From Tubiluchus corallicola (taxonomy: Eukaryota; Priapulida; Priapulimorpha; Priapulimorphida; Tubiluchidae), in the NCBI GenBank assembly GCA_030141605.1, contig JAQGDQ010000003.1, forward strand, positions 577,501 to 641,500: a stretch of 64,000 nt of DNA, read 5' to 3'. The stretch's first letter is position 1. Each line of letters starts with the position of its first letter. A program made the translations under genes and the position numbers. Below are positions 1-64,000 of this stretch, in pieces. A model generated the notes under the pieces. That model searched no databases. It was given only the letters and a program-made list of their open reading frames with translations, and was not told the DNA's origin.

Positions 1-490
1 CATATCACAATTTCTTGGTGCCCTCACTTACTAATCAGATGCGCAATTAGACAGTTAATTCGATTAACAACCTTAAATATTGTGGAAGGCATTCAAAGTA
101 TAAATTCTCATCGATGTTAAATCTTAAATCTCAAGTCGATGTTTACACCTGAAATAAATTTTTGTTCCAAATGCATATGTAATAAAATTCAATTAAGCCT
201 TTTGTCATTAGTGTCTAATGAATAGTAAAATATGGCCAAAATAAACACTTACAGTCATTACTCTCTCCGAAATTTCTTTCGGGATTTAACTTTAACTTCC
301 TACAATCACAACCTTAAATTCATCACCTGTTGCTCCATTTGTAATGCCATTATATTGGATTAGGACTGAGTCGGCTGGGGTCGGAACAATAAGCAAAAAT
401 AATTGGATCGAATTGGAACAAGTTTCCATATCGGCATACCCGCCTGGTCACAGCTTCTCTGAGTATTTTCTACAATGTATATCATCTTTA

Positions 491-4260
<3,770 letters not shown>

Positions 4261-4849
4261 TTTGACTTTGTCAGATCAAGTTAATTAAATCAACTTTAAA
4301 TGTACAACAAAGCTTGTGTAGAACTAGTAGCAACAATTCACTAATTATGCACGAAGACTTAAGATATTAAAAACCTTCGTCGCATCAGAAATCTGAACTA
4401 ACTTTCTCTGAAACGAAAAATAAGATTCGCCAGAGCAATGCAACCGAAAATTTACTTCTTAAGTGAATCGCGGTTCACTTGCCACGCCACCGACACTAAG
4501 TCAGTGTTGGACAACTTTAATTATTATTATCAGCCATTATAAAATTTGATTATTAATTTTCCAAAACGTTTACGAAAAATGCGCACATTTACCAATTTTA
4601 CCATTTCGACACAAGTAGTTTTGGCCACAATTATTATAATTATTTACCTATGCATATGTGCCTACATATAAATAGATTATTAGCTGGTTTCGAATTTTGA
4701 TCAGTGTCTGGCTTAATGCTAATCGTACTAGCGTTGTTTCTGACAATCTCTTTTAATGTCCTACCCATCTTAGCCTTCTGATTCTGGTTTTAGTGATCCA
4801 AAGATCTTATTTGATTCTTTTATCCAGCTGCTCATTTGAAGTGATATTA
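4261..4849. other. 5' flank of CDC5L, no gene seen
   Basis: This is AT-rich sequence immediately upstream of the CDC5L start codon. It should contain that gene's promoter and 5' UTR, but I see no motif I can defend. Confidence 0.4.
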
Positions 4850-5361
4850 TTGTCACTTTTTATTTTTACGATTTTTCTGAGTAGACCTCTGTGGAACTCG
4901 TCTATTTCTATTTCCCGAGTTACAGTCAAACCCTGGTGACATTTCGCTGTTGCACATGAAGATACTAGTTACATTTGCCTTGAAGAGTCGCAACCTTGTT
5001 CTGAAGGATAGTTTCTTGTTGATTAGTATTGTTTTATAATGATTAAAACTGTACATTTCTCACTGTTTCCTATATCACTTTTATATCATCTTCTGTGTTA
5101 TTGTAGTGAGCCCAAGTATTTGCAACGTTTCCAAGATTGATCTCCATCCCTTGAAATGTTATATTCTTTAGTTTTTGTATTGTTGACTTTGATTTTTTTA
5201 AATAATTTAGGATAGTAATTTGTGAAATACTCTAATAAATTGTCATTCTCATTGTCTACAACAAACGGAATGACACTTTGATGATGATGATGAGTAAATA
5301 TGATGAATGGTTTCCCCTCTTTGGTTACCGCGCAATTCCGCAAAGCATGAAGCCTTCGCAT
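4850..5361 (-). pseudogene. LINE reverse transcriptase C-terminal fragment, frameshifted
   Basis: Reading the minus strand, the first frame carries SRDGDQSWKRCKYLGSL. It shifts frame at about 5100 to give TEDDIK, and then continues as NKKLSFRTRLRLFKANVTSI and NSEM. The series K-YLGSL, TE-DIK, LS-RT-LR-FKA-V-S and SE is the thumb/connector region seen after the YxDD core in many non-LTR retrotransposon polymerases. Stops and a frameshift make it a dead fragment. The same family appears to be present at 37034-38060. Confidence 0.7.
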
Positions 5362-6269
5362 TTTTGCAAAACTGTACCCCTCATGTCTTAAGAAATACCG
5401 GCTTGGGATTCAGGGAGGTTTAGACCACTTTTACAGTAGGTGAAGCTTTTTACCCTTGAGCGGCAAATTACTAATCACAGTAGCGGCGCAGTTAAATTAA
5501 CGTAACTAGGGTTGTCACGTTTATTGGCTAAAGATGTTAAACGCTTACATGATCATTACTAAACGTTGCAATTTTGTTTATTCGCTATAACTGTAATCAC
5601 ATTAATTGATTACTGCTTCTAGATTTTCTTCCTTAACCTTTGGCTTTAATATGAATGCGTCCTATCCAGTCAAAGAAATAGGAAAAATGCGTATTGAACT
5701 ATGCCATGGACCTGCAATCTGATAAAATAACAGCTTACAAACGTGCTTAAAAAGGCTGCGTCAGATTAATTAGCATTAAGGTGAGATGAAAAATTGGGGC
5801 TAAGCAAGACTGAAACATAAATTAACGCATTATGGTTCACAGTTTTAAAAGCGTGTCATGATTTTACATCATTATAGCAAAATGGTATGCTTATTTTTGA
5901 AATTTATTTAATTTTTGATGGTTTATTTCGAGCTGTATTTCGTAATTTTTAATAAACATGGTGGCGTGGCTCGCGTCCTGGCGTGCATTATTCATACTAG
6001 TATAGTTTTTATTACAGCAGTTGCAGGTTTCATAGTTGGGGTATTTTCAGTTAATTTTTCTGTAGAAAAGCTGTTTTTATAGAAGAAAAGAAGCAAGAGA
6101 GGTTAGCATGTACAGAACACCACAGTACAGTTTAATATTAAGGTTAAAGCATAATGGTAGCTTGGCAGTTTCTGATGAAGATATCATAAAGCTTGTGTCG
6201 TAAGTGATTTCTTCTTCACGGTTTTTGTAAAAGAAGACACCAGCCAGCTTGTAGATGTTGAATTATCTA
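5362..6269. other. intergenic, nothing recognised
   Basis: There is no credible coding frame, repeat or RNA gene here. A short ATG frame at 5958 (MVAWLASWRALFILV) was considered as a start for OTC and dropped, because its possible donor sites do not give the required reading phase. Confidence 0.4.
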
Positions 6270-7560
6270 CCGTGACTCATCGTCAGTTAGTTACCAAACA
6301 CAACCTTCACAAAGCAATAAAAAAATTCAACGAAAAGAAGTCCATTGAACCAGAAGAGATCCATCCCATTGTGATTAAGCAATGTGAGGAGGCTATTTCT
6401 ATGCCATACCCGACTATAATGAATAAAAGCTTACAAGACACCATTATCCCTGCTTCTTGAAGGTTAGTAATAATTGTCGCAATGTATGAGAAAAATCAAG
6501 CTAAAAACTTTTGACCAATTAGTCTTATCTCAATTATTTGTAAGCTCCCAGAAGGCACTGTCGGTGGCATCTAGAAACGCAACTTGTTGCATCTAGCACA
6601 GCATGGCTTCTGCTGTTGAAGATTTCGTATCACCAACTTTGTAGAATTAATGGTGGAGGAGTAGTCAGAAAAGTTAAATTCAAGGGACCAAGCGCATGCC
6701 ATTTACTTCGACTTTTTTAAGTTTTCTAACTGGGTTCCCCATGCACGCTTATTGAAGAAACTCTGAATATACGGTATTAGAATGATGATATGGCAATAGG
6801 TTCTCAGAGACAGAAAACAATATGTAGTTGTGAATGGAGAAAAACCTACATAGATCGTATCACGTCAGGAATTTCACAAGGCAGTGTCATCCGACCATTA
6901 TTATCTACACTTTGCATCAGCGCTTTGCCTGAACATCTAACTCAGCTGTACTGGTCATTTATCAATGCTATATCAATGCATTTAACCAGTGGTGAAACAA
7001 ATGGCAGATAAATTTCAATTTCGAAAAATGTAAGGCTATGATCATTGGCTATGATTTGTAGGGTTATTTCCTAACTCGTCATCGGCTCTTTTAATCAAGT
7101 TTCAAGTATCAACAACTTTTTAGTCAATAAAGAAACAGATCTTGGAGTCATTGTTGATCAGCAATCTTGATTTCTGGCCTTGTATCACCTATATTACAAA
7201 GCAAGCACACTATATGTTAACACTAATTAAGCACAACTTTAAAAGCATTGATAAAGCAATGCTCATGAAGTTATAAAAGTCTGCGGTCAGACTCATCTTC
7301 GACTTTGCAAATTCAAGCTATTGATAACAGATATCGATATGAGCGTAGTACTGAGTTTTCTGTTACTATATGCGTCAATGAAAGCCTGAAAGGGGTTTCT
7401 GAATTTTATACCAATGCTTCCAGAAGCCTTATTCTGCACTGAATTTTAAAAGTTAATATGGAAGTTTGAAATTTTAAACATTGACTTCTGTGTTAAAGAG
7501 TCACTGACTAGTCCATCATATCACATAGTTCCTGGTGGACAAGCTTAATTCAGCATCTTA
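6270..7560 (+). pseudogene. CR1/Jockey-like LINE reverse transcriptase relic
   Basis: Broken frames on the plus strand retain, in order, EIHPIVIKQCEEAI (RT finger region), PISLISIICKLPEG (the usual PISL...KLLE motif), QHGF, VNGE-like CEWRKTYIDRITSGISQGSV with RPLLSTL (the SGVPQGSVLGPLLF motif), then EKCKAMIIGYD, ...SLGVIVD-like and YKSLR pieces. This order matches the palm and thumb of CR1/Jockey-group LINE polymerases. Many stops and shifts separate the blocks and the YxDD box is lost, so it is inactive. The right border is vague. Confidence 0.7.
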
Positions 7561-7802
7561 ATCAACCCATTTTGCGCATGATTCCATGATAGCAAAGACT
7601 GGTTATAATTAAATGTTTTAGAATTTTTTTCTACAGACAAAATAATAAGTTTAGCTGAAGTTGCTTTATTTAAATTTTGTTCTGAGTATTATTATTTATT
7701 ATGGAATTACAGTTATTCAACGGACAACCAAGCTTGATCCAGAGACATATGAGTTTGCATCAACATTAATAGAAGGCCATTGCTAATACATTTCCTGACA
7801 GT

Positions 7803-7930
7803 ATGAGGTTACTTTGCTTGACAGTTTCACATATAGCAAAGGTGTCTCTAGTGAGTGCCTCAACAAAATTAAATGCTAACAACTTCGGGATTACAACAAA
7901 GTGCTGGAACAGAGATATCTCAAGCTCATC
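7803..7930 (+). CDS. OTC: OTC coding exon 1 (targeting peptide), start choice
   Basis: The mature domain begins in the exon at 8798 with one base of a split codon, so exon 1 must end in phase 2. The frame starting ATG at 7803 ([20 protein letters not shown]...) runs 42 codons plus TC into a strong donor, GTAAGT, at 7931. This rejoins in frame as ...[14 protein letters not shown]. No other upstream ATG tested gave this phase. The peptide lacks Asp/Glu until residue 38, as expected for matrix import. Family similarity of a targeting peptide is weak, so the evidence is phase, donor quality and composition. Confidence 0.8.
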
Positions 7931-8347
7931 GTAAGTTTAGTTGGTTCTTACGATGGTTCTTAAAATTAGTTTGCTGTTTGCAAGGCTCCATGTATGTGTG
8001 TTTTTATAAATTTTCTTTGAAATATGTAATCATTTGTAACAAAAATTCTGGGAAAATTAGTGCATTAAAAGACCTATCGTTTTTCTAGTGAAGTGTCAGT
8101 ATTAGTTTACCTGTTAGGCATGTTTGAATCTTTTGAAAATGTCTACAACAAGAATACTTAGTTTTACATTTGTGTTGTTGCATACATTATTTTCACATCC
8201 ACTCCAGTTACAAGCTTCCTATATACCTGCAGAAGAAGATCAACAGAGGGATTTTTATGCAGTTTTTTTAGTTATATTTTGCAAGCAAATTTATCTTTTA
8301 TCTGCATTTATATATATATACACACACACATATATATACATATACAT

Positions 8348-8422
<75 letters not shown>

Positions 8423-11400
8423 TATTTATCTACAAATATATATATAATGCAGATAAAAGACAAATTTGCTTGCAATATGTAGATAGATAGATCGATAGAT
8501 GGATGGATGCATAGATAGATAGATAAATAGATAGATATACGTGGTAGAAAAATATTGTGGAGCAGAAATATAAATAAATAATATTTTTAAAATCGTGTGT
8601 TATGCTTGTAAATGGTCTTTAGCTAGTGGTTGCTTTTGCTTTGTATTTAATCTAATATCTAGTGGTATAGAATTTTTTATATTTCTGGTCATTGCAGTCA
8701 TTGTTCTTTCTTCTCTACCTTAACCTTCTGTCCAAAACAAGCTGTGGTTTCAGCAAAAATAACCAAACTTATTCATAAAAAGAAATTTTCTTTATAGATA
8801 TTCCATCAAGGATCGTGACTTTTTGTCACTGAAACATTTTAATTCAAGTGAGATTGCACACATATTATGGACAGCAGCGGATCTGAAAAGCCGAATTAAA
8901 GCAAACAAAGAAGTAATAATTATTTGTTTAAAATTAAACACTATGAAACACTGTTTATGTCCAGAGGTGTAGCCAGGTTCTAAAGCTAGAGGAAGCAAGT
9001 ACACAAAAAAGGCGCCATGACACATAACAAACAATTTTTGTAATACCAAACATGCATAACTTTATTTCTAAGAATATATACTGTGTCAGCTGAGTTAAGG
9101 TCAAAGATCATTTGAAGGTCATTGCAGACATAAGCATCTATTTCATTTTGCAGTTATAGTTTTATCGATTATCGATAGTTCTAATTTGAAAACATGCTTT
9201 ATTATTTTTTAGTATTGTGCTTTGTTGCTCTTGTAAAGCATGTTGTTTTAGCAGTTCGCATTAATGTCTATGTGTAGTGCAAGCTCAGAAAACACTTAGC
9301 AAGCAGCAACAGAATTTCACAAATTATATAGAATTGCCCATAGTGGGATAACATTCTTTTTGTTTTAGTTTACCAATTTAACATTTACACTGTAAAGGTA
9401 AGAAGTTTTAAATTAAAAGTTAAACCATCAATTCCATTGATTAATATTGAAGTTCTTAATAGTGGTCTTTCTTCAGGTGTTTTTGCCACTCACTGGAAAG
9501 TCTTTGGCTATGATTTTTGAGAAAAGGAGCACAAGAACTCGAGTGTCTACGGAAATAGGTTTTGATTTTTTAAATAATTTTGTAAATAACGGATAATGGA
9601 TTCTAAGGTTAATCGACTTGGATATCATCAAAGCTTTTTTGCATAAGCACTAGCTGCACTTACACTACATATAAAATTACCTTTGTCTTTACAGTATGAA
9701 ACTGTTATATTAATTTACTTTTTTTCTGTTTTATGGTTCACTAGGCCATACTATTTGAACCTCATTGATCTAGTTGCAAATTATCATCGTTTAGCTTGTA
9801 GTGCTAATTTTAATATGTCATACTTGTGAAATTTTCCAATTTCCAACCTGGGCCCAGTTTCATCACTAACTTGATGACGTCGTTATTAATAGTTAAGTGA
9901 CTGTAATAACGACGTCCTTAACTTAGTGTCAATTTTGTGAAGACTGATTCCTTTTGTGTTAAATTCTTAGCAGAGAGATTTGTATTATTTTGATGTGGTC
10001 TGGCACGTTTATTGATCAATGATTTTCCTTTTGTCTACAAAATTAAGAGTGTTTGCACAAGTTCTGTGGTAATTGCCTCTTGAGCAAGTTGATTTTTTTG
10101 CTGTATTTTAACAAGTAGCAGGTTCTAGTTCTTTCATTTCATTTGCATATGAAATAGCTCAATGGGATGAAGAGAACATGTTTTTTGAAATTTTGATTTG
10201 TCTGTTTTATTGTGGCAGGTTTTGGGATTCTTGGTGGTCAGCCATGTTTTTTGACAACAAGCGATATCCATTTAGGAGTGAATGAATCACTTGCTGACAC
10301 TGCAAAGTTTGTGTTAATTTTTTCTTCACATTTATGATATTATATAAAATTGAAAGTAAGACAACACTGTACATATATTTTAGTCATTTTTTTGTAGCCA
10401 GCCAAAAATCTGACTGGATTGTGATGAATTTGGCATGATCACTCGGGCTACCAAGTTGCCTGATAGCGTTGTCCGACTTATTTAGTGTCTTTGCAGTTTC
10501 TTTGCAAAGCGTAAGAAACACAATTCTGATATGTTTCAATGTTTCATTTACAGTGGTTATCATATGTAATATTTACACCTAAAGATTTACATGCCCCCTT
10601 TGCTTGTCTGTCTCTTATGTTACACAATTAGGTTACATATTACATTGTTACATAGGTGCACCTGTAATAAGGGCACACAGACAAGCAGATCTTACCAGAA
10701 TAAGATCCTTTAATAAGAAAGAGTTGATTTAATTTTTCATATTTTGTAGCTAAATGTAGGAATTCCTTGCTTCCTGACCTTACGAATGTTTCTGTTCTGC
10801 AAGCATTTGAAAATATTTGAAAGCACATCTGTTTAAAAGTTATTACAGGCCACTTCTGAGTTCTGACTATGATAAGCTTTGACAGTGACCCGCTTTTTAG
10901 CTGAAATTCATTTGTTTGATTTGTGTGCTTTAGGCAGAATATTTTAGTAGCTTATTTGTTATGCAGTGTAATTAGTGGACTTAATGACTTCTTTATAATG
11001 CCATGGAAGGCATTTTTAGTCTTGACATTGCACATATTGTTATTATTATTATTGTTACATAATTAAGAACAAATTTGATAAATTTCATTTCAAGGCACAG
11101 TGCATAATTATGGAGCTGACATAATTGTCATTAAGAATTGAATGAGCACGACAACCCTGATATAAGCAGCAGCTCTCTCATTTGACTGTAAAGACAGGTC
11201 TGGAGAAGGTGGACTGACAAGGCTACTAAGTTCCATAGCTGGTACAGTAGTTAGTGAAGATTTGCTGGCTAGCCCATCACACTCTCTTTTCTTTGCTTTT
11301 CGCCTTTCTTTTTCTTTTTATGTTGCAGTTCTATAATGATAGTTTGTGAAGTGTATTATTTATGTAGGGTGCTGTCAGGGTTGTGTGATGTAGTGTTAGC

Positions 11401-14400
11401 CAGGGTATACAAGCATTCTGATCTAGAAACATTAGCTCAGCATGCAACAGTTCCTGTAGTTAATGGACTATCTGATTTATATCATCCACTGCAAGTTCTT
11501 GCCGACTGCCTAACTCTACAGGTGAGGTTTTCTTGTAGTTTTTTTTCGGTTGGAAACAAATGAATAGTTATAAAATTTTCAAAATACCAATATACTTTTC
11601 TGTTATTATTGAATTGCTGTTTGTTTTATTGTTGTTGGAACTACCACAACAGCACAATTAGGCAAGTAGTTGAAAATAATATTTTTTACAAACTGTGAGT
11701 TAAACCAGTATCTAAATCTGTCAGTTTATCATCTCTCACTTACATGACATTGTCCTGCCTCCTTCTAAAAGCACTTCCAATCATTAGCCAATAGCAAGTT
11801 CTAGATTGTGCACAGATGTAGAATTCTTGATATGTTGCTTGTTTTTTTTTATATTGTACAGCATTCACATTGCAGGAGCATTTTGGCAGAGTGAAGAGAT
11901 TAAAGCTGGCGTGGATCGGAGATGGGAATAACATGGCTCATTCATTCATGATGGGAGCACCAAAGTTAGGCATGCATCTGAGGATTGCTACACCCAAGGT
12001 GTTTTCCTTTTTGTGTTCATTTATTTGTTTGTGTTTCTATGACAATTTGATGAACTCACATTGACACTGTTTATGAAATAAGACTGGGATCATTACTGAC
12101 CCATTGAGACCCTGCTAAAGTTGAAACTCATATTGACTTTGTTTGTGAATACTAGATCAAGATCGAATCATGACTGACATTTAGGACCCTGCAGAAGGGT
12201 CATTTTAAATGATGTTACACTGACCAGTATCAAAAGTTTTTTTATAACAAAAGAATTAAAGTTTAAAAGTTAAAAACTCTAACTTTTTTCATACTATTAT
12301 AAGTCTGTGTGAGTTTATTTTGTAGTGGATTACAGTCCGCAATGAAAATTGGTTGCTCGTTTTATGTGCATTTGAATAATAACCGAAGAGTCGCATATTG
12401 TAGTTATTTACTCGCGCTGATTTATGGACATTAATTAACTCACACATTCTAACTGCTGCAGCAGGTAAGTAAGAAAGCATAACTGAAATCCAAAGAATGA
12501 TGGGAAACATAGTAACACTAGTCTTGAGCTTGCAAAGGAGCAATTTAGTTTGCACCAAATTAGATCAAAGTCTGTTAGTGTGAATAGTCTTTTGGCCTCA
12601 AGATGCATGTTTGTAATACTTTTTGCAGCAAAGCAGAGGTCGTTAGCAGTAAGATTGTAGCTGCTGGACTATAGCAGCAGGACATTCAAGTGCCTTTAAA
12701 GTGTAGAAATTTCCATAAAATGTGTTAGCACAACTAATTTTTGTAACATATGTCACCAATCTTTTTAAGCTCCTATTTATCATGCCAATACATGTAATTT
12801 TTGTTTGTTATCAAGGCCAAACGGCTATTTCCCGGTAGTTTCAATTTCTGCCAAGGCAATCTATCTAGATGGATACAAAAGTTATAATCATGCAAGACCA
12901 ATGCGACTATTTTCCTATTGCAAAGTGCAAACCATGGCCTGTCATAGTTAGCTATGGCAAATTTGTTGTAGTAATAAAAATACTATGTCAAGTGTTTTCA
13001 TTGTAGACTTTTTTTAGGGTTATGAGTGTAACGCAGATATAGTAAATGAAGGAATCAAGTTTGCCAGTCAAGTGAGTATTATATTTTAAATGTGGTAGTT
13101 TTTTTGTAGGTGTTTCTTTTATCGGGGGACAGTGTGTAATGTGTGTACATCGAAATTTGGCTGCATGTTTTTGCACAGCTCAATTACACCGAGTAAGCTG
13201 TTAACCAGCATTCGGTACCAGGGCTTACTTATTGTAATGATGATTTTGGTTCAACCGGAACCAATGATGAGTTTGGTACAACCGGAACCAATCTCATTTG
13301 CTCGGCAGCAAAATGAAACGTTAGTCAGTGTATGTAAGCCTGTCTTCAGCTATCTAGATTAAAAATTCCTGTTAGTATTAACAATAACAGAGTATTATGG
13401 ATCATTTAATAGTTTATGTCATTAATACTAGTAGTAGAATGCTCTAGTTAAATTATTTATTTTTCAGTTTCAAGAGTTATATGATTTAAATTCCAGACTG
13501 TAGTTTTTTCTTCATTCTCATTTATAAGCTTGTTTTACAGTGAAATTTTGTTTAACTTTCAGCATGGTACCGAAATGCATGTGACTCATGATGCCCAGGA
13601 AGCTGCATACAGAGCTGATGTTGTTATTACGGATACGTGGTTCAGTATGGGTCAGGAGGGAGATAAAAATCAACGTTTAAAAGACTTTGACGGATATCAA
13701 ATTGACAAGAAAGTAAGCATATTGCGAATCCCATCATAAGAAATCAAAAGGTGTCTGCGTTATGTACCATCTCTAAAACATAGGAAAAACAGAAACAAAA
13801 TCGCTCATTAATAGTACCACAGCAACGTGCATCCATCAACATGCCCTTCTTCAGCATGCACGTTTATTCAACTCCTGATTTCTGTTTAACTTCAGCTTTA
13901 TTTGTCACTAGATGATGACCCTGGTTTAGCAACTTCTGGTCTACATTCTGCTTTAACTAGATGCAGTATTCAACTGTCCTACGAATCCGTCACTATATTT
14001 CTAAAAAATATGCTTGCTCATTGGTTCTCTGCAGATCTTCTTGTCATCCATGACTAATTGTGCAGCATGTATTTCCTTGTTTGGATGATGCTTGCTATGA
14101 TTTAAGCTTAAAGTACATGCTTTCGATCAATACATATTCTTGGTAGTATGTGCTTTCTTTTGCTAACATCTTGCAATGATTCTTGGATGTGCATGCTCTA
14201 CTTCGGTAGCATGCAAATTCCATAGTAAAAAAATCAGTCAAACCACCATGCAGTACCTTATTGTTAGTAATTTTTCCAAATCTTGTCATTAAGAATTACT
14301 TCCATATTATTATGTTTTATATGTACCAGGTTCTTGTACAGCATGCATACAGAACTGGTACTTTTCATTCCACATTGTCCCTTCAGCAATTTTGCACGAT

Positions 14401-15512
14401 TGGTGTTGTTTTTACAAGACCCTGGTGGCTCTATATGAAGCTGGAATTTACATGTTTTCTAGGGAGCTGAGATTGTTTTGGAAAGAACTGGCACTATGAT
14501 CAGGAAATGAATTGTAAAATCATGGAACCGTGTAAATGGGAACAAAAGTGTAAAATACATATCTTTGTTTTATCAGAAATTTATTTATAGAAAGCCATTT
14601 GAAGTTGAACCAGTGAACAAGCCTGGCTGTCCCTGATTTACCACGATTAATGACATGATTTTGCCCACTTTACCATTTAGATGATGGATGTTGCCGATGT
14701 TGATGCTGTGTTTCTTCATTGTTTACCACGCAAACCTGAAGAAGTTACTGACGATGTGTTCTATAATAAACAGTCATTGGTCTGGAATGCCGCAGAAAAC
14801 AGAAAGTGGACTGTCATGGTATGTAGTCCTGTCCAATTACTAAAAATAATTCACTTCATAAAATAATTTAACCATTTAAAATTTTTGGTTACAGCTTTCT
14901 TTAGGTAGTTATTGCGTTGTAATTTCATTTTTTGTTCTGCATTATAAATTTGTCCTCATGTCCCATTTCACATAAACCCACACAACATGTGCCAATTTAT
15001 ACTTTTTAATGACAAGCACCTTTAAACTTGTTGTGATTTTGTGCAACTTAACTTATTTCAGATGTTTTGGCAATTAAGCAATCAATAAGAAATGAATTTT
15101 CTTCACCAAAAAATGAAATAATTTAATAAATGTTTACACACAAATCTCCTTGTTCTGATTTGCTTTGGATTATTCCCAAGTCGGTTTGATAGTTTTCTGA
15201 TGTGTTTATAATGATTGTCCAGTTTACTGTCTCGTAGAGGTTAGCTCAGCAAAGGCTCTGTAAGAGCACTGTTTTTCTTTTAAGGCAACCTAAATCCCTT
15301 ACATTTGCACTGCTTATAAGTAAAGTTCATTGATATTCAGTAAGCTGTGGTACAGGCAATAATATAAAAATTCTTTTGTGGAGCATAGCCCTCTTACTTT
15401 ACAACTGAGGGTAATAGTATCTTACATGACTTCTTTCTTGCAGGCATTGATGTTAAACTTACTGCAGGAATACAAACCCGGAATTCCTATGCCAACATTT
15501 AGTAAGGATTGA
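7803..15512 (+). CDS. OTC: Ornithine carbamoyltransferase, mitochondrial precursor
   Basis: Ten coding exons: 7803-7930, 8798-8912, 9477-9558, 10219-10306, 11368-11521, 11876-11998, 13018-13071, 13563-13712, 14681-14818 and 15444-15512 (TGA). They total 1101 nt, giving 366 residues; the human precursor is 354. The enzyme joins carbamoyl phosphate and ornithine to make citrulline in the mitochondrial matrix. Visible motifs are STRTR (residues 99-103, carbamoyl-phosphate binding), HPLQ (177-180), WIGDGNN, DTWFSMG (SMG 276-278, ornithine loop) and HCLP (311-314, catalytic Cys312). The distinct ornithine-side SMG and HCLP loops separate it from aspartate carbamoyltransferase. Residues 1-43 are poor in acid and contain R/K, S and T, as expected for a targeting peptide, before the conserved [12 protein letters not shown]. 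No key residue is missing, so the gene looks functional. AATAAA signals follow at 15541, 15963 and 15996. Confidence 0.96.
8317..8540. repeat. Compound TA/CA microsatellite with adjacent GATA repeat in OTC intron 1
   Basis: From 8317 to about 8450 the sequence is nearly pure TA with CA interruptions. After a short imperfect inverted flank (TCTGCATTTATATA on the left, TATAATGCAGATAAA on the right), tetranucleotide GATA/GATG units run from 8476 to 8540. Confidence 0.9.
9864..9928. repeat. Long near-perfect palindrome in OTC intron 3
   Basis: The arms GACGTCGTTATTA (9876-9888) and TAATAACGACGTC (9904-9916) are exact reverse complements around a 15-base spacer. Pairing continues outward (CACTAACTTGAT against CTTAACTTAGTG, 9 of 12). 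The flank GGGCCCAGTTTCAT is typical of the ends of palindromic MITEs found in many invertebrates, so it may be a fold-back element. Confidence 0.75.
13245..13291 (+). repeat. Two-copy 27-bp repeat with internal palindrome, OTC intron 7
   Basis: The unit TTTGGTTCAACCGGAACCAA plus seven bases (13245-13271) is followed directly by a second copy with one change (TTTGGTACAACCGGAACCAA). The unit is itself an inverted repeat, TTGGTTC/GGAACCAA. Confidence 0.7.
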
Positions 15513-17895
15513 TATCAATATTGCAATAATACCAACTGTCAATAAAGAAGTCTGAGTGCCCATAGCAGCATAAATAATCTACCTCTGTTTCTTAGTATTG
15601 TTGTGTGTACAGCAAATATTAATGTGTAGATAGAAACTTACCTAAAATAGTTGTTACATAAGTTAGAAACTTTGGATCAAAGTTTGGATAGATAAGCATA
15701 CACATAATCACCTTGCAGATTTTTCTGCATTTACATTATTAATCACTGTTGCATGATAATCATTGTTGTTTCTATGTTCATGTTGTTTGTTTTGGAAATC
15801 ATGTTAATTAACCAGTTGTTAACATTGACATCGTCTACTGTAATGCAAGTAGAAAAGTGTACAAAGAAACGTTTATACAAAAGTGTTAACCTTTCATGGA
15901 AACTAAAAAAATAATTGTATCAGAAAATGGCAATGATAATATTTGTTATCTTTTAATGCTACAATAAATCGCGCACGTAAATCTTGTAATACTACAATAA
16001 AGCATGCAAGTCTTTGAGACCTTTGTATTATCTATCAGGTCACATTTTGTATCAGATTACAGATTTAAATTTTCATACACTGTTTTGTTAAAATTTTTAA
16101 AACATTCTGTAATGAGGAAATTATTGTTAACTTAAATATGTAGCAATCATTTAAAAAGCATTTTTGTTTTTTCTCCAATGAATGCTTTCTCTTCTAATTT
16201 GCAATATTTCTCTCCAATAATTAGGATGCAGTCTGGTAGCATATGTAGGAAAAACTTATGACAGTGTCTAAAATATTATACACTTTGGCCTATTCCTTCT
16301 TTGATTTTAAGGCCCTAGGCTTTAGCTTGACTAGTCGATAAGTAAATCAGGCAATGAATGTAAGTTGTATTACTAATTGCCTATATCAGATTATAAATGC
16401 AGCTAAACATGAAATAGACAATAGACAGTTCTTTATTTCTCAACAGTAAAACTTCATAATGGTATGTGTAGTAACAAAAACAAATTCCATATGCTGATGA
16501 CCATATACACATGTATGACATATTAGTGCAAAGATACATGAGGCTCTGCTTACAGTAAGATAATATAAAAGAACAGAATATTAAAATAGTACCGAATTGT
16601 GTTTTTCACACACTATAACAACTTTTATACAGTTTGCTGTAAGAAATTCTTGACCTGACAAACTGTGCATGTCCTGTACTACCCAAATTAACAAAAAAAC
16701 TCGGGACTTGTGAAGAATTGTCAAGAAGAGCCAAAAAGTGGTAAGCAAATAACTTAATTGCTTTGTCATCTCAAAAATTTCCTTTCTACAAATAATTACT
16801 AAGAATGCTAAAAAATTAGGCACGTTATTTAATAACCACAAACTTATATATGAGACATACATTATTATAATCAAAATGACAGATATGTACATGCTAATCT
16901 AAATTACACTGTGATCCGTATAAGTCCCAGATTTCCATGACTAATGCTAAATTTTGATGAGCTTGTTGATAAAACTGACTGACGGTTTCAAATAAAATAT
17001 ATTTACAAAATTAATGGTAACTTCAGTTTACCACTTAAATCTAGCAATTGTTACTGTTCATTCAACAGCTACCTGATTTCTCACATCTGCATCATTAGTG
17101 AGTCGTCAGCAGTTGACGACAGTTTATGGTGAGGGACTAGCAGGTGAATCATGTATGACAGAAGACCTCACAAACTCCTGAAGCACCGGATGGACATATT
17201 GGACAGTCAGCTACGTAATATGCAACACCCATTTATTCAACGTAATTTTTTCTTTTGGATTTCCCCCATCGTGAAACTGTACAGGTGTTAAAGACCTTTT
17301 TGCCAAATGGGAAATGAATAACAACCAGACCATGGTGCTCCTTGACAGCACCAGGTAGACAGTATGCAGCAAAGTTTCGCAAAACTAGGTAGGAAAATAT
17401 GAGAGAAACTTTGTGCTAAAATTTCATTTAAACTAAGGAAAGACAGCAAAAAAAGCTTTATTCAAATTCATCAGCCAGACAAGATACAGGCCACTTTTAT
17501 AATCTCTCTGATGCAAATTACTACTCTTAGCATGATTATGTCACTACGTTACAAAGCTAAAGCTATATACGAACAATACACTGTTTTTATGTACATTTAT
17601 ACAGAAATTATATACACTTGTGCATCAACCTTAAGAATTCTTTTGAATACACATATGGACAAGGCATTGCTAGTGTTACTACTGGCTCCTATTTTACACT
17701 TTCTTACCGTTATCATATTTTTTTATCTTATTTTCTTTTTAAAAACCAATTTCTAATGATTATATCTAAATTAGTGTACTATATGCAGGAAGCAACACAA
17801 TCAGTTCATCATAGTTATGCACAATGTTACAAATGCTAAGCAAATCCTGGAGAAGTGAGCATTTGCACTGTGGGCAAGCATTAATATGGTTAGCG
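15513..17895. other. Convergent 3' UTRs of OTC and the TASOR-like gene
   Basis: OTC (plus) and the TASOR-like gene (minus) end tail to tail. Plus-strand AATAAA signals lie at 15541, 15963 and 15996. On the minus strand AATAAA is found at 17457-17462, 435 nt after the stop. No additional gene is seen. The middle portion is AT-rich with no recognised repeat. Confidence 0.6.
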
Positions 17896-20800
17896 CTAAG
17901 ATCTCCAGTCTCTCTGTGATGAATGCCATGGCCTAGTCATAAATGCCGGTGGATACGTTGGCTCTTGCGGAGTCATGTCTGTTGTGAAAACTGGATCATT
18001 TTCTTCACGCTCATGGTCATAATACTGTGACTCTCTGTGGCTTTGGCTGTGGTCGTTCCAAGAACTGAAAAATTGCGAATGCCTGAGCTCTTCTTCTTGA
18101 TTGTGGTATAATTTGTCCTCATCTACATTAGGGCCACTTCCCAGCAAGCCTCGTCGTCTTTTAGAATTAGAGTAATTTTCTTCATCAGACATTGACCATG
18201 TACTGTAATCATCAGGCTTTGGTCCATGCCCCAATAATCCCTCTTGAGCAATTCGTGGTGACCTGCGGACAAAATCATCTGGCTGAGATTTCAAAGGTCG
18301 ATGTCTAAATATACCATCTTTGTATCTTCCATCAACTATATACTCATCAACTAACTCTTCAGATCCAGAGTCATGTGTTAATAAATGCCTTTCCTGTGTT
18401 TCACTGTTACTGTCAGTATAATATGGCTTACTTGTACTCGCACGACTGCTATAATCTGGAGTGCTAAATTCTTCTGAATAACTATCATCTTCAAATTGAT
18501 AAGAACAACGTTTTCTGGTTGATCGGTATTGTAAATCAGTTTCAATTCGGTGTGGCGAATTAACCTGCATTTTCCTAGAAAGTTGGTCAGTGCATGTTCT
18601 ACTAGTGTCTGGAGATCTTACATTCACACTATGGGGGTCTGTTTCATTCAAAAAAGGTCCCTTCCTTTTAATGTGTCCATATGACAGTTTGTCAACGTAT
18701 GCTTCACCTCGTTCTGGACGTGTTTCGCCTCTTTTCGGAGATGCTGCTTGTGAATTTTGTTCTGCCTCTGATTCATAAGAATAAGAACTCTTTAAAAAGG
18801 TTTCTCTTTCACTTCGTCTCAGCCGTTCTCGATTTTGTAAATGCCTGGTGTAATTATCCAGCTTGACCTTCTTAGTTAGCCTTCCACTTTTTTCCAACGA
18901 ATTTAGAAAGGAAAGTTGCGTTACAAGTCTTCCCAATGGTGTTTCAATAGCTGTATCTAATACGGTGTCTCTAAGAAGCTCTTGAGACACTGGTGTTGTA
19001 GCACGTGAATGAACTGGACTTCCACTAGAAATATTTTCTGTAAATCTACATTCCTCTTCCAGATAATTTTCTGAATAAGATGGCCTGCTAAATTCATCTT
19101 TTGCTTTAACTTTTTCAAGAAGCTTCCTATGGAAAGAATGTTGTTCTGTAGTGCCACTTGTGTTTTTGAAAGCAGGCTTCAACGCTTTTATAGTGTCATT
19201 TGATTCCTGAGATGAGGATGGATCATACCTTTCAGCAAATACGTCAGGATGGCGTGGGGAATTTTCTGTGAATGAAACTTGTTTTACCACATTATATTTT
19301 GTAGCATCAGGTGTGGAATTACTTGAAGGTTGACTAGGCAATCTCTCGTGCAAGCAAACTGGATCATACTCATTCAATTTCTCATGTTTACTGTGATGAT
19401 GATGTCGATGTGCTCTTGATCGCTCGTGATGACGTGACTTTCTGTGTTCATGCTTATTTAGCCGATTATCCTGTGCTGGCGATAAATAGCGTTTATGTGA
19501 CGATACATGGCGATGTTTTTCTTTGTGTTTACCTCTGAGTTTGTGCTCATATGTATGATCACTGAAGGAATTTGACGAATCCCTTTTTAAGTGCTTCTCC
19601 TTTTCAGAGCTTCTAGTCTTACTTAATTTGCTTCTCTTAATATCTTCAACAATAAGTTTTCGAAAAGCATATGAACTAGATACATTTTTTCTTATTCCAA
19701 GTTTTGCATCAGCTATTTTTGCAGTTTCTTCCTCATACCATTTTTTTCTTAGTTCGTGAGCTTGTCTTGCTTCTTCATTTTGCGTTTGTTTTTTGGGCTG
19801 CTCTTCATGCTTCACCTCGTGTCTCAGCTTCTCTGCTGTGCTGTCACGCACTATTCGCGATTGTACTTCCTTAACAAGGTCCGACAATGATTCTACATCT
19901 ATATCACTACTCGATTCTGGTACCGGAGATATGGTGAGGAGATTTTCGTCAAATGCACGTTCTGCAACAGGCGATTCAGGTACAGGAGATATAGAAAGTA
20001 AGATTTCATCCATAATAGAAGGTTCCTTAACTTCCTGCTTTGTGCTTAATGACACTGGCCATGGCGATTCCTCCTTCATTTCATCATTTTTCTCAGTCAA
20101 CTTGTTTGTTTCCAAATCATTTGTTAATTCCTCAATAATACCAGGTTTTCTGTTATCATGAGCTAATTCTGTAATTTCTTTCTCCAGATCTTTATCTATA
20201 TCAGGGTGTGGTGCATTTTTCAACAAATCCAAACTTGTTGGCACATTACGTTTTTCTTCTGGCATAGGCAAAGTAGGAGTAGGGAGCAATGCATCTGGCT
20301 TTGGTGAAGACTGATGCGAAGTCGGTGTAGGCAACAATCCAGACTTTGTGCTTGGTGGGTGATTTTTAGATTCTGGCTTTGCGCTCGGTGTGGGATAAAT
20401 GAGGTTTAAATGTACTGAACTATTTTCAGATGAAATTTGCTGCTGTGATGGTCCAAAATTATTGGAAATGCTTGTAACTGTTGGTGTAGCAGAAGATAGA
20501 GATTGAGGAATTGGATTTTGTTGTGATGATGTAGGAAGAGGCAGCAAAGGTTTTTTCGTTGTTGGCTGATAATTTTTTGACAATATCCTGGGGTCAGTTC
20601 TTGGCATATCTCGTGTGTTTGTGGAATTTCGACAATAAGGCAAAGCCGGTGTATGCGGTCTAAATGTATTGTCAGGTTGATTAATGGTTTTTGTCACAGC
20701 ATATGGCCTAGGGAGGGACACATCAGTCTTTTTCTGATAACTGTGAGTCTCACGCATTCGTGCGGGAATAGGTTTGGCACGACTTGGACGTTTGTACGGT

Positions 20801-23800
20801 AGAAGATCGGGCTGTTTTACTCCATTTTTCTGTCCTTGGGTTGATACTTTTGCAGCAGAAATCTTGGGAATTCGCAGAAACGATTCTGAAAAACCAGGGG
20901 GATACGTTTTCTTTTCATTTCCATTCTTTAGCTTGTCAGCAATTTGCTTGATAACTTTCCTATCACTTGCAGCACGATGAGTCAATGGAATATATTCCTG
21001 CTCATAAGCTTTTGATTTTACAAATCTTTTTGGAGTGTTTGCAGTAGTGTTAGACTCAGGCTGGTTTTCCTTTGGTTCTTTACCATTAACAACATTAAAT
21101 TGTTCTGACTCTTTATCAACTGAGCTCTCTTTCAATTTTGATTCAGTATTATCAACATTTGATTTCTTTGGATCACACATATTGATATTTCGTGGGTCTT
21201 TGTCTGTTCGTCTTTTCTTCGACTTTGATTCAGATAGATCATCACTTAAATGTTTAGTGGCAACAAAATCACTGGATTGCAGTTCTTTATCAACTCTCCT
21301 TTTCTTCGATTCCGCTGTTTTCTCTGTGTTTATTTTTGGCTGCTTTTCAGGTGTTTTCACCTTAGTGTCTTTTTTCTTTGTCCCTTTTTCGTTCTCGTTT
21401 GTGGCAGTCAAATGTTTGCTCTTACCTGATTCATGGTTATTATTACTAATTATAGTGGGTTGTTTGGAATCTACTTGAACACATTTGTTTTTGTATTTTG
21501 GCTTTTCCCCGGGTTTTGTGCACACAGAACACATAAACCCTGATGTAACTTGAACAGCTTTACCTTTTTTTGACACAGTCATTGTTTGCATTCCCGTATC
21601 AGCTCGACGGCGTCTTGGCTTGCATCTAGTACATCTCACTGTTGTAATCTTGGTAGTGCTGACTTTATCAGTTTGGGATATCCCATCTTTCAATTCAAAA
21701 GATGCAAATCCACTATTAGACAAAAAATTCCCTTTAGTTCTGAAGGAAGCTGAACTTTTCCGTTTCAGAAATGTTTTCATTAATTGATAGAGGTGGCCAA
21801 GTGTATGGAGATCTGTCTGTTTTTGAGCATGCTGCATTACAGCATGTAAATAATAACCTAACTGTGCTGAAACAGTTTCTAATAGAGTATCAGACTGATA
21901 GCGCCACAAATAACCTGGCATTGGTATTCTCCCTGAAGCAGCTCCTTGGGCACTATTAGGTACGTGTCCATGTGGCACTTCAGGGCTGGGCACTGGTGGA
22001 AACTCTTTGTATGGTGAAATGGCTACGCTTGGGCAATCATGTGGATAATTGATAGACACTGATTTGTCAGTACTCTTGCTCATATAAAAATTATGCAGTC
22101 TATCTACTTCTTTTTTGAACACAATATATTCTTCTTCACTTTTCGGAGAACTTAAAGACAAGCATGTTGATACTGGTCTTTTATCTAACTGATCACACTT
22201 TTCGTGCATGGCTTCTTCAGGTTTTAGGCCTCCTTCAGGTTCTTCATGAATGTGATCCACGGCAGACTCTGAATTCATAGATTGCACTGAAATAACTTTA
22301 GGTACACTTTTACTTTCACTTTCAAATGCACTGAAATTTTCTTGATGCATTTTTGCAAATACATCTGACTGTGACGGCAAATTTGCTTCAAATGGAACAC
22401 TAGATGACTGCAGGGAGGCATTACCTAAAGATACATCTTCTGCACGAGAAAGTGAAGAATAATATAAATCCAGTAAAGGCGCATGTGAAGGATTGATATA
22501 TGGACCATATCCCAACATTCGTCGGGCTTGATACTCAGCAAAGGTTTGTGGTAAGCTGTATGCTCCACCACACACATCAATGTACACTTCTGGATTGGGC
22601 AAACAACTACTATTAGTGGTAGATGACTCACTAGGTGATCTTTTCCTTGCAGTTGTGTCCAAGGCTCTACTTTTAGCTTTAATATCTTTCTTTCTGTATT
22701 TGTACAGGTCATGTGATCTAAGATTTTTACAAGCATTACGTATAACAGCCTTTGCCTTTTCTCTAACATTACTATAGTAAGCACTTTTATCTTTCAGTTC
22801 ATTACTAGACAAATCATCTGTATGAAAAGTTGCTATAGCAGAGTTTACGGTATCATAAGTGACACTGTTTAATTTAACCTGGCTCCTAGTGACTTCAGTT
22901 TTTAATTTTGTCTCCTCAAATTCAGGGCTACTTGAAGAGTATGAATGCATTTTTTTGATAAAGTTTGACTTGCTTTCAATTGCGGCCTGGGAAGATGCTG
23001 GTTCCACAATAGAATCAGTATCTTCCATGTCAGAATTAATGCCTTCTTGGTCTTCAATTTCTAATGACATTGCACTTGCTGCTTCTTTTTCAGAAAAGGG
23101 TTGTTCCATAGGGGAAGTGTCATCTTCTAGTTTTTTGATTATTAATGGTAGTGCACATGGTGTCTCTCTTTGTGGTTTCTTAGTAGAATCATAGTCTTTC
23201 TGTTCTTCAGCTTTGTCATGCACTATTCTTACTGCTTCACTTTTAGCAAGATCACATTCGCGTTTGCATTGTTGTACAGTCATGTCTGGTTCAACTCCAT
23301 GCTTTAACATAGGCTGCTCAACAATGGATGACTTATTTTGAGAAGGTAAAGCAGAAGCACTGATATCCTTCAGCAATGCAAATCCAGAATATTCTGAAGC
23401 TGCAATATCTGAAATAGGCAATGAAGCTGATTCTTCGTCTTTCTTGGTATTACATTTGGTCTCTGCAGAGTCTGCTGGTGCTACTACATAATTATGATCA
23501 GCCTCAAATTTAGAAAACGTGCTGTGTGTTTGTTTCCGTTGCCTTTTTGTCAAACATTTTGGTTTTGTGCCTATGTCGAGCTCTGAAGATTTACTTGGTT
23601 TAGAAGTGATAAGAGAGTTAATTTCTGGCAGGTCAGAGTCTGATTCATCTAAACTCGATACCTGAGAATGTAGCGCTGAATTAATGCAGTCAGTATTGCA
23701 CAAAGTTTCATCTCTTTCAGTCTCTTCATCTTTTATAGCTTCTTTCAATAATAAGGATTCATTTTGAAGGCAGTCATGTTTAAGTACACTGCTGGGGAGA

Positions 23801-26800
23801 CCTGAAATTTTACCTGATGTCCAACGGTCAATGTACATCCGATGTACATAAGTTATCACTGCTACAGGCAAACACTGCCTGGGATTACACACAGGGTTTT
23901 CTGAGGCATCTAGTTCATAGATGTAAACCTGTAAAAAACAATGATGCTTAAGTACAACAATAGTGACGATGGCTACGACAGCAGCAATATCGACAGTGAC
24001 CACCACTACCATTCACCACCATCACCATAAAAAACAACAACAGCAGCAAAAGCAACACAACAACGATTTATAATGTACTAAAATTTGTAAAAACAATACA
24101 TGTTTTAAAATGTCAAACAATTTTCTTGTAAAGAGTTTTTCAGATAAAAGGCCTGGAGGAAAAATAGATTCTTAAGGAGACATCTTCATCTATGAAATTT
24201 CAAGAAAAAAATCATAAAAGCAGCAGCAAAATAAATGTTCTGAAGAAACTGGCATTATTTAGGAAGTGACAAAAAGAAATCTGAAAGCATCTACCACAAA
24301 AACAATGATAAAGTAGGCGAAATGTAGCAACAAATTATAAATGAGGAAAATATAGCAGGCTGGCCCTGCTCAACCTTAACACACCATTAGATTAGCAATA
24401 CAATTTTGCAATGTGTCAAGTTAGTTAACGAATGTAGGCTGGAACACCAGTCCAAATCAGCAGAACTGTACTCAAAATCAAATAATCAATTTGTACGGGC
24501 AGAGTAAGGTAACAGGAGGTAACATTTTGGAGCACAGCACCAGTATCACACTTTTTTCAATACATTAGTTTCTCATAATTCAATGTTGGACATTCCTACT
24601 TGCACAACAGCTTTCTCAAATATAGTTATTTTCCTTCGATATTTTTTTTTGCGGAATACTTTGCCAAAAAATTGTTTTCCTGTTAATTACAACTTGCTTT
24701 AAGAACAGCAAACAGATAACTCCTAATATTAGTAGATTAATCATAATTATTGTATATTTCTTAGCATTCTATTCACATTTCGCTTTCTAAACATAATCTG
24801 GTTACCTAGAATGGCCACTGACGGCTTTTACAAAGAAAAACAAGCATTATGCAACCATGCAAAAATGATATAAACTAGAATCTCTGTTATGTTTAGTAAA
24901 GATACTTCCAAATCAGCTAAAGTAGTACAAGTTTAACACTACCTGTGAAGCACGTTTTAGTTTGTCTGCTCCCAAAGACGATGACGGCTTACGATTGGGT
25001 AAATGTGAATCTGCATTTGGTGTTGGTTCCGTTTCATAGGCAAGTGTCACGTACTTCTTTCTTCCATACATTGCCTAAAATGAAAAATTTAATTAAAGTT
25101 TCACTATACATTCCTTTTATATAAGCTGCCTTACACTGAACGCAGATCAGAATAATTTTTTAATAGTCCCTGTATAATATAGCACGATATAGTACAGTAC
25201 AGCACTAAACACGCACAGTAATAGTGCAAGCAAGCAGAAAACTCCTTCTTGAACTTCAATGGCTGTGTCAAATAGAAATTATGGCTATTTACAGTGAACT
25301 GCTCAAAACGAACTGATTTCTCAGAACACATCCTAAATATACTATCAGTAGTATTATCTTGAGAAATAACAAATACAGTCCAGGAATACTGATTCGCTGT
25401 TCACTATCTATCACAACAGCACATGATGAGTATGTACGTTAATCGTATCATCGCATGTACGTGTTGAAGATACGGTCAATGATGATGTTACACCATGATC
25501 GTATACTTTCTAGATTATAATATAAAAAATGACCTGATTTTCTAGCAACAAAATTTGCCTGGCTGCACGATACTGCATTGTATCATTCTTTTTTTTACCT
25601 GGAACTTAATGACATACACTGGCTTTTCCAAGTCTTTAACATCACCAAATGCTACATCAGGGTGTATGTAAAGGTTGACACCCATGGAAACAATGCCCAA
25701 CATCTGTTCATCATGGGCACTCGTTCGCAAACCATCTGCACACACAGATATGACTGTCTCTGCATCAGATTCTAATAAAAATGCAGCAAAATCCTCTACA
25801 AAAAATTAAAAAATTATCATCACCACCTTTTAGAAACAAGATTTATATATACAATATAATTATAAGCAAAAAATATAGGCCTACAGTTGCAAGTCCATTC
25901 ATTCATGCAATGTAAGGCATGCTTTGTCCCAAAATGTGACACGACTGATGTCAAATGTTAGCAACATTCAAACTATTATATTGGGTTTTATCAGACAGAA
26001 TGAAAAATCATAGACAGAATGACTATGTTTCAATTTATTATCAAATGAGTCTTGGGTTTTTCAAAATGTAATATTATCTTTCATAATACAGCTAATGAGC
26101 AAATACAACTTCCTATCAAGGACGGGTTTCCATCACCGATTAGGAATATGATAGCGTACCAGACAGAGCTAGGACCAGTTAAGGATTCACTTAACCGGTT
26201 AACCAGTTAATTTTTTATCAGTTAACCATTAACCGATTTAATCATCTAGACGACATAAGACGCCCTCTCTAATTTGCCGACTAAATCATTGGAGAACCAA
26301 ATAAACATGAAATTTACAATGCAAACATATCAAGTGAAACTTTAGAGGAATATCTTCAAGTAAGAGTGAAGCTTTTATTCATAGAAAGTCTACATAGGAA
26401 GTGAAAAGTCTATGTTTGTAAGGAGGCCAAGAGTTGTTGAACTAAGCATAATACTTTCCTACATGCAGAACACCTTACAGAAAGCTGAAGAACCAACAAT
26501 TGATTGGATTCTATGAGGCAGCCCTGACAGTGACTGAGCATGTTTGAGGAATTTTAGAGTCCACAGTAATAAAGATCTGTTAATTGGTTAAAAAAATTAA
26601 CTGGTTAATTTCCATTAATAATTCCACTAATGAAATTTCCATTAACTGGTTAACCGGTCCTAGCACCGGTATCAGACTTGTACAGTAAAACAAAAACAAG
26701 AACAAAGTCACACGTCCCTTTGCCAGGACCAAAAACTGCTTCTAAGAATGCTTATTGAATTCAATTTAAATTGATACATGCATAGGAATATGAGCTCACA

Positions 26801-29800
26801 ACACGTTAAATTGAATTTAATCACACGCTGTTTACTGAGTATACAATCACATATTAAACTAATTCGCAAAAAGTACTAGCTATTTTCCAGAAATAATTAT
26901 AATCATCTGTTTGCGAGGGGGAAATCCATATCAACAAATGATTACATTTCACTTTATAGCTGCTGTCTAGTAACTACTAAGAAAGCATTCATGGCAGAAA
27001 CATTTGCACCCCAACCTGTTGATGCAATCAAAATGCACAAAGCAATGCTTTACATGCCATATAGAAGCAAAACTTACTTGAATCTACATGATCTTTTTCC
27101 AGCTCCCTTTTTTTACAGTTGTATCGGTGAGCCAGTGTTTGGTTTTCAACAATGTGAACTGTCACAGGCACCCATTCAAATGACTCCTTATTAAACAGTA
27201 GGTAGGCATCCTGCACTTGTCTTATTACATTGGCAAATGATGTCACATCAAGTAAACATTCCTGCAGCATCACTAAAAACAGTTTTGTTTTTTAGTTTCA
27301 GTTTTGACATTGAACATGATCACAAATTTTCAACTTTAAATGCATTTAATGTCTTAAAGGAATTAGTTTCAAAGCTATGACCATCTGTTTCAAATTGACC
27401 AGCTTGATACAGTAATTGCAGATAATGAACTCGGACTCAGGCATTTTTAATAAGTTTGGCACATTGCAAGTGTAAACTCAGCACTAGATGACTAGGCTAG
27501 CCCACTCCGTACGTTGCCGTACTTTGAATAGCTGTGATGAAAGTAGGCTTTATAAAATTTTATAAAATTTGACTATACCTCAGCTTGATTTGATACAACC
27601 CAACCTAATATTATGATCTCAAGCTTTTTTACCTAGTACTCGGGAGTCAATAGTCAACATGACTTCACTATGCCTCAACTTGATGAAAAATGGCGTAGGA
27701 CCCTAATATATATTGTGTCTTTCTATATGTTTCAAACCTCATTATAACACCATATATAGGATACTACTAGGTATGAGGCTTAAGGGAAAGGTCACCAAAT
27801 ATTAAAAGCTAATCTATCTTAAAACACTTTTAATTACCTTAACAAGCATTCAAATCACATTTGACTGCATCAGCTCCTTATTGCTTACTTAACTTCATTT
27901 GAATCCACTTATGCAATTGTTACATATACATAATTCATTTTCTCACTTTTGTTTATGACACAGCTGCAGAGGTGATGGTCAAGCATGCTTCTCGAGGGCT
28001 TGAAGACAAATGCATGTATAACGTGACATGGTTTACACTTTTTTAAAGGTAATCATGTGCTTTCGTCGCTTATACAGCTGTTTTATGGCAATTTTGGTCT
28101 TATTTTGACCGAAACAAGCCATTATTTAAAGCAAATTAGTAAATTGCAGATGTAGTTTAGTTCCACTAAAGAGGATTTTTTATACTAATGCACACTCTAA
28201 TGCTTCTACTGAACTTCAAAAATTCACTTTCAGATTTTTCACTTTCGAATGATATTTCAGTGGAGGATCCAGGATTTTTGAAAGTGAGGGGTTGAGAAGT
28301 GACCAAGTAGAAAGGCGGGCGTGGAGCACTAGAAAGCATAGCTTCTCAGTGTGACAGCTAGGAAGTCTAGGGGAGTGGTGTAAGCTCTCCCAAAAGCGTT
28401 CTAAAGCATACTTGTAGATCATAAAATTCTAGAAATAACTAAATTTTCTGGGACACTTGTGTTTGAGTTTGTAGTTTTTATAACTACCATAAAAATAACA
28501 AATTAGAGTAAATAAACTGATTAAGTACAGAAGATTCCTGATTTCACAAAGCTTCTTTGTCAAGGGAGGGGGGATTGGAGACCCTCTGGATGGGCTACTA
28601 TATTTTCTTCATCTTTTGGGCTTCTTTTGGGTTGTGAAAACGGCGACTGCATTATTGTTAAGAAAGCAAAAAGAATTAGCACTTGTTAATAATTTTCAGT
28701 GGTGAACTGAAAACAAGTCGTCATTTGTTTGCTCTTTTCTTTGAAAACCAATTCATTCTGCAATATTTTGAAGGCTATGATTTACGTGAGTAATAAATAG
28801 CAGGCAATGATCACAATCTGCAGCCATCTGCATCAGTAATTACATAAATTTAACTAAAATTTTGGTTATTTTCGAGTTATCTGAAAAATGCACTAATGCT
28901 TAACCTAAAGAAGCAGAATAATAAGTCATTCCTGCATGGCTGTATCCAAATAAAAGTGAAAACTGTACAGTGGTGCTACTATTACATTAATACATATACA
29001 TGACTGCACTGCGTTTTGTAATCTAAGCACAAGTACTCTTTTTCACAACTGGAATTGACAAAAAAATTGAAGAAAATCCATAATTTTAGCCACTTAGTTT
29101 TAGGGTTGGCAATATCCACAGTGATTTTAAAACTATAATTCCCATTTATTTGTAATTTAATTCCATATTAACTTTATAATGTATGTGATCTATGCATCTG
29201 AGCCCCCTGAGAGCTGTTGAAAATAAGTTTACAGTAGGCTTACTTACAACCAAACTACCTCTGAGCCAATGCTAGATATGTACATGCAAAACGAGGAAAT
29301 AGACCAATTTCTTTAACCTTTCATGAAAGTTACTTTGAGAATTGCCTGAAATTGTGTATTCTTAATACATAGAGTTTGAGTTTGACGGGTTACACTTACA
29401 TTTATAGATTAAAGCAAAAATAGATTTGATTTTTGCCTGTATATACAGACTGTGTGCAATGTCTCCACCTCACAGATTAACCAATTAATAATGGCTCGAC
29501 TTATATTATTAACCAATTAATAATATATAAAATATTAATTTTAGTAGTACCAAGTAGTACACTAGTGTAAAAATAATTTAACTGATTAATAATAATATTA
29601 ATAATATGACAATAATAACTAGTATAAGTGTATATAGCACTGATTGCAAACTCTACTTACTGCACATGTAGTTACACTTTTGAATCACACTGATTGTCTA
29701 AATTGTTTCCCCACATGTCGGCAGCTGAGGCTTAAAGACACGATTTGTAAACATTCCAGGGACTAATGTCTGTATGGCTTCAGCATTGAAATGGCAATGC

Positions 29801-29838
29801 CATGGTTTCAAAAGATGTTCTTTATGTGCACATACAAT
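17896..29838 (-). CDS. TASOR/TEX15-like protein with N-terminal DUF3715 (pseudo-PARP) domain; 5' end not found
   Basis: Exons, right to left: 29715-29838 (uncertain), 27078-27272, 25599-25795, 24943-25074 and 17896-23928 (stop TAG), about 2226 residues seen. Residues about 40-240 fit the DUF3715 domain of TASOR, TASOR2 and TEX15: a helical start (YNCKKRELEKD), a fold core ETVISVCADGL...LGIVSMGVNLYIHPDV, then VYIYELDASENPVCNPRQCLPVAVITYV, matching the family's YxYE...P..CPYAVV strand. In TASOR this inactive PARP fold serves the HUSH chromatin-silencing complex. The remaining 2010 residues come from one 6-kb exon and are largely disordered. They contain a helical patch (YLWRYQSDTLLETVSAQLGY), a Cys pair motif (CTRC near 21625 and CSVC near 21525), LLPTPT and ISPVPES repeats, a basic/His-rich tract (about 19380-19620) and two GLLG-GP repeats near the C terminus. 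Family membership is inferred from the N-terminal domain only. TASOR, TASOR2 or TEX15 orthology is undecided. Confidence 0.6.
26164..26668. mobile_element. Second hAT-like MITE, in an intron of the TASOR-like gene
   Basis: The left end is CAGAGCTAGGACCAGTTAA. The right end read in reverse is CGGTGCTAGGACCGGTTAA, and both continue into repeated TTAACCGGTTAACC-type palindromes. The flanks GTACCAGA (26156-26163) and GTATCAGA (26669-26676) are an 8-bp duplication with one mismatch. There is no open frame in the 505 bp, so it is non-autonomous. Its TIR differs from the element at 2177, so it is a separate family. Confidence 0.7.
29715..29838 (-). CDS. Probable upstream exon of the TASOR-like gene
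   Basis: The open stretch IVCAHKEHLLKPWHCHFNAE continues to FKPQLPT after an AG at 29839-29840. Only this frame is open. To keep phase with the exon at 27272 it must end at 29715, before GTGGGG, a weak donor, giving LPT-L-MLQECLLDVTSF. That join resembles the FxPxxP lead-in to the TASOR family domain. A better-looking donor (GTAAGTAG near 29663) would read through a stop. Confidence 0.4.
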
Positions 29839-32126
29839 CTATAAGAAAAAAAGCATATTTAGCTATTATATTCGCCAAATTTGCATTATTCTAACTTAAG
29901 TTTATAAAATTTTCGTAATGAAAATAGAATGCACTACACTCAGCATATACTGTACCACGCAAATTTGCCAGCTGCTGTTCCTAGCCAGTAGGTGGTGTCT
30001 TTCATTCGGGTGGCGCCATCCTTTGACTGACACGTAACTTAAAATTTCAGTCGATGTGACCTCAGCAATGAAATCACAAAAATATTATTGTGTATTGGCC
30101 CTATAGAATTCGAAAGATTTTACTTTAGGAAATTATGTTTGCAAATGATAATGTACGTGTAGTACAAATTCTATGACAAACATCTATAAACCTTATGTGT
30201 TCTGCCAGCTTGATCGCAATGAGCTCATCCACTAGAGACTTGGTTGTTTTTCTTTAATAATTATTTCAGTTAAACTCTAAAATGTAATGTATTAAAATTT
30301 TCTGTATGAAAACAAAACCCTGCGATTACCGATAGATGAATACTGTGAATAGTTAAGAAGCTTTCTATTACAGATGCATATTTCTATTGAAGCAATAAGT
30401 GTGAATAGTAACACAGAATACCTGACGTTATTGTGCATGTATCACCTAGGAATCATGTCACTGTGCTTTTTAGCCAGGTCCTGTGCCATCATATAGATAC
30501 AGGTTGTAAAGAGCCCTTACGGGTTACATAATGGCAACAATGCATGCTTAAATTAGGATAAAATATTTATTATCTCATAACAATAATGTTCATAAAAATG
30601 GTAAATAGTAAGAATATAAAAACTGGTGGCACAGATCAGACAGATTTTTTTACGCAAAAGGCACCTGCAGCATAATATGCATTTGAAGCCTTTATTTTAA
30701 TCACAATTGCAAAGTTCAAAGTGGAATTATTATGCGAAAATGTTTTATCCCCTCCCAGTCATCCAACCTAGCATGTTTTTATGCACTATAGTTGGATGTT
30801 TAGTTTTTTACACACCTTGATCAAGGTAAAAGACATATTCCATTGTTAATTTTCTTGATATTTTTGAATGTGTGTACCAGCTCTTTAAGTCTTGCAACAG
30901 TAACAATATAATTTATTTAATTTTTATTCCATATTTTGAGCAATGAAGACCAAGCTAATAAAAACAGTGTAAAACTCAATAAGAGGATAACATGAAGAAT
31001 ATGTAAAATCTGGGTACAACAATAAAAGTAATTTTATTTACAGTTTAATTTATTTATATCACAGAATTTAATTACATTTGACTACAAATTCACTTGTAAG
31101 TAGAACTGCTTTATTACATCACAAAAAAACAAAGAGTTTGTATTCATTTAGTTTCAATGATTACCTAACTGAAGCATAATTTCATTCACAGGTTATAATC
31201 AAGTTTAAATGTTTTAACAGTGACATCTAGGGTCTAAAATTTTCACTAGAGAAAGTGTGCTCACAAACTATGTGAACTGTACAGCTCAAAAGATATTTTT
31301 AATCTAAAAAGTAAATACAAATTGAAACTATGCAGATTCACTCAAGAACACTTGAATAGTCCAGCGAAACCGCAAAGTAAGCACTTCCTACATAACGTTC
31401 CAAAAGTGCAATCACCATATTAAAGTAAACCTTTGGTAAATTTGACTTAAATGTTAAAAATTTATAAAATATCGAATCACAGAGCAAGCACTATTTGATG
31501 CATACTGCAGGCATGCGATACTGTGAACACTGATATTAACTATAGTTTCGTGACTCTGTAGGCACTTATAAATAATTTTCACCATTACAACAACACTGGG
31601 TTTTGAATTATAAGTGAGCAAGACAGTATTTGAACCAAACATTTAGAACTCGAAAAACGCATTCAGCACTGCTTTTCAACTGGAACGAAAACCGAAAAAG
31701 AAATGATTAGCAGCAGAGCATTGCAGCCAGTGTGGCTAGGGTAAATTTAGTTGAATTGCATTAATGACTAAATCACAGCAATGCATGCAGGTATATAGGA
31801 AAGACCCATAACGATAATCAACTTCAATACAGTGTGATCAGAAGACCTGTGTGTATGCATTTTTTCAATCAGTCATCAGACAAAAATGTTTGCATAGCTT
31901 ACCACTGTTGCTTACAGCTGGCCTGAAAGCAATGTGCAATACAAGCAAGTCACTGTGTTGTGTAGAAGAAATGAAACAATAACATTGAGCATTTGGATCA
32001 TTCTGTATTACAAGCAATCACTAATGTGCACAAACTGTGATGTAAAAATGCAAACCATCTGCCAGTCAGTCTGATTATATACATTTTGATAACTTGTATA
32101 TAAAACTATACATTTCTGAAACACAG
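29839..32126. other. Between TMEM128 and the TASOR-like gene
   Basis: This stretch should hold the TMEM128 3' UTR and the unseen 5' exon(s) and promoter of the TASOR-like gene. I cannot identify a start codon exon with confidence. No repeat family was recognised and the sequence is AT-rich. Confidence 0.4.
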
Positions 32127-34744
32127 TCATGGAATCATCGCTATAGTTACCACTCCTCCCAAGGTTAGGCAGAGTAATATAAATGGCGTTAGAATGCCCC
32201 AGACAGGCCACAAACCAATCATACAACTAAAGTAAATAAAATAACATTTTAGTAAAAAAGGTAGTGAGTACAAGAGTCTAAGCATGAGTATTCTGAGTTC
32301 TTAGCTAATGAATTTTTGGCTATATAAATGATTCTGATCTTGTTTGTCCTTCTACTAACCGAGCTGCAACTGCACAAATCAAGTGCATGTGTCCTCTCAG
32401 ACCTACTACTAAAATGCGCTAATAAACATCACCATCACTCTCCTCTCTTTTTCCTTCTCGTTCTCTCAGTCTGTGACTTTCTTTCACTCTCTCGCGCTCT
32501 CTTTGTCACTTTCTTTCACTTTCACTTTTTCAAAATTTTAAACTTTCATAAAGTTTGCAAAATTTTCACTGTTCATACCAAAATCCTCCAATGACAAAAG
32601 CAAATGTTGCTACAGGTACTGCCAAAGGATGCTTCTTTTCCCATTCATCTGATGGCATTTTTTTCACCCAAGACAAAAACACCACTAGATAAGCTCCAAT
32701 GATAATGTGCACACTGACTAGTGCAACACCTATGTTAAACCATGCCCTGAAAATATATTTCTACAATGATAAAACTGAACACGAGTATGAACTAAATTGA
32801 GGTAAAGAAATGAGAATGTTTTGCAATAAAAAAAAAATTCTTAATGACAAGAACTGAAACACCTGATAAAGAAGTCTACAATAAATAAAGCAAAAAGTTG
32901 CTTAAGTATGTCACTGTGCACTATCTTCAGGTAAAGTAAAAACAAGTAAGGGTTAATTAGGCCCCCAAAACACATCCAATCGGGATCACAGCTTGTGCTC
33001 AAAAGCCAAGACCACATTTATTTGAAAATAAGCGCTTGCTGACACTGGTATTAAATTTTCGAGATTATAATAAAATAGTATTTTACTTAAGTTAATTAAA
33101 TACATAATGTTATAGTAAGGTTACAGCACTAGCTGCTTAAAAAAACTCCAAATGGGTTGAAGATTGTGAAATAAATTATCTTCTATGTGAATCTACCTTT
33201 GAAAGAGAAGCATCATTCTAATTTGTGGGAATCTAGTTGTAAATCTTACTGGGGCCCTCACTGATGTAGAGTAGGCTCTTTAAAACAGCTACAGAAGGGA
33301 CAATAACCAAAGCAGGCCGACGAAAAGCTGTTTACTTTAAAATAAAATGAACAAGTTTTCCCTATCACAACTTGTGTCAACTTGAACTTACCTATTTATT
33401 CTTATGTCATACAGAATAACTGAAAGAAATTCGGTGAAGTATAAAACAAGTCCTGTCAGAAGCAACCACAAGACATTCTGTATGGTATAAGGCGATGACG
33501 ACGTCTTCCTTTTTCTTTCCACATTGACAGTGTCGACATCTGCAGCATCTGAAAACCAAACAATTACTGTGGCATGTGGCATTCAGAGTGATTGTTTATA
33601 TCTACATTAAGATAATTGTTCTACAAATCTAATATATCTATAAAGTGACAGGCAGATTTTGAATCTGTTGGAAAAGTGCAACACATGATAAACATGAGAA
33701 TAATACGGGAAATGAGTGCGGAAGCAGAGAAAGTATGGCAGAGGAACCTGGATAAGGAGCTAATAATATTTGAAAAACTACATTTCCATATATTCATGGA
33801 CTCAGTTATTCTCCCTGACCTTTGTACAAGATTACAACATACAGTAAAGGAAACTTATCACAGGGTCTTATCTAGCCAATTAAACATGCTCTCAAAATTT
33901 GGAAATTATTTTTCAAAATATTCTCAAATCTAAATCTAAAATGCTAAATATTGAAAAGTTGAAGATCAGGTGGAAAAATAAGTCAAGAAATGACATTTTC
34001 TGTATTTGCTGTAAACATTATTGAAAATTTTTAAAATTCTACACGGGTAATTGCAGTAAATTAAGCTTACTACTTCTTTTACTTTTTTATGGCACCCTTA
34101 TTTCAAATTGGAGAAAAAGTGGTAGCTTGCTTGTAGTGCACTCCTTACAGTGATCACTGGAAACTCTCAACATTGGTGCATTAAAAACATTATCACTGCC
34201 TAAATTGTTCCATTTTGAAATTGAAATTTCTGACTTTTGCTTTTTTATCAATCTGTAGCCATTGCAACTCCAAGTTAAACATTATTTTGAACTGTCTGAT
34301 AATTGACCAATCAATCACGTCACAGAAAAAAGTTATCACTGTATTTAAATGATGTGTAATATGCAAAAATATCTGCTTGCAAGTTGTGGGTATCAAATTT
34401 CATTTGCAAAACCAAATGGGTGCACTAGACTAGATCTGCCAATGTGTAAAACTATGTTATTTAATTAAAAACAAATTACATACTTTCACCATTGAAATCA
34501 GCCATTTTTCGACATTTGTTTCACAAAGAATTTTTAAATTTGCAATTGCCAAGAGTAAATTTTAGCAACTTAAGCTAAAATTAGTGGTTTGCTAATTTCT
34601 GCTATTCTAAGTAAGACTCTTGAAAAAAATAAGTAAGGATACCTTACCTTGATAATTTTGTTCTCTGGCAAACATGCATTCCTCATTGTTTAGCTGAGCA
34701 TTTAATCGTCGTCGCAAGCTTTCTTGATCAGTGATACTTTCCAT
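32127..34744 (-). CDS. TMEM128: TMEM128 homologue, four-pass membrane protein
   Basis: Four exons: 34648-34744 (ATG), 33392-33548, 32579-32746 and 32127-32226 (TGA). The total of 522 nt gives 173 residues; human TMEM128 is about 165. A short charged N terminus (MESITDQESLRRRLNAQLNN) is followed by four hydrophobic segments: NVLWLLLTGLVLYFTEF, then IGVALVSVHIIIGAYLVVFL, then LAVPVATFAFVIGGFW, and a last one around PVWGILTPFILLCLTLGGVV. The segment order, the YFTEF and W-VW-I-TPF motifs and the length match TMEM128, an endomembrane protein of poorly known function. All splice junctions keep phase. The third intron begins next to a long pyrimidine/purine tract (32409-32534). Confidence 0.87.
32409..32534. 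repeat. Pyrimidine-rich tract (CTTTC/CTCT), plus strand
   Basis: Over about 125 bases of plus strand nearly every base is C or T, including CTTTCTTTCACT units. On the transcribed minus strand of TMEM128 it is a GAAAG-rich block about 45 bases after the donor of exon 3. Confidence 0.7.
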
Positions 34745-35085
34745 AATTGATCATACGCTTACTGTGCTAAACAGAGATACAAAGACGCATACATAAACAA
34801 AAATAATAATAAGATAATTTAGTTGCCACAAACAACACTAAACTGAAAATTGAAGTCCATACATTATCACAAAAAACCTTGTGCACTGCAACATAGTGAT
34901 ATAATAGCTTTTTCTGTTTTTTAAATTACTGGTGCAATATCAGGCTGAGGCCTGTAAGGCACATATGTTTAAAGGATTGGCTTGCTTTTCTGAGTGATTT
35001 CATTTAAATTTAATGTTAACTTAATTAACCATAGAGTGATGTGTCGACATTTCACACAGACATTTGAAAACCGAGTTTGCCACAA

Positions 35086-35270
35086 ATATTTTGGACCTAT
35101 AGGTACATTGGACACAAGATATTTGAATATGTACGTCATTTGGATACAAGGTACTTTGGAGTTTGGACTCGTAGGTAATTTAAACAAGGTGATTTGGACA
35201 CATAGGTCATTTGGTCACACAAGCCACACAGGATATTTGGACATTAGATGTTTTGGTCATGTAGGTCATT
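35086..35270 (+). repeat. Degenerate tandem repeat built on ATTTGGACACATAGGTC
   Basis: About ten units of 14-17 bases (some longer) start with ATTTGG and end in AGGT or AGAT. Examples are ATTTGGATACAAGGT, ATTTGGACACATAGGTC and ATTTGGTCACACAAG. The units are too divergent for a recent microsatellite but too regular for chance. Confidence 0.65.
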
Positions 35271-36547
35271 CTGCATGTATTGCACATTGCTAAGAGTTGG
35301 TGTGTAATTTTATTATTTTCCTGTCCAATATTTGGGAATCCTCATTGGCAGTAGACTCAATGATATTCTATTTTCAAACTAAATATTTAATCAGAACAAT
35401 ACAGTTTCTGTGCCAAATTCGTATTACTATTGCATATGTTTCATGACAGAAACAAATTTTGCAAACTCAGTTGACTACATGCTTAATAATTTGAACATGA
35501 AAGTGCTGAAGCTTTATTCACTGAGGCTGTTTACTCTATAAGAAATTCAAAATGACGTAACCTGTAAAAGATTGCAAGTGCTATGACAACTGCAGCATGA
35601 CTAATCTTTTCACACGCACTAGTACTTAGGAGTGAAAGCATTCATTCAAGAGATACATTCCGAAATGAGCTGTTTATTGTATTATTATCAATTAGTGATG
35701 GCAAGTCGATCAGTTCTCAAAAGAGCAGCCATGTACATTGTTTTTGTAGAAGGTATGCTTGCAGGCATCAGCATGCAGTGGCGGTAGCTACAACGAGAAT
35801 ACTGAAACTTATTCATACCTGTGGCGACTGCGATTAGTCAAGCAAACTTCTTGACTAATGCCAAATTGTAATAAAAGTTAAAAAAAAAATTATTACCCAT
35901 TTTAATATTTTGTAAAAAAAATCTTCCAGAAACAACTTCTCTTCCAGTGTTAGTTAATCGTTTTGTCTTAATTAATACCTAAACATCCTAATCTGTAATG
36001 TATTATTGGTTTATCAACATACTTAATTAGAAGTTTCTCAGTATAATTAGCTTAAAAAGGGGCAGCAAGAAATCGTAGTTCGGTAGCAATTACATCTGTC
36101 TCAATCGCAACAGTTAATATTAGTTATTACTAGTATTAGTATTACAATTACAGATCATCGTAATCGGATATCAGATACTACCAAAACCCCTAATACTGGT
36201 GTAATTGTTGACTTACAATCTGCAATTAGTGTTGGCGGAGTTGGATTCGAGGCAGCTAAAAAAGACTCTTATTCAAAACAGTTAATATAACATAACATAA
36301 GTTTAATCGTGGTTTGACTGCCACAATCTCTCTACCGTCTGGACAATACGAGTAAACTTCAGTAAGTCACAACGATGACACTTTGACGATGCCATATCCC
36401 TACTTTACTAACGACTCGTTCATAGGCTGTCCGTCACTGATTTCTTTTCAGGCCTGTTGATGTCTACCAACTAACTAGCTTGCCCTGGTAAAAGCACATA
36501 TGTACAGATGAGTGACCATGGTCACGTGACCCACAAGCTACTTGACG

Positions 36548-36645
36548 AAATTCCCTACACCATTTTTCCATGCCATTTCTTCCCGTGCCATATTTATCTG
36601 TGCCACTTTTACCTACATTTGAATAAAAAACCATGCCATTTTTTG
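36548..36645 (+). repeat. Degenerate repeat of the type TGCCATTTTT
   Basis: Five successive blocks read CACCATTTTTCC, ATGCCATTTCTTCC, GTGCCATATTTATC, TGTGCCACTTTTACC and, after a gap, CATGCCATTTTTTG. They share TGCCA followed by a T-rich run, with period about 16. Confidence 0.5.
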
Positions 36646-37033
36646 AAAGCTGTGTATATAGGTGATATGAGTGTTACATAAATTATATAAGTTCAAATTG
36701 TTGTGAATGCAGAAAATAACACGTAATTCTAGAGAGATGTACTCGTGTACATATACATGCACACATATATAATATAATATTATTTTATATAGTCCTCAGA
36801 AGATCTGAAAATTGAAGATTGCTGAACATTATAGATATTGTAATTGTGGAGTGATACATTTTGTTTTCCTTTACTGTTCGTTTTATGAAAATAAAGAAAA
36901 ACTGCATCTCGAAAATGAGTTTTAGGTAAAGACTACTGTGAGGTACCTAGCAGTCACTGGTATAAACTGAATGTGTCCCAGCCATAGACAATAATATTAC
37001 TACGTGGTAATATCCATCATCATATCTAATGAA

Positions 37034-38060
37034 TCACACGTCCAGTGACATGGTTCTGCTCACCTCCCTATGCCAGGACTCCCTGCTCGCCGCAATGCCC
37101 CAAGTGCATTTATTTCTAAGGATCAATGCCATTGAAGTGTTTAAATCTTTCTGTGCAAAATCTAAATATGTTAACATTTGTCCTCCAGCAGGTTTTTTAG
37201 CTGGTTCTATAGCTTGTTGAAGAGCTGTCTTCACTAGAAGATCATCAGGTAGTCTAAGCATATGCCCAATCCATCTTTCCCTTCACACCTGACTTAATTT
37301 TCTAATAAATTTTCTAACATTATACTTATGATGTATATTGCATCACATTCAAGGATTTCTTCCAAACAGCAAAACAGAGTTTTTCTCCGAATGCAATCAA
37401 AGGCCTTTGTCATATATTGAGAATATATATTGAGTAATCGGTAAAAGAGATGGCCTTTTTGGCTAGTAATTTACAGGCTTGTACTAATTCAGTAGTATTC
37501 TGGCCTGGTTGATATGCTGCTTGGCTTGCTGGAATGTGTGTAACCTGTCATAGATCCTAGTCAACATACAGATAGCCAAAATCTTCCTTATTAGTGTAAG
37601 CAACATCAATGGTCTAAGATTTTCTGTAGGACCTCGTTTCTTACCTGGCTTGGGTAAAGGGATAAGTATTCCTTTTTGAATATCCTGCAGAAATGTGCCT
37701 GTTTTTGAAATATTGTTTAGAATTTCAGCGATTTCTGCATATAAATTATCTGATCCATACTTGACTAACTCAGCATTTAATTCATCAGCCCCCGGGCTTT
37801 TGTTGTTTTCCAATTATTTTGCCGCATGCTTTACTTCTTCTTTAGTAAATGGAACTTTCGTTGGATAGTGAGTCCTTTTAACGCCAACTACATTTTCATT
37901 ATTAAAAATTCGTTGAAAAAATTCTGCTATATAATATCTGGTAATATCCTGTCGGCAGTCACTCCTGTGCCAACTACATTTATCTTTGGTCCACAATAGT
38001 TCTGCTCTAGGTCAATATTTAGAAGTTTTCGTATATTTCTTGCACTGTACGTTACTTTTT
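37034..38060 (-). pseudogene. LINE polymerase relic with deleted RT core
   Basis: On the minus strand, broken frames run in order: ...ARNIRKLLNID, ITRYYIAEFFQRIFN, PFTKEEVKHAAK, stop, LENNKSPGADELNAELVKYG, GILIPLPKPGKKRGPTENLR, IRKILAICML, AAYQPGQNTTELVQ, a frameshifted TKAFD block, then directly ERWIGHMLRLPDD and PAKKPAGGQ. These are the linker, finger and palm start, followed by the C-terminal GH-LR-PDD motif of a non-LTR retrotransposon. The section that should hold the YxDD catalytic box and thumb is absent, at about 37300-37340. The same family left the thumb fragment at 4850-5361. Confidence 0.75.
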
Positions 38061-38639
38061 TAGCATAAAATGATGTGGAGAAATCTAATTAAACTTTGAT
38101 TTATTAAAATTCAACTTATTTGGATTTCGAAAGTGGACTAGATCTTCTTCTAATGGTAATCGGTTACTACAAATTTTCTGTGGCTCGGCTACTGATTCTT
38201 TTGCGATGTGGTTTGTAGCTTTTTGCATCCGCTCAATATTACTTGGTATATTACTATGTATACTATTATTACTATAATATTAGTAATTATTACTATGAGT
38301 ATGAGTATGAGCACTATTATTACTGTATTACTGCTATATAGTATTATTAGTTTAATTTACTTTAAGGCAAATATATGTATCTAAAGATATGAATATATCT
38401 AAAATCTGGCACTAGAATTAGTAATAATAATACTATTACTTAGTAATATTGTGTAATATTCAGAGACTCGGAAATTAATTGTAAATAGTATAAATACTTG
38501 TGAATACGTTCTTCCTTCTAATCTTGCTGATAAACATTTAAAAGTAATTTTCACAGATGTGGGCTGCATTACTAATTAGTTTAGTGAACTTAAAACTATC
38601 GTGTGTGAATTGCAAACTGATTTAGTTTTTTTTTGTCAG
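38061..38639. other. AT-rich spacer with ATTACTATT simple sequence
   Basis: From 38240 to 38350 the sequence is made of imperfect TATTACTATTA/GAGTAT units. Nothing else is recognised. Confidence 0.5.
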
Positions 38640-39830
38640 AGATAAATCCAAAAGGCAAAAAATGTAATATATACATTGCAGAAGCCCATTTATTTTACAA
38701 TTTAAATTGAAGAGGCATCAATTTATATGTCAAGACGAATATTACTGCTGTAGAAGTAAAATCACCGGTACATATTTTCAACTCCTATATCTGGGTTGAA
38801 TTGAGTCTAACAAGAGGAGCTAATTTGCTGTTTGACAGTGTTTACCGCAGCCCCTCTTCATCCTGCTAAGACAATGTAAATGTGTTGAAATTACTAAAAG
38901 AGTTAAATAGTTTCGGCACTAAATACAAAATTATCTGCTGGGATTTTAATTTAAGTAATATCAACTGAGATATCTGGTCAACCACTACATCAGAAGTCAG
39001 CATGGAAACTCAGTTTTTAAATACATTAAGAGATAACTATATGGATCAGCTAATAAAATTTCCAACAAGACATAGAGCTGGGCAGAAACCAACACTAACT
39101 GATCTACTAATAATTGTCAACAATGATGAGATGATTAGTGATCTGCAATCACTACTACCATTAGGTAAAAGTGATCACTCATTTATTTCCTTTGCAGTTA
39201 ATATTCAGCAAGAAATGAAGGCCACTAATTTAAGAAAATTTAATTTTTACAAGGCAAACAAACATGCAATGGCCTACGAACTGGAGATGGTAAATTGGGA
39301 TTCCATTTAGCAGGGAAGGATGCTAGTAAGTGCTGTACAGAATTTGAGGAAGCCATCCAATTTATTTCAAACAAACATATACCCAAGCAAAAAACCGTGA
39401 AAGTAGTTAAACCTAGATGGTTCAATGATGAAGTGCTATGTAAAGTAAAGGAAAAGAAGGCCACATATAGAAGGTACGACAGGCAAATCTCGGGGAACAA
39501 TTATGTTACATATAACATTGCTAGGAATAATGCAACTGCTGCGATTTGTTTTTCACAAAAAATTAAGAAAAAAGTTTTCTAGAGAATGTTCAACCAACCC
39601 AAAAGCTTTTCGGTCGTATATTAACTTTAATATGATGAAGGAACATGAACTAAACGAGAGGATGGTAGTGTTGCTTCCACTGTTACTGATAAAGCAAATC
39701 CTCTGCAAGACTATTTCACGTCGGTTTACACTAATGAAGATTTAACACACATTTCAAGCAAATCCTCTGCAAGACTATTTCACGTTGGTTTACACTAATG
39801 AAGATTTAACACACATTCTAATATTTACAC
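38640..39830 (+). pseudogene. CR1/Jockey-like LINE endonuclease and linker relic
   Basis: Plus-strand frames give RGINLYVKTNITAVEV, VYRSPSSSC, LLKELNSFGTKYKIICWDFN (the GDFN box of the endonuclease with Gly changed to Trp), FPTRHRAGQKPTLTDLLI, then LPLGKSDHSFISF (the SDH box). A linker follows with KPRWFNDEVLCKVKEKKATYRRY, NPKAFRSYIN and NPLQDYF. This is the C-terminal part of an apurinic-type endonuclease plus the pre-RT linker. It stops before the RT domain. Internal stops and shifts show it is dead. Confidence 0.78.
39692..39817 (+). repeat. 64-bp tandem duplication inside the LINE relic
   Basis: The segment from AAGCAAATCCTCTGCAAGAC at 39692 recurs from 39756 at an offset of 64 bases. 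The only visible difference in the overlap is C to T (CGTCGGTTT against CGTTGGTTT). Confidence 0.9.
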
Positions 39831-40458
39831 AGCTGTTAAACTTGCCTGTTAAACCTGTTAAACACAGGCATATAACATAGGTGAATTATTCCACAAAATT
39901 ATATCCCTACGAACTAATAAATCTAGTGTCCAAACTTTTTCTTAGTTAGTGTAAACTCTATGCTATGAATGCTTTGATTATTTTTCAAACTTTAGGCAGT
40001 GTCATCTAAACTTATTCTAAATGAATTACCCTCAAAATGGCCACCCAAAGGTCATCCATGGGAGTTTAAACTTGCAAGTTTTATTCAATGTTATTGCCAA
40101 TACAAGCTCTTTGTGCAATAAGACAAGCACGTAAGTGATAAAATTTCAATGCAAATTTTTTAAGCTTTATTTATGAAGAGTGTTTTCTTGTGCTTTATAA
40201 AATGCATGATACTCACATATTTATTATTTTGCGGCCGTGAAAGCATCTGTCACAGGCTAAGTTGTGTGAGTCTCACAAACAACATGTGAGTCTTGGTAGG
40301 TCTAAAAACAGTATCATATAAATGACGAATATGATAAGTAACCAGCTATTAGGCAGTGACAGAAATTCTGAGAATTTTCTGGCAGTTTAATTGAGTTTAT
40401 GTTGATTGAGTAATGTCAGCATTTTTTTTCCTATATTACACATGTAGTAATGTTTCAG
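39831..40458. other. Upstream flank of sideroflexin
   Basis: The first coding exon opens with TTTCAG just before 40459, so at least one non-coding 5' exon and the promoter lie upstream in this stretch or further left. They cannot be recognised from sequence alone. Confidence 0.4.
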
Positions 40459-40467
40459 GAGGAAAAC

Positions 40468-43400
40468 ATGGGCACGGATGAAACTGTGCCAGACCGTCTT
40501 CATTTGGATGAACCCAGATGGGATCAAAGTTTGTTTTTTGGCAGAGCATTGCATTTTATTGCAGTGACGAATCCGCTTAACCTTTTAGCAACTAGCAAAC
40601 AATTAGATGATGCCCAAAACCTCATCATCAAGTACAAGTAAATATGAATTATAAAAATTGCTTTTATTTCTAAACTTTGTAAAGTGTACTTATTTTTAAT
40701 GATAAACTGAAATGTCGTTAAGTTTCATTGTTTTCAAAAAGATTTATTACTGTAACTTTCTTTATCATGGGCTTTGCTAGCCTTATGAAATCAGGAAAAT
40801 ACATAAAATGATCAGTAATCACCAAAGAGTGTTCAGAAATGACTTCATGCCTAGTAAAGAGAATAGAAACAATTAAAACCTAATTATAAATCAGTCATTT
40901 AGTAAGATAACAGATTGACCAATGTAAACCAGTATCTATGATAAGAATTATAATTACGCAAAGTCAGTAAAATCAGTAAAGACAAAAATCATACTACATA
41001 AGATTAGTAAAAAAATACACTATGTGCTACATGTATTCAAACGGCAAAATTTGTCATACAGCTAAAACGGGACAATATTTTCTGTGATAGTGTTCGCAGT
41101 AAATCAGAATGAAATTTCCTACCATACTCTTGCTCTGTTCTGGCAGTAGTTAAACATTAAAATAATTTCCTGGCCTTTTGTTAAAGCAGTTCATATCAGT
41201 GCATTACATTTTATTCTTAGCTGTATGAATAGCTTCACATGTCTGCTTTACATATACACGTATGTAAAATTTAGCAGACAAAGACTGTTTCTTGCTGTAG
41301 CATGACAATCATTTTGTCATGGAAAATGGAATGATAAAAACTTTTTTAGTTCCATAACTTTATCGTGATTATATTTTACAATGGTTACATAGTTGTTGGA
41401 CAATGGAATTGTCCTTTTTATTGCTGTAAGATGCAATGTTCTCTTTCAAAATCAGTCGATGTTATTAAGGCGAGGAGAAGAACCAGCCAGAACAACTGAA
41501 AAAGAGCTATGGAGAGCCAAGTATTTATACGATTCAGCTTTTCATCCTGATACAGGAGAGAAAATGATGCTAGTAGGACGGATGTCTGCACAAGTGCCTA
41601 TGAACATGACCATCACTGGCCTAATGATGACTTTTTACAAGTAAATTTTTTTCAGCATTACTGTGTTAGAACTTGGTAAAATATTAATCAAGATACGTTG
41701 GCAAAAATATGGTAACAGTCTGCAACAACTACTATTTTTGACTAGTCTGTTGTTGATATAATTTGTATGTCATATATTGAGATCATAAAACTATGAGTAA
41801 ATTCCAATTGTTAGCTTGGTTTGTTGTAAACTTTAAGAACCTCAAGTCTCTATTCTCTACCTGTTTTTAGTCCTGAGAAAAATGTACAGTGGAGGCAGAC
41901 CTGATTTTTCTCATTTAGCAAACAGCTGATGGGTTTATTCAATTTACCCATTTCATTAAATCATTCTGAAATTGTTAAACAATTTTCTGTTTTTAGAGGG
42001 CATAAAATATGTCAATTAAGCTGATGAAAAATGCCTAAAATCTGTGATCAATTTTGTTTTAGGACAACCCCTGCTGTAGTGTTTTGGCAATGGTTCAATC
42101 AGTCCTTTAATGCTCTAGTAAATTACACTAATAGAAGTGGCGATGCTCCTATACCGGTTAAGTGAGTTTATATTTAGTTATCTTCTTATAATACAGTTAA
42201 ATCTCATTAGAATGCGATCCCCTTTATGATGCCAAATTCACTTACGCCAACTTTTTTGCAGTTCCAAAGTAGGTGGTGTAAAGAAGTTTGACTGTATTGG
42301 TTAATTAAGGAGACATTTTAGAAGGTAGTATATTAAATTACATAAAGCAACGCATTATGATTTTATTGGTCCTATAGTACTTTGTGAATAAAAAGTTGTA
42401 ACATTAGCAAAAGTTTTGTGTTTTCTTTTTGAAGGTCAGTAAATTGCATTGTATTTTTTTGTAATGACTGTGTACTTAGAAGATTGTCCACTGGTTATTG
42501 TTGCATGGTAATTAGTACATTCAGTTTGTATCCAAACTTCAAGTTTTCGTGTTATTGCACAGCTGAGCAGAATTCAATGTATGCATGTAATGACATGTGC
42601 ATATTTCAAGATATGTGTACTAGCAGAAGTCTTGAATTTTAGTTTTTTCTGCTTTTCATTTTGTAGAACATTAGGAATGGCTTATGCAGCAGCAACAACA
42701 AGTGCGACGGCTACAGCTCTATTTCTCAATAGCCTTGTTAAGGTACTAACAATACATCACATTTGGTGGTACGATTACTTCTGTTGCTGTGTTGTTTAAA
42801 TGGAATTTAGCTTTGCCATTAACATCTCACGTACATTTAGTAATTATTTATTACTTGAACCCGATTAATAAAATGAAGACATTGGACAAAATATAGCTGT
42901 ACCAATGACTTAGAAAGTAAATATGTGAATATAGAATCTAAGTCTTTTACGGAACTTGCATTCCAGCTGTATCACACAATTAATTTGTTTGTGCTTCAAT
43001 TCTATAACTGTATAATGGTATGACTATTACAACATCTATGCATCAATACATTGAAAAATTATATTTCCAATGAATTCAATGTACGACCGATTAAAATGGT
43101 TTATTATCTTATTATGTATATTTCCAGAATGCTTCTCCGCTTGTTGGAAGATTTGTTCCATTTGCAGCAGTAGCAGCAGCAAACTGTGTCAATATTCCTT
43201 GTATGAGATTTAGGTATGTTTTATTATTAAGTTTCTCAGTTATGACACTTTCCTATTGTGCCCACTTGGTATTCACGGAAATCAAAAATCGCAGAGCATC
43301 ATTAAATGCTGTACAGTTAACTGAAAGTAAGTTATAAATCATCTTATTCTGTTTCAATTAACTTAACCATCTTTAATGACAAATTAATATAGGCTATCAG

Positions 43401-46400
43401 TTCTATTAAGACCAGTTTTCATTTTTTGCCGTGTGTCATTGTTTCTTATTAGCTGCTTAATCATGATCACGTTCTTAGAAACTCTCTAAGTATAGAAAAG
43501 TAACATCCAGATATGGGATTAAACATGGTCAGCTGTACAAAGTGCGGGGACTTACTAGAAACAATGTTGGTAGTTCCAGGTTTTCAATTAACGTGTACAA
43601 ATTATAAAAATGTACCATTGTAGGCTTTATATTTCTGTGGCAGAATGGAAAGCAATTAAAATGTCGGAAAACAACATTACTTATATTACTAAAAATGGTT
43701 TGCTTAAAAACACGAATTTATTTTTATTCCGGAAAAAATGAAAGTTCAAGTGAATCTTTTTTGAGCAGAAATATATTTTTGGATTTCTAAAAATTACTTA
43801 AGACTCATAACAGTAAACACTCATTATAACGAACTATGTTATAAGTAACTTTGGATATAACAGACTATTTTTGCTTGTCCGATCTATTGTGTGTTTGTTA
43901 CAGTGGAAAAGTCCATTAAAAATGAAACTATACATCACCAGGCTGCATGTGTCTGGGTGGGTGTCTCTCAGACTCTTCCCCCAATTAGAACGCGGGTTTG
44001 CTATAGCTGCAGTAAGTGATATAAAAAAAACAGGCAGTGATCAAATTTGCGTTGCATTATGCATATACAAAGAACCAAAAGTAGGTTAACTTACTCTCTA
44101 CCATGAAGTGGTGGGCCCGATTGGCAGAAATTGGTCCAATTGGCTTGAGGCCGGATTAAAGGCAGTCTAAGAAAATTTCATTGCACTAAAATCTTTGTAT
44201 CTGAAATCGAATGTTTCATTTCATGATTACTTTCACAGATTTTTAATGTACGCCTGCACCAATAAGAGTTTTGTACAAGATCTGCTGCGACTAATAAATA
44301 AACATACATATATGTTACAGGGAAATTTTGCATGGTGTTCCTGTGTTTGATGAGAAAGGCAATCGTTTAGGAGATTCAAGACATGCAGCATACAGGGCTA
44401 TTCCAATGGTGGTCATTTCTAGAATTGGTATGGCAAGCCCTGGCATGAGTAAGTCACTATTGTTAGCTTTTGAGTTTTGACATGTTCTTAACTCAGAAGT
44501 ATTTAAAGTTTCCTGTAGTGAGAGAAGAGAGCAGCGGAAAGGGAAAGAGTGATATAATGTTAGTTTATTTTTAGATTTCAATAAACCAGATTAATAACAA
44601 AATAATATCGTTCAGAAATAATAAGTAATTGCATAATTCTTGAGGCTTGGATTCCAAACAAAGGAGTGATTAATTGAGAGAAGTGTTGCCAAAATTGAAC
44701 TTGTATAAGTTTTTATACAAGCCGAAATATTTAAAACAATTTGCATGACAGAAAATAAATAAATCAATAGTTCGTCAAGGAACCCTGATATTTCACTGTT
44801 AATATCATGCTGAAATCACAAAAACACCTTTTGTAAAAATACATTTTGTGCAACATGTATAAAAATTAGTGTTAGAAAAAATTTAATTACTTTTAAGTTT
44901 CAAATTTTGTTTTGATGGGAATAAGACTGAAATTTGATTAGCTTTTGTTGTAATTTCAGTATTTCCAGCCATAGTAATGAACAAACTAGACAAAGGACAG
45001 CTTTTCAAGGTAATTAACAATATATTTGTGTTGACATTTTCATTTCACCAGTTACATAAGTCCATATAAGTCCGTTTTTAATAATTTTTGCTGAATAATG
45101 AGTAAGATTTGACTTGTACGTGTTGAATTGAATATTTTTTATTATGTACACTACACAGAATTTTTTAGAATTTTTGGAAATATAGCTTGGCTTATGCTCT
45201 CAAATCTATTAGTATGTTGACAATGTCTGCAGGGAAGATAAGTGCCATGCTGGGCATTAGGTTCAAGGTACTAGATTCCTACCACGCGTGATGACTCAGC
45301 ATAGAAGACTGAAATTTACAGTTTTAGAATCTGTCATTTTTTTATAGAATCAGCGAGAAAAATTAATGTGTTGTGAGCTAGAACTATGGCTAAGATTATC
45401 TAAGATTATATATATCTTTTTCTAAACTATTTAACATGTTTGTTTTGTTTTTTAGTTATGCGCAAGTAAAAAAATATCATCTATCTATCTCTTTTTCCAC
45501 AAGATCAGTTAAAATTGACTAAATTGACTTATAATTTACAGAATGTATTAATCTACTTATTATGAAAAAATTGTATATCACAAATGACTAGTTTTCAGTT
45601 AGTATCTTCTTAAAGAGTTATTTATTTATTTTCTCTTTGTTTGTTAATAGAAATATCCATGGTCAGCAGCACCAATACAAATCTTCATGGTAGGCTTTTG
45701 GTAAGTGCTGCTTAATTTTTATTTATATTAAGTCATTATATTACTGTTGCAGCATGGCTAATAATTATTTATATACTGTTGGTGCCGTTTATTAGACTCA
45801 CGGTTAATAGAGTCAGTCACTTAATTGACTCAAAAATACCTAGTACAGGCCGCTTCTATTCAAATGTATATTAAAACTGCCAATAACAGGCTCAGATAGC
45901 TCTGCATAATTGACTCAATATGTCTGCTTCACATGCTTCAGTAAGACACTTTTGTGTGACCAATAAGCTTCTGTGATTTTTATGTCATCTTAGTTCGCTT
46001 TTGTGCTCTAATAGACATAGAAACAATCATGTTAAGTACCATTTTGTTTGTAAGCAGAAACATTTATCATATGCTGATATGCTAGCCTAACAGTTTTGCT
46101 TTGATCAATGCATTCGCTGTAATTAACATTTAATCAGTTGTTGCTGTTATACCAGGGATGTAGGCACAGTACAATAAAGTGTTGCAAAGTCGGTAGAAAC
46201 AAAACTACAGACGAACTACAGACAAAACTACAGAAGCCACATGCGGCGAAATATGGCATCACCAAGTACAAACTACAATTAAAGCATGCCAAGCGCTAAA
46301 CTAATTTGTGAGAATTTGTGTATTATACAGCAACAGATATTCAACATTTTTATCGTTACGAGAATTTTGTGACCAAACTTCTTCGTAAAAATTGAAGCAG

Positions 46401-48642
46401 CCAACCTTGCACAATTTTTTGTAACTTTTGTAATAAACGAACTCGTGTGATTTAGAAAAGTAAACTTTTTTAATTTCTTTTTTATTAATTCACTTTATAA
46501 ATTAATAATTTTAAATAACTGCATAGGAATTTAAGCATTACTTCATGTGTAAAATTCATTAATACCCTTTGCAGCGCATGCTAAGCTGATGATTCATACT
46601 TCTATACTGGTAATACTATATCTGTCGGTTAATAGATTCAATCGGTTAATTGGGTCAAAACACTTCCGTCCCAAAGTGAGTCTATTAAGTGGTGCCTACT
46701 ATATATGTGTGTGTATGTGTGTGTGTGTGCGTGCGTGCGTGTATATATATATTATGTTATATATATATTATTGAAGTAACATCACAAATAGATAGAGGTC
46801 TGAGCCTCGCCGTTTCAACTGAGTTCCAGATGGTTCATTTCTACAGCTGACCTAGCGATAAGAAATCCAGCTTTAGTCACACCAGTCGCTCAGTGATGGG
46901 AGTCGAGCTAGCCGACACTTTTGTCGGCTGCGAAGATTTTCGAAATTGCAAACTAGCCACTGGCATAGCAGTGTCTAGTTTTTAGCTGGATTACTGCCAT
47001 ATTTACCTGTCTTGAAGACTTCTTTTGTTTTAGAATTCTGCCTGCCCAATGTCTGCAATTGGCGTAACAGGCTTATGATGATGATGAAATCACTGGTTGA
47101 TATATGGCAAACGCATCAAGATGAGCCTCGCCAAGAGTTGGATTAAAATTATATTTGCAATAAATCCATTTCTTTTTTATAATAATAAAAAAATGATCTC
47201 TAATGCATCATTTAAAGTTGTACATCAGTTTTTTCTGTGTATAACATAGTATTTAAAACAATTTGTCTCATAATTTAACAGTTAACTAACAATTTATCAT
47301 TTATTTAGTTAACAAAAATTCGCAGCCTTAGCTGACTTAGTTGATTTTTTCTTTGAGCCAACTCAACTGAAAGTAAGTCGACTTCGGCCGAGCTAGCTGA
47401 TTTACTGTGTGAGTCAGCTGATGTAGTAGCAACTTACTCAGCTTCAGCCTCTACATATAGATCGAAACCAAACATTCATTTCATAAAATGACATTTTAGT
47501 AAGTAAGTTAAGTAAGCTAAAATGCATAATAGTTAAGAAAAAATAAGTGCTGAAGTAATGGAATTAAAAGCAAATTCAGCAGTAACTATGCAGAATAAAT
47601 AGAAGTAACTTAATTCGTGCTTTAGCTTATATTCAGCACTAATCTTAGACTTGAAGCTTTTATTCCAACAAATTCTTTGGCAAAATAGTGGCAATGTGTG
47701 CATTCAATTGCACTTGTTTTCCTTTTTCACACAGATTTTTCACACTTTCTTCTTAAGACAATTGAGCTTCAAAACAGAGAAACCATTTCCTTGTAAGGTT
47801 CCTATATGTAAGAGGCCCAAAGGAAAAACTGGATTTATATGACATCTAAGATTGTCCAGGGTAAAAATTTGAGAAATATCAACAAAAAGGAACAAGATTG
47901 GCAATATAACTGTGCCATTAATAGAATGGGATACAGAAACGGGATGTGTTATGAGTCTAAAAATACACCTCTCTGTTGGTGTAATACTCCATGTTTGGCT
48001 GTATAATTGATTCCTATAGCCATAATATATTACAGAGATAAATATCTCATGAATATTTATAACTATGTACTTTTATTGCAGCTTGTTGTTTGCAACACCA
48101 CTGTGCTGTGCAATATTCCCACAGAAAAGGTAATTTAGTTTGTATTCTTAAACTAATGCCCAAATTGTTCTTAATAGGACTTCACTTCGTGACAAAACGT
48201 AACAGTAGTCATTGGATGAACATGAACATCACTTTATTGCATGAAATTCTCAATCCGCAGTTCAATCGTGTTTGAGCAAGACATTCGAAACTGCCTTCTT
48301 TAACTTTTCCAATAGTGTTTTTTGGTTCAGTAAAGGTTTTCAATATGGTTTAAAGGCATGCGACTTTCTGTTATGTCAATAATAACTTTAAGTAAGTGGA
48401 GATGCCTTGGCTGTAGAAAATGTTTGTTAGAATTGTGCAGAGCTGGTAATATCTATTACCCGACATGGTAAACAAGATCAAAAGACAAGCATTATAAGTT
48501 GTTGCCTTGTTAAACTTTGTTTTTATTTTGTTCTTTTTGTTTCAGTTCTATGTCTGTATCACATCTTGAACAGGAATTGCAGACAAAAATCGAACAACTG
48601 GAAAATCCACCCAAAACGGTTTACTTCAATAAAGGCTTGTAA
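40468..48642 (+). CDS. SFXN1: Sideroflexin (SFXN1/3 type), mitochondrial serine transporter
   Basis: Ten coding exons: 40468-40637, 41470-41640, 42063-42161, 42667-42742, 43128-43213, 44321-44448, 44960-45009, 45651-45700, 48082-48129 and 48546-48642 (TAA). The total of 975 nt gives 324 residues; human SFXN1 is 322. The protein sits in the inner mitochondrial membrane and imports serine for one-carbon metabolism. Visible motifs are EPRWDQS near the N terminus, [20 protein letters not shown] (HPDTGEK at 82-88), [76 protein letters not shown] and the C-terminal VYFNKGL, which is conserved in SFXN1 and SFXN3. The ATG at 40468 was preferred over 40450 because the latter lies in front of the acceptor AG at 40457-40458. 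The choice between SFXN1 and SFXN3 is not settled. A poly(A) signal is at 49164. Confidence 0.95.
42194..42294. mobile_element. pogo/Tigger-like MITE in sideroflexin intron 3
   Basis: The ends CAGTTAAATCTCATTAGAAT and, reversed, CAGTCAAACTTCTTTACACC are flanked by TA on both sides (42192-42193 and 42295-42296). CAGT(C/T)AAA...(C/A)TTA ends with a TA duplication are the signature of pogo/Tigger elements. It is only 101 bp and has no coding frame. Confidence 0.7.
45776..46700. mobile_element. Tc1/mariner-type inverted-repeat element in sideroflexin intron 8
   Basis: The left end TGTTGGTGCCGTTTATTAGA is matched by the reversed right end TAGTAGGCACCACTTAATAG, both followed by CTCAC and by GGTTAATAGA/TTAACCGATT sequence inside. 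TA dinucleotides flank both sides. There is no open frame over about 925 bp, so the copy is non-autonomous. Boundaries are accurate to within a few bases. Confidence 0.6.
46703..46765 (+). repeat. TG/CG/TA dinucleotide tract
   Basis: Alternating TGTG, CGTG and TATA sequence, directly against the right end of the inverted-repeat element. Confidence 0.8.
46795..47460. repeat. Unassigned interspersed repeat with inverted arms and GAT-repeat tail
   Basis: Composition rises to near 50% G+C from 46795. An exact 8-bp hairpin, AGCCGACA/TGTCGGCT (46910-46929), sits near the left. TTATGATGATGATGAAA at about 47083-47098 looks like a LINE or SINE 3' tail. At 47315-47415 the motifs GCAGCCTTAGCTGAC and GGCCGAGCTAGCTGA echo, inverted, the GAGCTAGCCGAC and GTCGGCTGCGAA of the left part. 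It may be a retroposon end, a fold-back element, or one inserted in the other. Confidence 0.35.
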
Positions 48643-51600
48643 AATGAGACAGGTTGGTTTTGCTGGGAAATATGTGCAATAGAATGCCATGCACAGCCTA
48701 GAGTACCTAGACAATCTTTTGTTTTGTTTTTTATTCTCTTTTTACAATCAATTCAGTTTGATTATTTTACTTTTTCCTTACATGTAATTTTTTTACAAGT
48801 TTATTTAGCAAAGAGATGAGATGACAACAGAAAACCAAACAGTCATCAATTTACCACCACAAAGTTTCCCAGTCATTCTTAGAAAGGCATAAAATACCAT
48901 TTATATTGATTACCGCTTATTTAAGTAATGGCCAGGAATCTAGCAGTCAGTGATGTCATGTGATATGAACAAGTACAATATGGGATTGTTCTTAATTGAA
49001 TAATGTCTATTCTGAGACATTTTTATAATCACCACTGTCATAGTCATTTCAATACTATAAAACAAAAATGATAACAAATAATTAAGAGCAGCTAAATTAT
49101 CTGGTTGCTTTTATTTTATTCTGTAGTATGGAATTGACTACTGTACTGGTAATTACATTTTAGAATAAACTTTATTACAAATATAGCCGCTATTATATGA
49201 TAATGGGAGAAGACATTTAAGAACATATCATGAATTTTATTGTGTTATTATATCAAAATTAAGTATTTTGATTTGTGAATGTCTTGATCTTGGATGCTAG
49301 ATGAAATTACGAGTTTTTCATTTTTCTTAAGCATTCAATGTATTGGTGTAGGGCCATTGCAACTTTACACACCTCAGATCCTCAGTAAAAATAAAGAAGT
49401 AGGTTGTTATGTAGTTGAGTTTTTTAAATGGTCTTCTTTTTTAGAAGATTTTTTATATCTATCATATTTGTACTGTTATGCTTTACTGACAGTTTCTTGT
49501 TGTTACCAATTAAGGATCTATTTGCTAGTAAATAAAGAATAGCTAAAATGCCATCTTATCCCACTTTGATATATTGCTGCTAAGTATTTTTGGAGGATAG
49601 TCAAGAACTCCTAAAAACTGCTTCTTGTATTAAAATTATACACGTGTAAATGGCTAATATATGCCAGTGCTTTCTGAGAAGCACATGAAATTGAATTTCA
49701 GTATGAAATGTACGTTTTTGAAAGCTTTAGTTATGTTGATATTTCGTAAAAAAGTGATTTTTTTCCTGTCTGAAACTTCACAGTTAGCAAATTATTTCTT
49801 TATGTTTATATTTCTTTTGCTTGGCAAAGCCATATTTCAGTAAAGCACAGTCTGTGGTCCACAGCAGTGTTAGTTTTCAGGTTATGTATTATTTCTTGTT
49901 GTTTTTGTATGTTAAAGATTCTAACTTAGTTAAAAATGTAACTTGTTTTGTTTAAAAGGGAAAAAAACTAACATTAATTTCTATATACTGTACCACCTGA
50001 TATTTTTGGCTTAATCATTGGAAGGTTATTACATGTATTGGGCTTTGTTTTTGGTTATGTGGAACATTACACTTTTTGTATCTATATTTAATTCATCAGA
50101 CAATAGTTTAAAAGGAACAAGTGCACAGTGCTTATGTTGATTAAATTTCAGCAGTCGTTACCAGAAAGATGATGTATAAAGTTTGTGCTTCTTGTCTTAA
50201 CTTAATTATGAGTTTAACTTTAATTACTTGTGTAAAATTAATACTCGATGAAATTATTTATCCATTCTGAGTTCCTGCAAGAACCCACACACACACACAC
50301 GCAGTCAAACCTTGTTATAATGCGAGCCTCGCCATAACGCCAACTTTTGCCCTGGCCCCATTTCCATAGTATATTAAGTATAGGGAATACCGCCAACCTC
50401 GCGCCTACCGCCATCCGGCGACATATCTGCTGTGTCAAGTCTATTTTACATAATAAATTTAGCCCGTTATAACGCCAGCCAAGATAAAGTACAATAAATT
50501 GCTGCTGAAAAACAGCCATGGTATTGTAAAACATGTAAAAACAGTCACTTGTAAAAACAATGACATCTGAACAGAAAAACAATTATGGTGTTTAAGTTAA
50601 GATTTACGCCTTGTTACAGGTGACTATATGAAAGTGAATGTTGAGGTTTTGAGCAACGAGCATGCACTTTAATAGTACAAGAGTTGTGTAGCTAAGCTTC
50701 AGTACTGAACTGATGTGAATTTAATGGCTCTTAAACCTGCTTGACTCAATGTTAAGTTACGTGCAGCTGCTATTTATAATATTAATTGTCCAGCAATGTT
50801 GCGCGGGCCCCCTACCTGCATATTTGTCTTATCAACAGTAGGCTAATTAACTAGTATTTCACAAGATTGCTTCTCTACTTTGTGTTACGTAAAAGTTAAT
50901 GCAGCAAAAATATACAGTATATAACACATTGATTGTTGTAGGTATAATAATATTATACTATTTATCACATATTAAAATTAACTAGAAATCAAAATAGAGG
51001 CTACACAACAGAATGACGTTGATATTTAATGAACGTCTTACCGCCAACCCTGCTAAAGCTCCAAATTTAGTGGTGCCCAGACCTTTTGTTACGAGGTTTG
51101 ATTGTACCAGATTTCCAAATGAAATCACGCAGAATAGAATGCAGACATTGTTGAAAGTGATACTGTTACTAGTGTAGTCATACAATCGTTTCCGCTTCAT
51201 TGTAAGCAATAATAAGCTATTGTGTTGCATGGTTATTGTGTACTGTCATGGCAAGATTTGCTGTTTTTTTATGAATCCTAAATTTTCTAATCATGCATTT
51301 TACTGCCATTTCGACCCCATGACATGCTCTAAGCATGCATTGGGGTTATTCTGCTTCTGTGATAGGTATTACCTGTGTTTTTTAACAAAATGGCATCATT
51401 ATTTCTTGAAAAATGCAATATTTACTATATTATTGTAGTACACTGTGAGGCAAACCCATCACTTGAAACCTGTGCCAACAGTTCATGGTTTGTATTTACA
51501 TTTTTAACCACTTCATGTAATTAAACGTTGTTGTTTGTAAACTTTTATTTAATAACTTCTGTTAGATGCAAGGTTTCAGTGACTTCATTTTTTTTTGTTC

Positions 51601-52758
51601 TTCAAAGTATTTTGTAATTTTTACTTCTTGATCATTTAGAATCTAAAATCTCAATCACTCATTCAAACATGTAATTACACACTAATACATACACATAACG
51701 AACCGATAATAGTCGAGCATTAAAACATACCTAACACCTGCTGAAAAATAGCTTGACATACACACAGATTTTAATAGCAACAAATCTGATTAGTAATATC
51801 ATGTTCATTGCAGTAGTAGCATTCTGACAATGGCAGTCTACCAACTCTAGTTCTTTATCCAACAGTACCAGGCATGCATTCCATAGTTTAGTATTGAATA
51901 TGTTTGAACACAATGTAATACAGATGTGCTCAAGCATAATCTAATTTCAAGCCGAGTACTGGTCAGAAGAATTGTGTTTAGGACAAAACAAGGAAAACGG
52001 ATTATTACCTATTAATTACATTTTATTACATTTTCTTTGTTGGTATTACATAGTACTTTTTGTAACAAAGAAACATTTATTTTACTTCTGTACAAATGTA
52101 ACTAAGAAGCAAGGTCATTTTTCATAAAAAAGTGCAGTAGAAAAAACATTTATAACTGGAATTTGAGAAAAATCTAAAATAGAATAAACTGTCTTTTGAG
52201 TAATTTGGCTATTGGGACTTGTAAACATGACGGTTATCCAGACTAAAGCAAAGCAACACATTCAAGAAACTGCTTTTCACACAGATAGCAATTATAAATA
52301 ATATTTCATTTGCCATCAATAAAGCTTTACACACAGAGTAATAGCTAGGTAGTATTGATCAACCATGCCTAAAGTAAATGGATATTTCAATCGATACAGA
52401 CTGCAATTATTTACCATACAGTCTACAGTAACAGCCATATAAAGATTGTCAACATTTCTATTAGCTTGGAAGCAAATAGAAATTGGTTGGTTGGTAGTCA
52501 ATGGTAGTTCAAATCAAACAATAATGCAAAAGGTATAAAGTTGTATAAAATGTGTAAGCAAAAACATAAATAGTCCAATAATAGAAGATTTTATCATTTT
52601 CACATTTTAAATATTTAAAAAAATTAAAGATATTAGCTAGTAAAGAACTATATTGCAAGAGTGTGAGTAATACTGATTTAAGTTGCTGCACTATACCAGC
52701 TTCACCAAGTGTAGCTCTACTTGCATGCTTGTTGCGTTATCATACATCTCTTACGCAG
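48643..52758. other. Convergent 3' region between sideroflexin and the ALMS1 homologue
   Basis: This holds the 3' UTR of sideroflexin (AATAAA at 49164) on the left and of the ALMS1 homologue on the right (minus-strand AATAAA at 52076 and 52022). In between lies a pogo-like element (50302-51104), listed separately. No other gene is supported. Confidence 0.55.
50302..51104. mobile_element. Larger pogo/Tigger-like element, non-coding
   Basis: The left end is CAGTCAAACCTTGTTATAAT. The right end reversed is CAATCAAACCTCGTAACAAA. Both are the classic pogo/Tigger terminus and both lead into ...CGCCAAC.../GTTGGCGGTAAG sequence. TA follows on the right (51105-51106). On the left the flank is CG after a CA repeat, so the duplication is not visible there. 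The 803 bp lack a transposase frame. Confidence 0.65.
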
Positions 52759-55700
52759 TCACTGTGCACAAATGCTGTTTAAAGACCAATTAACTTTTCC
52801 CTGCAAAACTTTATCAGTCAGTACCTGGAAAAAGCAATGAATAAAAGCTATACATGTAGTTCATAAAAATATTTGATCCCTTTAATGGTATGTAATAAGC
52901 TAGCAAAATGCAGTAAAGTTAATAAAAAAGTAATTTCTGTGAGATAACATGTCAGTCATCTTAGGCTAAATAGTATGCATGGCGACTGTTTCTGCTCAAT
53001 GACAAAATAACACGGAAGAAAAATTGCAAACTTGTCTAATACCTTTTTATATGTTTGAGCACGAAGTCTGTTTACTTCCTGTTGTCTGAGACGATTTTCC
53101 TCGATACGTTTAAGTTGTACCTCTGGCAATTTGCTGTACATACGCTGAGTTCGAGCCTTCATCTCTTCTTCTGTTATTACCCTCTTTTTACTGAACAAAT
53201 CAGCAGCTAAAAACAATGACAAACTGAACCACAAAAAGCAAAATGTGTAACAAGTCGTTAACAAATATTTTCTTTATTGAGATGCAACAATGAAAGGCAC
53301 GTAAATATGTATTAACAAAAAAATACTTGTTACAGTTTATCACGTAAAACGGAAAATACATAGTGTGCTGCCTATGTATTATAATAAATCATTGCTTTTA
53401 GCTATTGTCTAATAATTCATAATTTAATATTAAGGTCTTCATTTGTAAACATTATTTTTTAATGTACACTCGCAATTTTAAGTGCCATGCATGTGCAGAT
53501 TGCTAAACTCTAGAAAATTGCAAGGCAAGCAGAAATGGGTGCCTTGAGGTAATACAAATTCTATGGTCTGATATATGGGAAACAATGGGTATCATGTTGT
53601 ACAATAGAAAAACTGCATTTGATTGTATGGCAAGAACAACCCTTGAGCGACACACTTTTGAAGCAATGTTCGATCTGCAGGGTAGTGATCCCCCACTGTG
53701 CATGCATGGCATATAAATCTAAGCGTAGCATAGCTGTAGTCCTGAGATTATACAGAATTGAACACAATTCATGTTATTACTGCAATCCTTGCAAAGTCAG
53801 TCATTCAAATTCATTTACATTATAAACAAGAAAATGTACTGCAAATTAGTTAAGCATATATTCAATAATTTATGCACCTTACCCTTTAACACATCTATGG
53901 TGTCAGGCTTGTGTGTTTCATCCATGTTAAGTATTTGTAACTGTTGTGCATGCAGTTTTCTAGCTGCAGCATTTAAACGTACATATCTCTGTCTTTCACG
54001 GCAATGTGTGATGAATGTTGGTTTTGCAAGCAGTAGTGCTTCCTGAAAAACAGTCCAACTACAAAATTCATGCTAGAACTCATTTATTAACACTATGGTA
54101 GAAAAAGAGCATGCAATCATCATACAGCATAAAAGCTTGTGCAAGAATAATAGAAGTAATTACAGAGACCACTTAACAACACTTAATTAATGACTATACA
54201 GTTTACAGACTATAATGTTTCATTTTGTATGGCTTTTAAAATCCCAATTAATTATTGTTTAAGAAGCATTCGTTACCCCTCAAAACGACTCTACATGATC
54301 TTTTATTAAAGAATGCAGAACTGTAAGATAATTTAGTACCTGATTTAAACTAATATGCCAGCTATAGGTATGTTGATGTATATGAAAACATGAAAATGCA
54401 TCTAATACTATTTGATCGATAGCTAAATTGCAAATTTTAGAAGAACTGGCATTTGACATGTTTTAAACCAATTATTTTTTGCCAAGTTCAGTGATAGCAC
54501 ATACCTGAAGTGAAAGACCATCAGTTGCTCCTCCCCAAATTTGCTGACCATCTTTCGTGGGTTTCTGCTTACCAAAAGTAGCTTTCTTTCCTGTAGTAGC
54601 TCTATCCTTTAGTCTTTTGGATGCACTGCCTTCTTTTTTTGCAGGAATAAACCAGCTTAGTCCAGGATGGGGTTGCATATTTTCTTTAGAGGCAGAACTA
54701 TCAGCAGAAGTTCCAGCTTTATATTTGAGCTTAGCATCCAAGCTCCTGGTTGACTTACTACTAGAAGATACTGTATTTGAATCGCTTAATGTAACATCTT
54801 TTGCAATTCGTTTCCTGCTTAGTTTGTTAACTTGAACCGATTTATCACTTCTAATAAGTTTCTTTAATAACGGATCATGGAAATCTTTTAAATTGGAACC
54901 TAGCCTGATATCATGGTAACGAGATTGGGCTACTGATTTCTGACCTACTTTTGTGCTCTTATAGGTATGTTTATCTTTTTGAGGAGGTGTATTTCCATAC
55001 ATTTCCATCAGCTTTTTCCTTTCTGGTGATTTCCTGTACTGTTTCTCATTATGCAACTGTTGTTGTTTTAGTTCCTTTTGCTGTTTGACAAAAAGCAAAT
55101 CTTGCAGCAGAGAAGAATCAGACAACTCGGAACTACTTCTGCCTTGAGATTTTCTTATCTGTTTACGTATCATTAAAATTTTTCTTAAAATTCGCAATTC
55201 TTCTTTATATTTATGAAACATATTTTCATTCGTTATAGTAGAAGAAGAGGTAGTTGAACTTATTGAGCAGCGAGAGCTCAAACAAATTGATACAGATGTG
55301 TCGCTGCAACTAACTGATACAGCACCACTTCTTTCAGAGCCATTTGCAGAAGACGAATGAGGAGAATTTTCGGGTAAGTTCTGCAAGTTGGCACTTTCTA
55401 ATGAATTCTTTAACTCTTTCTTATGCTTTGTTGCTGCTCCACTATTCTGTGTCGCGTGGTTTCTGTGTACTGGTTTTTTATCATATAAAGTAACAGCTTT
55501 AGCACTCAGTCCACGAAGTATACGACTTTTTTTAATCAACTCTAATGATTGTTTATCACTTGCATTCAAAACTTCCTGAAGCAGTTCATCAGATTCTACA
55601 TCAGAACTGTTAGAAAAATGAGATCCTTCTTGCTGCAATTCTGTCGACTTTCTAGAATCTCTTCCACTTCTCATATCATACGAATCCAACAGTTCCGAAA

Positions 55701-58700
55701 GGTAATGAGGTCGGAACTTGATACACTTTCCATCATCTGACAACTCGAACAACATTGATTTGTCATCAGGAGATTGACAATTTCCAGCAATTAATGCACG
55801 CCTAAGTTCAGCAGCTGCTTTAATTAAATTTGCCTGCAGATCTTGTAAATCTTTATTAACAATACCATGCAATTCAATTATTCCGGAAAAAGAATGTTCT
55901 TTAAGCGAAGTTGGCATTTCCTCATTGTGACCAAACAATGGTTTACTGGAATCACTCTTAAAGGAAGAAGACATTCCAGTGCGAGAGTGATCTTCTTCTG
56001 GCTTCTCTGACAAACAAGATATTACAGGAGAAACTCCTCGATCTACGTAGGAATGATTGACATTCTTGTCGCGGGAAGCTAAAGTTTCAACAACTAGTTT
56101 TCGTACAAGTTCTTTGAAATTATTTGGAAGAGAACTACTTAACAGATGATCAAGCACAGAAGACAATCTTTCGTTCCAGGACTTTATCAGAGTTTCTGGA
56201 CTAATTACTTTTAGCTTGTTTGCATCTTCAAGAGTGAAAGTTCCACTTTTGACAAAATCACCACGTTTCTTACAACTACTGGCAGCTGCATTGAAAACGT
56301 GACCGTTTTTCAAGTCGTTTTTAGCTTTCCTTTCTTGTGAAGCATTGTTAGATGAAACACTGCCCTCTTGGCCCAACAGCATTCGTTTTTCTTTGACGTC
56401 ACCCACAGATTTTGCATTTGCTTGAACAGATTTATCACAGATAGCCACTGCTACCATCATATCACTGTTACTTCGACTGTGAGCTCCAGTATCTTTCACA
56501 GCATTATTCCATAAGTCTCTAACAATTTCTAATTCTTTCTCAGAATTTCCTTTTACTTGTTGAATAACCCATGTTGGTATGCTTGCCGGAGCTTCGCCTC
56601 GTTCACTGCTTTTGATGGTAGAGTCACTATCGTCAGAACATCCAGAAACTTGTCTGTGGTTTGAGGCCATTTTCTCAGCCATGGAGACATTATCATTAGT
56701 AACAAGATTTGTTGACCGTTTTCCCTCACCAGTTGAGTACTGGAAAAAGTTCAATCCAAAATCATTTTTCCAAGTATTATTCTGTACTGATTCTGTGGTG
56801 GAATCAGTTTGTACAAGAGGTGCTGATTTGCTTTCTTCTGCTTGATGATGTTGCACATCATTTGCTGTTGAAATTGTCGATGAATGTAATGCGAAGATCG
56901 CTTCACTGCTGCTAAATTGTTCATTTGTCTGTTTTGTGTTGTTTTGTTCTGGAGAAATCAAAACAGAAGTGGAATGTGAAGGATCTTTGGCTTGTTTTGT
57001 TTCATTAGCCAGTTCATCATTTGTACAAGTATTTTCTGTAGTTGCAATTTGTGGTGAAGCAGAAACATGATGGTCTGACAAAAAACCTGATTCCTCTTTA
57101 TCAAGGACTTTTCGACTAAACCTATGAGTCATACTTAATGCGGTGGCTTCAGTTTTTTCTACAGATGAATTTTCATTGGGAGAAACAGGTGTAATATCAG
57201 TAATCTGCTTTTGCTTGTTTTCGACTTTGATTTCGGTTTTTGCTCGTCTAGCGTATATTCCCGGAAAAGCTGCAGCTGGAGCAGATCTGCTGCCAATTAC
57301 ATGAGGAGGAAAGTCAGGAGGAGCTGCGTCTGTAGAACCTGTTAATAAAAACAACTAATACCAGTCTTGCTTGTAAGCTTGCATATTGACTATTACCACA
57401 AGCTTTGTTAAACTTATCAAATAACGAACATATCTGGTACATACAATGACCATTCCTGAAACTAACGCAAAAACTAGTTATTACAGATACACCTAAACAA
57501 CATTTTGCGTTGGCATAACTGCATTTATAAAATTTGAGTACTACAACAGCTCAAGCACTTACTGACTCAACATTCAGCAAGTTTTCTTTTAACTTGCAAT
57601 ACGTATGTTTTTGCCACTATGAATACTGACGTCAAGTCTTGCACTTCTGTAGGAACACAGTGAAACCAACTATAGACCTCCAGCTAAAGAGAGACAAGCT
57701 AAGAAGTCAAGCTAAGTTGAAGTCAAAATCATGGGTGCACAGAGATCAGAATCACTTTTGATCACATAAGAACCAGAATCACATAATGTGTAATTGCTTG
57801 ATGATAAAATATTTGAATAAAAGTTTAGAAATTTATTTTAAGTTACTGAGTCATACAAATTTAGCACACTTATTGTAGCTTTTTTCACTCAACAAATTCC
57901 TTAATTCATTTGTTGCCTTCCTATGCACAAATGAATACGAAACTTGTACTACAAGTAAGAGGGAAATTAATTTCAGACTGCTTGTCTATCTGAGTGAACA
58001 AAAAGTAAAGTTACCCAAAGACAGCAGACATCAATAACCAATCTTTGTGCAAGGTGTTCATTAAAGAATAAAAAACATCATATGCAGCACTTAAAAGACT
58101 TCCATTGTCATGGTAATATTGCCTCTATTTGGAAGAATGTTCACGGCTACAAAATCTTAGCTTGCATTAGTGCAGATGTGTTGCAAGCTTACTATGCTTA
58201 CATTTATATTAGAAGACATAATTTTTGACTTAATGGAGTGGTTCATCACGAGCCAAATTTTGTTAATGCAATTTTAATAATACAAATGCGAACCAAATAT
58301 GATTACTGCAAAATTATATACAAACAAACTGCTTAAGGCAATGGCTTACAAAAACTGAGAACTGCATCAAAAGTAATGCCTAAAGGTGACAGGATTGATT
58401 ACAGTGACTATTGAAAATCTGTCATGGTAGAAGTACCAAGTTAAGTTAACCATTTCTCTTAAAACATCCCCTTACACGGCATCAAAAAAGCAATAACAAT
58501 AGATGTTTAGCTTGTGTAAACTCGGAAAGGCACACAGATCACTAGTTCATTTCAGTCTAATGCTGTGTCTTTGTCTGATTTGTAAGTTCATTATTCGGAA
58601 GAGTGTATGCAAACAAATCTGAGCAGACCTAATTACTACTTGCCAACAATCTAAAAGCAGTATTATCCAGCACAAAGAAAAATGAACATAACCAAGTACA

Positions 58701-61700
58701 AGAATGATGCTGTGCTCAAGCAGATGCATAGCAACATTTATTTACAGATACCAAATAAAACTGATTACATGTATCCATACCTGAATGAGAACTTTCCTCA
58801 GTTGAGCTATGAGAATAAGTCGAACCTACACTAAGCACTCTGGCAGGATGAGATTCTGTACTGCTATACTGACCCACCTTTACCCTGCAAAATTGCCAAG
58901 ATAAATAGAATAAATAGCTAAACAGTCATTTGCCCCAAAGCAGCTCAATAAATATCCACTAAAAATACAGCTGCATTTTCTTAAAAACATTGCCGAGTTT
59001 GGCCCTGTATAAAGCCACTTAAATTTTCTAAAACTTTTATCCTCTTTTCAGTAATAGTACACCTTCACAAAAACAAATTAATTTACACTGCTACTCATTT
59101 ATTATACTTTTATGCAGTACAATATTTTCTTATCAACAACATTTTCTCACAATACTGAAGTGAAATCAATGCTAGTGTAATCAGCACTCTGTGAACAATA
59201 AGTTCAAGCGGCCCTGCAGGTCCAATACAAGTCTGACCTCACTGCGCAAGCTACAAATTAACCAAGCAATTTATGGCAATTAACTATCGGTATTCAACAC
59301 ACACAATGAACGTCTAAATACTAAAAGCATGTTGAGGAAATCAATCAATTCTACTTTACAAGTTGAAGTCAATTTTCAATGAGCTCGTGTTTTACGAGTC
59401 GTAACAGAAAATATGCTTTAACCCTGCTCAGCTTTGTCGTTGACCTATTCAGGACATTGAACTCTTTTAAAAGTGTAAGATTAAATGGAGAAACTCTTGG
59501 ATTGGTTTTGGCTAATGCTTATTTGCTGTTAATTAAACAACTGTTCTTTGTGGTTCAAAATAAGTATAAAATTATAAACTAACAAAAACGTTTCTATATT
59601 GAGTGGTATACGCTTTTTTGACAAAAATATCAAACTGGCATTAATGCATGCAAAAAAGCTTTTTTCAAAAATGATTACTGTGTCAGAAAATAAAATACAG
59701 GACTGTACTACAGAAAATACACAAAATACATCCATGGAATGTTATGGGATAACAAAGCCTTAATGGTGAAAAGACTAATAAAAGGTGTTCTCTGGACACT
59801 AAACAAAGCCGTGTTGCGATGCCTTTTTTAAAATAGGACCGCTATTGCATGTGACAAAAAATGCCAAATTATTTTGCGCAATACGGAAATTTGCTATAAC
59901 TGCCACACATTAAAGCTAACAAAAAGGATAACTAAAACACCACAGCTATTTATATATTTGTATTTCTCAATAGCAGGAAATTTGGTCACGTTCAGGAAGT
60001 TGAAATAGATTGATGTGAATAAGCGAATAGTTTTTAACATCAGTAATACAATATTCTTGTTCTTACATGTTCTTAGTATACTTGTTTTTGATCCTATTTC
60101 TAGTTAATCAGCACACTGTTGGCCAACAGTATTCACTTAACCACAAACAAACTAATTACAACTTTGTGAATACAGTGATAAATTTAGCAAATTTACCAAA
60201 AAAGCAAAAAACGGGGAAAATTAATGCATTTCAACTGTGTACTTTAGTTAATCATGCATTTTTATAATGCTGACGAATTCAGTTTGATGGCCGCATAGAT
60301 AGATGTTGCAGTATAGTCAAATATACATGTTCCAACACCAATTTTTAAGAATACTTACAAATTATTTAAAATAAGGAAAACACAATCCTGACATACCTTG
60401 TTTCATTAATAGAACTCCTTTTTTCTTGTGTGTCTTCAGTTTCCTCATCACTATCAAGAGAAGACCACGGGAACGCGGACCTCGGCATCCAAGCTCGCTT
60501 CACACGAAACTTAGTCCCACCGTTCTCTTTTTCCAAGATCGTATCTTTGTCATTAGAACTGTTGTATTTTGCTCTACTTAAAGAGACCTCACTCGAATCT
60601 TTGCTTTCAAACTGCGTCAGAGAACTAATGCTACTATGTTGTTTTGCACAATCACCAGTATACAGTAGTTCTGCAATTGCATTGTCTGCAGCTCGCTGCA
60701 ACATGGCTCCAATACCTATCCTAGCTTCTTGAGTGGATTCTTCTACAGTGTCAGTAGAAAAATCGTGCTGGAGTCTATTTCCATTGTCTGATGTTGGTGC
60801 TAACTGAGAGTCACTAAACTGTCTTCTGTGAATACTTCTAGAATTAGCAGTTTGAAATGATTTAGAAGCACTCTCTTGGTTAGATGTTTTAATGTCAGAT
60901 ATTACCAACTCATCATCAGGAGCAGTGTTTTCATCGTCCAAACTACTGTCACTTGAAAGCTGATAACTTAGTCTCTTTATAACACTTACACTTGGTAAGC
61001 AAGTGCAAGGTACAGCATTCTCATCTCTTTTTACCACATTTTTAATATGGGCATAAGTTAACTTTTTAGTTTGTAATGGCAATGACTCTGTTGAAGCTGT
61101 GGGATAACCATCATTTTTAACACTACTGCCAAGCAGAAACACTGGCTTTAAACCTGAATGTATTTTTCCACCACTTGAACTGTCACGCATGTCAAACTCT
61201 GATTTTAATCTCGTCTCAAACCGTGAAAAATCTTTTCTATTATGTGTACTGTTGTCCCTTAACTCTTGAAATGTAACATGCATCTTTTGTTCTTTGTCCA
61301 CCATATGTAATTCTGCAGTTTTAAATGTGTCGTCAAATGCCAAAGACAGAGCATTTTCTGGTTCTGGCAAAACAATATTATCAGTAAAGTTAGGACTAGC
61401 AGATCGACAACTTTTAGATTGCCTTATCAAACTTTCATCTTCCTTTTCTGAAGCATCTGAACTTCTTAAATTGTAACTGTTGTCATTACCAATATCATCA
61501 TCTTCAACAAAAAATGCTCCAGCTATGAAGGAATTATCTTTAGTAGCCTCTGAAAATGCTTTTTTATTTTCCAATTCACAAACTCGTGTTTTATTCTCTC
61601 CGAATTTTCTTGAATCAGATATTGTTTCTGTTACATCAGTCACTGCCAAAGCAGTTCTAGAAGTATTAACCCCAGAAATGGTATCAAACTGTTGCTTGTG

Positions 61701-64000
61701 GAATTCATCAATATTCTGATGTGCAGATATGTCTTGACAAGGCACAGTAGTGAGTTCCTGAGTACACTTATTATTCTTTTTATCAAGAGTGTCTTTAGAG
61801 TTTGAGTAGCCAGAGGAGCTAGGAAGACTTCCAAAGTTACTTTTATTTTGTGAAATACCTTGCAAAGGAGGTTCAGGACTACTCCGAGCTGAACTACTTC
61901 CGCCATCTGATACAACCAGAATATTCTTGTTAACATACTCAGTTCTCTGTAGTAAATCTTGAACTCTTTCTTCTAGTGTAGAACTTGGGCGTACTTCCGT
62001 TATGGCAGTCTCTGGAGCTAATTTAGCTAAAATAATGGGTGCATGCAAAGAATTGGCTGTTTTCTGTTCTTCATATGCCGACTTTACTGCTTGTGATGTA
62101 GCATCAATATTCATCATAACCAAGGTGGATCCTTGCTCAGCCTGTACGGCTGGAATGTTGGATGTTTCATTACCACTGATTTTGTTTGATGACTTACTGT
62201 TAGAATTCAGTAATTTTTTGTCTTTCTCTTGTTCAGCTATTCTCACATCCAGTTGTGTTGTGGCCGTTGGAAGAGTTTCAGTATCATTCACTTTGTAAAG
62301 CGATGAATCTGACATAAATTCAACATAAGCTTTATCTGCATACTCTTTTATTTTTTGGACAAATTCTGCAATTTCTTCATTTTTGCTAACAAGAAAGCCT
62401 GGATCAGATACTTTTATACTGCTTTCATTTTCTTGATGAGCAGCATCTATAGTGTCAGGTTTTTCCATTGTTAAACGATCTTGTGAGTTGCTGCTTGGCC
62501 AATTAAATGACATGTCGTCTGACAAATCATCTCTTCTATGCACCTTTTCACCATTAACCTTACAGTCATCCACTCGCTCTAGCATTTCAGTATCGTTGAA
62601 CTGGATTGCTTTATCTTCTGATGTTTTTATGTCCTTTTCCTCATTAAACCTGTCAAACATTTTCTTTTCTACTGATGACGATGGAGGCACTTCTACAATC
62701 GATGATTTTGATTCATTAATCACAGCTGGTATAGAATGAAAGGACAGTTCACCAGTATTTTGTGTCAAGACAACTGTCTTATGACTGCTAAGTAAATAGG
62801 TATCAATGCTCTTATCCAGATTTCCACTAGCATCTGTCTTATAGTCATCACCATCTACATCTGACCGCTGCATAGGAGATGGTTTCAAATACTGAGACAG
62901 ACCAGTGTCATCAATTTCTGAAATCTCCATAACAGTAGAAAGAAAAAAGCTAGGTTCCATATTATCAAAAGCCTGTGTACCCGCATTTAAGCTGGAAGCG
63001 TCCTGTGATAAAGGGGTCAAATAATTCTGTAACAGATTTTCATTTACTGGAACGTTATTAAATTCAGGAAGGGCAACAGGAGTTGACTTCCCACTAGACG
63101 TTTCACTTGTAGAGTCTGAACTTTGGATCCTCTTTTCGCTTTTACTCTGAGATCTGTGAGAAATTTTGAGATGCTGGTTTTCTCCTGAAAACTTAGTTTG
63201 CAAGACCAGTTGGTTTTCTTCATCATCAGCACTGTAGGCATCACTGTACTGAGTATCAGTATCACATGATGATACATTTGAAGTTGGTTCTATTACATTT
63301 ACCACATTGTCCGTGACATGTTTATTTTCAAAGACAGGCTGCAACACTAACTGTTTATCACCACTGGGACAACTCAAAAGCAAACTATTGGCATTTCTTT
63401 CTGTATAATTTGCATTGTTTTCAAAAAATTTGTTTGCCTGGCACATATTCAAAGGGGCATCACCACCGCCATTGTGAAAAGTACTCGGAATCAGAGTTAT
63501 AGGAAAGCTACCACGCCTAACAGAATACTTTTCGCCCTTGTACAAGTCTGGTTCAGATGTACTAATGCGATTATGAAACATCATTTCTGGAGTCACTTCT
63601 GTATAGAAACTGGATTTTTTACTATTGTGTGAAAATGGGCGAGGAATTCTTGATGGCAGTTTCTTGGGTAATAAATTCATGGTACTGATTTTACTAACCC
63701 CACCGGAGTGAATGAATTCGCTTCTGTTACCAGCAGAGAAACTACCAACATCATTACCTGTATTTGATAAAGTAGGACTACGATCTGAATTAGAAATACC
63801 TTCTTTCTCCCTTGAGGGATAATACAGGCTGTTCTCTCTATCTGGAAGCTGTTCATAAATATTTTCCCCTACTTTCCGGGAAACTCGCCATGCAAGAGAG
63901 TCCATTGTACTAGCCGAGTCCACTGAACTTGGTGAAGTTAGACCTGAGCTTATTGCTCCCACATGTAATTTTCTTTGTACAGAGGAAGACAAAGCTTCGA
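52759..64000 (-). CDS. ALMS1: ALMS1 (Alstrom syndrome protein 1) homologue, 3' part; continues off right edge
   Basis: Six exons, right to left: 60397-64000 (open at the edge), 58781-58884, 54505-57338, 53883-54042, 53043-53206 and 52759-52824 (TGA). Phases agree at every join and give about 2310 residues. The identifying part is the C-terminal ALMS motif: PGLSWFIP near the end of exon 54505-57338, then EALLLAKPTFITHCRERQRY..LNAAARKLH, ITEEEMKARTQRMYSKLPEV, NRLRAQTYKK and finally VLTDKVLQGKVNW. This follows the order of human ALMS1 (PGMSWF, RPDFISRSGERIKRL, RSKRIYEQLPEV, YRLRAQLYKKRV). Family members (ALMS1, CEP295, C10orf90) sit at centrosomes and basal bodies. The long upstream exons are Ser-rich and mostly disordered, with DSLAWRVSRKV near the edge and a coiled-coil segment (KEELRILRKILMIRKQIRK, QQKELKQQQLHNEKQYRK). 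Human ALMS1 exceeds 4000 residues, so the 5' part is missing here. Confidence 0.9.

Follow-up and report, generated by a model that had tools for sequence, protein, structure and literature searches.

The minus strand of the 64,000-nucleotide stretch of Tubiluchus corallicola DNA analysed here (the window) carries a gene that, judged from its sequence, is almost certainly a member of the DUF3715 (RDTS) family. In the predicted protein, an N-terminal DUF3715 domain with a degenerate triad is followed by a tail of great length that is mostly unstructured and gave no known domain. Three small exons and the first part of a 6-kb exon encode the DUF3715 domain. Our preferred reading, to which we give a probability of about 0.6, is that this is a TASOR/TEX15 family gene whose pseudo-PARP domain would serve RNA-linked transposon silencing and whose tail would act as a flexible scaffold.

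The tail derives from a minus-strand open frame of 2038 codons at 17896-24012; given its own mononucleotide composition, a frame of this length would stay open by chance with a log10 probability of about -62. The first-pass annotation had read this frame as a 6-kb terminal exon. The long open frame stood, but its first 28 residues belong to an intron that ends at the exon D acceptor at 23928 (98.4th percentile). The annotation had also overlooked the exon at 25074-24943. In our model, four minus-strand exons are joined (27270..27078, 25795..25599, 25074..24943 and 23928..17896), and the frame remains open through all three joins for 2184 residues:

Exon A, 27078..27270, minus strand: open frame, with the ATG at 27270 taken provisionally as the start.
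Exon B, 25599..25795, minus strand: DUF3715 core, holding SMGVNLYIHPDV; the frame is open through its joins to exons A and C.
Exon C, 24943..25074, minus strand: 44 codons, with AMYGRKKYVTLAYETEPTPNADSHLPNRKPSSSLGADKLKRASQ; acceptor TTTTAG/GCA, donor CAG/GTAGTG, phase 0.
Exon D, 17896..23928, minus strand: 6-kb terminal exon of 2010 codons, with the stop at 17896-17898.

Within exon D, the final part of DUF3715 is located at about 23928-23836 and is followed by the tail; two AATAAA sequences, at 17462 and 17237, lie downstream of the stop. Splice sites were ranked with rough, approximate site frequencies. The donors of exons A, B and C stand at the 99.3rd (CAA/GTAAGT, among the GTs of the window), 98.0th and 97.0th percentiles of 3513 minus-strand GTs. 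Among 3889 AGs, the acceptor of exon B reaches the 93.6th percentile, that of exon C the 92.7th and that of exon D the 98.4th. Near the ATG at 27270, a poor acceptor is found just upstream (27272, 27.9th percentile) and a good one just downstream (27261, 97.8th percentile); thus, exon A is probably preceded by another coding exon, and all residue numbers given here are provisional. By phase, several 5′ joins are possible, such as GT 27837 with acceptor 27261, or GT 29714 with acceptor 27272. The piece at 29698-29838, which had been proposed as a 5′ coding exon, is not supported: it matches no Pfam profile, and the donor that scores best in it, GT 29714, reads as in phase with the weak acceptor at 27272 and not with that at 27261. 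Directly upstream on the same strand is a TMEM128-like gene (32120-34750, minus strand), which limits how far upstream the 5′ exons of the DUF3715 gene could extend. Its segment 32566-32760 matches PF20479 (E=1.2e-13), while the outer exons, among them one at 34607-34750 that matched no Pfam profile, were recognised by eye.

Residues 1-216 match positions 3-150 of the 150-position Pfam DUF3715 profile (PF12509), scoring 38.4 bits (E=1.5e-9) against a curated Pfam cut-off of 28.5 bits. The ORF at 25542-25805, which holds exon B, scores 12.4 bits alone, and a rough join without exon C (exon A, 25542-25805 and the start of the long exon) reaches 17.7 bits (E=0.0036), so the score passes the cut-off once exon C is restored and the joins are exact. 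Among 177635 distinct PDB sequences, human TASOR (6TL1) was the sole sequence match at E≤10, with E=4.4e-9; the alignment begins inside exon A and spans residues 39-204. Both results bear out the family membership claimed by the first-pass annotation, and the two peptides on which it had relied, SMGVNLYIHPDV and CNPRQCLPVAVITYV, are present. Matches to SMK_beta_su in the upstream pieces (E of 0.1 and 0.29) were under the cut-off, were not listed for the full domain and were rejected.

In the 6TL1 alignment, TASOR L184, Y217 and the LTQ-motif Q stand opposite L71, N105 and Q174, respectively, with L184 and Y217 placed by a chain-to-protein numbering offset of 109 that fits both letters. The catalytic H-Y-E triad is absent, and the positions read L-N-Q, which predicts a pseudo-enzyme. 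Reported triads are L-Y-Q in TASOR, L-Y-S in TEX15 and V-T-E in TASOR2 (PMC7955679); the L found here is common to TASOR and TEX15, the Q is shared with TASOR alone, and none of the three has an N at the second position. As a possible pointer to the TASOR side of the family, the shared Q is thin evidence, being one position.

A search of the organism's own genome (343.5 Mb, 2344 contigs) with the domain sequence returned four matches, all at the DUF3715 locus, and hence no second DUF3715 copy; a genome search with the tail returned only the tail itself among 17 candidates scored, and no paralogue. The PF12509 family search of the same genome gave no match although the gene is present, probably because three introns cut the domain. 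Genome-wide searches for TASOR_alpha-beta, TEX15 and PIN_TASOR (the last at E≤1) were likewise empty; they were run without a positive control, and since the same type of search missed DUF3715, they cannot show absence. Three SPOC loci were found in the genome and examined as a possible separate TASOR-like gene. By eye they resemble other SPOC proteins, their open frames looking PHF3/DIDO-like, RBM15-like and SPEN-like, and on this reading none was taken for a separate TASOR-like gene.

The tail (residues 217-2184) gave no significant Pfam match, whole or in four pieces, and no significant match to PDB chains, whole or in two pieces, in agreement with the earlier statement that it lacks known domains. 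The 2038-codon ORF by itself had no Pfam or PDB match at E≤1. The Pfam scans of the tail were run with a limit of E=10, but HMMER filters discard the majority of hits with E above about 0.1; SPOC, TASOR_alpha-beta, PIN_TASOR and TEX15 were all missing from the listed matches, although divergent copies could escape such scans. Weak Pfam matches to DUF7795 (E=0.032), PocR (0.079) and DUF4820 (0.75), all under their cut-offs, were taken as chance, as were weak PDB matches to Naa10 (0.34), SPT3 (0.52) and EsxB (1 to 1.4). FoldIndex-positive runs, counted at ≥8 centres, lie at residues 338-390, 620-687, 689-710, 783-790, 809-882, 1321-1343, 1482-1494, 1497-1514 and 1818-1850, and residues 224-337, directly after DUF3715, contain no such run. 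Four features can be localized in the tail:

Helical patch (residues 845-900), 21751..21918, minus strand: FoldIndex positive at 809-882; modelled helices 854-874 and 881-897, pLDDT mostly below 50.
CxxC pair (CTRC 940 and CSVC 974), 21475..21639, minus strand: possible zinc ribbon, without Pfam support.
Long predicted helix (residues 1555-1624), 19579..19788, minus strand: single-sequence AlphaFold2, ten-residue-block pLDDT 48-95.
C-terminal helix group (residues 1823-1898), 18757..18984, minus strand: single-sequence AlphaFold2, ten-residue-block pLDDT 46-86.

Both structure models of the tail are single-sequence AlphaFold2 predictions of low confidence. In that of residues 530-990 (mean pLDDT 38.9), helices occur together with a single pair of three-residue strands, and that of residues 1410-1900 (mean pLDDT 54.2) shows helices 1519-1546 and 1555-1624 and the group at 1823-1898. 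The helical patch noted in the first-pass annotation is thus FoldIndex positive and modelled as helix, but at low model confidence. The paired CxxC motif was found where it had been described, and when residues 217-2184 were shuffled 10000 times, 64 of the shuffled sequences had two CxxC within 60 residues. The ordered short repeats attributed to the tail were not recovered as such: they are two-copy words (LLPTPT, ISPVPES, GLLG), and the seven repeated 5-mers observed, against a mean of 2.67 and a maximum of 10 in 500 shuffles, are not clearly above chance.

Elsewhere in the window, an ALMS-motif exon is located at 52959-53273 on the minus strand (PF15309, E=2.3e-13). Upstream of it, on the same strand, are open frames at 54475-57354 (960 codons) and 60369-63998 (1210 codons, reaching the end of the window), neither with a Pfam match at E≤0.01. 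We presume that the region 52959-63998 (minus strand) is perhaps one CEP295/ALMS1-like gene; given its giant open frames, giant exons are not special to the DUF3715 gene in this window. The TMEM128-like and ALMS-motif neighbours are in keeping with an animal genome; a search for molluscan haemocyanin returned no match and is uninformative about the animal's affinity. A Myb-domain exon, CDC5L-like by eye, lies at 1759-2121 on the minus strand (PF13921, E=3.6e-10). Pieces resembling non-LTR retrotransposons occur on both strands at 37034-39745, among them an endonuclease-like match at 38969-39307 (E=0.0029, under the cut-off) and a segment at 37487-37813 that is reverse-transcriptase-like by eye only, with no Pfam match.

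TASOR-like proteins have been reported throughout metazoa, including invertebrates, as a class defined by DUF3715-SPOC-DomI, and the published tree marks which sequences carry SPOC-DomI, the study having used 239 sequences (PMC10578480). The same source places the split between TEX15 and TASOR-like DUF3715 domains in early metazoan evolution, calls TEX15 itself vertebrate-specific and describes the molecular role of the RDTS domain as undefined even in mammals (PMC10578480). By title, it is the only one among the DUF3715 literature matches listed that treats the domain across animals; a hydrocoral proteome paper also turns up among these matches (PMC12383311), and a transcriptome of the snail Lymnaea stagnalis names a TASOR gene (PMC12294990). 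Since invertebrate DUF3715 proteins are already published, such a member is not unexpected, and the gene is a useful but expected member of a known family with invertebrate representatives.

In human TASOR, DUF3715 (106-332) is described as required for silencing, as having no NAD site and as binding single-stranded RNA weakly, and SPOC (350-505) lies close behind it (PMC7532188). The protein described here resembles human TASOR, the HUSH subunit of 6TL1, in its DUF3715 match (E=4.4e-9), in the L and Q of the triad, in the missing catalytic H-Y-E and in its great length. In contrast to human TASOR, no SPOC, TASOR_alpha-beta (which may or may not correspond to DomI) or PIN was detected here, no FoldIndex-positive run directly follows DUF3715 where TASOR has SPOC, and the tail lies in one 6-kb exon without detected relatives. 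As in the invertebrate TASOR-like proteins, DUF3715 is at or near the N-terminus of an animal protein, whereas SPOC-DomI was not detected here; this comparison is with the class description (PMC10578480). With TEX15 the protein shares a DUF3715 followed by a very long tail, but the TEX15 domain was not detected here and TEX15 is reported to be vertebrate-specific (PMC10578480).

Under our preferred reading, the DUF3715 domain would adopt a pseudo-PARP fold like that of TASOR, as the 6TL1 match suggests, and would transfer no ADP-ribose. By analogy with the family, it may support RNA-linked transposon silencing: LINE1 silencing still works when the DUF3715 of TASOR is exchanged for that of TEX15 (PMC10578480), so that silencing is probably a trait of the family. 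The tail may be a flexible scaffold that holds lineage-specific partners through its helices and possible zinc ribbon, and it may take the place of the SPOC-DomI and the periphilin-binding linker of vertebrate TASOR. Several points weigh on the other side. TASOR retains a single residue of the catalytic triad, Y217, and this position holds N in the present protein. The tail scans listed none of SPOC, TASOR_alpha-beta, PIN_TASOR and TEX15. Deletion of SPOC or DomI leaves human TASOR non-functional (PMC7532188), and a protein lacking both might therefore act differently from TASOR.

The strongest rival, which we regard as rather unlikely, is an ordinary TASOR-like protein with SPOC-DomI in a tail too divergent for Pfam profiles. 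The SPOC of human TASOR was itself identified by structural homology prediction (PMC7532188), and with the HMMER filters in place, plain profiles may miss SPOC-DomI here. Additionally, two triad positions, L and Q, are as in TASOR, while TEX15 shares the L only (PMC7955679), and the tail stretches 620-687, 689-710 and 809-882 are FoldIndex positive. Nevertheless, the TASOR SPOC sits close behind DUF3715 (PMC7532188), where residues 224-337 here lack a FoldIndex-positive run; the tail scans listed neither SPOC nor TASOR_alpha-beta within the filter limits given above; and the 530-990 model, with its single pair of short strands, is helical, albeit at its low mean pLDDT.

A position on the TEX15 side of the DUF3715 tree, with the giant exon and tail inherited from the ancestor of TEX15 and a role in a germline piRNA pathway, appears improbable. 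It would fit the placement of the TEX15/TASOR-like split in early metazoan evolution, but the source that dates this split calls TEX15 vertebrate-specific (PMC10578480). Moreover, the TEX15 domain was found neither in the tail nor elsewhere in the genome, the latter by the search run without a positive control, and the third triad residue is Q like that of TASOR and not S like that of TEX15 (PMC7955679). A chimeric model, with the DUF3715 exons and the 6-kb exon in different transcripts, is very improbable: although the splice model is read from the sequence and the exon A acceptor is uncertain, exon D encodes the final DUF3715 part (VYIYELD...CLPVAVITYV), with the profile match crossing the join to its last position, and the frame is uninterrupted throughout.

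Within the TASOR/TEX15 family reading, we tentatively consider a more specific form, held at less than even odds: a third DUF3715 architecture, in which an RDTS pseudo-PARP is coupled to a lineage-specific scaffold of nearly 2000 residues, with long helices and a possible zinc ribbon, that replaces SPOC-DomI, giving a transposon silencer with partners other than MPP8 and periphilin. An RDTS domain on a different tail would separate the domain's own role from that of SPOC-DomI, and such a member would show whether RNA-linked silencing predates the vertebrate-type HUSH assembly.
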